The position numbers and the translations under genes are program-made. A stretch of 64,000 bases of DNA from NCBI GenBank assembly GCA_036346225.1, contig JARFIW010001343.1, forward strand, positions 186,001 to 250,000, read 5' to 3'. The DNA is from Platerodrilus igneus (taxonomy: Eukaryota > Arthropoda > Insecta > Coleoptera > Lycidae). The notes below the pieces were generated by a model. It made no database searches. It worked only from the letters and a program-made list of their open reading frames with translations, and was not told where the DNA came from. Below are positions 1-64,000 of this stretch, one piece after another; the first letter of the stretch is position 1, and every line of letters starts with the position of its first letter.

Positions 1-1530
1 ATCAAACAGATGTATCGCTAGATCAAGGTGATACCAGAACATTGGGATTACCAACGTATTTTGTGGAGATTTGATCCATCCGATCCTCTTGTTGATTATC
101 GATTAAATACAGTTACTTATGGAATTAAAGCTTCATCCTTTCTTGCTCTTCCAGCGATCCAAGAATTATCGAGATTGAAAGCGCCTCGTACCCACCACAC
201 TTCACTTGTTTTGTCGTCAAATTCATATGTAGATGATATCATCACTGGTTCCGAAAACATTAACGAAGCCAACTTGCTAGTTCAAGAACTGACTGAGTTA
301 TGTTAGTTTGATGGTTTTGAACTTAGAAAATGGAATAGTAATTCTATCTTGGTTTTGCCAAATATATCAAATTCACAAATCCAACAAGCTTCTATGACTT
401 TTGTCAGAAACAAATCCCTTTAGTGAAAGTGTTAGAACTTAAATGGTGTGCAAATTCAGATAGTTTTTCATATGATATACAAGTTAGTGAACAACTCTGT
501 ACAAAATGGTACGTTCTGTCAACACCAGCTCGAATTTCCGATCCCCTGGATTTTTTAACTCCAGTTACATTTTTTGCAAAAGGTTTTGTTCCGGGATTAT
601 GGGTTTTGGGAATCCATCGGGATACCCAGCTTTCAGAAAACCTTATTCGTCAATGAGACAAATATTTGTTGCAATTTCCATTCTTATCCGATTAAAAAAT
701 TTCTCGTCGGTTACTTTGTAACGAGTTGAAGCAAACCGAGTCACATGCTTTTTGTGATGCATCGGAGGCAGATTATGCATCTGTTGTCTATTTTCGTTGC
801 TTCGATAAAACTGACAATAATTCGTTTATTTTGTTTGTGCAAAAAGTTAAGCTGCACCCATCAATAGAGTTTTTTGCCGCGGCTAGAGTTGTGTGCAGCA
901 GTTTACTCGCAAATCTTGTAGAGTATGTAAAAAAGAGTTACTCCAAGTTAGACCTTTCTAACATCTTTCTTGGTCGGATTCTACAATAACACTTGCATGG
1001 TTAAAATCATCTTCCAATAAATGGAAAACCTTCGTTGCAAATAGGAATGCTCACATTCAATTTTTAATTGCGCCGTTTCATTGGAATTATGTTATAGCGC
1101 AAGACAACCATGCAGATTGTGCTTTGAGAGGTCTCTCTGCAACTGAACTTATCGAGCATCTATTATAGTGGACGGGACCACTATGATTAAATTCATCTTT
1201 GCAGAAGTGGCCTAAACCACCATTCCTGGATAATCAAGCATCAAACATGCTCTCGCAAATTTATTTCAAAACAAAAGTCACGTTGCTCGTTATCGAACCC
1301 TCAGAACATGTATTGGATTATTTGTTATACACATTGTTGAGTTTTTAAAAAATTTTGAAAATAATTGTTTACTACGGTCGGCTTGGGTTCAATACAAATT
1401 ACCGCACGAAAAATTGACTCGAGTAATTACACTTTGTGAAAGTACGTCGGCTTTCGAATTACTTTAAAATAACATCTTCGCGACTTAAATGAACTCAATC
1501 GAATTTCTTTACATGTTGCTTGTTTGACGC
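1..1530 (+). pseudogene. BEL/Pao retrotransposon pol remnant (RT to integrase linker)
   Basis: Decayed pol of a BEL/Pao LTR retrotransposon; the window opens inside the reverse transcriptase. Fragments in the forward frames follow pol order. 1-306 has IKQMYR at the very edge (next to RT motif A), QRILWRFDPSDP, LNTVTYG and an intact YVDD catalytic box at 226-237. 312-420 continues with FELRKWNSNS. 423-640 has the connection region (KVLELKW, ISDPLDFLTPV). 726-1180 is the RNase H-like part (AFCDASEADYASV, NRNAHIQF, ADCALRGL). 1180-1530 resembles the linker before the integrase. A TAG at 25-27, a TAG at 304-306 and several frameshifts show it is dead. Gag and protease would lie upstream of the window and no LTR is visible. 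The family call rests on typical BEL/Pao motifs and is firm; the exact 3' limit is not. Confidence 0.85.
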
Positions 1531-1744
1531 GAGTGTATCAATTGATTCTCTTTCGTAAAAGCTTCTGTTTATATATAAAAATTACCTCTTTTTTAGAATG
1601 TACAAGTTTTGTATAAAATTCCATTCCAATTACAACACGCCTATCTGACTCAAGTATCTGGGAATTCCTCATTATCATCCAAATCGCGTTTTATTATCTC
1701 GTTAGTGTTGATTTATGTGCGCTGTCCGTCCTACTCTATCTCCC

Positions 1745-2420
1745 AAGGTTATAGTGTCGCATCGCATCTCTCTTACAGTGATTACAAAAGCTAATAAATA
1801 ATTCTTATCAATTTTATCGGTTTTCAACGTTTCTACTGTTTCTTAGAATAAATATTTATTCATTAATTAGGTATATACGTTGTTCTAAGTACGGATGACG
1901 CATTTTCCATATTCATCTCGAAAATTCGAGAATATGTTTTATTCAAAATATTTTATGCTAATCAAAGGCTAATTAATTTAAGCTATTGTTTTATCAACGG
2001 GTTTTGCATATGCAGAAAGATTTGCATCTTCATAATTGTAATAAAAGGATTGGTTTTTACGACAAAACGTGTATTAATACACATAAGTAAGATTAAAGCG
2101 TTATTTTTTAACAAGATTAATATAGTTCTTACGCAAAATAAAACGAATGTTATATATGCAATGGGAAATGTATTTTTATGCTAATAAGTCAATATAAATC
2201 ACTTTGTATTTATCTTAAAGTGATTATTGAAAACACGGAATTGTGTTTTTCGCTACTGCACATTAATTACTATGTATTTACAATGCGCTTATATCATACA
2301 GGGTGATTATTTATAAAAAGTAAGCTACAGGCTGTAACCATGAATTTTCGGAAATTTCTATATTTTCTAGATTCTTTTATATTTTAGTACAATTTAGTAG
2401 TAGAATTCGTGTTTCAATGA
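1745..2420 (+). repeat. dispersed repeat family A, copy 1
   Basis: Non-coding AT-rich repeat that recurs at 16975-17700 in the same orientation and, inverted and split, at 3880-4265 plus 7553-7670. Shared landmarks in order are AATTCTTATC, AGGCTAATTAATTTAAGC, TTTATCAACGGG, ATTGGTTTTTACG, TTTAACAAGATT, TATTTACAATGCG and a block starting ACAGGGTGATTATTTA. No coding capacity or structured ends are clear. It may be an internal or terminal piece of an LTR element, since it lies next to BEL/Pao pol and to the LTR-like repeat at 2990-3690. Confidence 0.6.
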
Positions 2421-2443
2421 TCTTTTCTCGTGACCCCTTATCA

Positions 2444-2447
<4 letters not shown>

Positions 2448-2493
<46 letters not shown>

Positions 2494-2503
2494 ACATATA
2501 TAT
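2448..2503. repeat. (TA)n microsatellite
   Basis: Nearly pure TA dinucleotide run with two interruptions. Confidence 0.95.
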
Positions 2504-2989
2504 TGTTATGGATTCAAAGGGTTAAATCAGTGGAAAACAATAAAATTTTAACCACCCTGTATATAGAAAAGAACGATTTATTTACGCGCAAAATTAATTT
2601 GAGTTATTTAGAGAAAACGGACAAGTATTGACTTATTTTTATAATTCATAATTGGGATATTAAAAATTACAAAAAAAAACAGTTTTAAAGCAAATAGAAG
2701 TTCATAATTAATTTTAATTTATTTTAATTCAACACGTATAAGCATAATAAAACGTGCTTGCGTAACAAAATCAATAATTCCAAGGTAAATGTAGTTCGTT
2801 TTATACAAATACGACGAAATACAAAGTCTAGGAATTGTTGTGCTAAACGTTCGATAATTAACAAACACCTGCGTTTTAAAGGTTACATTCAAAGAATTTG
2901 AGCGTATATTACGATAGGATTTCATAGAAATTGTTTTCACTCGTCAGTTTGGATAAACAGCTGGGGTAACAGATATCTTAAGGAGCGAG

Positions 2990-3690
2990 GGAAATGAACA
3001 ATCTGTAATATACAACAGATAGAGACAGATATAAAGCAAGCAAGGAATTGAAAAGCACGTACGATATACACGTGGAGTGGGGATAAGCTGTCATCAATAT
3101 CGATTTTCTATAACTCAAGTGGGGTTTTGAACGCGACAGCAGACATGCATAAGACAGAGACGAATACAGTTCAGGCGGGGTTTGTGATGACAGAGAATTT
3201 TATCATTGGTTAAAAACAGACAGTTTTCCAAACGTAGACACACGCGAAGGTTGAAAGCACTTTCAAATACGGCACGTAGACCGGAGCAAATTTCAGGAAT
3301 TTTCAAGACGGTTGTATTCAAAATTTTTAGAATTTAAATTTGAAAATAAGCTTTTCACTTGAAGTGTGTCCCGGGCGAGGTTTTAAAACGATATAAATAC
3401 TCTATCTAAATTATTAACGTTCTCTTGTCTTCTCTTCGCTTCTAAATTACGTTACTTCGATAAAGTATTGAATGCTGACCACCATAATAGTAGAGCTTTT
3501 ATTGTGAGTATTGTGCGTGTTGATAATACAGTAAAAATAGTGGTTACAAGTGTAACTCAGTAGTAGCGGGCATCTTATTACTGACGCAATGTACGTGTAG
3601 TGTATACTAAATTAATAGAGGTCCGCCTACTACAATACAAAGCACAAAAATGACACTGGTGAAGCATAAAAGCTTAATCCCCGATTCTAC
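2990..3690 (+). repeat. LTR-like repeat family B, copy 1, with TATA box
   Basis: Clearly related to 9830-10470 over about 600 bp: ATCGATTTTCTATAACT, a CCAAT-type ATTGGTTAAA, TTCAAAATTTTTA, AAGCTTTTCA and a TATAAATACTC core. In both copies the TATA-like core lies about 250 bp before the point where similarity fades. At 3702-3720, just downstream, stands TGACGCCCAATTCGTGGGG, which looks like a retroelement primer-binding site except that it starts TGA rather than TGG. The promoter-like middle followed by a PBS-like motif suggests a solo LTR or 5' LTR remnant. This is inference; no TG...CA termini or target duplication were proven. Confidence 0.45.
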
Positions 3691-3795
3691 GGCAATCTTA
3701 TGACGCCCAATTCGTGGGGCTCGAATGAAGAATGTGAAGGATGATGTTAAAGCTTTGTCCCAGCTTCGTCCAAGAATTAGTTTACGATTCCACGG

Positions 3796-3797
<2 letters not shown>

Positions 3798-3834
<37 letters not shown>
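3798..3834. repeat. (TA)n microsatellite
   Basis: Pure TA run entered through the sequence CACGGCAATATA. A similar GCAATATA entry precedes the TA run at 11372. Confidence 0.95.
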
Positions 3835-3839
<5 letters not shown>

Positions 3840-3879
3840 ACATGATAGATGGGTCACGAGCTGTCATTAAAACCCTAAT

Positions 3880-4265
3880 TCTACAAATAATTGCCACCAA
3901 AATATGAATCAGGAAAATAAAAATTTCCGAAAATCCATGGTTATACCCTGTATAATACAAGACTATTTTTTTATTAAGCAAAAATGTAATTCCGTGTGTA
4001 TAAATAATCACCTTGTATGATAAAATCGTAATGTAAATACATAGTAAATAATGTAAGCCGTATATGTAAAAATAATTATTTTTAAGATAGGTACCTTAAA
4101 ACGCATTAAATGCAAATGCAAATCGATCATTTTCAAGCGTAAATACAAAGCCCTTTTTATAACTTATCAATTATCTTTAAAAAATTACTTTTCCCGTTGC
4201 ATAATATAGCGTAGGAATCATATCAATCTTGTTAAAAAAGTAACGCTTTAAACTTAATGTGTATT
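3880..4265 (-). repeat. dispersed repeat family A, copy 2, distal part
   Basis: Reverse complement of 2070-2420 of copy 1 (TTTAAAGCGTTA, TTTAACAAGATTGATAT, TATTTACATTACG, AAGGTGATTATTTATA). It stops abruptly at 4265 where an RTE-like LINE begins, and the rest of the same repeat resumes at 7553. Confidence 0.6.
4256..4265. repeat. target-site duplication of RTE-like LINE, left copy
   Basis: AATGTGTATT, repeated exactly at 7534-7543 and again at 7553-7562, bounding the LINE-bearing insert that splits repeat family A. Confidence 0.6.
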
Positions 4266-4640
4266 CATCATCATTAGGTCTTCAGTCCTAGAACTGGTTA
4301 GACGCGTACCATCATTGTTCCCTATTCTGAACTAACCTACAGATTTCCCTGAAATATGCACAGTTTGCATCTATAACTGTCTGATCTAGGTCTACATCTA
4401 CCTCTTTTTTCCTATCTCTGCTTGTAATATATCACATATTATTCCCCAAAAATGCCTTAGAACGTATTCCGCCCTACTATTTCTCTTTTTCCCCAGATAT
4501 CCTTGTTCCCATACTATTTCTGTAACTTATTTGTTATTATCTTTGTCTGTCCATGCTATCGTCCTCATACATCTGGAGCATTTCAAAAGACTGCTACCGT
4601 TTTTGTGTGTGCATTTCAACCAACATTTTTTAACATGTTT
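4266..4640 (-). pseudogene. RTE-like LINE 3'-end fragment
   Basis: Minus-strand copy of the C-terminal coding end and tail of the LINE family found complete at 5747-7464. It shares GGTTAGACGCGTACC-type sequence (compare 5765-5780), the CTTTGTCTGTCCATG segment and the region over the basic C-terminus. It begins on the plus strand with CATCATCATTAGG, so the element ends in a short ATG/TGA repeat rather than poly(A), as RTE-type elements often do. Not translatable. Confidence 0.7.
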
Positions 4641-4784
4641 CTATTTATACAATTGAGAGGATCGTTATTAAAGAAGTGTGCGATTGCATTATTGAAAGGC
4701 TTAAGTAGTCGTTTTTTTTTTATATTTATTTTGAGGGGGAAAATTCATTATGATTTAAGTTACCTCTTTGGTAGATTTTAACAT

Positions 4785-5205
4785 GGTTCTGAGGCGACTC
4801 TATGGCGGGTTTACACTTGTCAGATACCACTGTTGTTCTATGAAGATTGTATATGGATCTGAGGCGACCCTATGGCGGGTTTACACTTGTCAGATACCAA
4901 TGTTGTTCTATGAAGATTGTATATGGATCTGAGGCGACCCTATGGCGGGTTTACACTTGTCAGATACCAATGTTGTTCTATGAAGATTGTATATGGATCT
5001 GAGGCGACCCTATGGCGGGTTTACACTTGTCAGATACCAATGTTGTTCTATGAAGATTGTATATGGATCTGAGGCGACCCTATGGCGAGTTTACACTTGT
5101 CAGATACCAATACTGTTCAACGGAGATTGTATATGGTTTTGAGGTAACCTTATTGTGGATTTATACTTGTCAGATACCAGTGCTGTTTTACAAGGATTGT
5201 TAATA
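4785..5205. repeat. 70-bp minisatellite, six copies
   Basis: Direct tandem repeat with GAGGCG (GAGGTA in the last copy) at 4791, 4861, 4931, 5001, 5071 and 5141, exactly 70 bp apart. The unit includes TATGGCGGGTTTACACTTGT and CAGATACCAATGTTGTTC. The four middle copies are almost identical and the outer ones diverged. It lies inside the 3' region of the LINE. Confidence 0.95.
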
Positions 5206-5479
5206 TGCTTATTTTTATGTAATTAGTTATTTTATGTATAAATAGAAATCATGTATGTAGGCTGTATTTCATGTTAATATTGCAAGGAAAATCCAGGAAA
5301 AACTTGCAATGCTACCTAGATATTGTGGGCATTTGATTTTCATTTGTTATTTCTTTAGTAATGGAATCCATTGTTTACTGAAAGTCACGGATTCGTTTGC
5401 AACTCAGTTATTTTTATGTAGGGTTATATAAGCAGCTGCTTTGATTTTGCGTTTTTGGTGGTTTTCTTCTTTTTCTTCT

Positions 5480-5740
5480 TTTCTTCTTTTCAGGGAGTAT
5501 GTGTATTCAGCTCGTTCCCTTTCTATTGTTTTCTAATTTTATACCCTATTTTACCGAGATTCAGTGAAGGAGGTTAAGCAACCTGTGGCTACCAAGATCC
5601 CCAACACTTAGACATTTGCCGAAATAATGGTTTTCTAGTAAATCCTTTCACACACTTAACATTATTCGAGAATATTGCCCAACCAATTCTTGTAGTTACT
5701 TATAATAATCATCATGTTTACGCACAGTTATCTTTTCGTC
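5480..5740 (-). repeat. LINE 3' non-coding module
   Basis: Non-coding block with GGTTAAGCAACCTGTGGCT and CAACACTTAGACATTTGCCG. It recurs at 36276-36430 and 36560-36780, each time directly beyond an RTE-like LINE C-terminus, so it is probably the 3' UTR of that family. Confidence 0.6.
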
Positions 5741-5746
5741 ATTAGT

Positions 5747-7533
5747 TTATCCATCTTGGGATTGGTTGGATGCGTACCTCCATTGATTTCTATTCTGGGC
5801 TAGCCTACACATCTCCCTGAAACCTCTACAGCCTACATCTTTTACTATCTGTGCGCAGTAGTCTAATCTAGGTCTGCCTCTTCTTCTCTTTTTTCCTATC
5901 TCTGCTTCTAAAATATTCCGCACTATTCCCTCATGCCGTAGTATGTGGCCTATCATCCTATCTCTCCTATTTTTACTGTTTTCCACATATTTCTTTCTTC
6001 CCTACCATTTTTAGTACCTCTTCGTTCTTAACTTTGTCTGTCCATGATATCTTCATCATACGCCTGTAACACCACATTTCAAAGGCTTCTACCTTTTTCT
6101 TGTCCGCTTCTCCTACTGTCCAGGCTTCACAGCCGTACAGTGCTGTGCTCCACACATATGTTTTAAGCAATCTTTTCCTTGTTTCTATGTTTGTGGTCTT
6201 TGAGCACAATAGTTGCTTTTCTTGTTAAATGTAGCACGACCTTGTGCTAATCTTTGTTTTATATCTTTGTGCTTTTCCCATCTTGCGTTATTTGGCTTCC
6301 TAGGTAGCAGAAATCCTTAACCTCTTGTAAGTTCGTGTTAAATACTTGTATTCTTGTTTTTGATTTATTTTCCCCACCTTTGCAAACTAGAACTTTAGTT
6401 TTAGTTTTGTTAAGTTTCATACCGTATCTCTCTGTTAGAACCGTTTCCATTTCATTAAGAGCTGCTTCTAACTCTTCCTTGCTAGATGCTAATACCGCTA
6501 TATCATCTGCAAATCTACGCATATCAATTTTTTGTCCCTGCATAGTAATTCCAAATGTCTTTCTGCATTTGACAGTATTCATTGCCTCTTCTATGTACAA
6601 GTTAAAAATCAATGGGGATAGGGCACATCCCTGTCTCACCCCTTTCCTAATGTTTACTTCTCTACGTTCCTGCTCTAATTCTATTACTGCTGTTTGCTCT
6701 TTGTATAAGCTATGTACTATTCGTCTATCCCTATAACTCATTCCAATCCTTTTGAGTATTTCAAACATTTTTTCCAATTTACATTGTCGAATGCTTTTTC
6801 CAGATCTACAAACCCTATATACATGCTTTCCCTTTTCTATTGTTTTCTCCATTATCACTCTCAGAGCTGAAATAGCCTCCCGTGTTCCCCTGTTTCGCCT
6901 AAACCCAAATTGGTCTTCTCCTAGTATTTCTTCAGCTCGTTTTTCCATTCGTCTTTGCACAATTCTAGTTAATATTTTTGACACTTGTGCTGTCAAACTT
7001 ATTGTTCGAAAATTTTCACATCTATCCGCGCCTTTCTTTTTTGGTATAGTTACTATGATGCTACGTTTGAAATCTTTGGGTATCTCGCCTGTCTCATACA
7101 TATAGCTTACAAGTTGGAAGAGACGTTCTGTTACTGCTTGACCAGCGGCTTTTAGAGTTTCTGCTTGCACCTTATCTGTACCCGGCGCCTTACCATTTTT
7201 CAGACTCTTTAATGCTAATTCAAACTCGTCTCGAAGTATAGGATATCCCAAGTCATCATTTTCAATGTCTGATTCCTGTTCTAATGCAGTTAGTTCCTCT
7301 CCTGCATATAAATTCCCTATATATTCTTGCCATCTACTCACTTTCTCTACGTTTTCTATAATGACGTTTCCTTGTGCGTCCCTTATATTTTTGCTATACG
7401 GTTTTATATCCCTAAAATTCATTCTAATTAATTTGTATGCTTCGTCTGTATTTCCTATTTCCATCTTAGTTTGTACTTCTTTGCACTTTTCATCAATCCA
7501 TTGTTCTTTAGCTTTCCTGCATTTTCGAAGAAT
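5747..7533 (-). pseudogene. RTE-like LINE reverse transcriptase, 5'-truncated
   Basis: Reverse transcriptase of a non-LTR retrotransposon. The longest open piece, 7464-6259 (401 codons), reads through the fingers and palm: LNGKAP-type start (SLKNGKAPGTD), SIIVTIPKKKG, GEDQFGFRRNRGTREAISAL, RQGCALSPLIFNLYIEE, then FADDIAVLASS with the catalytic FADD at 6502-6513. Around 6800 the motif A region is garbled by a frameshift that the copy at 37.9 kb lacks. 6209-5973 and 5986-5747 hold the C-terminus (ALYGCEAWTVG, RRDRMIGHILRHEG, basic KKRRRGRPRLDY). No RNase H follows. The endonuclease domain is missing: the element is cut off near 7533 where the target duplication starts. Overlapping frames show at least two frameshifts, so it is inactive. 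Confidence 0.85.
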
Positions 7534-7562
7534 AATGTGTATTAAAAAAAATAATGTGTATT
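7534..7562. repeat. target-site duplication of RTE-like LINE, right copy (doubled)
   Basis: AATGTGTATT at 7534-7543 and 7553-7562, matching 4256-4265, separated by an A-run. Confidence 0.55.
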
Positions 7563-7670
7563 AAAACACGTTTTTTTATTACAATTATGAAGATGCATGT
7601 GTAAACCCCGTTGATAAAGCAATCAAAGCTTAAATTAATTAGCCTTTGTATAGCTCCTCTAGATAGCTTT
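7553..7670 (-). repeat. dispersed repeat family A, copy 2, proximal part
   Basis: Reverse complement of 1965-2075 (AAAGGCTAATTAATTTAAGC, TTTATCAACGGGG, CATCTTCATAATTGTAATAA). It is the continuation of 3880-4265 beyond the LINE. Confidence 0.6.
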
Positions 7671-8639
7671 CATCCTCATACATAAAAAAACAAACACATT
7701 CCTACCACAAACATCAACGTCAACTCTATTTACATCAATATTCACAATACATTAAAATTTCAAAATTAATATTCAGCATAAATTTTAATATCGGAAAATT
7801 TCAAAATTAAATTTATTATCATTTTAATGTGCATCCAGAATTAAAGTCCTTGTAGGATGCCTACTAATTACTATAACAATATATGCAGAGTACAAAGGGA
7901 GCATCTACCACCCCTTTACGTTAATTAACCAGGTTCGTCTAATTGAGCTCAAAGACATACCCAAAATTTTCATCATAATCCAGAACATCAATACTAAATA
8001 CCCTTTCTACTTAAACAAGCAAATTTCACCTTAAAATTAAAATATTATTGTTAGTACCATTTCACTACTGTCCATTTTGAGTAAATCAATTATAAAGTTA
8101 TTCAACACACACTACAATATCAAAGTTCAAACAAAATAGTATAATTTACCTGAAGGTTACTTGCACTCGTAGCTTCAATGTACATCGTCCCTTTTGTTAA
8201 TCACACCATTCCAACTGGGTTATATTTACGGCTTCTGATTCTCAACGCTTTAAAAATTTTCTCCATCACCATTTATTTAAAGTTGTTTCAGGGCTTTTCC
8301 GGAACTAATCTGTGTATATCTGAACCTTGTTTTGTGGATCCAGACCCGTTTATGCACCATTTAAGTATTAATACCCCCGAAAAATAACAAAGAACTTTAT
8401 ACTTCTTTCACCAATATACGCCAAAACTGCCTACTTTTGTGTATATATTTGTCGTTGTAAATTTTTACCAATTGGTACAGTGATACTAAACTTTATTACC
8501 TTGTATCTTCTTTTCTAAGTGCACTAACGTACATTCATTGTAGCACGTATAGAACAAGCTGTTTTAAATCACATAATATTCGAGCAAACTGTTTAAATTA
8601 TTTAATATTAAAACCGGAAAACTATAAAGCACTGTTTAA
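7671..8639. other. unassigned AT-rich DNA
   Basis: No coding region, repeat pair or structured element seen. The short open frames have no recognisable motifs. Confidence 0.5.
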
Positions 8640-9070
8640 CGCGTTCAATCAAGTCGAAGATCTAAGAGAGCTTGTTCATATTAACCTCCGTATATATAGC
8701 GGTTAGCCTGTCTGTCGGCCTGTTCCCCAAAACGGCCAGTTTCTAGAATTTCGTCATTCTATGTTCCCATTCCGTAGCTCGGCATGCGATTTTTACGAAT
8801 TTTGTACTCGCCTCAGTTAAATCTCAGAAAATTTCCACACGGCACGCAACGTCTGAGAATACCTAATTAAATTTTATACAGAAATGTTATTTCTACCTCT
8901 CAATTTTGCCTTTTACTTTCAACCAATCGCAACCCCATGACGTTGCTCTACTCACGCCTTTTTACTATATGTGTCTCGGTCTTGCGCCTATTATCTGTCT
9001 CTATCTACCCTGTTCTTATTAGTGCAAATTGATATTCCTTATTATCGATTATTTCAGTCCATGTGGACTA
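8640..9070 (-). repeat. LTR-like repeat family B, diverged inverted relative
   Basis: On the minus strand this stretch has the same order of elements as 9830-10470: AGAGACAGATAATAGG, a GATTGGTTGAAAG CCAAT-type box, CTCAGACGTTGCGT (compare CAGACGTTGCGTTC at 10080) and a TATATATACGG box near 8690. Similarity is patchy. Confidence 0.35.
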
Positions 9071-9626
9071 TCTGGGTTAAATAACCCCGTATCGCACCTT
9101 CTCGTGAATATTAAGCCACGGTTTCTCCAAGATTCTTTGTAACCATTAATTATCTGCAACATTTACGCAGAATGAGCTTTTTTTATTATTAGTACATTTT
9201 TGTTTAATACCGGTTACTTAAAATAGAGTTAATTAATATAAATTTTGCACGTAATTTTTATTTGTTTCTTTACTAGGGATAATTAAATTACCCGTAAAGT
9301 TTTCTAATACTGCTTCCTTTTATATAAAGCGTCTTATAAATAATTTAAATTTCTTAATTTTAATAAAACGAATGAATTTTTATGCTTCACGCTGTTATTT
9401 AATAACGCGTACCTTTTCCAAAAGCTTCTACACAGTGATTAAAATTATTTGATGTGATTATTTAATTTTCTACCCTGGTCTAAATATGAGTAATATATAT
9501 AAAGTAAGATGTATCTGTAAACAAACTGTTATGAAAATAATAAGAGCCATTGACAAATACAAATCGGGCTGGTAGTTATATAGCCATTAACAAAACATTA
9601 GCTGTATTACTTCACAGGGGAGGAAA
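9071..9626. other. unassigned AT-rich DNA
   Basis: No gene or convincing repeat seen. Some stretches faintly resemble repeat family A. Confidence 0.4.
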
Positions 9627-9673
9627 CATCCACTGACCAATGGTTTCGGCTTGTTAGCCTCATCAGAATGGAA
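9627..9673 (-). ncRNA. hammerhead ribozyme motif (type I, minimal stem III)
   Basis: Read on the minus strand: CTGATGA at 9666-9660; stem II GGCT/AGCC with loop AACA (9659-9648); GAA at 9647-9645; a four-pair stem III ACCA/TGGT with a one-base loop (9644-9636); then the cleavage-site C at 9635. Stem I can form six pairs between TTCCATT before CTGATGA and AGTGGAT after the C, including one G-U. All invariant core positions (CUGANGA, GAA, A-U closing pair, UC cleavage site) are present. Self-cleaving motifs of this minimal type are known from Penelope-like elements and retrozymes. No reverse transcriptase is visible beside it. Confidence 0.7.
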
Positions 9674-9683
9674 TAGTTCCCAA

Positions 9684-9776
9684 GAACCCTATAAAGTAAT
9701 CGAAGCTAATTGCCATAGTACAGTGATTGTTTCGAAATTATATCATTATAATAGCTTAGATTACTTCATAGGGTTC
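9684..9776. repeat. 25-nt imperfect inverted repeat (hairpin)
   Basis: The arm 9684-9708, starting GAACCCTATAAAGTAAT, pairs with 9752-9776, ending TTACTTCATAGGGTTC, around a 43-nt loop. It lies just beyond the hammerhead motif and may be part of the same mobile unit. Confidence 0.6.
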
Positions 9777-9829
9777 GATAATGTAAAATAATGTAAAATA
9801 GACAGAGAAACGTATAAGAAAACGTTGGT

Positions 9830-10470
9830 TACAAGTCACGTCTAATATACACGGGGAAATATGAAGGCCAACAACAAAATCGATTTTCTGTAACTTAAGA
9901 GGAGTTTCTAAATGAGACGATAAATATGAGTAGAGCGGAGAAAGATAGCTAATAGGTGGAGCGTTAGGACGGGGGAAAACTATATCATTGGTTTAAGACA
10001 AAGCAGTTGTGAGAAGCGCGCGTCCGTTGAGTTATTAAACAAATTTTAGTGTAACATTATAATGATCTCGGAATTTTTCAGACGTTGCGTTCAAAATTTT
10101 TAAAAGTGATTTTAAAAACAAGCTTTTCAATGAAGAGAGGTTCCTTGAGGGGTGTGAAAAGCGTATAAATACTCGGACAAAAATATTAAAGCTTTCTTTT
10201 CCTTTAAATCTGAGATCGCGCTTAGATCTTCAACGTAATTGATAGTATATGCTCGTGTGTATTAATTATTGTGTATTCGGTAAAGTCGCATACAACATCC
10301 TGTTTGAAAATAGGTAAAGCTGTAGTAACGTGCCGCTAAAGTAGTAAAAGTGATATTGCACGAGTGGGTGCTAAGGTTTAGATAAAAGGGCGCCATTACT
10401 ACAACGACTCTATTGAATGAAGGGATGGTGCTTGGGTAAGCGAAGCCTAAAGCTTAACTTGTATGCATGA
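9830..10470 (+). repeat. LTR-like repeat family B, copy 2, with TATA box
   Basis: Second good copy of the repeat at 2990-3690: ATCGATTTTCTGTAACTTA, ATTGGTTTAAGAC, TTCAAAATTTTTAAAAG, CAAGCTTTTCAATGA and GTATAAATACTCGG near 10165. The downstream end keeps AGCCTAAAGCTTAA, matching AGCATAAAAGCTTAA at 3680. Non-coding. Confidence 0.5.
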
Positions 10471-11279
10471 AGTGTATTTGGTATGGAACGTTAAGTTTGG
10501 GACAAGGCAAATATCTGGGTAGAAAAATAGAGGTGGTGACAGAGATTTGGATGGTGGGGATCAGTTGGATCCAGGCATAATCGAAGTATATGGATACAAC
10601 AACGAGGGTTTCTGGTACCCATCTTCAGAGATGACGAGGAAATTTAGTTTCTTTACCTGCAGTAGCAGGTAAAGAAACTTAATTTCCTGTTTTTGCATAA
10701 ACATTTATGTTTGAGTGTTTTGACTTATTGGGGGTGTATTTATTACCATAAAAACTCGTTTAAAGGGGTATATGTGCAGGACAATTAATCTTGTTTAAAA
10801 AAGGTTTATGGATGATATATAAATGTTTATTCATGATAGAAAATGTTGTTGTAAGGAGTAAACGAGTCTTTAAATTTGTTTTTAATAAAAATGCAAGGTT
10901 TAAAAGCATTTAGAGGAGCTGGGTTATAATGAGCTCAAAATAGACCAAAATACTCGTATTAAATAGAATTTGTTGAAATATATTAAAATCAAGGACTTTA
11001 AAGTATTTAATGATTGAGGTGGTAACAGTTTAAGCAACCTGTCTGTACCAAGGTGTAAATATTTTATTAATAATGGAAACTTGTTGATATGTGTAAATAA
11101 AAGGGTTGTATGTTTTGTTGCACTATTTGAGTGATAATTTCATTTGAATGTGTTTGAGAGAAAGGAAGGTGCTTAGGATGGTAGGTAATAAAAAAGAAGC
11201 CGATTGCTGTACTAGCTAGGGTGAGCAGAAAAAAAGGAGGCGTTCCAAAAGAAAGTGTAAGAAAATTTTTTAAATTTTT
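10471..11279. other. unassigned DNA
   Basis: No recognisable gene. A short perfect inverted repeat around 10640-10690 (AAATTTAGTTTCTTTACCTG against CAGGTAAAGAAACTTAATTT) can form a hairpin. A degenerate match to the LINE 3' module (TTTAAGCAACCTG) is at 11030. Confidence 0.4.
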
Positions 11280-11369
11280 TATTAATAATTTTTGAAAAAT
11301 TTTTTGTTGACCCAATTCGTGGGGATTGATTGGTTTATAGGGAAAGCTTGAGTAATCCCCGAACCACAG

Positions 11370-11405
<36 letters not shown>

Positions 11406-11520
11406 CTCTGCACTGCCCTTTTGAACCCCAATGTTGGGTTGTCATAAAATTGCTCTGAAATGCCTGTTGAAGTCATGCCCCACAAATTGGGCGTCATAAA
11501 AATGCTTTGGATGCTTGGGA
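11280..11520. repeat. pair of PBS-like motifs around a (TA)n run
   Basis: TGACCCAATTCGTGGGG at 11309-11325 on the plus strand and the inverted form of GACGCCCAATTTGTGGGGC at 11470-11497 resemble the motif at 3703. Between them is AGTAATCCCCGAACCACAGC (compare TTAATCCCCGATTCTACGGC at 3674) leading into the (TA)n run. It looks like the remains of inverted LTR-element leader sequences. Confidence 0.4.
11372..11404. repeat. (TA)n microsatellite
   Basis: Pure TA run bounded by CAGCAATATA and TATATTGC. Confidence 0.95.
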
Positions 11521-14500
11521 ACCTTGGTGATTACTTCGTGCCTTTAGCTTGGGTCGGTATTACTTACTGCTATAAAATTACATGTCTATAAAAACTCCAT
11601 TAATTACCACCTAAATAAATTTTGAGTTCAAGCTTTGATTACGAGATGTTTCAGTTGAGAACCCTCTGAAGATGCTTTCTAAAATAACACCCCACGGTTA
11701 GTTCTGCTCATTGCTTCTTCAGGGGTACTTACCACAGCTATTCATTTACTCTACACCTTTCTAATTAATAAAAAATTAAAAAAATAGTTCGATAAAAAAC
11801 ACATATAGCCCTTTTATTCTGACAAATGAATATTTAACTCATACAATCTCAATATTTACAAATTTTATTCAAGTTAAACATTTTATACTCCTACTCGATT
11901 GTAAAAATAATCAACTTAATATACCCACGATTGTCTGCTCTTCTACATTTCATTGCGTTATAGTAAAGTAAATGGGCCTATCCCGGAACCTTACTTTACT
12001 TCCCTCTGGTCTATGGTGAGCTTAGTATAAACCTTTATATATTGTAACGTATTTTTTTACTTAGTTATACTTTCCTTATTAATATAACATAATGTTTCAA
12101 TAAAATAAAAATATAACTTATAAATGTCTGATTACTTAAAATAATTCATAAATATGCGCTCCTTCGCTTTTGATGTCTAAGTTTCTACAATACAAATCGT
12201 TTGTCTATCATTTCGTGTCACTTTTCGATCAGCGCTTGAACAAGTAAGCTGCTCTGCGGAGCGTTGAAAGGTCAATATGATCAGGCACGTGGCCTGCATA
12301 GTTCAACCTTCGTGTCTGAATGTAGTTCCTAACAGCTTTTGGGTGATGGTTTTATTCTGTATTCCACCTTCAGCAAAGTTAGTTGATTCCTGCAGACCGA
12401 AGACGATAGAAGCCCCCATCATTAAAACAGTTGGTATAATTGATTAGATAAATTTTATTATTTATTTTATACAAGAAAATAATAGGACATTCTTAATGGA
12501 GATTTGGTTTGGTTAGATAATATTTTGTTCGGAAGATCTTTTATAATTCCAGCGTAAAATTCAGTCATAATGGTATGTTTTCTTGTTGCGTACATCGCAG
12601 ATGTATATGGAATAGTCCACATCTGGTGTTATTTGGTTCTAGTATAAAAGCTCAAGAGTTTTTGATTGAACTGTACTTCGGCACGTGAGTGACATTTAAC
12701 CTTTAATTTCAGTTATATTTATTTAAATGTTTTATGAATGTTCGTAGGTTGAAATTTCACTTTGATTTAGTTATCCTAAAATTTATTTAGAAAAAGAAAG
12801 ATCCCGTACTATTCTTGTAACTTTACAAAATTTTAAAGATGTCTACGTAGTTTGCCTAACGTATTTGTTTCACAAGCAGACAGTAGTGGCTACACTAAAA
12901 AAGTTGTTATTGACGTAGGATGTCAAAAATATCTAGTTATTCAACATAATTACCACATGTTATTTTGCGTTACTTTAAAAATATCTTTGGTTATTTTGAG
13001 GTCATGTAATTTAAGTTTAAAGAACATGATGAATTTTTTTATAAGATATAAAGTAAAGCTAACTCTTTGTTTGAATGATACATTTTTATAAGTCGTAAAA
13101 TAATCTAATTTCTCACTTGTAAAGTCGACCGTAGTACTACAGATGACTATAATTAAAATTTGAAATATGAGTTATTAAGAAAGCATAAACCTTATAATAA
13201 ACTTATGTAGAAGTATTCAATTTAGAAATCTTTGTGTTTTTTTTGAAGACAGAACAATACTAGTTTCTTTTTATGTAAACTTTTGTTGAAAAAGTTAATG
13301 CTGAAACAAGCTAAGACAATTTAATTGAATAGAATTTATTTTTGCTTAACTCTTTTATTATTAAAAATTCAAGTGAAATTTATAGATTCTTAATAAGCAA
13401 AAGGTTAACTGTGTCTAATGATAACAAATACCCTGGGTGTATATTTTTGGAACTTAAATTCAATTATATTATTTTAGGTGAATATTTTTAAGGACACAAA
13501 CAGTGTCCATGTTGTGCATTTGTTTGTTCACAGGTTAAGCCGAGACATCTGTAATACATCTGGCAATTGATATTTTGGTAAGTGCTTTGCAAGGTTGATA
13601 TATAGGTTTTTGTGGCTATATAAGCGGTGTTGATTTCAGGTTTCCGCATTCCCCTAATACAAAGTACCTGTATCTTCGTATGTTGCTGTATGGAAAAATA
13701 CCGTGGCGCTCTTTATCTATATTTTTGGTCAACAGACAACCCATGACCCAAGCTCATGATCTACCCAGAGCTAACACTCTACTAGCCGTTTATCTCTAAA
13801 AAGTTTTTCTTTTCCTCAAGCCGTTTTCCATCCAACTTTACCTTGGGCTTTCTTCATTAATAAGAAATTCTCGACCTTGTGATATCAGGTAAGGTAGTCG
13901 TTTATGTTTTATGGAGGTCCAATTTGCTATCTGATATCCCTAAGGAATAATTTTTTTTACAATATTAGTGTGCAAAATTTTAGAACTGAAAAATTATACA
14001 AAAGACCCGTTTACCTCTTACATCTGTGAATTATTTATAATTATTATATACAAATATTTACACCCCCAGATTTCAAAAATGTCCTTTACATAGGTAAATA
14101 AAATTAATTTTCGGTTCATAAATTTGTCACCAAATAAAACTCAAATTCAGTAATAGTTTAAACAAATAAGCACCAGCACAACAGTTTCAAAAAAAATTCA
14201 TAACCTGGAGAGTATTCTTCATCCAGATCACCACCTCTGAAGATGCTTTCCCTATCGACTGCACGTACCAGGATCACTCCATATTGCTGCCTTCCATTGT
14301 GAACAGCAATTAAGTCTCGAACCGGCTGGGCATCCAAACCATCCACAATCCCTCAGGACTGTCGCTACAGATCCATACATAATTTCTTCTTACACGCAAT
14401 GTGCAACAAGCACACTCATTCAATTTGCAAATAATTTTCTACTTACAAGTCATCCTCCTTCAATTAATAAAATGCTTTAATACGGTTCACCTCGTTTATA

Positions 14501-15757
14501 CTAACTTGCACCTACTTGTACATTTACAACACTTGTAAATTTAATTTCGGACTGCACTAGTCGCGTAGTTTGAAGCTAGGATGATCTTCCAAAGGCTTGA
14601 AAACTAAGAGAGCGAACACCACCTCTAACAACGCTTTTATAAGCACAACCCCCCCTAAGTTGCACGTATTTTTGTTAAGCATTCTTCGAAACTTGTCAAC
14701 GACCACTCAATTACACAAACAAACGTGTACGAAAATACTACCGTCTTTTAAAACTTGGAAATCTTCAACACAAACACTGCATTACCGCGAAATACTCTTG
14801 TAACTTGCCAACCTTTCTAATTTTTTTTAAAATCTTCACTCTCTTGTTACCCTCAAACAATTTCAATCACGCCTCTTGTGTGTGCATACATACTACTATT
14901 GCACTTCTGCTTTCATAATAACATCTCCCAGCTTTGTCTTAATATCCTACCTAAATTGTCTATGTTATTTCTAAATTTCTGGTATCTTTGTCTGCCCCAT
15001 GTTTTCTGTTTTTATTTTCGTCCCTCAATTACTATATTGTTCTAAGTTGTTTCTCCCTTCCTCTATGTGCGTCTTTAAAAATCGATACCTTCCGCAAATA
15101 TGTTGTATCTTTGTCCCGCTTATTGGTTTTTAAAATATACTGGTCTTACAAACGTTTGAAAGTCATTGTCACTTAACCACCTGATATTTTTCATCCGTCT
15201 CTGTTACATATTAAATATCGTCTGTCGCCTAATTTTATCGATCTGTTTTCAACTAGTTGACCGTTGCTTTTAACCTTGTGTTTTCAGTTAACACATTTTA
15301 CCTAGAACTATTTTCTCAACGTATCCCGGCTTTTATAGAAATTGTTTATTTATCGCACGTCTGTTCCATGAAATCCTTGACTTTTGTATCTTGTTTTCAA
15401 ATACTAAACCTTGTAAAGTTCTTCGAATGCTTTAGCTTATGCTACGTTTAATAAATGTACCTTGCTTAAATTATTGATTTTTACACTGAAAAGCTTTTAT
15501 CCTAATGATATCTGTACACGATTTTTGACTTTGCCATCAATCTTATTTATAATTAACCGTTGTCCTTGTTTTAAATTAACGTATAAAAATTAAACCTACA
15601 TGATCTTATCTAACCTTACGCGATTCTAATTATATTGAAGCGTTTTAAATAAATTATTGATTTCTATGTACAGGGTACCTACAAATAAATAAATGTTTGG
15701 CTTATTTACACATATCTAAGCTTACCAAACCACAGAATATTTACGTGACCGTTATAT
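11521..15757. other. unassigned AT-rich DNA
   Basis: I see no reliable gene. Two spots have TATA-like cores (GTATAAAAGCTC near 12641, CTATATAAGCGG near 13617) that could be old LTR promoters. A 62-codon minus-strand frame at 14346-14158 has a less biased composition than its surroundings but no motif I recognise. Everything else is low-complexity or unstructured. Confidence 0.4.
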
Positions 15758-15788
15758 CTATCTATATATATATATATATATATATATT
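15758..15788. repeat. (TA)n microsatellite
   Basis: TA run ending in TATATTGC, followed by a duplicated element at 15807-15845 (AGGAGTAGGCGC and AGAAGTAGGCGC). Confidence 0.95.
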
Positions 15789-15849
15789 GCAGTGTTACCC
15801 TCTTTCTTAGGAGTAGGCGCTCCTCCTCCTTAGAAGTAGGCGCTAAAAT

Positions 15850-16974
15850 AGTGCTGTGACACGGGACAGCAATGAAAAATTTAAAATTACTTACTAAAAC
15901 AAAATTACTTACTTTCCTTTCTAACCTTTCTTTGTCTGGCTAGCTTAACGGAATTTATACTAGGGATTTACAAAGTGAAATGGAACACAGCAATCAAAAA
16001 AGCATCTCTACATTCAAAAACAATTTTCTTTCATATTAAAGAATACAGAACAGTTTACAGTATAATTTTCAAACATAAAATTATTCCTAACAAGTAGCTA
16101 TTTACTTAATTATTAAAATATTCCTCAGCTAATCTTTGTTAAAATTTACAGAACTCAAATCTTTTCTCTTGTGGATAATTGACCTATCCTTTACTACCCC
16201 GAAGGAAGAATTTAATTGGCCAATGATGCTCAACATATATCTATTAAGGGTCAAAATATTTCAAACTCTGACGTCAAAAATTTCTGGTAAATATTTAAAA
16301 AAAAAAAAATTATTTGATTAAGACTTTTTCTACTTTAAATTCAAATGACATAATATCAGTTACAAACAAAGAAATCTAAAATTAATGCTTGCAAAATCAA
16401 ATTGCGTTTATTCAATTCTCGTAATTAACGATAGTAAATACCTTCTACTTCCATTTTTAAATTGACGTTAAAATCGCAGTTTAACAGTATTATTCATATA
16501 ATTTTAAATCTTCATTTAGAATGTTAATTTTCAAAGTGCATTTTCTATTTTTTATTAATTAGCTTTAAAATAGCATTTGTATTAGAGAATCTTCAGCCTT
16601 CATAGTATTTTACAAAATAATCATGTATCACCAAATAACTACATTCGATTAATTTTTTATACTTGAAACTATTTAACGTATAAATTTCATTGCAACTCTG
16701 CACGTTATTTTGGCTTTATAAATACTCAACCGCGAATTGTTCAAGGTTACACTTTGCTTGCTTTATGAAGGAATGAATGAAACTTGATCAAAGTTACCGC
16801 GTATATATTACATTTATTTCCAGTCTAGAATTTTCCTGTTCCGTTTGGAACATGATACATCGTAATGATGTCATTTCTCCAAGAATAACGCACTTTATTA
16901 CCTAATTAGAGTCCAACGTCGTGATTTATGTTCATAGTGAAGCGTGCTGTTTATGCTTGTTCAACACGAGTTGA
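15850..16974. other. unassigned AT-rich DNA
   Basis: No gene, tandem array or structured repeat seen. Confidence 0.45.
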
Positions 16975-17700
16975 TCGTAGCGTCGCCTCTTATCTTATAG
17001 TAACCCTGAAAGTTATAAAATCAATTCTTATCTATTTTATGGGTTTTTAATGTGCGCACGGCTTCCTCAAATAACGTTTGTTTATTGAATTAATTTACAG
17101 GACATTTCTTAGTAATTTGACGTATTTGTCTTTATTAATCCCGAAAGTTCGAGAAAGTGGTTTTAATTAAAATGTTATACGGAAGTCAACTTAGCTAATT
17201 AATTAAAGCTTTAATTGCTTTATTTATCCTTTGTACAACATAAAGATTTGCATTTTAATAATTGAAAAAGATTGGTTTTTACGGCAAATAAAAAAAAAAT
17301 CTTATGCACGGGATTGGTATTCTTATAATAAATAAAAATGAATGGATTTATATTTTAAAGATTGAAACTCATTTTTACGGAATCTCTCAACGATTAATTT
17401 GCACAAGGTTTAAAGTTTTACGCACACGGTAATATAATTAAAGTTTGCGCTTTCTTTCTTTATGGTCGATTTGTATACTAATAACGTTAGTATTTGAACG
17501 AATGTGGGCTATAAATTGATATTGTTGTTACGCGAATTAAATGGCTTTTTTATTTACAATACGCTTATATTTGTACACACAAAATTATTTATTTTATGCA
17601 CGGAAGGTGTTTCGTTTTGTATTTTAATGACTTTGTATTTACAATACGCTTTTATATATAGGGTGAAACAATTAAGCTTCAGAAATTTCAGAAATTCTGG
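16975..17700 (+). repeat. dispersed repeat family A, copy 3
   Basis: Same order of landmarks as 1745-2420: AATTCTTATCTATTTTATGG, AAAGTTCGAGAA, TTAGCTAATTAATTAAAGC, AAGATTTGCAT, ATTGGTTTTTACG, TATTTACAATACGC and a terminal AGGGTGAAACAATTA block with CAGAAATTTC. Confidence 0.55.
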
Positions 17701-18628
17701 ATTCTTTCTATTTGGGCTGGCTTTATTTATAGGAGTTGGATTTCAGTGTCCTTTCGTGACCTCCTTATCATATATATGCAATTCTTTAGTCTTAGCCGTT
17801 TTTTTAAATATAAAACTCTAGAAATTCTTGGATGTTTTGACTTCATTTATTTAATAATAATTTCAAAACATTTAAGTTTTGGAGCTTTAGACCAAAGGCC
17901 TGGATTTATGCTATCATGATACATCCTTTAAAATCTACAGTTTGGCAGATCTGTAATCCAATTGTTGGCTTTGTCACATACAACCGGCTATTATTACAAA
18001 ATGATATTCTTAACTCTGATAGCCTAGCTAAAAACTGACGCAAAGAAATTTTTGAACATCATAAAACGTATGGTGTACTTTTTCAACAGCGGGAAACAAG
18101 TTTTTGTTGCGTTAAGGTTACCATTAGTTCAAAAACCTACAAAAATAAGCAATTTTTAATATTCAGAATAGTTTTTGTTATTTTTTATGGGCATGTGAAC
18201 ATCTTTGAAAAGGTAGTTTTAAGGGCTATGATATCTAGTTAAAGTCCAAAACGGCGATCATAAGGAAAACAAAAAATGTGAGCGGTTCCTCGAAAACAAA
18301 AGAGAATCGAACAAATCTGTTTATACCATAATACTCCTTTTAAAAAAGGTGTCCTAATAATGTATACGCCTGACAAATGTACTTTTTATAGTTTGCATTT
18401 ATCATCAAACAACAAAATCTGAATTTTTGGTTTTTTAAAAACTAAACAAACAACTTTGTAAACAGCTTTAAACTTGTTAGAGATTTCTCCAAACTTTTCC
18501 CCATTTAACCCGACTATATTTCTTATAACAACTAATATCACAATGTATAGACTCGAAATTTGAACACAGTGTATATCTAACACAAAAAAGAAGCAACAGC
18601 ATATAAATAAAAATCAGATTGTCTTGTG
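17701..18628. other. unassigned DNA
   Basis: No gene or repeat recognised. Confidence 0.4.
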
Positions 18629-19013
18629 CAGCGGCGTAACAAGAAATTTTGGGCCCTTACTCAAAATCTCTTAAGATCCCTTACAATTTTTGTTGTACCT
18701 TTTTATCAATTGAGATTCACAATATTGCAAATAAGTTTACCTTCTGTCATCATAGTATCAAATACATTTCAAATGAAAATCCTGTTTGTCAAATGACGTT
18801 CACTGTTTATTAAACTATTATCCTAATAAGATGTAAAGCAGTAATGGTACGGGTGGAGCTGGTTTGATAAATAGCCACCTCATTTTTATACCAGGGAAAC
18901 GGAAAAGATAATGATTCAAAATACAACGCTAATGCGATTTGAAAATCATTTGGAAAATAGCGAATCATTCTCAAGCGATAAAGAAGAAAAGCAAATTAGA
19001 AACCACTCATCAG

Positions 19014-19183
19014 CATCATCATTAGGTATTCAGTCCTAGAACTGGTTAGACGCGTACCCTAATTGTTTCCTTTCTGAACTAACCTACACACTTCCTTGAA
19101 ATTTGCACAGTCTGCATCATCACTATTTGCGTGAAAAAGTCTGATCTCGATCTACCTCTAATACCTCTAATACCTCTAATAAT
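19014..19183 (-). pseudogene. RTE-like LINE 3' scrap
   Basis: CATCATCATTAGG followed by TCAGTCCTAGAACTGGTTAG closely matches 4268-4300, so this is another 3' end of the same LINE with its ATG-repeat tail. It degrades into a CCTCTAATA triplet array before 19184. Confidence 0.7.
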
Positions 19184-19690
19184 GCAGAACTATGTTTTTT
19201 AAACTTAGAATAGCTCAGAACAAAAAGTTAGCCATTGGAACAGAAGAAGAAGGCTATGTTTACTCCTGCCGATTAAGTAAAAACATCGATTTTTGGGAGA
19301 ACCTCTGGTGATAGGAGATTCATACTGCAGAACTGTTTTCTAGGCTTAGAACAGCTCAGAACAAAAAGTTAGCCATTGGAACAAAAGAGGAAGACTATGT
19401 TTATTCTTGTCGATATAGTAAAAACATCGATTTTTGGGAGAACCGCTGGTGATAGGAGATTCATACTGCAGAACTATGTTTTCTAAGCTTAGAACAGCTC
19501 AGAACAAAAAGTTAGTCATTGGAACAAAAGAGGAAGACAATGTTTACTCTAGTCGAAATAGTAAAAACAACGTTTTTTGGAAGAACCACTGGTGATAAGA
19601 GATTCATACTGCAGAACTATGTTTTTTAGGCTTAGAACAGCTCAGAACAAAAAGTTATCCATTGGAGCAAGAAGGGAAAGGTATGTTTAC
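19184..19690. repeat. ~142-bp tandem repeat, about 3.5 copies
   Basis: GCAGAAC recurs at 19184, 19327, 19468 and 19611. Units share TTAGAACAGCTCAGAAC, AAAAAGTTAGCCATTGGA, ATCGATTTTTGGGAGAAC and CTGGTGATAGGAGATTCATA. Confidence 0.9.
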
Positions 19691-19732
19691 TCTTGGTTCG
19701 GCAGTCTTGTTTGTCCAAAAACGCTTTTTTTC

Positions 19733-20240
19733 ATTTTTTTAAGAATCGTTTAGATACGGAATTGTCCTTTTGGAACCATGTTTGGAACAACTAGAACAAT
19801 CTTAATCGAGAGCCAAAATTTCGATTTTTGAAAAATGGGGTGCCAGCAAAAAAATATTTTGTTTCGTTTTGTTGAAGAATCGTTTAGATACGGAAGTGTA
19901 CTTTTGGAACAATGTTTGAAACAACTAGAACAATCTTAATCGAGGGCCAAAATTTCGATTTTTGAAATATGGGGTGCCAGCAAAAAAATGTTTTTTGCCG
20001 TTTTTTTGAAGAATTGTTTAGATACAGAATTATCTTTTTAGAACAATGTTTGGAACAACTAGAACAATGTTAAGCGATGGCCAAAATTGCGATTATCGAT
20101 AAATGGGGTGCCCGTAACAAAATGGGGTTTTTTTCCAAATTTTCGAGGAATCTTTTGGAATAAAATAATGTCGAATTGGAACAATGCGATACAAGATTGG
20201 AATAATCTGGAACAACTTTCAAAATCATGATTTTTAAAAA
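19733..20240. repeat. ~134-bp tandem repeat, four copies
   Basis: AAGAATCGTTTAGATACGGA-type starts at 19741, 19875, 20009 and (diverged) 20146. Units share AACAACTAGAACAATCTTAA, AAAATTTCGATTTTTGA and ATGGGGTGCC. Unrelated to the preceding array. Confidence 0.9.
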
Positions 20241-21554
20241 ATGGGATGCTTAATTCGCACGCATAGATTATGTGGTTTATTTTATTGAGAGCATCATATT
20301 TTTGTTTCGTTGTATTATCAATACTGGTTGGATATTAAATTTATTTCTCAATGCCTTCAATACCTTTACACGCCCAAGTGGAAGAGGAATATTTCATGTT
20401 TACAATAATTAATAAAGGTATAAAATTTACGTATTCTTTTGCTTAGTACCCGACTGGCTAGACCGTGGCAATTATATCATCGAATGGTATGCACCAAAGT
20501 TTGTGAGAGTAAAGAAGGCGTTTCAATTGGCGGCAACGTGGAGCTAGAGGTAAAGGCACTGCCGTAATTACGGCACCCGAAGATCCCGCAATGCGGGGGC
20601 TCCCAAACATTAAAGGGCCCCGGTCCGGTCCCAACAACGTGAAATAAACGATGTCGAATTCGTTTAAGGATTATTAAACAGAAACAGAAACAAGGATCCC
20701 AGTGTTTCATCTGTAGTTATACTTACCACTAAAGGCCTACAAAACAAATCATAATTCTTACTTTTATATAGAGCAACTTGGTTAGTTATCTTATCCGTTG
20801 TATTTATAAAAGCGAATGCTTTGATGCATGAATCAAGCCAAACTAATCTTATGTAAGTTTCTATTCATATATTCATAATGTCTAATCAATGAACAGGAAA
20901 GTGTTGTTTAACACAGGAACAATGGAGACTGTTCTGTTTTTGTTGAAAACCGGCTAGCTGATAAGAGTGTTAGTTGATTTTATAAACCTACAACCTACTT
21001 AAGATGTGAAAATAGAAAAAATAAACACTAAAATAAACATTTCTTTTCATAAGATTATAACAAGAAAAGCTGTATTAAGTATGGAACAGGAACATACACA
21101 AAAAATCAGTTTGGAAAGTTAAGTCGATAAGTTTCTTTTGTTAAAATTAAGGCGATTTGGTATGACTAAATAAAAATATAACCTCCAAGGCTGCGATTTC
21201 TTTTTTCTTTTATATATTTAATTTATTTTAAATTATATATAGGAGAGGCCCCTAATTCCTTAACTACGCCACTGGGTAAAAGCAAAGGAAATTGTAAACT
21301 TCAATTTAACCAAACTACAACTCTTTAGGCTAGAGTAGAAGCGAGTACGGTATATTTGTGTCTCATCGATAGCAGAAACGAAAATTTTAAAGAACACGTG
21401 CATAAACATTCGAATGCTACGGAATTAACGCCGCAACAAACAAGGCTCATATGTCACATTTATACGAGAATTGGGTGTTGCTGTAAATACAAATATAGAA
21501 ATTTGCGGGTATAGTCATTATAATTTGAATTAGGGCCGCTATACTTGCGGCCAC

Positions 21555-21596
21555 GTCCCCAATGCTCCACCCGGAGGTACTACATTGGGTTTAAAC
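21555..21596 (-). repeat. SINE tail fragment
   Basis: CCAATGCTCCACCCGGAGG followed by TACTACATTGG matches the 3' end of the tRNA-SINE family (compare 23610-23635). Only the tail is present. Confidence 0.7.
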
Positions 21597-22754
21597 GCGA
21601 AAAATAAACGTGCTTCTTATTAATTCTAACTTCATAATTAATCCACCCTAAATAAAATCTAACAAACTGAAATAAAAACTAAAGCAGGGTTTAAATAATG
21701 ATATCCCTAGCGTTGGCTTTGGAGTGTGCCCGATCAACAAGACGAGCAAAAATGAAAGGGGGAGGGATCTGTAATACCGGATAGCAGACGCCGGCTCTGC
21801 CTACCAGTGCGACCTAAAGGGTCGACTTAAAACTATCCAAATCTAGCTAGCTAATTTAAAATGGATTCAAATTTCTAAGCATTTGCCAAATGTATTAATA
21901 GTGAATCCAGCTATTTTGCCTGCTTTATAAATTTACAAATTCGTCCTCGCTGATCCAAGTATTTTATCTTAAATTTGTCCCTAACGTTCCCTATCATTCC
22001 CTAACTGACATATTATATATACAATCTTCTTTTCTATATATACTGCGACCAAAAATTGGCGACAGAACGTCAAACAAATCAAATCAAGCCACAAAACAAT
22101 ACAATGCAGGCAAAAATATAAGTATACAAATAAATATAAATATAATATACATATATAAACAAACATATAATAAATATATAAATAAATCTGAATAAGCAAA
22201 AGCATGTAACAGTGCATATATTAGCAAAAGCAAATACATTATCAGGTGCACTCGCATGAGCATTATATCGACTAGAGCCATTACACAAAAACGTGCTTGG
22301 TAGATTATTTCAAAATCTGTTTAAAATCACAAATCAATGTTTATGCGGGTACAGCCGTCACAATTTTATTTTTACCTCCAATATAAATTTCTCCAGCATC
22401 CGAAGATCTGGTCGTCTACCTACATCTATTGGTTTTCTACTTTTATGGGGGGAGTTGAATATGCACTGTTAAAGTCCTGGTGGATATGCACTAAATGTTC
22501 TGGGGTGATCACAATCACTATCACCTTCACTTTTAAGTCCTGGGTGGATGCGCGGTTTCACTCTATTTTATTATTTCTTTATTTATTACACTTATTTAAA
22601 TTAATGAGGTTTCCTGATTTAGTTTGTTGTTATTTATTTGTTTCGTTTATTCCCGATTTTTCGCGCGTAGAAGGTGGGGCAGTGATTGTTTTAGTGGTGT
22701 GTTCGTCGTGCATATTAGAGTTTTGGGTATACTTATTTTATTATTATTATTGGT
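21597..22754. other. unassigned DNA
   Basis: No recognised gene. 21980-22260 is a low-complexity TATA/AAT-rich stretch whose long open frames are compositional. Confidence 0.4.
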
Positions 22755-22758
22755 TTTC

Positions 22759-22790
<32 letters not shown>

Positions 22791-23390
22791 TTTTTTTGCA
22801 GGTTTTGGTTATGATGCTCTTATCATGTCAAAATCACGCCAGGTCGAAATCTATAATTTTTCAATCCTCCCACCATCCCCTCCCGACTTACACACGATTA
22901 TTACCGTCTAATCTCGCAACCCTTCCTGCGAACTCTCTAAAGGCTGTCCAGAACGCCTCTTGGATAGCCACTTCCCCGACTTCCTCTAGGCTCTTTGGCC
23001 ATGCTAGACCTACGATAGCTAATTTTGTATCAGCCAACCCTCGATTTGCCGCTTCAAGCGGGCAGTCGAAGAGCACGTGCTCTGCGCTTTCCGCGCTCTC
23101 ACCGCATTCACAGCGGTCGTTGTTGGTTAACCCGAACCTATGTAAATACGCTTTAAAGGCGCCGTGCCCTGTTATCAACTGAACCATTTTATGATCGAGT
23201 TTTACCTCGATCTTGCCTCTAGCTGCTAAGCTCGGTATGAATTTGTGGGTCAACCTGCCCGTGGCAGCGTTGTTCCACCTGTCTTTCCATTGTCGGATTG
23301 ACTTTTCACGCAGCTTTCTCTTAATCAAAGACTTCAGTATCGACGAATGTGATATTCGAAAGTCTCCCGTCGCGGGCGGGTATAGTCAAC
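22755..23390 (-). pseudogene. R1-type non-LTR retrotransposon, 3' end of ORF2
   Basis: A minus-strand frame, 23328-22888 (146 aa), matches the C-terminus of R1/TRAS-type LINE ORF2 after the RT and RNase H domains: a W-rich start (RQWKDRWNNAATGRLTHKF), LITGHGAFKAYLHRFGL, then a zinc-knuckle-like CxC-x9-H-x4-C (CECGESAESAEHVLFDC, about residues 73-89). On the plus strand 22755-22797 is a T-rich tract, which fits the poly(A) tail of the minus-strand element, so its 3' end is at about 22755. The 5' part is missing beyond about 23390, which is the usual truncation on insertion. The frame itself has no stop but lacks any RT. Confidence 0.8.
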
Positions 23391-23577
23391 GGCTAGATTT
23401 TGTTGGTTCAACGGGATTCGTGAACACTCTTCGTTTCTTCCTTTTGACAAAAGTATCATTATTTCCGAAAGAGGACTACAACAAGAAGATCCGCTAGGAC
23501 CGCCCTTATTTTGTTTAGCAATTAACGACTTAATTAAATGTATAAACACAGAGTTTAATGTATGGTATCTAGAGAGC
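23380..23577 (+). pseudogene. non-LTR reverse transcriptase fragment, broken at the YxDD box
   Basis: The plus-strand frame through 23461 reads GLQQEDPLGPPLFCLAIND then CINTEFNVWYL. These are RT motif 4 (QQGDPLGP in relatives, here with E for the first G) and the residues just before the catalytic DD box of a LINE reverse transcriptase different from the R1-like one beside it. The match ends exactly before the expected DD, where the fold-back element at 23578 begins. The upstream part (HSSFLPFDKSIIS) is open back to about 23400. The rest was not found at 27344. Confidence 0.7.
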
Positions 23578-23592
23578 TGGGTCAACTTGGCC

Positions 23593-23895
23593 GTTCATTT
23601 ACATTTCCAATGCTCCACCCGAAGGTACTACATTGGCCAGGAGGCGAGTTTTTTGTTGCCAGGAAATTTTGAATTTTGCCGAACCCTTGCCGTTCCAGGC
23701 AAGGTAGGGATCTTTAACGTGCGTGACAACACTCACACACGGGACCTCCATTTAACCTCTCATCCGAACGAGGGCGTAATTTCTGTGAAAAATGCTCACC
23801 TGCCATTTTTCAAGCAGTCGGCCGTGTCGGGATTTGAACCCAGGACCTTGGGATCCGTAGTCTTACGCTTACTACATTGATCCACGGCGACGCCT
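23593..23895 (-). mobile_element. tRNA-derived SINE with 15-bp target duplication
   Basis: Complete SINE in minus orientation. Its tRNA-like head is at the high-coordinate end: the B box GGTTCAAATCC, in the reverse complement, lies near 23838-23848. The body contains the reverse of CGTTAAAGATCCCTACC and ends with the CCAATGCTCCACC tail at 23609. It is flanked by TGGGTCAACTTGGCC at 23578-23592 and 23896-23910, a perfect 15-bp direct repeat that is also the terminal sequence of the fold-back element. Confidence 0.8.
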
Positions 23896-24049
23896 TGGGT
23901 CAACTTGGCCCCCCCACTTTCTGTTTTCTATTTTTCTTTCTTTCTCACCAATTGTGCTCGTTTTGTGCTCAATTGTGCCGGTGTTTGTTTGAATTGTGCT
24001 CATTTGCTTATAGCGAAAAAATTGAAAACAAATCCGGAGGGGCCAGGTT

Positions 24050-24300
24050 GACCTTACATGTAATTTTCCAATGCTCCACCCTGAGGTACTACATTGGCCA
24101 GGAAGCGAGTTTTTTTTTACCTGGAAAATTTTGAATTTTGCCGAACCCTTGCTGTTCCAAGCAAGGTAGGGATCTTTAACGTGCGTGACAACACTCACAC
24201 ACGGGACCTCCATTTTACCTCTCATCCGAACGAGGGTGTATTTTTGTGAAAAATGCTCGCCTAACATTTTTCAAGCGGACCGTGTCGGGATTCGAACCCG
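24050..24300 (-). mobile_element. tRNA-derived SINE, head-truncated
   Basis: Tail CCAATGCTCCACCC near 24070, body with the reverse of CACGTTAAAGATCCC, and a B box as ATTCGAACCC near 24290. The A-box part of the tRNA head is missing, replaced by array sequence. Confidence 0.8.
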
Positions 24301-24769
24301 GGACGGCCGGTCCCCGCGTTTTTTGAGTTTTCCAATTTTTCTTTAGTCCATTGAATTGTACTTGTTGTGTGCTCAATTGTGCCGGTATTTGTTTGAATTA
24401 TGCTCAGTTGCTTATAGCGAAAATATTGAAAACAATTCTGGGGAGGCCAGGTTGACCGCTGGCCCCTCGCCTTTTTTGAGTTTTTCAATTTCTCTTCAGT
24501 CCATTGAATTGTGCTTGTTTTGTGCTCAATTGTGCCGGTGTTTATTTGAATTGTGCTCATTTGCTTATAGCGAAAAAATTGAAAACAAATCCGGGGGAGG
24601 CCAAGTTGACCGCTAGTCCCCTGCATTTTTTCGCTTTGTCAATTTTTTCAGATTCCATTGAATTGTGCTTGTTTTGTGCTCAATTGTGCCGGTGTTTGTT
24701 CAAATTGTGTTCATTTGCTTATAACGAAAACCTTTAAGACAAATCCGCGAGACTGCGGTGGCCCTACAT

Positions 24770-24985
24770 TTGATTTTTTAATGCTCCTCCCGAAGATACT
24801 ACATTGGCCAGGAAGCCAGTTGGTTTTACACACGGGACTTACGTTTTACCTCCATCCGAAGAAGGGCGCATTTTTGTGAAATATGATCGCTTAAATTTTT
24901 TAACGGTCCGTTTCGTGAATCACACCCGGAACCAATGGGATTAGTACTCATAAGTGAACCTACCTAATCCACAAAGCCTCCGGCC
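24770..24985 (-). mobile_element. SINE, diverged and internally deleted
   Basis: AATGCTCCTCCCGAAGATAC, TTGGCCAGGAAG, ACACACGGGAC and CATCCGAAGAAGGGCGC match the SINE with a central deletion. The tRNA head region (24920-24985) is badly decayed. Confidence 0.7.
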
Positions 24986-25110
24986 AAGTTGGCCGCTGAG
25001 GTTCCGTTTTTGTTTGAGTTTTTTAAGTTTTTCGTAGTCTATTGAATTGTGCTCGATTGCACCGGTGTTTCCGTTAATTGTGCTCGAGTACTTATACCAA
25101 GAAATATGAA

Positions 25111-25863
25111 AATGTTGTTTATGTTACTCAATCAGAAAACACGAATTTTTGGTATGAGTCTGACAGTTCTGATAAGGTATAGACAAGTGCTGAAACACAA
25201 TTGTGAAATTTTGTACGGAATTGTTCAACAATTCAACGGTGACCGGATGTGGGGCATTCTAACTGCCACCCTTGCAATTTTTGAGTGATCCAATTGATTT
25301 TTAGTCCAATAAATTCTGTCCTCTGTTTACGCATACTATAAAATTCTCAAAACCAGTTGCATAATTAATATGCAACGTATGTAATATAAGCAAACTTATA
25401 GAATACAAACCCAGAAAGTCAGTTTTCAACGATAAAAACGCAAATATCATTAGTAACAAAAATTTATAAAGATAATTTTAAAAATAACAATGCGGTATCT
25501 ACCCGGGTCCCGTTATATTTGCGAGAATTGCAAGGGCTTTCAACTTTTAAGCGAATAAAGATAGATACATGCGGTTTTCACTGAGATGCTTCACAATGAC
25601 ACAAAATTTATTTGAACACATTCAGTTAGCCAAAAACAAAATTGCGGTTTATTCGAATTTTTCTTTATTGATTTATTAAATGTAGAATGTCCTGTATATT
25701 TTTTGATAAATCAAAAGCGATTTCTATCAGCTATATCAGTAGTTAAACGTGAAATTCTGTAATGTATACAAAGAAAAATTTGATGACAATAAACGATATC
25801 TTCTATTTGATAATTTCGTCTTCTTTTAAAAAAAAATTTACAAAGATTGTAACAAATAAAAAA
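25111..25863. other. central unique spacer of the fold-back element
   Basis: AT-rich. No motif, gene or repeat partner found elsewhere in the window. Confidence 0.5.
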
Positions 25864-25998
25864 TTTAAGCGAGCATATTCCACAAAAATCCGCCCTTCTT
25901 CGGATGGAGGTAAAACGTAAGTCCCGTGTGTAAAACCAACTGGTTTCCTGGCCAATATAGTATCTTCGGGAGGAGCATTAAAAAATCAAATGTAAGGC
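25864..25998 (+). mobile_element. SINE 3' part
   Basis: Inverse of 24770-24985 (GCGCCCTTCTTCGGATG-like start, then CCGTGTGTAAAACCAAC, GGCCAATATAGTATCTTCGG, AGGAGCATTAAAAAATC), at the inner border of the right arm. It is the mirror-image partner of the left-arm SINE fragment and shares its internal deletion. Confidence 0.75.
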
Positions 25999-26029
25999 CA
26001 CTGCAGTCCCGCGGATTTGTTTTGAAGGT

Positions 26030-27330
26030 TTTGGTTATAAGCAACTGAGCACAATTCAAACAAACACCGGCACAATTGAGCACAAACAAGCACAATTCAA
26101 TGGAATCATAAAAAATTGACAAGGCAAAAAGTGCGGTGGGCTAGCGGTCAACCTAGCCCCCGGACTTGTTTTCAATTTTTTTGCTATAAGCAAATGAGTA
26201 CAATTCAAATAAATACCGGCACAATTGAGCACAAAACAAGCACAATTCAATGGACTGATGAAAAATTGGAAAACTCAAAAAACGCGGGGGGCCAGCGATC
26301 AAGTTTGCCCCGGATTTGTTTTTAATTTCTTTGCTATTAGCAAATAAGCATAATTTAAACAAACACCGGCACAATCAGGCACAAAACAAGCACAATTCAA
26401 TGGACTGAAGAAAAATTGAAAAACTCAAAAAACCTGGATGGCTAGCAGTGAACCTGGCATTTGTTTTTAATTATTTCGCTATAAGCAAATAAGCACAATT
26501 GAAACAAACACCGGCACAATTGAGCACAAAACAAGCACAGTTCAATGGAATCAGAAGAAATTGACAAAGCGAACAAATGCCGGGGGCTAGCGGTCAAACA
26601 AATCCACCGGATTTGTTTTCAATTTTTTTTACTATAATCAAATGAGGACAATTCAAACAAACACCGGCACAATAGAGCACAAAACGAGCACAACTCAATC
26701 GACTGAAAAAAATTGGGACACAAAAAAAGCTTGAGGCTACCGGTCGACCTAGCCACCCGAATTTTTTTCAATTTTTTCGCTATAAGCAAATGAGCACAAT
26801 TCAAATAAACACCGGCACAATTGAGCACAAAACGAGCACAATTTAATGGAGTGGAAAAAAAATTGGAAAACAAAAAAAGGCGGGGGGCTAGCGGTCAACC
26901 TGGCCTACCGCATTTGTTTTCAATTTTTTCACTATAAACAAATGAGCAAAATCCAAACAAACACCGGCACAATTTAGCACAGAACAAGCACAATTCAATG
27001 GACTGAAGAAAATTTGAAAAACTCAAAAAAACCTGGATGGCTAGCGGTGAACCGGGCACTTGTTTTTATTATTTTCGCTATAACCAAATGAGCACAATTC
27101 AAACAAACTTCGGAATAATTGAGCACAAAAGAGGCACAATTCAATGAACTGAAGAAAAATTTGAAAACTAAAAAAAAAGCGGGGGGCCAGCGGTCAACCT
27201 GGCCCTTCGAATATGTTTTCAATGTTTTTGCTAGAAGCAAATGAGCACAATTCAAACAAACACCGGCACAATTGAGCAGAAAACGAGCACAATGGTGAGA
27301 AAGAAAAAAATTGAAAACATAAAGTGGGGG
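26030..27330 (-). repeat. right-arm tandem array (~149-bp unit, nine copies)
   Basis: Inverse of the left-arm unit. CCGGCAC landmarks fall near 26066, 26215, 26364, 26509, 26663, 26811 and 26961, a degraded one at about 27110, and one at 27263. Open frames through the array (rich in N-C-A-x-F-V-L-N-C) are periodic artefacts of the repeat. Confidence 0.9.
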
Positions 27331-27343
27331 GCCAAGTTGACCC

Positions 27344-28768
27344 GTTTCGTTTTCAAGACTTTAATTATTAAAGACCAGACTTCGCAGGAGAATTTGGAAA
27401 GCTTTGTTTTGTATGACTTGCGAGCCTGAAATAACAAGCAGCATTACGCCAGAAGTTATAAAACTTGAAAAAATGTGCGAAAAAATTAAGGTGTTCAAGA
27501 ACTGTTTTCAGTGGTCCTAACCGTTTATTTGCACTATATTGCAGAATGTTTTATGGAAAAACATTTCAGGGACTTATCTTTTCAAGGGTATTATTAATCT
27601 TTTTATTGTAATATTCATTTTTATTTTCAGAAACACTTGTACGGTACGGTGGTTTATGTATGACGATGCAGTATTTTCATGTTGCCAATAAATTAGAAAA
27701 AGTTAAATATCATTAATCAATTAACGAATCGGGGTTGGGCCTTATAAAGGAATTTTCCCGAGCCCTCCAAGGTATCTCAGCACGCACCTGGTCCTGGAAC
27801 AACGATTTCAAGAAATACTTAATTTTAAAAATTGGGAATTTCAACTTCACACGCATCTTAATAAACCTAAAGCTTTTTATTTATCATAACCCTGGGCCTG
27901 CGAATATTCTTTTGTATCTATATTCTATTAATATAACCTACAAATTACAAACATGCACATTTAAAAAGCGGGATCTGCTAAACTGTATAAGTATTAAAAC
28001 GAAAGTAATCACATACGTAAGAAACGATGTCTTTGGTTTCTGATGGCTTGCAGTTTCGTAGCCGTCGCCAACTCTCATTCTGGCGCCTAAGTTAGATAAT
28101 AATTAATCTGCATGGCATACTTACTGATTTAGCATTTTTATTGTAGAGTAATATAACGTATAGATACGTATGTACTTTTATGCAGCGGTACTCTTGAAAT
28201 GAGATTTTCTACATAACATTCTAACAATCTAAGATTGATTAACTATAAACATAAATTTTGTCACTAAATCATCTGGTGTAGGATGTAGTTTGTTTACATT
28301 TTCAAATTTACTCTGTTGCAAAAGTATGTTGTTGTTGCATGAAACATTTATGTTCATTCTTCTTTAATTAATTGCATCTGAACATAGTATTAAGTATTTT
28401 ATGGGATTATTTTGATAAAATGCTTAAAAACCTGGTTTCGTGTAAAAGTTGCGAACGAAGTGTTGCTGTAAGCAGGGCGGTGTCGGAGTATAGATATGTC
28501 GATGCGAACTCTATTTTAGCGACATACCCGATATAGCAAAAAATCGATATCGGTACGTCGATACGTATCCATATATTGCGTATTGGTATTCGATATATAA
28601 ATATCTGTATCACCCACCCTACAGTTGTAAAATCTTTTTCATCTAATATTTTAAAATGACAATTACACTATTTTATTCAGGCATAACCTTAGTTTCCACA
28701 ATAGCTTGAGAGACGGATGGATTCAAAGGGGGTGCCATTACCCTCTCCTTGGGCGACTTTATTCCGTA
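27344..28768. other. unassigned DNA
   Basis: No gene recognised. 28473-28621 has a repetitive CGATAT/CGTATC character and AGGGCGGTG against CACCCACCCT ends, possibly a small decayed element. Confidence 0.4.
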
Positions 28769-29375
28769 TACAGGGTGTAAATCTGTTTTGTATACATATA
28801 GGGAAAACACGTGCAAAATGAAACTGATAAATATTGGCTCCCCAAATTATTTTATAGAGAAATGGTAAAGGTATAATTTGTTAAGAATGAAATGCTGTTT
28901 CTTATGCCATGTTTATATTTTAAGTCCATTAAGCCATTTTAGAGATAATCTGGAAAACTTCTATCCTAGATTAATTTTATTATTATACGATCACAAGCAA
29001 CGGTCAGCGGGGTCACAAAATTGTATGGGTGACTGCTTAATAATGTTTTTCAATTTTTGGGGTTTGGCGATGATTATCTTCGTCAAAATTTAATACATTT
29101 AAATGTACACTCATTGTAACTTGTGTACCAAATTTCAAACTCCTAGCCCACAAGTTTAGTTAAAAAAGTGTTTAAAAATAGAAAACTTTTTCCAGAATTA
29201 CTTGAAAATGGCTTAATGAACTTAAAATGTAAATATATTAACAGAAGCAGCATTTCATTCATAAAAATTATTCTTTTACCATTTCTCTATAAAATAATTA
29301 GGGAAGCCAATATTTACCAAAGTTTCATTTTACAAGTGATATCCCTATGTATACAAAACAGATGTACACCCTGTA
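28769..29375. mobile_element. 607-bp MITE with ~190-bp terminal inverted repeats
   Basis: The left end TACAGGGTGTAAATCTGTTT and the right end (reverse complement TACAGGGTGTACATCTGTTT) extend into arms of about 190 bp that match with few differences (shared TGTATACATA, AAATGAAACT, TTTTATAGAGAAATGGTAAA, GAATGAAATGCTG). The element is bounded by TA on both sides, as expected for a Tc1/mariner-type target. The ~190-bp centre is non-coding. Confidence 0.85.
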
Positions 29376-29759
29376 TAATTTTAGTTTTTCAGATTTAATT
29401 CAAATACACAGTGGCGAAATTTTTTTAGCATATTGTTAAGCACAAAATTCTGGAAAAGTGCTAAATTTAAACCTACCCGCTATCACTTATACTAAACGAG
29501 ATCTCCATGGTTGCCCCCGAATTTGAAACACAGATTTATTTAAATTTTTTAAATATTCAATAGTTCCTTTTATTTTAATTTTTACAAAACTTCACGATAA
29601 TATTGTTAGACGACCCATCCAGTTAGACGGATTAAGTTTATAACCGTTTGCGTTATTATCGCAGCAAGTCCTCATTCTTACAATCAAAAATAAATAGCAA
29701 TTCATATTCATAATAATATTCGCTTTTTGTAAAACTATCTAAATTAACTCTTCTCTGGT
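29376..29759. other. unassigned DNA
   Basis: Nothing recognised. Confidence 0.4.
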
Positions 29760-30015
29760 ACTTTTTAATCTAGGTGCGTGAAGTTAGCCGCTCTTTTTTC
29801 GAATTTTACAAAAACGTTTGTGCTATAATTAGGCGCCATTTTGCACCGTTAAAATAAATTTTGCGCCCTCTTAGCATTCAAGTTATTTTGAAAACAAATT
29901 TTTCCGACCAAGTTCACGCAGCTTCACTTTTTCGTTTTTTCAAAAAAAATTTTTGCCATAATTAGGCGCCCACTAGACGCTATTGTGCGCCGTTAAAACA
30001 AAATGTTGCTCCCAA
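29760..30015 (-). repeat. left arm of second inverted-repeat pair
   Basis: Two units of a GCGCC-rich repeat (ATAATTAGGCGCC, CACCGTTAAAATAAATTTTG, CCAAGTTCACGCAGC) in the opposite orientation to 35280-35722. Confidence 0.75.
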
Positions 30016-30052
30016 CTGGACAACGAGTTATATTAAAAATAAAATAAACGAC

Positions 30053-30685
30053 ATGCTGTTTAAGTATTTTACAGCACTCAAGTCGTTGGCTTCAGATCAG
30101 GTGCTGTTAGAGTTTTTGATAATCTATATTGTTTCTAAAAAACTTGATCCTCAAACTTTCCGACAATGGGAAGTCTTGAAAAATTCTTCAGGGTCAGAGC
30201 TACCCACACTTTCTGAATTCAAAGAATTCTTAAGAAATTCCGCCAACTTGTTAGAAACTTTAGAGTTAAAACAAGTTAAAATAGAACCAGAGCGATCTAT
30301 AAAGCCGTCAAAGGCACATTCGAAATCATTCGTTTCAAATAGCTCTCGTACGTTTATTGTAAGGATGCTCATGCATTATATAGATGCGATGAATTTACAA
30401 AATTGTCTACAAGCAGTAGGATATCTAAAGCAAAGGCACTTCAAGTCTGTTTGAACTGTCTTTCAAAGGGGCATTTCCTCAATCAATGTTTATCTAAGTC
30501 TACATGCAAGAAATGTAAGGCTAAGCACAATACTCTTCTTCATAAGGAGAAAACTTTTAAACAGAAGGTCAACCAGAGCCTACAGCTTCGACGGTACCCT
30601 CTGTTGAGCCTAATCAAGCCATATCTGCATTTTGTGCTAATGGCGTACAAGTTCTCTTGCAAACAGCTATGGCATAAATAATCTC
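30053..30685 (+). pseudogene. BEL/Pao gag C-terminal part with zinc knuckles
   Basis: 30053-30454 resembles the capsid-like region of BEL/Pao Gag (KLDPQTFRQWEVLKN, LPTLSEFKEFLRNS). It shifts frame near 30400 into 30403-30681, which carries a CCHC knuckle CLNCLSKGHFLNQC followed by a second half-knuckle CKKCKAKHNTLLH. Gag would bind genomic RNA through these knuckles. The N-terminal half of Gag, the leader and the 5' LTR are absent: sequence before 30050 belongs to the inverted repeat. Confidence 0.8.
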
Positions 30686-31289
30686 CAATGATGGTAGATG
30701 TCATAATGTTCGAATCCCGTTGGATTCCGGTTCTCAATCAAATTTTATTCGTTCAGATCTATGCAAAGGTTAAACATTCATACCTCGTGATGCAAACATC
30801 ACAGTTTTTGGCTTAGGCAAGGCTATTGCTAGAATAAATACAAAGTGTGACGTCGAACTTTAGACGCTCCATACAAATTTAAAGTTTAAGGTTTCATGTT
30901 TGGTTCTTGAAGAAGTTACAGGTACATCTCTTAGCCTGTATGTCGAACGTGACAGTCTCAAGATTCCGCACAATATTAAGCTATCTGATTGTACATTCAA
31001 TCAACCTGGTACTCTCGATATATTGGTAGAATCACCATAATTTTGGAAGCTCTTGTGCATAGGGCAAATTCAATTAGATCCAAACCTCCCTATCTTACAA
31101 AAGACTAGATTGGGATGGGTTGTTTCAAGTCCTACAAACACATCTGCACACACGGTGCAGTGCAATGTCACATCCGTAAACAATCTTATTGATGCACTCA
31201 GCAGATTTTTGGAAGTAGAACATTATCCTGCTGAGAAAGTTTACAACGTAGAAGAAGTTGTCTGTGAAGCACACTTTGCACAATCGTAA
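30686..31289 (+). pseudogene. BEL/Pao aspartic protease region
   Basis: One frame with three internal stops. PLDSGSQSNFIRSDLC near 30715-30765 holds the DSG catalytic motif of retroelement aspartic proteases (DUF1758/A16 type). VFGLGKAIARI and the conserved end (FWKLLCIGQIQL, QKTRLGWVVSS at 31040-31130) follow. It processes the polyprotein in intact elements; here it is broken. Confidence 0.8.
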
Positions 31290-32293
31290 TTCCGATGGCA
31301 GGTTTATTGTTTCTATACCTCTGAAACAATCTCCAAAGGTATTGGGCGCTCAGAAGAGATTCTTCGCTCTAGAAAGGCGACGACATGCCAATTCCGACTT
31401 GGCTGCTCATTATAAACAATTCATACAGGAATATATTGATCTGGGACACATGTTAATTGCTGATTCCGAGCTATCGGAAGTCTCTTAATATCTTCCTCAT
31501 AATGGTGTCCTAAAAGAGGACAGTCTTACAACTAAACTTCGTGTTGTTTTTAATGGTTCACAAGAGACCACTTCTGGGCGCTCTTTGAACAGCATTCAAA
31601 TGGTTGTATCCACGATTCAACAAGATTTGTTTTCAATACTCGTACCGTTCCGCAAGCATGCCTTCGCTATTGCTGGCGACGTCGAGAAAATATACAGGCA
31701 GGTTGAGACAAAACCTGACCAAAGATCTTTGCAAAGATTTTGTGTCAATTTTTCACCGCAGACCCACTTCTTACATACAACTTAAATACCGTTACTTACG
31801 GTACTTCTTCCGATCTTTTCTTGCTGTTCGTAGTCTGACACATCTAAGCTATGATCATGCAGATTCGCTTCCTGATGTATCCAAGATAATCTCGGAATAT
31901 TTTGATGTTGACTTATTAACAGGTACTAGTACGCTTGAAGACGCTCGCAGTCTATGTTCTAAGTTAAATGAAATTCTAAGTTCAGGCTGTTTCAACTTGC
32001 GTAAATGGATTTCTAATAATCGAAGGGTTTGGGAAGGGATTCCAAGTTCAGATATTCATCCGGGTGTTCTCAGGCTCGGCGAGCATGAACACACAAAAAC
32101 TTTAGGTTTGATCTGGTCTTTTCAGTCTGATTATTTCATGTTTACTATTTCAAGTACCTTGACACAAAAGATTGCGAAACGCAGCATGCTCTCAGAGATT
32201 GCTCGAATCTTTGATCAGTTGGGTCTCCTTGGTCCATGTACCTTAGGAGCCAAAATCCTCATCCAACAACTTTGGTTGGAAAAACTGGATTGA
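31258..32293 (+). pseudogene. BEL/Pao reverse transcriptase, catalytic box lost
   Basis: It starts with the RT N-terminus (NSDGRFIVSIPLKQSP, ERRRHANSDLAAHYKQFI, YIDLGHML). Motif A is present (FAIAGDVEKIYRQV, catalytic D kept). A frameshift and a deletion follow near 31740-31800. The position of the YVDD box reads FDVDLLTG near 31900, so the catalytic pair is disturbed. The thumb/connection is well kept (CFNLRKWISNN, KTLGLIWSF, ARIFDQLGLLGPCTLGAKIL). It ends with a stop at 32291. Confidence 0.85.
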
Positions 32294-33130
32294 GACGATC
32301 TTGTTCCCGAAAACATTCAGCAAAAATGGAATTCGTATCGTAGCGCACTAATCAGTCTTAACGACCTGAAGGTTCCTAGACATGTTGTGCGCAAACAATA
32401 CACTGAGGTTGAGTTGCACGGTTTCTGCGATGCTTCCATGCAGGGGTATGGTACATACATTTTCATACATTCAAAGGACAAAAAAGTCTTACATCATATT
32501 AAGCTTCTATGCTCCAAATCCAAGGTTTGACTTCTGAAACCATTAACAATTCCCAAGTTAGAGCTATGTGGAGCTGTTCTTTTGGCGAAACTTTCTAAGC
32601 AAGTTCTAAAAGCATTATACTTGCAAATTACTCCTTGTATTTTCTGGTCTGATTCGGCGATCGTTTTAGGATGGTTAAAAACAAATCCTAATCTATTAAA
32701 AACTTTTGTATGTAACAGAGTTGCTGACGTGCAGCATCTTACACAGCATGGTACTTGGCGTCATGTACCCACCAAATGCAATCCTGCAGATTTGCTTTCA
32801 AGAGGCATCCGTCCTGAAGTATTAAAAGATTCAAGTCTTTGGTGGCACGGTTCATCTTGGCTTCATGAAGGCGACTCTTCGTGGCCTAACTCAAATCATT
32901 CAAGTGCTGAACTTCCTGAACTAAAGGGCGAGTTCACTGCAATATGGTTAGCACACCAGAACAATTTCCTTTTAATCGTTATTCAATCTTGTCTCGTTTG
33001 GTACGAGTTACTGCTTACTGCTTTCGTTTCGAAACAATTGTTTAAAACCCAAGGCAAATCGTTGCTTTAGTTCTCTTTCTACTGAAGAGTTTCAAGATTC
33101 TCTTCTTATTATTATAAAGCTTTCATAGCA
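32294..33130 (+). pseudogene. BEL/Pao RNase H domain
   Basis: In order: ELHGFCDASMQGYGTYIF (32410-32465), LTIPKLELCGAVLLAKLSKQ, FWSDSAIVLGWLKTNPNLLK (acidic D of SDS at about 32650), NRVADVQHLTQHGTWRHVP and CNPADLLSRGI. One stop is near 32527 and the frame ends at about 33068. The RNase H catalytic D/E/D positions appear kept locally. Confidence 0.85.
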
Positions 33131-33149
33131 AGATTGTTTCTCTGCTGAA

Positions 33150-34170
33150 TTAAAAATGTTACTACACGGTACTTCTTTAAAATCATCAGAGTTGTTGCCT
33201 CTTAATCCGTTTCTGGATTGTAAGGGTATGATGGTGGAAGACTCCACAATTCACAATTTGGTTATGACAAGAAATTTCCATTGTAACTTTCTGGGAAACA
33301 TCCGCTCTCGAAACTTCTTGTTTTGTATGAGCATCTACGACTTTTTCATGGTGGTCCGCAGCTACTTATATCCAGTCTTCGTGAAAAATATCGGATTACT
33401 GGTTGCAGAAATCTCGCTAAGCAACTGGTACACAAATGCTTTCGATGTTTTCGTTTTTCATCAAGGCTTAGTGAACCTATCATGGGCAACTTGCCTGTTT
33501 CACGTGTCAATCCGGCTTCTCCATTTCACTCAACAGGAGTGGATTGTTGTGGACTTCTTTTAATCAAAGACCGTGAGGGTCGAGGCGCAAGATCTATCAA
33601 GTCATACTTGTGCCTTTTCATTTGTTGTACAATAAGGGCATTTCACCTAGAATTGGTAACTGACCTAACAACAGAAACCTTTTTAATGGCATTTCGTCGG
33701 TTTGTTGCTCGTAGCGGTAAACCTTTACATGTCTATTTGGACAATGGCACTCATTTCGTTGGTACCAATTCGGAACTCAAAAAATTAGGTAAGTTTCTTA
33801 ACGATCAAGAAATTAATATTCTTGACTCTGTAAATGGTGAAGGGATCAACTAACATTTCATTTGGCAACCTGTGGGAAGCAGACATAAAATCATGCAAGT
33901 TTCATTTACGACGTGTGGTTGGTAGCACTTAATTAACCTACGAGGAAATGAACACATTTCTTACACAGGTAGAATCCACCCTCAACTCACGTTCCATCTG
34001 TCCTCTATCCTCTGATCCAAGCGACTTTCAACCATTGACACCGGCGCATTTTTTGATTGGCCGGCCATCCATGGCATTATCGAACCCAGATTTGATCAAA
34101 GTACCAGAATCGAGACTAGTCACCTTTCAAAAGGTTCAAAGGTTCCATCAACATCTCTGGACTAGGTAGA
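33150..34170 (+). pseudogene. BEL/Pao integrase
   Basis: 33323-33853 has the zinc-binding end (HKCFRCFRFSSRLSEPIMGN), the rve core with the first D in GVDCCGLLLIKD, YLCLFICCTIRAFHLELVTD, and the second D in VYLDNGTHFVGTNSELKKLG. After a stop at 33851-33853 another frame (33855-33930) carries the third acidic residue in GNLWEADIKSC. 33948-34169 is the end of the core (QVESTLNSRSICPLSSD, LTPAHFLIGRPS). At least two frameshifts. It integrates the cDNA in intact elements. Confidence 0.85.
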
Positions 34171-34427
34171 TTAAGCAGTATGTGTCAGAGCTTTAACATC
34201 GTTCGACGTGGCGCACATCTTCAGCTAATCTAACAGTGTACACAATGGTGCTAATCAAGGATAACAATTCCTCGCCCATGCACTGGAAGCTCGGCCGGGT
34301 TGTTCAGATTTATCCTGGTGCGGATGGTGTTAACCGGGTAAACTCAACACTAACTTCAGTTGGACTTCTGAAACGTTCGTTTGCTAAATTCTGCCCTCTC
34401 CCTATAGTGCGTGAGCGAGCGGCATAA
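34171..34427 (+). pseudogene. BEL/Pao integrase C-terminal domain (DUF5641-like)
   Basis: VYTMVLIKDNNSSPMHWKLG, RVVQIYPGADGVNRV and the terminal LLKRSFAKFCPLP are the hallmark end of BEL/Pao polyproteins. It is in a different frame from the preceding segment. Confidence 0.8.
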
Positions 34428-34572
34428 TTTAAACTTAAATTGTTGCATTTTTGTCTATGCAAGGTTTCATATTATGCAGTACTTAGGTTAAGTTTGTTAA
34501 CAATAAGTTGCATGAAACATCATATTTTTTAAATTTCTAAATAACTGTAAAATTTTTGCTTTTCAAATTACT

Positions 34573-34891
34573 TGTTGAAAGGTAGTCTTTTCAAGGCGAA
34601 CGGTATGTCGAGATTTGCTTTAGTGCTTTTAATTCTTGAATTGTATTGGTATCGCCCTCTTGTGGGTTTGACTTGAAATGTACGTTACCGATCGCAGGTA
34701 CGCGTTTGGATGCGGCTTCCACTTGGTATTAAGTCGTCATTTTACTATTTTTTGAAGTGTAACGTTCGAACATGGACGCACGTTTCAGTATTCACTCTTA
34801 AAAACATGTAAATAATTAATGTGTGTATAGTTTCAAGAACAAATAAAATGTGATTTAGGTTGTGCCAATTATTATTAACATTATTTCAACA
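34573..34891 (+). repeat. probable 3' LTR of the BEL/Pao element
   Basis: Starts TGTTGAAA and ends TTTCAACA, a perfect 8-bp inverted terminal pair with TG...CA ends. It contains an AATAAA signal near 34841 and begins about 145 bp after the end of pol. No matching 5' LTR exists in the window and no clear polypurine tract precedes it, so this call rests on ends, size (319 bp) and position. Confidence 0.6.
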
Positions 34892-35279
34892 CCAGTATAA
34901 AATCTACAGTCCATTAAATCAATATCAACCAAAAAAATGGATTGCAAATAATCAGCCAGAGAAGCTACAACCTGCATTTTTTCTACTTCTCACCAAGGCC
35001 TTATAAGCACTCCAACACCCACGTAAAGAATTTTTTAGTGACTTACCGTTCATAACCGTTTATAATCGCGGCGACAACAACCCCCACCTTAAAAATCACT
35101 TTCCGGCAAACGTAGACTAAATGTCTCGCAAAAACAACCCGATTACAAACGGTCATAGTCAAGTGAGTTGACAATCTTAGGTTCGGTTTCTACATAAAAG
35201 ATGAGGTTATTTATTGTTTTTTTTTAACGAGAAAGTATTCAAATCCTTGATTTTTAAGGTAATTCAAAACTCAAAATTT
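34892..35279. other. unassigned DNA between LTR and inverted repeat
   Basis: No gene or repeat partner seen. Confidence 0.4.
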
Positions 35280-35722
35280 TCAAGCACGTGGGAGTGCATT
35301 ATTGATAAATAACATGTTTGGAAAAAAGAGCAAAATTTAGTTTCAACTGCGCAAAATGGCGCCTCATTGGCGCCTAGTTATAGCTCAAAATTTTTTGTAA
35401 AAAAAAAAGTGGGGCTAACTTCACGCACGTACGAAAAATTTTTTAAATAACTTGTTTGCAAAAGCGGCGCAAAATTTTGTTTCAACGACGCAAAATGACG
35501 CCTAATGGGCGCCTAATTAAGGCACAAAATTTTTTTAAATATTCCAGAAAAGTGCGGCTGCGTGAACTTGGCCGGAGCAATAAAATAATTTTTTTTAATA
35601 TAACTTGTTTGAAAGGTGAGCGCAAAATTTGGTTATAACGGCGCAAAATAGCGCTTAATTGGCGCCTAATTATGGCACAATTCTTTTTGAAAAAAACGAA
35701 AAAAGTGGGGCTGCGCGAATCT
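35280..35722 (+). repeat. right arm of second inverted-repeat pair
   Basis: Three units of about 140-153 bp (GCAAAAT landmarks at 35351, 35490, 35643) with GGCGCCTAATT and CTGCGTGAACTTGGCCGG. The unit is the inverse of 29760-30015. The arm ends in GGGGCTGCGCGAATCTGGC, immediately followed by a SINE head. Confidence 0.8.
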
Positions 35723-36028
35723 GGCGGCTCCGTGGCGTAGTGGTATGTGTGTGACTATTACGCCCAAGGTCCCAGGTTCGAATCCCGACACGGTCCGCTT
35801 GAAAAATGTTAGGCGAGCATTTTTCACAAAAATACACCCTAGTTCGGATGAGAGGTAAAATGGAGGTCCCGTGTGTGAGTGTTGTCACGCACGTTAAAGA
35901 TCCCTACCTTGCTTGGAACAGCAAGGGTTCGGCAAAATTCAAAATGTTCCAGATAAAAAAAACTCTTTTTCTGGCCAATGTAGTACTTTCCGATGGAGCA
36001 TTGGAAAATCAAATGTAAGGTACGTGAA
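35723..36028 (+). mobile_element. full-length tRNA-derived SINE
   Basis: Best copy of the SINE family. The tRNA-like head has A box TGGCGTAGTGG (35733-35743) and B box GGTTCGAATCC (35775-35785), the internal RNA polymerase III promoter. The body contains TTAGGCGAGCATTTTTCAC, GATGAGAGGTAAAATGGAGG, CACGTTAAAGATCCCTACC and the tail ending GGAGCATTGGAAAATCAAAT. The acceptor stem is not self-complementary, so it is not a functional tRNA gene. A frame at 35806-36018 is incidental. Confidence 0.85.
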
Positions 36029-36275
36029 CGGGCCCGGGTTCAAATCTCGACACGGTCCGCTTGAAAAAAGTTAGGCGAGCATTTTTCACACAAATAGACC
36101 CTCGTTCGGATGAGAGGTAAAATGGAGGTCCCGTGTGTGAGTGTTGTCATGCACGTTAAAGATCCCTACCTTGCTTAGCAAAATTCAAAATTTTCCAGAT
36201 AAAAAAAACTCGCTTTCTTGCCGATGTAATATCTTCGGGTGGAGCATTGGAAAATCAAATATAAGGTATGTGAAC
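36029..36275 (+). mobile_element. second SINE copy in tandem, head-truncated
   Basis: Starts at the B box (GGGTTCAAATCTCGAC), runs through the same body with a short deletion near 36178, and ends GGAGCATTGGAAAATC followed by TATGTGAACG. The first copy is followed by TACGTGAACG, so the two form a tandem dimer. Confidence 0.8.
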
Positions 36276-36784
36276 GAGGATAAGCAGCCTGTGGCTGCCA
36301 AGTTCCCCCAGCACTTGAACATTTGACGAATTAATAGTTTTTCCAAGATATCATTTCGCACAATCAACATTAGTTGAAACTAATTCACAACCCACACCTG
36401 TAGTTGTTTATAGTAATCATCAGATCAAAGTGCGCTTATTTTTTCGTCATTAGATTTTCTTTCTTGAAACTAGTTGGACGTGTACCTCCACTTATTTATG
36501 TTCCGAGCTAGCCTACACAGTTCCCTGAAATTCCCACAACAGCCTATATACAGCTCGGTTCTCCTTCTATTGTTTTCTAATTATATGACTTATTTCACCG
36601 AAATTCAGTGGTGTGTGAAGGGGGTTAAGCAGCCAGTGGCTGCCAAGGATCTCCCAACACTTAGACATTCGCCAAATTAGTAGTTTTCTAGTAAATACTT
36701 TCGTACAATTAACATTAGTTGAGAATATTACAGGACTAATACCTGTAGTTGTTAATAATAATTTTCATCATGTTTGAGTACATT
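36276..36784 (-). repeat. RTE-like LINE 3' modules, repeated
   Basis: From left: a 3' non-coding module (AAGCAGCCTGTGGCTGCCAAG at 36290), a scrap of LINE C-terminus (TTGGACGTGTACCTCCAC near 36475), then a second non-coding module (GTTAAGCAGCCAGTGGCTGC near 36625). This tandem 3' structure also occurs, in looser form, at 4266-5740. Confidence 0.65.
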
Positions 36785-38480
36785 TATTTTTATCGTCATT
36801 AGTTTTCCATCCTGGGACTGAGTGGATGCGTACCTAAATCGATTTCTATTCTGAGCTAGCTTACACATTTCTCTGAAATTCCCACATCTTACATCTTTTA
36901 CTATCTGTGTGCAATAGTCTAACTTAGGTCTACCTCTCTACTTCTTTTTTCTCATATATCTCCTTCTAATATATTCCGCATTATTTCCTCATGCCTTAGT
37001 TTCTCATATTATCCTATTTCAGTTACTGCTTTTCACATATTTCTTTCTCCCCTACTCTTTCTGGCATCTCTGTGTTTCAACTTTGTCTCCCCCATGATAT
37101 CGTCATCATACATCTGTAGCATAACATTTTAAGAGCTTCTATAATTTTCCTGTCCGTTTCTCCTCTTGTCCAAGTATCACAGCTGTACACTGCTGTGCTC
37201 CAAACATACGTTTTCAGCAATCCTTTGCTTGTTTCTATGTTTGTCGTCTTTGAACACAGTAGTTGCTTTTTCTTGTTAAATGTAGCACGACCTTGTGCTA
37301 ATCTTTGGTTTTATATCTTTTGTGCTTTTCCCATCTTGCGTTATGTGGCATTCTATGTAGCAGAAATCCTTAACCTCTTGTAAGTTCTCGTTACCTATTT
37401 ATATTCTTGTTTTTGGACTATTTTCCCTTCCTTTGCATACTAGAAATTTAGTTTTACTTTTGTTAATTTTCATACCGTATCTCTCTGTTAGAACTGTTTC
37501 CATTTCATTAAGAGCAGCTTTTAACTCTCCTTTGCTAGATGCTAATATCGCTATATCATCTGCAAATCCAAGCACATCTATCTTTTGTCCCTGCATAGTA
37601 ATTCCAAATGTCTTCCTGCATTTGACAGTATTCATTGTTTCTTCTATGTACAAGTTAAAAGTTAATGGGGATAATGCGCATCCTTGTCTCACCCCTTTCC
37701 TAATATTTACTTCTCTACGTTCCTGCTCTAATTCTATTATAGCTGTTTGCTCTTTGTATAAGCTACGCACTATCCGTCTATGCCTAAAACTCATTTCAAT
37801 CTTTTTGAGTATTGCGATCATTTTTTTCCATTTTATATTGTCGAATGCTTTTTCCAAATCTACAAACCCTATATACACGCTTTCCCCCTTTTCTATTGTT
37901 TTCTCCATTATCACCCTCAAAGCCAAAATAGCCTCCCGTTTTCCCTCTTTCGTCTAAACCTAAATTGATTTTCTCCTAGTATTTCTTCAGCTCGTTTTTT
38001 CATTTATCTTTGTACAATTTTAGTTAATATTTTTGACATGTTTGCTGTCAGACTTAATGTTCAAAAATTTTCTAATCTATCCGCGCCACTCTTTTATAGT
38101 ATAGTTACTATGATGTTACGTTTGAAACTTTTGGGTATCTCGCCTGTCTCATATATAAAGCTTACAAGTTGGAAGAGACGTTCTGTTACTGCTTGTCCAG
38201 CTGCTTTTAGAGTTTCTGCTTGCACCTTATCTGTACCAGGCACCTTACCATTTTTCAAACCCTTTAATGCTAATTCAAACTCATCTCTAAGTATAGGATA
38301 TCCTTGGTCATCATTGTCAATGTTTGATTCCTGTTCTAATGCTATTCGTTCCTCTCTTGCATATAAATTCCCTATACATTCTTGCCATCTAACCACTTTC
38401 TCTACATTTTCTATAATGACGTTTCCTCTCTCGTTTTTTTATATTTTTGCTATACGATTTTATATTCCTAAAACTCATTC
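36785..38480 (-). pseudogene. RTE-like LINE reverse transcriptase, copy 2
   Basis: Same family as 5747-7464. 38396-38094 carries the start of RT (LKNGKVPGTDKVQAETLKAA, SFKRNIIVTIL). 37926-37399 has intact motif A (YIGFVDLEKAFDNIKW), RQGCALSPLTFNLYIEE and FADDIAILASS with FADD at 37555-37566. 37000-36785 holds the C-terminal end. Frames change between 38094 and 37926 and around 37400. Relative to copy 1, motif A is undamaged, so the two copies complement each other for describing the family. Confidence 0.85.
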
Positions 38481-38990
38481 TAATTAGTTTGTATGCTTCG
38501 TCTGTCTTTCATATTTCCATCTTAGTTTGTACCTTTTCGCACTTTTCATCAACCCATTGTTCTTTAGCTTTCCTGCATTAGCAAGCGATTTCCCATTCTA
38601 TGCCTTTGTATCTCCGTTTTCCCGTTTCGTCTGATCTATTTTTGTATTTTCGTCTTTCTTCTATTAAATTTAGGATAAATTTTGTTGTCCAGATTTCTTA
38701 ATTTCGTTTTGTGAATACCCCAGAATTCTCTGGCCGCCATGTCTAAGTTGGATTTAATGTTATTCCATTCTGTTTCTACTTCCTTAGTATCAGAAATTTT
38801 CCCGATATCTTTCAGCAATTTATTTGACTTTTTTCAAATCTTTCGTTGATATCTTTATCTTTTAGTTTTTCAAAGGCAAAGTTCCTTTTTCCATTCCCTT
38901 TTTTTAAGTTTTTAAATTTAAGAGCGGGCTTTATAATTACGATGTTGTGGTCAGTGTGTATATCTGCTTCTGGATAGCTTCTACAGTCTT
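38481..38990 (-). pseudogene. RTE-like LINE linker between endonuclease and RT
   Basis: An open piece at 38818-38636 (EVETEWNNIKSNLDMAARE, FWGIHKTKLRNLDNK) matches the usual spacer in RTE-type ORFs, a helix-rich region without catalytic motifs. Confidence 0.65.
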
Positions 38991-39694
38991 TTACTTAATT
39001 CCTAAACCGTTGTCTAATAAGAATGTAATCTATTTGATATCCTCCTACATCCCCTGGCATCTTCCACGTGTATTGTCTTCTAGCATTATGTTGAAATAAT
39101 GTGTTTGTGATGGTTAAATTACTTTTGTCGTAAAATTCTGCTAACCTATTTCCCCTGTCGTTTCTCGTGCCTAAACCAAATAGACCTACTACTTCTCCTT
39201 CTCTACCCTCACCTACCACTCCATTAATCCCTCGTGATTATTAAATTTTCATGTCCTTTTACGTATCTTAGTATGTTTTCGATATCTTTGTAGATCGTTC
39301 CTACCTCTTCCTCACTGTGGCTGGAGGTGGGCATGTATACTTGCATTATATCTACCGGTTTAGATTCTAATCTAAGCATGAGTACTCTATCGTTTTTTTG
39401 TAAGTAGTTTTCTACACAGCGCCCTGAAATCTCCACTCCAAAAATTCCCCGCTTCTGGCCACCGAACTTCGCCGATTCCTATTATGCCTAGTGCTAGCCT
39501 ATTCTTTTCAATTTTTAAGTTCTCTAGCTTACCTACTTGCTTCATACTTCTGACATTTCACGCTCCGGCTTTTAGAATGTTCCCGATTCTTTTTTTAAGT
39601 TTTCCGATCTGATTCTCCGAAGTAGTCTCCTTCCGGAGATTCGAATGGGGGACTATTATACCTCCGGAATCTTTTACCTCAGAGGATACCATCA
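38991..39694 (-). pseudogene. RTE-like LINE apurinic-type endonuclease
   Basis: The frame starts with an ATG at 39694-39692. After about 45 codons comes NVRSMKQVGKLENLKIEKN, then GIIGIGEVRWPEAG with the catalytic E. After a frame change come DIMQVYMPTSSHSEEEVG, GLGTRNDRGNRLAEF (the N/D-R-G region) and YTWKMPGDVGGYQIDYIL. It nicks target DNA to prime reverse transcription. A stop near 39560 and a break near 39425 and 39220 disable it. These motifs are shared with the proteins often annotated as craniofacial development protein 2-like, which are RTE-type. Confidence 0.8.
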
Positions 39695-40100
39695 TTTTAA
39701 ATACAATTTAAGTACGCTTTGTACTTAGGAGGTACTGTTGTGGTTTTCCGTTGCCTTCCAGATTGTGGTAATGTGTCTTAGAATGCCATACCGACCCCTA
39801 TGGTCTCTGCCAATCTAAGTACCGAAAGAGCCGCTGCTTTCTTTCGGGGACCTGTCTTAGTCTGGTTACTTACTAAAGAACCTACTAGTTGGGTTGAACC
39901 TGTAGTTTGGCTCTTTAGATCACTTGAACGCGGAAGCCATTCCACCTGTTCTAGTAATCTAGAACTTCTTCAAGGTGCAGGTTCATTCGGAATGGCAGTT
40001 GTACCCGTTCAGTTATTTGTAGTAGTAAAACATTTTCTTCAATGACCTAACATAAACACTATTTTCGCATACCCATATTATTTCGGCTCTCTCCGCGAAG
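39695..40100 (-). repeat. RTE-like LINE 5' UTR
   Basis: Upstream of the endonuclease start: on the minus strand it includes GGCATTCTAAGACACATTAC and TGGAAGGCAACGGAAAACCA. This type of leader is common to arthropod RTE/CR1-type elements. The open frame at 39800-40045 on the opposite strand is a shadow. The 5' limit is approximate. Confidence 0.5.
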
Positions 40101-41384
40101 ATGACCGCAGGAGCACGCAGGTTGCATCACCAATGGGTGGCCAGGATTGAAGCTTTTTTATGCAGTTAAACTTGGTCACTTGGACAATCATCAAATTATC
40201 GTTCAAATAGTCATATATTTGTAAATAATAATAAAGACTATGCTAATTTAATTTTAACTTTAGTTATGACACGAAGAAAATTAAACCCATAATTGCAGGA
40301 GTTTTAAAATGGCCGTTTGCACCACATTCATAATTCCAGATTTAAGTATATCTTAGTGTTAAGGAGTGAATAGTATGTACTTTCATTTGCACCACACAAA
40401 TAATCGTTCTCATTGGTTACTTAAAATAAGTTTCCAAAAGTCCTCTCTTAAATATATTAAGGGACGATTTCTAACCTCACACCTTAAAATGTAACACATA
40501 TCAATATAATTGCTTTTTATCTATAATTAAATTTTTCTTCCTATGTGTTTCTAGTGTTGAATAATTTTGTATTATAAAATTTTGGATATTATGGACAATG
40601 GGTTTCCTACACGAATTAATGAAAGATCCAATTATTTTAATGGGAAGGATGAATAATACATTTGTTGTGTTTCAAAGATTTAGATTAATCAAAAGGACTT
40701 CTTACAAGTATTAGCTGAAATAGAGCATTTGTTAGAATTTAATGAGAATGATATTAAGTAAGTTGCAGTGTTAAGGTGCCAAAAATTTAAAACACGCAGA
40801 ATTTTAAAAAATACATTATTATATTATCTAATAGTGTGAACAATTATTCTAGAAATAACAGTGTTACTTCAATAAATGAGATGCTAACAACTCTCCTTTT
40901 ATTTTCCATCGTAATACATGGACACGATTATAGGTATAAAGCAAAATTACAAAGAAATTTAAATCTATGTTTACATTTGACAAAACTTGATCCGTATTTC
41001 TGCATCTGCAAGTCAAATTGTCAACCCTTATAGTAATAAACCTGAAATTTCCTAAAAGACGACTTAAATTACAACGTTACCAACAGCATCACCTACTTAG
41101 TTAAGATGTTGACATTCAAGCATTGGTGCAATGCATTTTAAGGACTATGTTCGGTTTCTTTGTCGCACGTTGTGTTTAATTTTAAGTCGTAAATTCATAG
41201 TTGTAAATCAAATAGTAAAGCTATCATCCCTTGTTTCGTTATATCCTGTCATAAAACCTCCTTTGTGCATGTGCAAATTAAGTCTTATAATTTAAGGGTT
41301 CCTTTACTATTCCTTACCTAAGACGTGTTTGGTGCAAACAGGCATAAGCTTAAAATAAGTTAATCCTTAAAAATATGTTTATTA
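40101..41384. other. unassigned AT-rich DNA
   Basis: No gene or repeat recognised. Confidence 0.4.
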
Positions 41385-41697
41385 TGTAACCTATTATATG
41401 TTTAATGCATAGTTTGAACCGGGGTCTGAAACTATACATTTAATATTTGTGAATGAGAATACCCCAAAGTATTACTTATAATACCATAAGTAAGTATGTT
41501 TCTACGCGCCACACTCAATAATTGTTAAATGCATTCGTCACTATGATGGCGTTAATATTCTTGGTATTAGTCCAAACTGTGTTTAGTACTAAACAAACAT
41601 GCTTAAAATAGCTCGAACTACATATGTTTAGGATGACACTAATGATTTTTTGAGACCGTGTAATAATGGTAGTGTATTAAGAGATGTTTATTACCCC

Positions 41698-41755
<58 letters not shown>

Positions 41756-42420
41756 GGAAGCTGCTGAATCCGCTCCTGCAATAAAAAAGCTGCTCTTTTA
41801 TTGTTGGAAATTATCGAAGACTAATGAAGCCGATAATTGACAGAAAATTAACGGAATACCAGAATAATTATTTGTTAAAAAACTAACAATGATTAGTTGT
41901 CCACATGCAGGACATAGCTAAATACATTGATGTGTCCTTTTTAAATATATACATAGCCCTATGTAGACTGAACAGAAAAATTCTCTGTTTAATCTGTAAG
42001 CATTCACTTTTATAAAATATTACGAAATGTAAAAAAAGACAAAACCATCTCCATATAAAGTTGAATTGGATATCGGTTACCCAATAGGTACTCTTACTAG
42101 GAAACTAATAATCGTAGCTATTAGCTATTAGGAAATACTTTGCATGTCATTAAACTATATGTATAAATAAAGAAAACCTTAATACATTCTTGGTATATTA
42201 TGCAGTTAGAGCTATTTTAAGCATAGTTTGAGATATGACAAGAATAGTAACGCCATCACATACTGATGAATGTATATAACAATTATTGACTCTGAGACAC
42301 GGAAACATAAGTATTTATGGCATTATACGCATATTTTGGGGGTATTTCTTACTTACATGCTAAATATATAGTTTCAGAACCTGGTTCAGACTATGCATTA
42401 AAGATAATATGTCTCAAACT
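41385..42420. mobile_element. inverted-repeat element with ~230-bp arms
   Basis: 41395-41640 and the reverse complement of 42195-42415 match over most of their length (TTTAATGCATAGT, TGAACC-GG-TCTGAAACTATA, TCAATAATTGTTA, GATGGCGTTA, TTAAAATAGCTC). The ~550-bp centre is non-coding and contains a (CA)n microsatellite. No target duplication or family is identified. Confidence 0.75.
41700..41752. repeat. (CA)n microsatellite
   Basis: About 25 CA units, one interruption near the end. Confidence 0.95.
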
Positions 42421-43172
42421 GAACATTTTATAGCAAAGTTGCAATAATTTTGGAAATAAGAGCTGTTACAAGCCGAAAATCGGCTATGTATTATATTTAG
42501 ATTAAGTATAAATATATGAGTGAATTCCCGCCACTATTTTAAAATAAACTTGTTTATTTCCGTAATTTCGGACGGCTGCGTTTGCGCAAAAGAATGCGCA
42601 GACGCGGAGTGATGGGCAAATGCGCGGTTTGCGACACGACAGGATTATTATTAGTCACGAGACCTCGAACGGTAACGTTTACCTGTGTTGTGTTTTTTTG
42701 TCTTTTCTCTTTTTTAGGATGTAGGTTTCCTTATCTCTTGCCTTATCGTACCTCTACCTGGTTATCCTTGCCGCTCCCTTACAAACAAAAGAAGAGGATA
42801 GACGATTAAATTTGGATCAACAATGGCGTGACGTAACCCACCCGAAAACAACAAGGAGAGGCCCTGAGATTAACTGCATGGCGCGTTTTAAGTGAGTACT
42901 TCACTTTATTTACATTTTTAAGTGCAAATTGTATCATTGTAAACGTGTTTGGTATGTGATACAATTTGCCACGTAATTATGTCATTATTGTGCAATATTG
43001 TGAAACGTGGATCGTATCAGTGTTGCCAACTGTAGCAGTGGCGCTGAATACGTACACCTGGAACTATAACAGGGCATATAAATAAAAATGACAATTCACC
43101 CTTGTTATGCAACTCCGGGTAAACGATTTTCCACTACAAAAAGCAGCAGTCTCAAAATATACGTTTTACACA

Positions 43173-43174
<2 letters not shown>
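42421..43174. other. unassigned DNA
   Basis: A local GC-rich patch (42575-42640) but no gene I recognise. Confidence 0.4.

Positions 43175-43175
<1 letters not shown>

Positions 43176-43210
<35 letters not shown>
43176..43210. repeat. (TA)n microsatellite
   Basis: Pure TA run preceded by CACTCA. Confidence 0.95.
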
Positions 43211-43213
<3 letters not shown>

Positions 43214-43429
43214 TATATCTGAAAAAGTTGGCAACATATGGGAAACTTTTTTATTTGTAATGTCACCAAAAAAAAGTTACTCTTTACAAAAAGTTCTGCA
43301 TGGCTCTTGATAAACTTTGACTTTATCTGTTAAGAATTATCTCAAATATGTAGACAAATACGTAAGTAGAATTATTTATTTCGAAAACGTAACATCAAAC
43401 TTTATGTGCATGAACAAGAAAAATCCGTT

Positions 43430-44299
43430 TTAAATAAGCATCTCAACTTGTCCATTGTTTCTTTCTAAGCATTTAAATGTTCTTTTAGAAAATGATTTTA
43501 TTACATTTTTAATACCAGCCGGAGTAATATCGTCACATGCTTCCTGAATTGTTTTTTCCAAATGATTAATATTGTCGAATGGTCTTTTAAGGTACACTTT
43601 TTGCTTTAGGTATCCCCACAAAAAGAAGTCTAGTGGGTTCAGGTCTGGAGATCTTGCAGGCCAAGCAAATTCCATAAATCTTCCTAATACTCGTCCATTA
43701 AAAGTTTGCACTAGATATTCTCCAACATTTCTGGTACTATGACATGGTGCCCCATCATGTTGGTACCATATGCGTTGCCTTTCTATTATTGGTAGGTTAT
43801 CAATAAAATCTGAAACTTTATCAATCGAAAATTCTAAGTAACGTTTAGAATTTATAGTATTCCTGAAAAAAAAGGGTTCAACTATTCGATCCTTAAATAT
43901 TCCACACCATACAATTGTTTTAAAACAATATTGGTCGCGACATTCGACAGTAAAATGCGAATTAGTGTCGTTCCACCAGCGGCAATATTATGAGCTAACT
44001 GTCCCAATAGAAGTAAACGTTGCTTCGTCCGTAAAAAGTAAGCACCGTTCCATGTAATGATTATCTTCTAACTCTCCTTGGAACCAAGCACAAAATCCAA
44101 ACCTTTTATTAAAATCTTCGGGTTTTAGGGTTTGAATAAACTGGGGTTTGTAGGGTTTAAATTTGTTAGATTTTATTATCTTCGCAACTACATCTTTACT
44201 TACACCAAATGCGACCGATTTTTACCTTATCAAATCTTTAGGATTTTCTACTGCTGGGAGCATTATTTGGTTTTGCATATCTTCAGTCGCGATCCATCA
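43430..44299 (-). pseudogene. mariner-like transposase, DDE catalytic half
   Basis: IS630/Tc1/mariner-superfamily transposase of the type with DDE_3. On the minus strand, after several frameshifts, one finds LPAVENPKDLI, FIQTLKPEDFNKRFGF, LLFTDEATF (first D), a long block ending KTIVWCGIFKDRIVEPF, YQHDGAPCHSTRNV (second D), then the open piece 43711-43430 with FAWPARSPDLNPLDFFLWGY (third D). Its N-terminal DNA-binding part lies at 56535-56342, 12 kb away, separated by the Polinton-like insertion at 44306-56335. Cut-and-paste transposase, inactive. Confidence 0.85.
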
Positions 44300-44305
44300 C
44301 TGATG
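44300..44305. repeat. 6-bp target-site duplication of Polinton-like element, left
   Basis: CTGATG, identical to 56336-56341. Confidence 0.85.
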
Positions 44306-45361
44306 AGTAGATAGTTAAGGCGGTGATTGCCGCCTCATTTCCTCCAGAATCCCTCATTTCCTCACTCATCTGGACCAAATAGTTTTCTTCGACTAGCCAT
44401 TTTCATCTTTCGAGATAAATATATCTTGCATTTTCATCTTAGTATCCTCATTTCCTCCCACATCTGAACCAAATAATTTTTTTCGACTAGCCATTGCATT
44501 TTTCGAGATAAACCTATCTTGTTTGGTATCAACTAATATTAAAATTTTCTCAGCTACCTGAATTTCTAGGAATTTTTTAGATAGCATTATCCCCAGGGAG
44601 CTACTCTCATTTTAAGATTTTTTGCTGGTAGCGATTTTTTGGCCGTCCGCATAAAGTTTTTAACCATGCAACGTATCAAATTAGTCTGAAATTTTATGCA
44701 GAATTCGAATCTGCAAACAGATTTGATATAGGACCGCTCCTTACAAAGTTACACATATACACTCTGCGAAATAAATCTTTTTCCACATTTCCACCCACGT
44801 GATAAATGGACCTTGTTTGGTATCAACCAATATTAGATTTTTCTCAGCTACTCGAATCTCTAGGAATTTTTCAGATAGCATCATCCCCCAGGGAGCTACC
44901 CTCATTTTAAGATTTTTTGCTGGTAGCGATTTTTTGGCCGTCCGCATAAAGTTTTTAACCATGCGACGCATCAAATTAGTCTGGAATTTTATGCAGAATA
45001 CGAATCTGCAAACAGATTTGATATAAGACCGCTCCTTACAAAGTTACACATATACCCTGTGCGAGATAAATCTTTTTCCACATTTCCACCCACGAGATAA
45101 ATGTGCCTTGTTTGGTATCAATTTTAATATTAGAATTTTCTCAGCTTCCCAAATCTCTTTAAATCTTTCAGATAGCATCATCCCCCAGGGAGATCCCCCA
45201 TTTTAAGATTTTTTTACCGACAGCGATTTCTGACTGTCCTTATACATTTTCTTAAGCACGCGATACATCAAATTAGTCTAGAATTTTATGCAGAATCCGA
45301 ATCTGCAAACAGATTTGATATAGGACCGCTCTTTACAAAGTTACACATATTCCCTCCGAGA
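44306..45361 (+). repeat. left terminal inverted repeat of Polinton-like element, with ~300-bp subrepeats
   Basis: An outer ~90-bp unique end, then three subrepeats (about 44400-44760, 44761-45060, 45061-45361). Each subrepeat has CTTGTTTGGTATCAA, TTTTCTCAGCT, CAGATAGCAT, CCCAGGGAG, GCAAACAGATTTGATATA and CTTACAAAGTTACACATA. On the minus strand each encodes variants of LEIQVAEKNLILVDTKQ. A further scrap lies at 46905-47010. Confidence 0.85.
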
Positions 45362-45448
45362 GAAATCTTTCTACTCTATCAACATAGTCTAGTTTATCCA
45401 GAATAACCAACCTATTCCCCTTGTCAGCCTTTAAATAATAACAATTCT
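45362..45448 (-). pseudogene. Penelope-like element reverse transcriptase scrap
   Basis: Minus-strand frame with LKADKGNRLVILDKLDYVDR, which matches the conserved KADKGN...VIL...DY block near the start of Penelope-like RTs. About 28 codons only. Confidence 0.6.
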
Positions 45449-45723
45449 TTTGTCGTAAATGTATTGGTCAACAACCGATGAGAAAGCAAGAATAATTTGA
45501 TTCCGCTTCAGTGGATTTAGAATTAGTATAAATTAAGGAGATTATAGTTATAACATCACAATTCACTTGTTTGTTGTGGAGAATACCAGCCTGCGGGTGA
45601 GGAGAATATCCTCGATAGTGTTTAAAGCAACATTCTAGTAAATTGTATGTTGGGAAGGTTCACTTCAGCCTAAGTGGTGAGGAAAATATCCTTTGAAGTG
45701 TTCCGGAACAACAACTAATTATT
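45449..45723. other. non-coding part of the Penelope-like remnant
   Basis: Contains two similar segments (GGTGAGGAGAATATCCTCGA at 45596 and GGTGAGGAAAATATCCTTTG at 45679), about 83 bp apart, of the kind that precede the hammerhead-like motif. Confidence 0.4.
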
Positions 45724-45788
45724 AGTTAAAATTCCTACTGATGATGATCACATAGTGGTCGAAATACGTATCTAGTAATTTTAATATT
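45724..45788 (+). ncRNA. hammerhead-like ribozyme motif
   Basis: CTGATGA at 45738-45744, one extra T, stem II GATCAC/GTGGTC with ATA loop (45746-45760), GAA at 45761-45763, a four-pair self-complementary stem III ATAC/GTAT, then C at 45772. Stem I can form CTA/TAG plus TTAAAATT/AATTTTAA. The extra T between the conserved A and stem II departs from the canonical core. Penelope-like elements are known to carry such motifs, and an RT scrap of that class is 290 bp away on the other strand. Confidence 0.5.
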
Positions 45789-46593
45789 TTTTGTGGCTAA
45801 GGGTTTTTATTTAATTTTATTTAAATCGTGCCATAGTGTTCCTATAGATTATTCCCTCGTAAAAGGTAGAAAAAACTCGGTCAATCATCCATTTAACTTA
45901 TACTTCGACCCGCCCCCGTTCTGATAATTTCCAAACATTTTCCAAACGACAATGGTCTCAGAATTTTAAACCTCCGAGGGATCTATAAGTCGTGATCAAT
46001 TACACGTTCGAGCTACCGTTAAACTAGCATATTTTATAGTAACCGTGCGCTGTATAATACATGCATACCCCTTCTCTGCGCTACTGCTATTCTTGTAGTT
46101 GCTTGAAAAAGTCAGTCGCTTTTTTTTTACTGCTAGGACCGCTGCAAAGCACAATTCTATACTTTCTTTAAAAGTATAGCTCATCGCGTACTTTTTTGTC
46201 TGATAATTAAATTTTGCTCATGTAGGCTTTTACACTTTCGCATATTTAAACATCTAATACGATCGATTAACCACTTTCGATTATTCTAACGGGACCATAC
46301 ATTCCGCCGCACCGTTCTTTTTGAATCCAACGATCCGATGGGCTTCCACACACTAACACCTAACGTATCTTTCCTACTATTTGTTAAACAAAAACTACCG
46401 GCATCGCCATGCCCGTATGTAAACGTAACCAGATGTTTGTGGATGTGTGCGAGAATATGTAACCATATACATTAATCAGTGTAAGCTATTTTATTTAGTC
46501 CAAGAAAACTACTATTTTTCTAAACCACAATTAATAATCGCCTTTATAGGTTTAACATTCCTACCATTTCCCAATGACTGGTGCTACGTACAT
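45789..46593. other. unassigned DNA inside the Polinton-like element
   Basis: No coding region recognised. Confidence 0.4.
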
Positions 46594-46708
46594 GGAAACT
46601 TTAATTTCTTATTGGAGAAAATCCTTATTCTCCCACGCACTGTTGCGTAGTTGCATGCCCACCCCTTTTGGGAATATTTGCTCGTTATAGGTGGTAGCAC
46701 CCGCGGTT
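46594..46708 (-). pseudogene. third relic of the duplicated unknown gene
   Basis: On the minus strand ATTYNEQIFPK then GMQLRNSAWENKDFL corresponds to ATYNNHIFPKVVDMQLRNSE in the copy at 49.7 kb. The rest of this copy is gone. Confidence 0.75.
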
Positions 46709-46885
46709 TTACTTAACTACACTTCGTGAGACCCTTTTAATCTTTTTAATCGTATCTTTCTCGCTTGCAATACAGTAGGACTTGGTTTTTGTACCGAGGA
46801 ATTCTAATACTAGACCCCCATTAAATTTGTCTTTGAATTTCCCTACAACGTTTTTGTTGACAAGCGGTATATTGTATTTATTATC
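46709..46885 (-). pseudogene. DNA polymerase B C-terminal-like fragment
   Basis: A 58-codon minus-strand frame ending in TAA at 46711-46709: NIPLVNKNVVGKFKDKFNGG, then LVLEFLGTKTKSYCI and KKIKRVSRSVVK. Arthropod Polinton-type polymerases typically end with a segment of the form NKKVxGKFKDExxGKxxxEFVGLRxKMY followed by a lysine-rich KxKGxKK stretch. The match is from memory of the family and has not been searched. The exonuclease and polymerase motifs themselves are absent. Confidence 0.6.
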
Positions 46886-47480
46886 TGCGGGGTGGTCACT
46901 CTTTTAAGATAAATATATCTTGTTTGGTATCAACTAATATTAGATTTTTCTAGGGAGCCCAAACCTGTAAATAGATTTTAAATAGGACCACCCCTTACAA
47001 AGTTACGCGTTTTAAAAATTTCTGCCCATCTTTATTTAATTACATCCTTAGAACCTCTTTCGCTACCCAAGACATATGCTTTAACCAACCATTTCCCGAG
47101 AAATCTAAAACCGATGTGTCCCGCGAATACCACGTGGAGATAACACGTATACTTTGTCAACCAGGATAAAAGCAGGAACTATTTGGAAGAAGGAAAGGTG
47201 GTAGAAGAACGTAAAAATTATGGAATCTTAAAACTGATATATACAATAGATTTACAAAATCTATACAACTATCTTAGACCAATATGTCCCCATGCGTAGA
47301 TTGATATGCTTCCAGGATGACGTTACGCTAGTCATCTTCTCTCGATAAACTAATTTTATTAATAAGCTGCGTGTACAAATCGTGTTTCTTACTCCGGATA
47401 CATACGCCGGCAAGCACTTCATACCAAATAAAGATGTAGATGCTTGGTGACTGTTAACATCCGCTTCCCTCGTGTTCGCC
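46886..47480. other. unassigned DNA with a terminal-repeat scrap
   Basis: 46905-47010 repeats part of the terminal subrepeat (TATCTTGTTTGGTATCAAC, CTTACAAAGTTACGC). The remainder is unrecognised. Confidence 0.45.
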
Positions 47481-47616
47481 CAGACACATCCCAGCTCATG
47501 CGTACCCCTGATCATGCGCACCCCTGCGCGTGCGCACCCCTGCGCGTGCGCACCCCTGCCCGTGCGCATTCCAACCCATGCGCGCCCCTACTCATGTGCA
47601 CCCCTCTCTGTGCGAC
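47481..47616. repeat. 16-bp GC-rich minisatellite, about 7.5 copies
   Basis: Unit CATGCGCACCCCTGCG with variants, in register from 47497. Strikingly GC-rich in an AT-rich setting. A single extra copy sits at 54129-54144. Confidence 0.9.
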
Positions 47617-47880
47617 TGCTATTTCGTGGTAACGTCACAGCCTTTTGTAAATAAAGAGCAATGTAATATTATTCTAAAATTTTTATTCTGACATACATAA
47701 CAAAATTTAAAAATATTTAATACCAAGCATGGAGTCATTTAAACTTAATTTTAATAAAAGGTTATACACAGAAAACAGTCCTTTCTCTTTATGTTTGTTT
47801 GGAGTGGTTTTAATTTTATCTAATTTTATTCGCAGCTTAAAATTTAAGTCGACACCCAAGTCCTCTATCCCCTTTTCTAG

Positions 47881-49275
47881 TCAACAGATTGATACATAGA
47901 GACCTTCTAGGTTTTCGAATTGTAAAATGTACCGAAGTTTGCCTCTATATATAAAGTCTTTGATTCCACCGACAACCAGATCCATTTCTTCGTGTAATTC
48001 TTGCAGCTTGTGACAATCTTTTAATCGCGGCTCTCTCACTATATTCTGCATACGTGTCTTGTTAGCTTGATCGACTTCTTCTTGTCGGAATTGGAGGAAA
48101 TTCTTATACTCCCACTCACTTTTGCGTAGTTGCATGTCCACCACTTTTGGAAATATATGGTTGTTATAGGTTGTAAGACCCTCGGTTTTAAATGATCCGA
48201 AAGGTTCTTTTCTAGACAAATATATAATGTTTAACGGAACCCCTTTGCGTGTGGTGTACGCCAAGGTTACGAAACACGCATTCCTTAGTTCGTCTTTGTT
48301 ATCTGCCATTTCGATTAATACGTTTTTAAAATAACCTTTTAAAAAGTATACGGATTTAGTACCATCCTTTTCCGCAAGGACGCCTACATAACTAAAAGAG
48401 TCTTTTTTACTAACCACAAATGCATACAGCTTGTAGAAACCGGATGTATCTAAGTCAGTGCATCGGCACATAAAATAATCTTTTAATTCTTCCTCATCTC
48501 CTCTAATAAGATGTTCTTTGTCTAACACATTTTTGTATTGTTCGCGTATTGTCGCAGTGTTTTCCATGTAGTAAAACTTTCGCTTTTTGCATCCATTTCC
48601 TCTAATTCCAGTTGTCTTTTTCTTCCACTTACTGCGCATGGCGTGCATAAGGGGGCAATTTCCTTTAGCGTAAACGAATAGAGCTTACTGCCCATATTTA
48701 CGCGTTGTCGTACAACCTCTGGACGAATTTTAGGCGTATCTCTCAACTCCAATTCCGAAATGATTATTTATTTTGGAATTGTAGAGTACGGTTTGCAGAT
48801 TGTGTAAAACATGTACTACCTGCTTTAATGTAGCACTTGTGTAAAATTTTTATTTTATCTTGGCTATCTTGCTCCTCTACTATTTCCAAATAGTTTACAG
48901 GTAAATAGTTAAAACTAAAAACCGAAAGCACATAATTTATCAATTTTTCCCTTTCCTCTGGTTTTTCGGACTACTTAATTTGCAAGCCCGTCAATTTCTT
49001 TGTATTGCCATTCCCCCAATACACGTACTGCAGCAGGTTATTATACACTAAACAGCAGCTATTTTGTAGCTTACTCCACATTTTGGCAAGTGGTATCGAG
49101 TACATTGGCGCCTTTAAGAAGTATAACTTACTCTCTTCCAATAAGGTTAAACAGTCTTTTAAGGGATTATACACCCGTTCCGCACTGACATAGCTTCCAA
49201 GTGTATAGTTGTATATTGTCGTTTCCAATCGCGTAGTACCATGTTCTTTGGCCAAAGTAGACGCAAATGTTTCCC
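47881..49275 (-). pseudogene. unknown Polinton-associated gene, tandem copy A
   Basis: I do not recognise this protein. Read right to left, 49255-48971 carries AKEHGTTRLETTIYNYTLGS, RVYNPLKDCLTLLEESK and NTKKLTGLQIK. 48752-48522 bridges in another frame, and 48648-47881 (255 aa) carries DTSGFYKLYAFVVSKKDSFS, YLGVLAEK-type YVGVLAEKDGTKSVYFLKGY, GVPLNIIYLSRKEPFGSF, YNNHIFPKVVDMQLRKSEW and GLYVSIC. The last part is polar, with alternating beta-like and helical segments and no signal peptide or membrane segment. It lacks the N-terminal part present in copy B and is broken by frameshifts near 48520-48970. Confidence 0.6.
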
Positions 49276-51187
49276 TTAAACGTACATCTGGACAACGTAA
49301 AAATTTAGTATATCTAGACAGAAAAGAGTCCTTTCTTTATGTTTGTTTGGAGTGGTTTTAATTTTATCTAATTTTATTCGCAGCTTAAAATTTAAATAGA
49401 CACCCAAGTCCTCTATCTCCTTTTCTAGCCAATAGTTTGATACATAGAGACCGTCTAGGTTTTCGAATTGTAAAATGTACCGAAATTTGCCTCTATGTAT
49501 AAAGTCTTTGATTCCACCGACAACCAGATCCATGCCTTCGTGTAATTCTTGCAGCTTGTGACAATCTTTTAATCGCAGCTTTCCCACTATATCCTGCATA
49601 CGTATCTTGTTAGCTTGATCGACTTCTTCTTGTCGGTATTGGAGGAAATCCTTATTTTTCCACTCACTATTACGTAGTTGCATGTCCACCACTTTTGGGA
49701 ATATATGGTTGTTATAGGTTGCAAGACCCTCGGTTTTAAATGATCCGAAAGGTTCTTTACTAGGCAAATATACAATGTTTAGCGGAACCCCTTTGCGTGT
49801 GGTGTACGCCAAGGTTACGAAACCCGCATTCCTTAGTTCGTCTTTGTTATCTACCATTTTGATAAATACGTTTTTAGAATAACCTTTTAAAAAGTATACG
49901 GATTTAGTACCATCCTTTTCCGCAAGAACGCCTAGATAACTAAAAGAGTCTTTTTTACTAACCACAAATGCATACAGCTTGTAGAAACCAGATGTATTTA
50001 AGTCAGTCCATCGGCACATAAAATAATCTTTTAATTCTTCCTCATTTTCTATATTAAGATGTTCTTTGTCTAACACATCTTTGTTCGCGTATTGTCGCAG
50101 TGTTTTCCATGTAGTCCAACTTCTGCTTTTTGCACCCATTTCCTCTAATTCCAGTTGTCTTTTCTTCCACTTACAGCGTATGGCGTGCATAATGGGGTAA
50201 TCTCCTTTAGCGTAAACGGATAGAGTTTACTATCAATATTTACGCCTTGTTGTACAATTTCTGGGCGAATGTTAAGCGTATCTATCAACCCCAATTCCGA
50301 AATGACTATTTCTTTTGGAATTGTTTAATATGGTGTTGCAGATTGTGTAAAATATGTACTACTTGCTTTAATGGAGCACTTGTGTAATATTTTTATTTTA
50401 TCTTGACTATCTTCCTCCTCTACTATCTCCAAATAATTTACAGGTAAATGGTTAAAACTAAAAGCCGAAAGCACATACTTTATCAATTTTTCCCTTTCCT
50501 TTGGTTTTTCTGACAACTTAAATTGCAACCCCGTCAATTTCTTTGTATTGCAATTCCCCCAATATGCGTACTGTAGTAGGTAATTATACACTAAACAGCA
50601 GCTATTTGGTAGCTTGTCCGATAGCTTACTTTACATTTTGGCAAGTGGTACCAAGTACATTGGCGCCTTTAGGAAGTATAACATACTATCTTCCAATAAA
50701 GTTAAACAAGTCTTTTAAGGGATTATACACCCGTTCCGCATTGACATAGCTTCCAATTATACAGTTGTATATTGTCGCTTCCAATCGCGTAATACCATGT
50801 TCTTTGGCCAAAGTAGACGCAAATGTTCCCCTTAAACGTACATCTAGACAACGTAAAAAAATCTACTATATGATTGCCAAGTTGTTTATTAACACCAGGA
50901 CTTGTTATCTGACACACAAATTTGTTGTATATCTTAATTCTTGCATTGGTTGTTAACCATGTTAAACAATCAATTCCTACAGTTTTATCGTTGTCAACTA
51001 TAATATTACACTTTTCTTCGTATTCGCCCTTATAGCAAAAGTTATGGTTTGTAGTTAAATAATTACACATCTCCATCTTGCTAAATATACCCGCAAAATC
51101 TTGGGTTACATCCATGTTGTACACGCCTCTTGGAACGACAAGGGACGCAAATAGAAATTGCCTGGAGTGCAGTAGGCAGTAAACCAC
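49276..51187 (-). pseudogene. unknown Polinton-associated gene, tandem copy B (most complete)
   Basis: Most complete copy; equivalent points in copies A and B are 1,548 bp apart. 51187-50723 gives the N-terminus: a likely start MDVTQDFAGIF, KTVGIDCLTWLTTNARIKIY, NKFVCQITSPGVNKQ and LGNHIVDF. A frameshift at an A-run near 50855 leads into AKEHGITRLEATIYN. 50591-50325 and then the 304-aa frame 50190-49276 complete it (KLYAFVVSKKDSFSYLGVLA, FIHRGKFRYILQFENLDGLY). The arrangement R-x-K-I-Y-N-K followed 40-60 residues later by T-R-L-E resembles rolling-circle replication initiators, but I see no HUH motif and do not assign a function. The C-terminus runs through the duplication junction. Confidence 0.6.
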
Positions 51188-51190
51188 GGG

Positions 51191-51533
51191 TTGTAAGGTA
51201 GAGCATAGACTGTATAGAGTAAAAGGAAGGATACATAGATTTTGAATACAAAGTCACATAAATACTTAAACGCACTTACCGAAGCACAACATCTAGAGCA
51301 CTAACGCGGCACCTTTCAGTACTGTTTCTGGCCAGAGGTAAAAAGGAACGGAGTAAAGAAATGATTATGGTAGGAAGACATTATAGAAGGTTAATATTGA
51401 GAATTGAATAAAACACGTTCGCGTTCGCAGATGGTTGTTAATCGACTCTTTTAATTATGCTATTCCTTATCTAGTCTGGCTTGTTAAAGAATACCACGTT
51501 GGGAGAGCCAAATGGCGCGAACATAACCGCCCA
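51191..51533 (-). repeat. LTR of the inserted BEL/Pao element
   Basis: On the minus strand it begins TGTTCGCGCCATTTGG right after a purine-rich GGTGGGCGG tract (51534-51545), the usual polypurine tract/LTR junction of BEL/Pao elements, and ends CTACCTTACA at 51191. The 343-bp length is inferred from TG...CA ends. It abuts the upstream end of the unknown gene, which shows the order of insertion. Confidence 0.6.
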
Positions 51534-51545
51534 CCAAAAATAAAC

Positions 51546-51790
51546 TTTTTTTTTTAAAATGATATATACAAACTTGAAAAGAAAATTGTATTATAACTGG
51601 GCATTTCCTCCCAGTAAGGGGCTACGGTTACCCGCCGATACTCGGGATAGAAAAGAAGCAAAATAAAACGCGATTTTTTTTTTTAAAAACTAAATCTAAG
51701 TTGGAGCAAGAAATAAGAAAAAAAATTAGTTTTCTAAAGGAACGGGTATTATTTTATTTACCGACCGAGTGAGGGAACCGTGGATGGTTT
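51546..51790 (-). other. BEL/Pao region between pol and LTR
   Basis: Untranslatable sequence between the truncated pol and the LTR; the distal integrase is missing. Confidence 0.4.
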
Positions 51791-53152
51791 TTACCGACAC
51801 CACGCGAACAACACCATAAAAGCATTAGTAGTAAGTTCGAAAACTAATTCCAAGTGAACAGCTCTCGTGCACATGCACACGAAAACACAAAGATATGATT
51901 TGAAAGAAGAAGCATTACGCCGAATGGAAGACTTAACAAGCAACGGTCCAGCAAAGTCAACTCCAACATGAGTAAAGGCACGAGTTAATTGTACTCGGGA
52001 CGGAGGCAAATTAGACATAATGGGTTGAGAAGGCTTGGAATTAAATCGGAAACATGGTATGCATTGATGTATTCGTTGTCGTATTAACAATCGTGATTGT
52101 AAAATCCAGTATTTTCTTAGAATAAGAGCTTGTGTGGTAAGAGGTCCGGAATACAAAGATAACGCATGATAGTGGTCGCAAATAAGTTTAGATAAAGCTG
52201 CCCTTTTAGGCAATAACAGAGGATGTTTGCTATCATAGTTCAATTGTGAATGCTGTAAGCGACCGCCCACCCTAAGCAAACCTAGAGTATCGATAAACGG
52301 CGATAATTTTCTAAAAGAGGCGGAGAAAGGTTTTTTATTTTTTATTTGCAACAATTCTACTGCAAAAAATTGTTGTTGAACAAGTTTCACGTATGCTTGT
52401 GATGCATTATGTAATTCATCACGAGAAATAGGACCTAGAATTTTTCCCATGGGGTGACGGCAATTATAAATAAAACGAATAATATATGCCATTGCATATT
52501 GCAAGCGACTTAAAGGAGAAAAATTTCCCATGAATTCAGCAAAATCGCACTGTTCTAATGCAACCAGTAGTGTAGTAATTGATTTTAATTCAGGTACTTC
52601 ACTCAAAGGAACAAAAGAGTAGTTGAGGTTAAAACAAGCATCATTTAAATTAGATGCACCTTTCCACCACAAATCGTGGCGTAATAATTGAAGAGGGGTG
52701 AGTCCACGAGAAGCGACGTCAGCAGGGTTAAGTTCTCCGGAAACATGGCTCCATTGATCAATGGAGGTATATTCTAGAATTTGGCTTACTCGATTTCCTA
52801 CAAAAGGTTTTAACAAATATGTAGGCGTACGCAACCATGTAAGTACGACTTGAGAGTCTGAATAAAGTTTAGTTTCCGAAATAGGGCATGGAAATTTATT
52901 TGAACGCATAGAATGAATTAATTTGGCTAATAAAAGAGCTGCAGAAAGTTCTAAGCGTGGGATAGTAAGATGTTTTAGAGGAGCAACCTTGCTGTTGGCT
53001 TGTGAAAGATTACAATTTACCGATTTATCACTAACAACATATAAGTAGACACAAGCGCCGTATCCCCTTTCGCTTGCATCGCAAAATCCTAGTAATCGAA
53101 AAGTGCCGTGTAATTGAGACAAAATACGAGGAATTTTTAGCTGGGATAACAT
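51791..53152 (-). pseudogene. BEL/Pao RNase H and integrase, truncated
   Basis: A 453-codon frame: FRLLGFCDASERGYGACVYL, LTIPRLELSAALLLAKLI, LYSDSQVVLTWLRTP, FVGNRVSQILE, GELNPADVASRGLTP and LWWKGASNL (RNase H); then the linker (LLRVGGRLQHSQL), integrase zinc-binding HHCC region (ICDHYHALSLYSG, HQCIPCFRF), and core start with first D in HVGVDFAGPLLVK, CTRAVHLELV. The core breaks off at 51791 before the second D and E, so the protein cannot integrate. This is the best preserved BEL/Pao frame in the window. Confidence 0.9.
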
Positions 53153-53922
53153 AGTAATTTGGTTACAAAAGCCTTGCCATTCTTGACACCACTTATGATC
53201 AGGGTATCATCCCAATCAATTTGTTGAATCCACAGTCGTTGTAACATATGCTTTACTACAAATATTACTAGAGTCAACCACCCTAAAGGGTCAAATATGC
53301 GGGCCATATAAGAAAGTACAGAGCGTTTTGTAAATTCACCTTTAAAGGGTATCACGTTATAAGTGAACACGTCTATTCCAGGGTTCCAGACTAAACCTAG
53401 TATCTTTATACCACTAACGTGATCAGAAAAAGGAATTAGAGATTCTAATTCAGTTTGTTCGAAATCCTGTAACAATTCCTCAGAGTTACTAGACCATTTG
53501 CGCAAATCAAACTGGCCTAGAGAAAGAAGTTTTACTAGCTCGTGCTGTAGTTGCTTCGCTTCAGCAATACTTTCAGCACCGCTAATTACGTCATCCATTT
53601 AGGTATGATACATAATAGCTTCAGAAGCCAGGGAGTAAGAGTTTCCTTCATCTATAACCAATTGCCGAAGAACTCTTTGAGCTAAGAAAGCGGAAGGAGC
53701 TAACCCATATGAAAGAGTTCTAAGCTCGTACTCAGAAATGTTGTCTTGTGGAGTTGGTCTCCAAAATATATGCTGAAATTGACAATCTTGCTTACGAAGT
53801 AAGATCTGCCGGTACATCATGCGAATGTTCGCACAAACAGCAATTTTATGCGATCTAAATGTATTTATTATATCTGGTAAATTGCACTGTAATTTGGGAC
53901 CAAACCTAACTCCGGACAACAC
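53137..53922 (-). pseudogene. BEL/Pao reverse transcriptase, motif A mutated, stop before catalytic box
   Basis: 53922-53599: FGPKLQCNLPDIINTFRSHK, motif A reads CANIRMMYRQI, with N where the catalytic D is expected. Then FWRPTPQDNISEYELRTLSY follows and a stop at 53601-53599. The next frame, 53598-53137, resumes at MDDVISGAESIAEAKQ (the DD of the catalytic box) and continues LGQFDLRKWSSNS, GLVWNPGIDVF and SYMARIFDPLGWLTLV. It overlaps the following frame by a few codons. The 5' end is truncated at about 53900 into a short tandem repeat. Confidence 0.9.
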
Positions 53923-54016
53923 TAGCTAACCTAGCTCTCGACAAGTCCACATCCTAACCTAACTTAACTCCGGACAACACTAGCTAACCTAACTCTCGAC
54001 AAGTCCACATCCAACC
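53903..54016. repeat. 58-bp direct repeat, two copies
   Basis: TCCGGACAACACTAGCTAAC at 53911 and 53969, followed in both by CTCTCGACAAGTCCACATCC. Confidence 0.9.
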
Positions 54017-54033
54017 TAGGTCGGAGGCAATTT

Positions 54034-54092
54034 TACCATATGGGGTAATTACACCGTATGGGGTAATTTCACCCTATGGGGTAATTTCACCC
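54034..54092 (+). promoter_or_regulatory. short tandem repeats TATGGGGTAAT upstream of the zinc-finger ORF
   Basis: Three copies of TATGGGGTAATT(T/A)CACC, 18-19 bp apart, ending about 30 bp before the ORF start at 54123. They could be binding sites; this is inference from position only. Confidence 0.4.
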
Positions 54093-54122
54093 AAACCTAA
54101 CATCCTACATATATCCGGACAT

Positions 54123-54605
54123 ATGTCAATGCGCACCCCTGCCCAGTTCGACCTAGGTCGGATTAAATCCGACCTAGGTCGGATAACAAAACTGTTCCTA
54201 AACAAGAACGGGGTGGTACCTGCAAACGTTTTTAAATGCGAGCCCTGTCACGTCTGCTTTACCAGTAGGGATGCCTTCAAACGGCACCAGAACAAATGTT
54301 GTGGTGTAACATCGTCCACGGTTAAGCTTATACATCCATCAGCAGCAAAGTGCTTAAACTGTGGGTCTTGCGGTATTGCTTTTACGAGAATGGACAACTT
54401 ACAGCGGCACAAGGAAAAACAGCACGGTATGTCATTAAGCCGTGAACGTTCAGCTCCGCCAGCTGTTAAAGGTTCTTGTACGAAACAACCGCGAATTGTG
54501 TGTAAAGTATGCGATTTCGAAATGGTAAAGACTACCTATGCCGCACACTTGAGAAGCAACAGACATAAAAATGCATCAGTTCCGCTACTGGCGAAGATGG
54601 TGTAG
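54123..54605 (+). CDS. C2H2 zinc-finger protein of the Polinton-like element
   Basis: An open 160-aa frame. After a repeated DLGRI peptide, it has a first finger CEPCHVCFTSRDAFKRHQNKC (C-x2-C-x12-H-x4-C-like), a second finger CGSCGIAFTRMDNLQRHKEK with H-x4/5-H, and a third atypical C-x2-C unit (CKVCDFEMVKTTYAAHLRSN, ending H-x5-H). It is likely DNA-binding. In arthropod genomes such fingers often precede the Polinton-type polymerase ORF, and here the next ORF starts 2 bp after the stop in another frame, so this may be the finger domain of a once larger polymerase polyprotein. It is intact as far as visible. The ATG at 54123 is the first in frame; a second at 54129 is equally possible. Confidence 0.65.
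   Translation: MSMRTPAQFDLGRIKSDLGRITKLFLNKNGVVPANVFKCEPCHVCFTSRDAFKRHQNKCCGVTSSTVKLIHPSAAKCLNCGSCGIAFTRMDNLQRHKEKQHGMSLSRERSAPPAVKGSCTKQPRIVCKVCDFEMVKTTYAAHLRSNRHKNASVPLLAKMV
54149..54183. promoter_or_regulatory. paired CCTAGG palindromes
   Basis: CGACCTAGGTCG at 54149-54160 and TCCGACCTAGGTCGGA at 54168-54183, perfect palindromes 21 bp apart centre to centre. A half-related AACCTAGGTCGGAGG is at 54013. They lie inside the beginning of the zinc-finger ORF. Confidence 0.45.
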
Positions 54606-54607
54606 AA

Positions 54608-55009
54608 ATGGTTAGCACGGCGTTTAACAGCCGTATGGCTAGCTATCGCATAAAGAACGCCAGTGTCGACGATGGAGTATCCGAGTTTCTTTGGAAGCAG
54701 GAAGAGCGGTTTATTCGATTACTTAATGAAAAAAGAACACAACATACAGCAATAAAAGTCTATTGCAAACTCTACGGCATCTACACAAAAATGGCAGAAG
54801 AGACTACCGATGTGAAATCCTTTAACACAAGAAATATGGTTATAACATTTTCTAACAATCTGAAAAATATGTACGAGGTTTTAAGCGAAACCATGAAAAC
54901 AAAATTAGAGGAATTTGAAACACGTGGGTCCGGTTGGTCTTTGCAAAAGATGCTCTATTTAGAAATAAATATTAATAAGTATAAGCCCATGTCAGGAGTT
55001 CTAGGTTAA
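54608..55009 (+). pseudogene. DNA polymerase B N-terminal region-like ORF, truncated
   Basis: 133 aa, starting 2 bp after the zinc-finger stop. It ends in GSGWSLQKMLYLEININKYK followed by PMSGVLG. Arthropod proteins that carry a Polinton-type DNA polymerase B usually have, well upstream of the catalytic domain, a segment GSGWxLxxIxxLxxNINKYxPLxGSSYIxLP. Here the frame stops just inside it, before any exonuclease or polymerase motif, and no continuation is found before the terminal repeat at 55150. The preceding ~100 residues are helical and polar. It was probably one polypeptide with the finger domain. Family match from memory. Confidence 0.6.
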
Positions 55010-55149
55010 GTATAAAAATTGTGAATATGTATTTAGAAATGTGGTTTACAAAATTTAAACTGTATTAGTAAAAATTGTCTGTAATAAAAAGTTTTAAGAA
55101 TGGTTTTTAGATTTTCTTTTAGGTATGAGCTACAGGAAAGTTATAATTT

Positions 55150-56335
55150 AAAGGGTGTGTGTGTGTAAAATGGTAGGGGGTGGTCCGATTTTAAATCTAT
55201 TTCGAGATTCGGATTCTGCATAAAATTCTAGACTAATTTGATGTATTGCAAGACTAAAAAATTTCTAAGGACGGTCAGAAATCGCTGCTGGTAAAAAATC
55301 TTAAAATGAGGGTAGCTTCCTGGGGGGTGATGCAATCTAAAAAATTCTTAGAGATTCAGGTAGCTGAGAAAAATCTAATATTAATTAATACCAAACAAGA
55401 TAGATTTATCTCGAAAGATGAGCTAAACAAGATAGAAAGTATGGTATGACATTAAAAGCGAGTAGTGGTACGGTGGCGGTATGCTCACTAGAAGGTATGT
55501 GTGTAACTTTGTAAGGAGTGATCCGATTTTAAATCTGTTTACAGATTCGGATTGTACGTAAAATTCTAGACTAATTTAACGTATCGCATGTCTAAAAAAT
55601 TTATAAGAACGGGTAAAAATCACTACCAGCAAAAAATCTTTAAATGAGGGTAGCTTCCTGGGGGATGATGCTATCTGAAAAATTTCTAGAAATTCAGGTA
55701 GCTGAGAAACATCTAATATTAATTGATACCAAACAATGTACATTTATCTTGTGGGTGGAAATGGCTAGTCGAAGAAAACTATTTGATTCATAATGTTAGC
55801 GGTAAAAAAATCTGAAAATTGGAGTAGCCCCCTGGGGGATGATGGTATCTAAAAAATTCCTAGAAATTCAGGTAGCTGAGAAACATCTAATATTAATTGA
55901 TACCAAACAATGTACATTTATCTCGTGGGTGGAAATGGCTAGTCGGAGAAAACTATTTGATTTATAATGTTACCGGTAAAAAAATCTTAAAACTGGAGTA
56001 GCCTCCTGGGGAATGATGGTATCTAAAAAATTCCTAGAAATTCAGGTAGCTGAGTAAAATCTAATATTAATTGATACCAAACAATATAGATTTATCTCGT
56101 GGGTGGAAATGTGAAGAAAGATTTATTTCGCGGGTGGAAAGAAGGCTGATGTGACGTAATCAAAAGGGTTGATGTGGGGGTGTCTAACAAGGAGGAGAGC
56201 AATGAGGGAGCTAGTAGGAAAATCCATCTCCTCGAATTCTCCTTATGGGAATTTACATGTAAATTTGGTCCATGAGTGAGGAAATGAGAGAAGCTGGAAG
56301 AAATGAAGCGGCAGTAGCCCCCTTAACTATCTACT
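55150..56335 (-). repeat. right terminal inverted repeat of Polinton-like element
   Basis: Inverse of 44306-45361, with four to five subrepeats of 180-350 bp (CTACCC/GGTAGC...CCTGGGGGATGATG, GATACCAAACAA, CGAGTGGG-type ends), and the outer ~85 bp matching the left end. 56130-56250 is a segment not present on the left. On the plus strand it encodes the peptide variants seen in the left repeat (FLEIQVAEKNLILINTKQ). Confidence 0.85.
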
Positions 56336-56341
56336 CTGATG
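56336..56341. repeat. 6-bp target-site duplication of Polinton-like element, right
   Basis: CTGATG, identical to 44300-44305. Confidence 0.85.
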
Positions 56342-56535
56342 TTTTTTTCTGAATTTATTATTGACATTTCCATCTCTCCTGAATTTTTCATTATTTTACT
56401 AATCGTTGCAAAATGTACATTTTTATCGGGATGTTTGTTATTGAATATTACTGCAGATTCCCTATAGGTTTTGTAGTTATCTTCGGCAATTAGTACAATT
56501 TCAATTTTTTCGTCAAGGGTCAATTTCAACAGCAT
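56342..56535 (-). pseudogene. mariner-like transposase, N-terminal DNA-binding half
   Basis: Starts at the ATG at 56535 with MLLKLTLDEKIEIVLIAEDN, then ESAVIFNNKHPDKNVHFATI and SKIMKNSGE, a helix-turn-helix of the kind found at the start of insect mariner-like transposases (DUF4817 type). It runs into the Polinton-like element at 56341; the catalytic half resumes at 44299. Confidence 0.8.
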
Positions 56536-56545
56536 TTTTGCTACT

Positions 56546-56905
56546 ATCTTGTTGATAATAAATGTTCCGATACTAATTTAACAGATCGAGAGCATAATTT
56601 AACAGGTATTTGACCACCTACACACGAATTTAACAACTTTCTGATAACTCCCAAGCAAACACAATGCATGCATCCCACATTTAGAATCATTAGTGGTGAC
56701 TAACCAATAAGATGATTTTCATCTATTTGCATAGCAAATGATGCATCCGTTTTCTTCTTGGAGCATCAATTCCAGGCAACACAATTCTTCCATTAATATA
56801 TTCGCCAGGTTCTGCGCATTTATCACAAGAAGAATATCCTCCATTAGATTTTACTGGCTTTATAAATGCACGAACTGGAGCATCACATATAAAAATATGA
56901 ATGTC
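56546..56905 (-). pseudogene. DNA transposase fragment (CDAPxRAFIK ... MHxVCLGV type)
   Basis: Minus-strand frame 56905-56737: DIHIFICDAPVRAFIKPVKS, NGGYSSCDKCAEPGEYINGR, IVLPGIDAP. After a stop and frame change, 56715-56546: NVGCMHCVCLGVIRKLLNS ending in a stop. This CDAPAR-FIK / C-x2-C / MHLVCLGVxRKLL arrangement is common in uncharacterised insect and cnidarian transposases, often annotated with DUF4806 neighbours. The catalytic remainder is absent. The mariner-like gene begins directly beside it. Confidence 0.65.
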
Positions 56906-56940
56906 TATTGAATAAGCTTTGTTTTAAAATAAAAACTTAT

Positions 56941-59900
56941 GACAATTAGGGAGCAAACCCCGCATAAAAGCAAGATACCCGCAATTCAGACAAAAACAGA
57001 ATACCACGAGCATATCTTTGAGTTTAAAGTTGTCGATTCAGTTCTAAATATAAAAACTCATAACCGTTTTTATTTCAAAACTGCGTAGGTCCGATCTGTT
57101 CCAAATTCTTTAAGACGATCCGTAGCAAGCCCCGATAAAAGAAACATACCAGCAATTTAATCAAAACAGAATACCACGGGCAAAACTTCGAGTTTAAAGT
57201 TGACCATTTTGGCTAAACAATAAAAATTCAGAACCGTTTCATGTTTTAAAACTGCGTAGGTCGGGACCAACCCAAACTCTTTAGGACAATTCACAGCAAG
57301 CCCCGAATAAAAGAAAGATACTCGCAATTCAGGCAAAAACAGAATACCACGAGCAAATCTTCTAGTTAAAGTTGTCGATTATGGTCTAACTATAAAAATT
57401 CATAACCGTTTTTTCTTTAAAACTGCGTAGGTCTGATCCGATCCAAACTCTTTAGCACGTTCCGTAGCAAGCCCTGAATAGAAGTAACATACCCGCAAAT
57501 CGGGTAAAAATAGAATACCACGAGCATATCTTCGAGTTTATTGTTGTCGATTATGGACTAACTATAAAAATTCATAACCGATCCAAACTCTTTAGCACGA
57601 TCCGAAGCAAGCCTTGAATAAAAGAAACATACCCGCAATTCAATCAAAAACAGAATACCACGGGCAAAACTTCGAGTTTAAAGTTGTCGATTCTGGCCTA
57701 ATTATAAAAATTCAGAACCGTTTTTTTTTTAAACTGCGTAGGTCGGGCGCGATTGAAACTCTTTATGATAATCCGCAGCAAGCCCCACATGAAAGGAAGA
57801 TACCCGCAATTCAGGAAAAAACAGAATACCACGAGCATATCTTCGAGTTTAAAGTTGTCAATTCAGTTCTAAATATAAAAACCCATAACCGTTTTTATTT
57901 CAAAACTGCGTAGGTCCGATCTGTTCCAAATTCTTTAAGACGATCCGTAGCAAGTCCCGAATAAAAGAAACATACCCGCAATTCAATCAAAACAGAATTC
58001 CACGGGCAAAACTTCGAGTTTAAAGTTGACGATTTTGGCTAAACTATAAAAATTCAGAACCGTTTCATGTTTTAAAACTGCGTAGGTCGGGACCAACCCA
58101 AACTCTTTAGGACAATTCACAGCAAGCCCCGAATAAAAGAAAGATACTGGCAATTCAGGCAAAAACAGAATACCACGAGCAAATCTTCTAGTTAAAGTTG
58201 TCGATTATGGCCTAACTATAAAAATTCATAACCGTTTTTTCTTTAAAACTGCGTAGGTCTGATCCGATCGAAACTCGTTAGCACGTTCCGCAGCAAGCCC
58301 TGAATAGAAGAAACATACCCGTAAATCGGGTAAAAATAGAATACCACGAGCAAATCTTCGAGTTTATTGTTGTCGATTATGGACTAACTATAAAAATTCA
58401 TAACCGATCCAAACTCTTTAGCACGATCCGTAGCAAGCCTTGAATAAAAGAAACATACCCGCAAATCAATCAAAAACAGAATACCACGGGCAAAACTTCG
58501 AGTTTAAATTTGTCGATTCTGGTCTAACTATAAAAATTCAGAACCGTTTTTTTTTTAAATTGCGTAGTTCGGGCGCGATTGAAACTCTTTATGATAATCC
58601 GCAGCAAGCCCCGCATGAAAGGAAGATACCCGCAATTCAGGCAAAAACAGAATACCACGAGCACATCTTCGAGTTTAAAGTTGTCGATTCAGTTCTAAAT
58701 ATAAAAACTCATAACCGTTTTTATTTCAAAACTGCGTAGGTCCGATCTGTTCCAAACTCTTTAAGACGATCCGTAGCAGGTCCCGAATAAAAGAAACATA
58801 CCCGCAATTCAATCAAAACAGAATTCCACGGGCAAAACTTCGAGTTTAAAGTTGACGATTTTGGCTAAACTATAAATATTCAGAACCGTTTCATGTTTTA
58901 AAACTGCGTAGGTCGGGACCAACCCAAACTCTTTTGGACAATTCACAGCAAGCCCAGAATAAAAGAAAGATACTCGCAATTCAGGCAAAAACAGAATACC
59001 ACGAGCAAATCTTCTAGTTAAAGTTGTCGATTATGGTCTAACTATAAAAATTCATAACCGTTTTTTCTTTAAAACTGCGTAGGTCTTATCCGATCCAAAC
59101 TCTTTAGCACGTTCCGTAGCAAGCCCTGAATAGAAGTAACATACCCGCAAATCGGGCAAAAGTAGAATATCACGAGCAAATCTTCGAGTTTATTGTTGTC
59201 GATTATGGACTAACTATAAAAATTCATAACCGATCCAAACTCTTTAGCACGATCCGTAGCAAGCCTTGAATAAAAGAAACATACCCACAATTCAATCAAA
59301 AACTGAATACCACTAGCAAAACTTCGAGTTTAAAGTTGTCGATTCTGGCCTAACTATAAAAATTCAGAACCGTTTCTTTTTTTAAAACCGCGTACGTCGG
59401 GCGCGATTGAAGCTCTTTATGATAATCCGCAGCAAGCCCCGCATAAAAGGAAGATACCCGCAATTCAGGCAAAAACAGAATACCACGAGCATATCTTCGA
59501 GTTTAAAGTTGTCGATTCAGTTCTAAATATAAAAACTCATAACCGTTTTTATTTCAAAACTGCGTAGGTCCGATCTGTTCCAAATTCTTTAAGACGATCC
59601 GTAGCAAGCCCCGAATAAAAGAAACATACCCGCTATTCAATCAAAACAGAATTCCACGGGCAAAACTTTGAGTTTAAAGTTGACGATTTTGGCTAAACTA
59701 TAAAAATTCAGAACCATTTCATGTTTTAAAACTGCGTAGGTCGGGACCAACCCAAACTCTTTAGGACAATTCACAGCAAGCCCCGAGTAAAAGAAAGATA
59801 CTCGCAATTCAGGCAAAAACAGAATACCACGAGCAAATCTTCTAGTTAAAGTTGTCGATTATGGTCTAACTATAAAAATTCATAACCGTTTTTTCTTTAA

Positions 59901-62900
59901 AACTGCGTAGGTCTGATCCGATCCAAACTCTTTAGCACGTTCCGTAGCAAGCCCTGAATAGAAGTAACATACCCGCAAATCGGGCAAAAATAGAATACCA
60001 CGAGCAAATCTTCGAGTTTATTGTTGTCGATTATGGACTAACTATAAAAATTCATAACCGATCCAAACTCTTTAGCACGATCCGTAGCAAGCCTTGAATA
60101 AAAGAAACATACCCGCATTCAATCAAAAACTGAATACCACGAGCAAAACTTCGAGTTTAAAGTTGTCGATTCAGTTCTAAATATAAAAACTCATAACCGT
60201 TTTTATTTCAAAACTGCGTAGGTCCGATCTGTTCCAAACTCTTTAAGACGATCCGTAGCAGGTCCCGAATAAAAGAAACATACCCGCAATTCAATCAAAA
60301 CAGAATTCCACGGGCAAAACTTCGAGTTTAAAGTTGACGATTTTGGCTAAACTATAAATATTCAGAACCGTTTCATGTTTTAAAACTGCGTAGGTCGGGA
60401 CCAACCCAAACTCTTTTGGACAATTCACAGCAAGCCCAGAATAAAAGAAAGATACTCGCAATTCAGGCAAAAACAGAATACCACGAGCAAATCTTCTAGT
60501 TAAAGTTGTCGATTATGGTCTAACTATAAAAATTCATAACCGTTTTTTCTTTAAAACTGCGTAGGTCTTATCCGATCCAAACTCTTTAGCACGTTCCGTA
60601 GCAAGCCCTGAATAGAAGTAACATACCCGCAAATCGGGCAAAAGTAGAATATCACGAGCAAATCTTCGAGTTTATTGTTGTCGATTATGGACTAACTATA
60701 AAAATTCATAACCGATCCAAACTCTTTAGCACGATCCGTAGCAAGCCTTGAATAAAAGAAACATACCCACAATTCAATCAAAAACTGAATACCACTAGCA
60801 AAACTTCGAGTTTAAAGTTGTCGATTCTGGCCTAACTATAAAAATTCAGAACCGTTTCTTTTTTTAAAACCGCGTACGTCGGGCGCGATTGAAGCTCTTT
60901 ATGATAATCCGCAGCAAGCCCGCATAAAAGGAAGATACCCGCAATTCAGGCAAAACAGAATACCACGAGCATATCTTCGAGTTTAAAGTTGTCGATTCAG
61001 TTCTAAATATAAAACTCATAACCGTTTTTATTTCAAAACTGCGTAGGTCCGATCTGTTCCAAATTCTTTAAGACGATCCGTAGCAAGCCCCGAATAAAAG
61101 AAACATACCCGCTATTCAATCAAAACAGAATTCCACGGGCAAAACTTTGAGTTTAAAGTTGACGATTTTGGCTAAACTATAAAAATTCAGAACCATTTCA
61201 TGTTTTAAAACTGCGTAGGTCGGGACCAACCCAAACTCTTTAGGACAATTCACAGCAAGCCCCGAGTAAAAGAAAGATACTCGCAATTCAGGCAAAAACA
61301 GAATACCACGAGCAAATCTTCTAGTTAAAGTTGTCGATTATGGTCTAACTATAAAAATTCATAACCGTTTTTTCTTTAAAACTGCGTAGGTCTGATCCGA
61401 TCCAAACTCTTTAGCACGTTCCGTAGCAAGCCCTGAATAGAAGTAACATACCCGCAAATCGGGCAAAAATAGAATACCACGAGCAAATCTTCGAGTTTAT
61501 TGTTGTCGATTATGGACTAACTATAAAAATTCATAACCGATCCAAACTCTTTAGCACGATCCGTAGCAAGCCTTGAATAAAAGAAACATACCCGCAATTC
61601 AATCAAAAACTGAATACCACGAGCAAAACTTCGAGTTTAAAGTTGTCGATTCTGGCCTAACTATAAAAATTCAGAACCGTTTCTTTTTTTAAAACTGCGT
61701 ACGTCGCGCTCGATTGAAACTCTTTATGATAATCCGCAGCAAGCCCCGCATAAAAGGAAGATACCCGCAATTCAGGCAAAAACAGAGTACCACGAGCATA
61801 CCTTCGACTTTAAAGTTGTCGTTTCAGTTCTAAATATAAAAACCCTTAACCGTTTTTATTTCAAAACTGCGTAGGTCCGATCTGTTCCAAATTCTTTAAG
61901 ACGTTCCGTAGCAAGCATCGAATAAAAGAAACATACCCGCAATTTAATCAAAATAGAAATCCACGGGCAAAATTTCGAGTTTAAAGTTGACGATTTTGGC
62001 TAAACTATAAAAATTCAGAACCGTTTCATGTTTCAAAACTGCGTAGGTCGGGACCAACCCAAACTCTTTAGGACAATTCACAGCAAGCCCCGAATAAAAG
62101 AAAGATACTGGCAATTCAGGCAAGAACAGAATACCACGAGCAAATCTTCGAGTTTAAAGTTGTCGATTCAGTTCTAAATATAAAAACCCATAACCGTTTT
62201 TATTTCAAAACTGCGTAGGTCCGATCCGTTCCAGATGCTTTAGGACGATCCGTAGGAAACCCCGAATAAAAGAAACATATCCGCAATTCAATCAAAACAG
62301 AATACCACGGACAAAACTTCGATTTTAAAGTTGACGATTTTGGCTAAACTATAAAAATTCAGAACCGCCTCATTTTTTAAAACTGCGTAGGTCGGGACCA
62401 AGCCAAACTCTTTAGGACGATTTGCAGCCAGCCCCGAATAAACAAAAGGTACTCGCAATTCAGGCAAAAACAGAATACCACGAGCAAATCTTCTAGTTTA
62501 AAGTTGTCGATTCAAGTCTAACTGTAAAAATGTATAACCGTTTTTTTTTTATAAACTGCGTAGGTGTGATGCGATCCAAACTCTTTAGCACGTTCCGTAG
62601 CAAGCCCTGAATAGAAGTAACATGCCCGCAAATAAGGCAAAAACAAAATACCACGAGCAAATCTACGAGTTTATTGTTGTCGATTCTGGTCTAACTATAA
62701 AAATTCATAAGCGTTTTTTCTTTAAAACTGCGTAGGTCTGATCCGATCCAAACTCTTTGGCACGTTCTGTAGCAAGCTTTGAATAGAAGTAACCTACCCG
62801 CAAATCGGACAAAAATAGAATACCACGAGCCAATCTACGAGTTTATTGTTGTCGATTATGGACTAACTATAAAAATTCGTAATCGATCCAAACTCTTTAG

Positions 62901-63162
62901 CACGATCCGTAGCAAGTCCCGAATAAAAGAAGCATACCCGCAATTCAATCAAAAACAGAATACCACGGGCAAAACTTCGAGTTTAAAGTTGTCGATTCTG
63001 GCCTAACTATAAAAATTCAGAACCGTTTCTTTTTTTAAAACTGCTTAGGTCGGGCGCTATTGAAACTCTTTATGATAATTCGCAGCAAGCTCCGCATAAA
63101 AGGAAGATACCCGCAATTCAGGCAAAAACAGAATACCCCGAGCATATCTTCGAGTTTAAAGT
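56941..63162 (+). repeat. satellite array, ~171-bp monomer in ~826-bp five-monomer higher-order units
   Basis: About 37 monomers. GCAAG-type landmarks at 57126, 57296, 57467, 57607, 57778, 57950 give monomers of 170, 171, 140, 171 and 172 bp; the fourth type lacks about 30 bp (ACCG directly joined to ATCCAAACTC). The five-monomer unit recurs at 57126, 57950, 58776, 59604, then 60258 (a 654-bp unit with one monomer lost), 61083 and 61911. After about 62150 the order is irregular. Monomers share AAACTGCGTAGGTC, ACCCGCAATTCA, GAATACCACG and TTCGAGTTTAAAGTTG. Non-coding. Confidence 0.95.
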
Positions 63163-63381
63163 CGTGTTATTCTGTTTTTGCCTTTATTGCGGGTATGTTA
63201 CTCTTATTTGGGGCTTGCTACGGATCGTCCTAAAGAGTTTGGATCTGATCAGACCTATGCACTGTTAAAAAAAGAAACGGTTCTGAATTTTTATAGTTAA
63301 GCCAGAATCGTCAACTTTAAACTCGAAGTTTTGCCCGTGTTATTCTGTTTTCATTGAATTGCGGGTATGTTTCTTTTATTT
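63163..63381 (-). repeat. inverted satellite monomers at the array edge
   Basis: Reverse complement of about 1.3 monomers (GGCTTGCTACGGATCG, CAACTTTAAACTCGAAG). The orientation switches at 63162/63163 without a spacer. Confidence 0.95.
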
Positions 63382-63419
63382 GTTGCACACAACATGCTGG
63401 CGTTGCGACTTTTGCACGT

Positions 63420-63879
63420 TTAGTTCTTAAGATAAGATGGTCGTTCAAATTGGGAACTTATGGAATTCACCTCTTTATCGCTGCTTCCGTACAAGCGACG
63501 AGGCTTGTTACGTAGCCATTTTTTATTTGTAGCTTCTTCTATATCAGACTGCAAATCAGACGTTACTTCAGCTTGCTTAATTTTAAAATAAGTTTTCTCA
63601 TACTCCTCTACAAATATAAAATTATGAGCTGAAAGCTCATATAGCGCACTCAAAAAAGTATCGGGTGGTGCAATACAACTTCCAATCGTGCTCAACTGGT
63701 AAATGATTCTTTATAGCTCGTTCAAACTGTTGTTGTCGCTTATAAGTTGGCCAAAATACTTCTTTTTTTAAAGGAGTTAACCACGATGAGCTCACGGCTG
63801 CAACACTGTTGTTACCACCCGCTTCAGAACACTCAACTAATACGAAAGCCATTGCATTTAAAATAAAAGATATCTGCAA
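63420..63879 (-). pseudogene. transposon-associated protein N-terminus (DUF4806-like), frameshifted
   Basis: 63879-63637 reads MAFVLVECSEAGGNNSVAAV, SSSWLTPLKKEVFWPTYK, AIKNHLPVEHDWKLY. A frameshift near 63680 continues in 63680-63420 with KTYFKIKQAEVTSDLQSDIE. The pattern VVEF...nSV..VpS.WL...k..yWPp.k...aik...p...W..Y and a later KxAExTSDLxS is what I associate with the start of DUF4806-type insect proteins that accompany transposases. No downstream domain is present: the satellite begins at 63381. Family match from memory. Confidence 0.5.
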
Positions 63880-64000
63880 GAGAAAATGTATTGGAATTTA
63901 TAAAAAGAAAATACAACTACAAGTTTAGAAAGTAAGGTTATGGTGACTGAAATGCATAAATTATGATTGGGAATAGCTAAAACATATTCTAATTGCATAT

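Follow-up and report, generated by a model that had tools for sequence, protein, structure and literature searches.

The window, the whole 64,000-nucleotide stretch of DNA analysed here, contains an element at 44306-56335 whose ends are AGTAGATAG; each 15-mer end is unique in the window (44306 on the plus strand and 56321-56335 on the minus strand), and this copy has an inverted repeat of approximately 1 kb. Compared in inverted orientation, the outermost ~75 bp show 85.5% identity, and internal to them lie two tandem arrays, at 44504-45370 with a 295-bp unit and at 55631-56111 with a 174-bp unit, which share approximately 75-86% identity when compared inverted. The Polinton-type ends, inverted terminal arrays and 6-bp CTGATG repeat reported in a preliminary description of the locus are all present (Table 1), and a motif check for AG/AGT ends with long terminal inverted repeats places the element within the pattern of Polintons, whose AG/AGT end motif is given in the available portion of PMC8097293. 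A conserved terminal hairpin was sought across 14 ends with inconsistent results (z from -1.7 to 1.2), and an Rfam scan at gathering thresholds gave no match. A long tandem satellite with units of ~172/344 bp (56952-63162) adjoins the element on its right, and elsewhere in the window two copies of a region, 5504-7523 and 36547-38579, are 86% alike and contain an ORF that looks like a reverse transcriptase; we take this repeat to be of the non-LTR type.

Table 1. Features of the element and its insertion site (window positions).
Feature	Position	Strand	Basis or remarks
Mariner-like transposase gene, C-terminal part	ORF 43430-43987	-	DDE_3, weak
Target duplication, left copy CTGATG	44300-44305		Sequence and empty site
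Left terminal inverted repeat	44306-45370	+	15-bp end, ~75-bp outer repeat, then 295-bp-unit array
Spacer conserved in relatives	45851-47727		GC-rich 16-bp repeat at 47497-47605; no intact gene seen
Rep_trans-like/OB gene, tandem copy, broken	47765-49313	-	ORFs 47881-48684, 48971-49336
Rep_trans-like/OB gene, other copy, broken	49315-51253	-	ORFs 49276-50226, 50325-50630, 50723-51253
Nested BEL/Pao pol fragment, foreign to element proper	51791-53925	-	51791-53206 by Pfam; remainder by eye
C2H2 zinc-finger ORF	53988-54605	+	N-terminal part of zinc-finger/terminal-protein gene
Predicted terminal-protein domain	54569-55009	+	Matches N-terminus of the genome's Polinton PolB
Right terminal inverted repeat	55152-56335	-	Contains array of 174-bp units
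Target duplication, right copy CTGATG	56336-56341		Sequence and empty site
Mariner-like transposase gene, N-terminal part	ORF 56323-56577	-	Same gene from 56342 on

The two broken copies of the Rep_trans-like/OB gene reflect a duplication of 1.55 kb, with the tandem copy having 91% identity to 49315-50871. ORF 49276-50226 corresponds to the OB-like C-terminal part of the gene and ORF 50723-51253 contains the motifs DVTQDF, GIDCLTW and KIYNK, and the homology of relatives to this copy stops at 51117, so that approximately 190 of the first codons are absent. The nested BEL/Pao fragment is recognized by Pfam (PF05380, E 7e-27; Integrase_H2C2, 7e-06), with ORFs 53137-53598 and 53599-53925 assigned to it by eye, and it has no match among the rows listed for the relatives; a second BEL/Pao-like polyprotein, in pieces and identified by eye at 29966-33853, resembles it. 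The zinc-finger ORF (zf-C2H2_4, E 1.6e-05; zf-met, 7e-05) is followed on the same strand, in a different frame, by the terminal-protein ORF. No integrase, ATPase, protease or DJR capsid was found by Pfam in ten window ORFs, the nested BEL fragment apart, which agrees with the preliminary description, and the sole polymerase-type ORF among those scanned belongs to the BEL/Pao fragment.

The element was described as lying inside a mariner-like gene, and both parts of the gene are indeed situated outside its ends, although the DDE_3 match of the C-terminal part (E 0.00087, 19.6 bits) falls under the Pfam cut-off of 28.6. When the flanks are joined as a 400-bp sequence with a single CTGATG, the search for an empty site returns an uninterrupted flank, matching from base 1 to 400 with no insert, in 29 of the 41 genomic rows listed; 36 of the 41 span the junction, and in two empty-site rows inspected base by base the target is present once. 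The mariner-like gene is thus repetitive in this genome, with its copies elsewhere serving as the empty site. The suggestion of a fairly recent insertion is not supported, as the inverted repeats of the window copy are 75-86% alike, a figure that array misregister may somewhat depress, compared with 89.7-99.2% in the other copies measured. Because of this divergence, and because the first Rep codons are missing, the window copy is probably old and inactive.

Within the 2.71-Gb assembly (1,723 contigs), the exact 15-mer end, allowing T or G at one position, has 50 occurrences (25 with each letter) as compared to five for a reversed control pattern. Inward-facing exact pairs number ten, the window element included, and the left end of an eleventh pair, in C488, differs by one mismatch; 29 of the 50 exact 15-mers have no inward-facing partner. 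Two minus-strand 15-mers at C165:843058 and 856502 have an identical 47-bp context, which points to a local duplication and not to a pair of ends. All ten pairs besides the window have a perfect 6-bp duplication, with nine distinct sequences among them, TATATT being common to C991 and C1527. Eight more loci were fetched via the Rep gene and both ends were recognized in four, with a duplication present in C318, C1259 and C780 and absent in C356; C1038, C3, C965 and C1326, with one end or none recognized, were excluded from the duplication count. An exact 6-bp direct duplication therefore flanks 14 of 15 end pairs (the window, the ten other 15-mer pairs and the four Rep-gene loci), compared with 26 of 38,896 shifted 6-mer pairs, and the search for further copies with the same termini, which the preliminary description had proposed, finds boundaries that coincide.

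A 912-bp piece of the broken Rep gene yields 4,658 first-look candidates, and all 40 that were scored match at 94% or more, with one additional partial row at 91%; a piece of the terminal-protein region yields 3,158 candidates, and each of the 40 scored reaches at least 93%. These matches put the copy number at 40 at least, and the candidate counts suggest thousands. In the copies C318 (13,129 bp), C1259 (12,959 bp) and C780 (12,845 bp), arrays, the spacer and a zinc-finger region lie within long inverted arms, with the terminal-protein part in both arms of C318 and of C1259; the Rep gene is present once in C780 and twice, partly truncated, in C318 and C1259. Nine ORFs from C318 and C780 have zinc fingers as their only Pfam matches, with no integrase, capsid, ATPase or protease. 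In four copies, including C965, whose ends are not established, arm segments of one copy share 95.1-99.1% identity, whereas between copies they are 80-94.5% alike; the outer arms of C1259 are 90.6% alike, and likeness within a copy is therefore not a strict rule. Differences between copies number 320, 331 and 525 at codon positions 1, 2 and 3, a modest third-position excess.

The paired ends fall into a T-type (the window, C771, C991, C1309 and C488) and a G-type (six pairs). The T-type members have terminal arrays in common with the window, whose left repeat gives best local matches of 80-85% to the left ends of the other four, whereas the G-type left repeats have no BLAST similarity to it. 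C771 is 18.1 kb long with an interior consisting mainly of nested Ty3/Gypsy sequence. Two G-type elements, C634:909369-926386 and C646:2205677-2221310, have terminal repeats that are 98.5% and 96.4% alike respectively, are 95-98.5% alike to each other across shared stretches, and both match DJR-like capsid, PLA2-like and, under the cut-off, Endonuclease_7-like families; DNA_pol_B_2 was identified in C634, rve in C646. We take these to be true Polintons, with ends that match those of the window element.

Over 130 aa, the terminal-protein ORF of the window is 32% identical to the G-type PolB at its N-terminus (E 1e-12), and the ORF ends just short of the vOTU region; in the part of PMC11071308 available, the N-terminus of polinton pPolB is modeled as a terminal-protein domain followed by vOTU. 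Among stretches whose terminal-protein match reaches residue 120, six stretches in four copies (C991, C318, C1259 and C1038) have a stop at most five codons from the end of the window ORF, so the stop is not private decay of the window copy. The vOTU and polymerase parts have no tblastn match in the window element, and a homologous-protein search with the terminal-protein ORF gave 11 candidates and no match. Of the interpretation first proposed, the Polinton-type ends, the 6-bp duplication, the long inverted repeats, the insertion into a mariner-like gene and the existence of other copies with the same boundaries are supported, but the element is not a whole Polinton: it belongs, in broken form, to a high-copy family that carries just the terminal-protein end of the polymerase together with a Rep_trans-like gene.

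It could be argued that the element arose by ordinary deletion from an autonomous Polinton lineage that has the Rep_trans-like/OB gene as an accessory to a full set of PolB, integrase and capsid genes. This genome does contain Polintons that combine near-identical ends with Polinton gene sets, and C488, alone among 15 stretches searched, has vOTU and polymerase matches (E 3e-20 and 3e-67) along with a terminal-protein match between the same ends. However, the Rep match is absent from the 5.0-kb interior stretch of C488, nine ORFs scanned in the complete Rep copies of C318 and C780 have zinc fingers and no other family, and the stop near the terminal-protein/vOTU boundary is common to four other copies; we consider this explanation somewhat unlikely. 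C488:800949-808906, with its T-type ends, may represent a PolB-bearing sister lineage.

The intact form of the Rep gene encodes a 785-aa protein that we predict to be a Rep_trans-like nickase with OB domains. Three Rep_trans entries rank at the top for residues 60-344. The putative catalytic tyrosine with a lysine two residues on (YxK) is present in 26 of 26 rows and corresponds to KIYNK in the window, and the putative acidic metal ligands, the N' D, motif I D and motif IV E, are found in 25/25, 24/25 and 27/27 rows respectively, with the equivalence of D68 taken from aligned ranges alone; the N' part of the domain is missing from the window copy. The motif strings RxD and YxKxxE, given for Rep_trans in the accessible part of PMC5714925, are replaced by LxD and YxKxxxQ. 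There is no passing score to Pfam PF02486, no helicase family was found in the protein, and hhalign comparison with five plasmid Reps is not significant. The top three Foldseek matches in the PDB, to vaccinia capping enzyme at TM 0.06, were dismissed as noise, and a poor structure of the 316-aa ORF alone (pLDDT 44) was set aside. We also considered that the protein is of the baculovirus LEF-3 kind, acting in single-strand DNA binding or in packaging, with the Rep_trans likeness being a chance arrangement of beta-sheets. LEF-3 and RPA70N matches are seen (VIA), but are confined to residues ~567-681, outside the N-terminal half, where Rep_trans entries rank first and the catalytic equivalents are invariant in all but one row with the right spacing, and we regard this reading as unlikely.

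Database searching gave 36 homologues of the Rep-like protein, with identities of 33-64%, and the ~785-aa protein is listed as uncharacterized or hypothetical in Schistocerca, Planococcus, Cacopsylla and Laodelphax; judging by these named homologues, the host of the element is likely an insect. The 785-aa protein also appears in the annotation of a Candidatus Baumannia MAG, on a contig of 60 kb that is probably contamination by the host insect. The spread of homologues is as expected for a widely moving element, and would also fit a separate lineage of endogenous linear DNA viruses with an unrecognized capsid; however, no relative was confirmed in the viral_contigs collection (and none was found in genome_contigs), and zinc fingers are the sole family among nine ORFs scanned in the complete copies C318 and C780, making such a lineage very unlikely.

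We favor, as somewhat more probable than its converse, a model in which 44306-56335 is a broken copy of a high-copy, Polinton-ended family with a terminal-protein-type zinc-finger gene and a predicted Rep_trans-like/OB nickase, likely copied and inserted in trans by the polymerase and integrase of a helper Polinton. A satellite would be the simplest account, having ends recognizable by a Polinton integrase and a terminal protein usable by a Polinton PolB, with the predicted nickase-OB protein as the family's own addition. The terminal-protein domain would prime replication from the AGTAG ends with helper PolB, the Rep_trans-like domain would nick the element DNA while the OB-like domains hold the single strand, and the 6-bp duplication would be made by the helper's integrase. 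Panhandle copying of linear DNA may keep the two arms of a copy alike, and would explain why arms within a copy mostly are. More tentatively, it is possible that these are satellite transposons of a new eukaryotic class, in which an element's own terminal protein hires a Polinton polymerase and its own Rep_trans-type nickase is fused to single-strand-binding domains, thereby joining protein-primed linear replication with rolling-circle-type initiation, at high copy number, with long near-palindromic arms and with kin in several insects.

The comparison with Polintons/Mavericks (adintoviruses in animals) is close in the AGT-type ends, 6-bp duplication, long inverted repeats and pPolB terminal-protein match, but no integrase, PolB palm or capsid is found in the window or in the nine ORFs of two complete relatives, the terminal protein stops before vOTU, and the long inverted arms are associated with a Rep_trans-like/OB gene. 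With the Rep_trans initiators (PF02486; RepC/RepDE of the pT181 family and RepSTK1) the protein may share a fold, as predicted for residues 60-344, and it has in common a putative catalytic tyrosine on a beta-strand, the lysine, one arginine and the D/D/E ligands at equal local spacing, but it differs in having no sequence-level match, a lysine in place of R189, neither the Arg of RxD nor the Glu of YxKxxE, a long helical part and OB-like domains after the Rep part, and a eukaryotic transposon setting. Helitrons are of the HUH class and are not known to make a target duplication. They too are transposons with a rolling-circle-type initiator, although according to the portion of PMC6431247 available their Rep is joined to a helicase, and some also bear an RPA-type single-strand-binding protein, whereas here no helicase family was found in the protein and there are 6-bp duplications. 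The arrays within long inverted arms and the rolling-circle-type protein with OB-like domains might suggest an element of foldback or Helitron type with no relation to Polintons, but the 6-bp duplications, the AGT ends, the match to the Polinton PolB N-terminus and a protein in which no helicase family was found make this scarcely credible. Terminons, giant retroelements of rotifers, are likewise eukaryotic mobile elements reported, in that portion of PMC6431247, with rolling-circle Rep proteins, but are retroelements without Polinton-type ends. The Stylophora coral polinton, as presented in the available part of PMC11071308, also encodes its terminal protein apart from pPolB, but has vOTU-pPolB in the same element, whereas our search of Rep copies turned up no polymerase. 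The accessible text of PMC11071296 mentions that some adintoviruses have zinc-finger genes and that chimeric replicases occur in animal viruses.

Rep_trans enzymes are described for bacterial plasmids and phages in the part of PMC5714925 available, and none of the open-access papers surveyed describes a gene of this kind in a Polinton-type element. The presence of such an initiator in a eukaryotic transposon would place this enzyme class in a new setting, and the reading would give a function to the ~785-aa protein in insects. The identity of the arms could act as a clock for each insertion. Polintons stand at the crossroads of virus and transposon evolution, and animal satellites that exploit them would parallel parasites of the virophage type.
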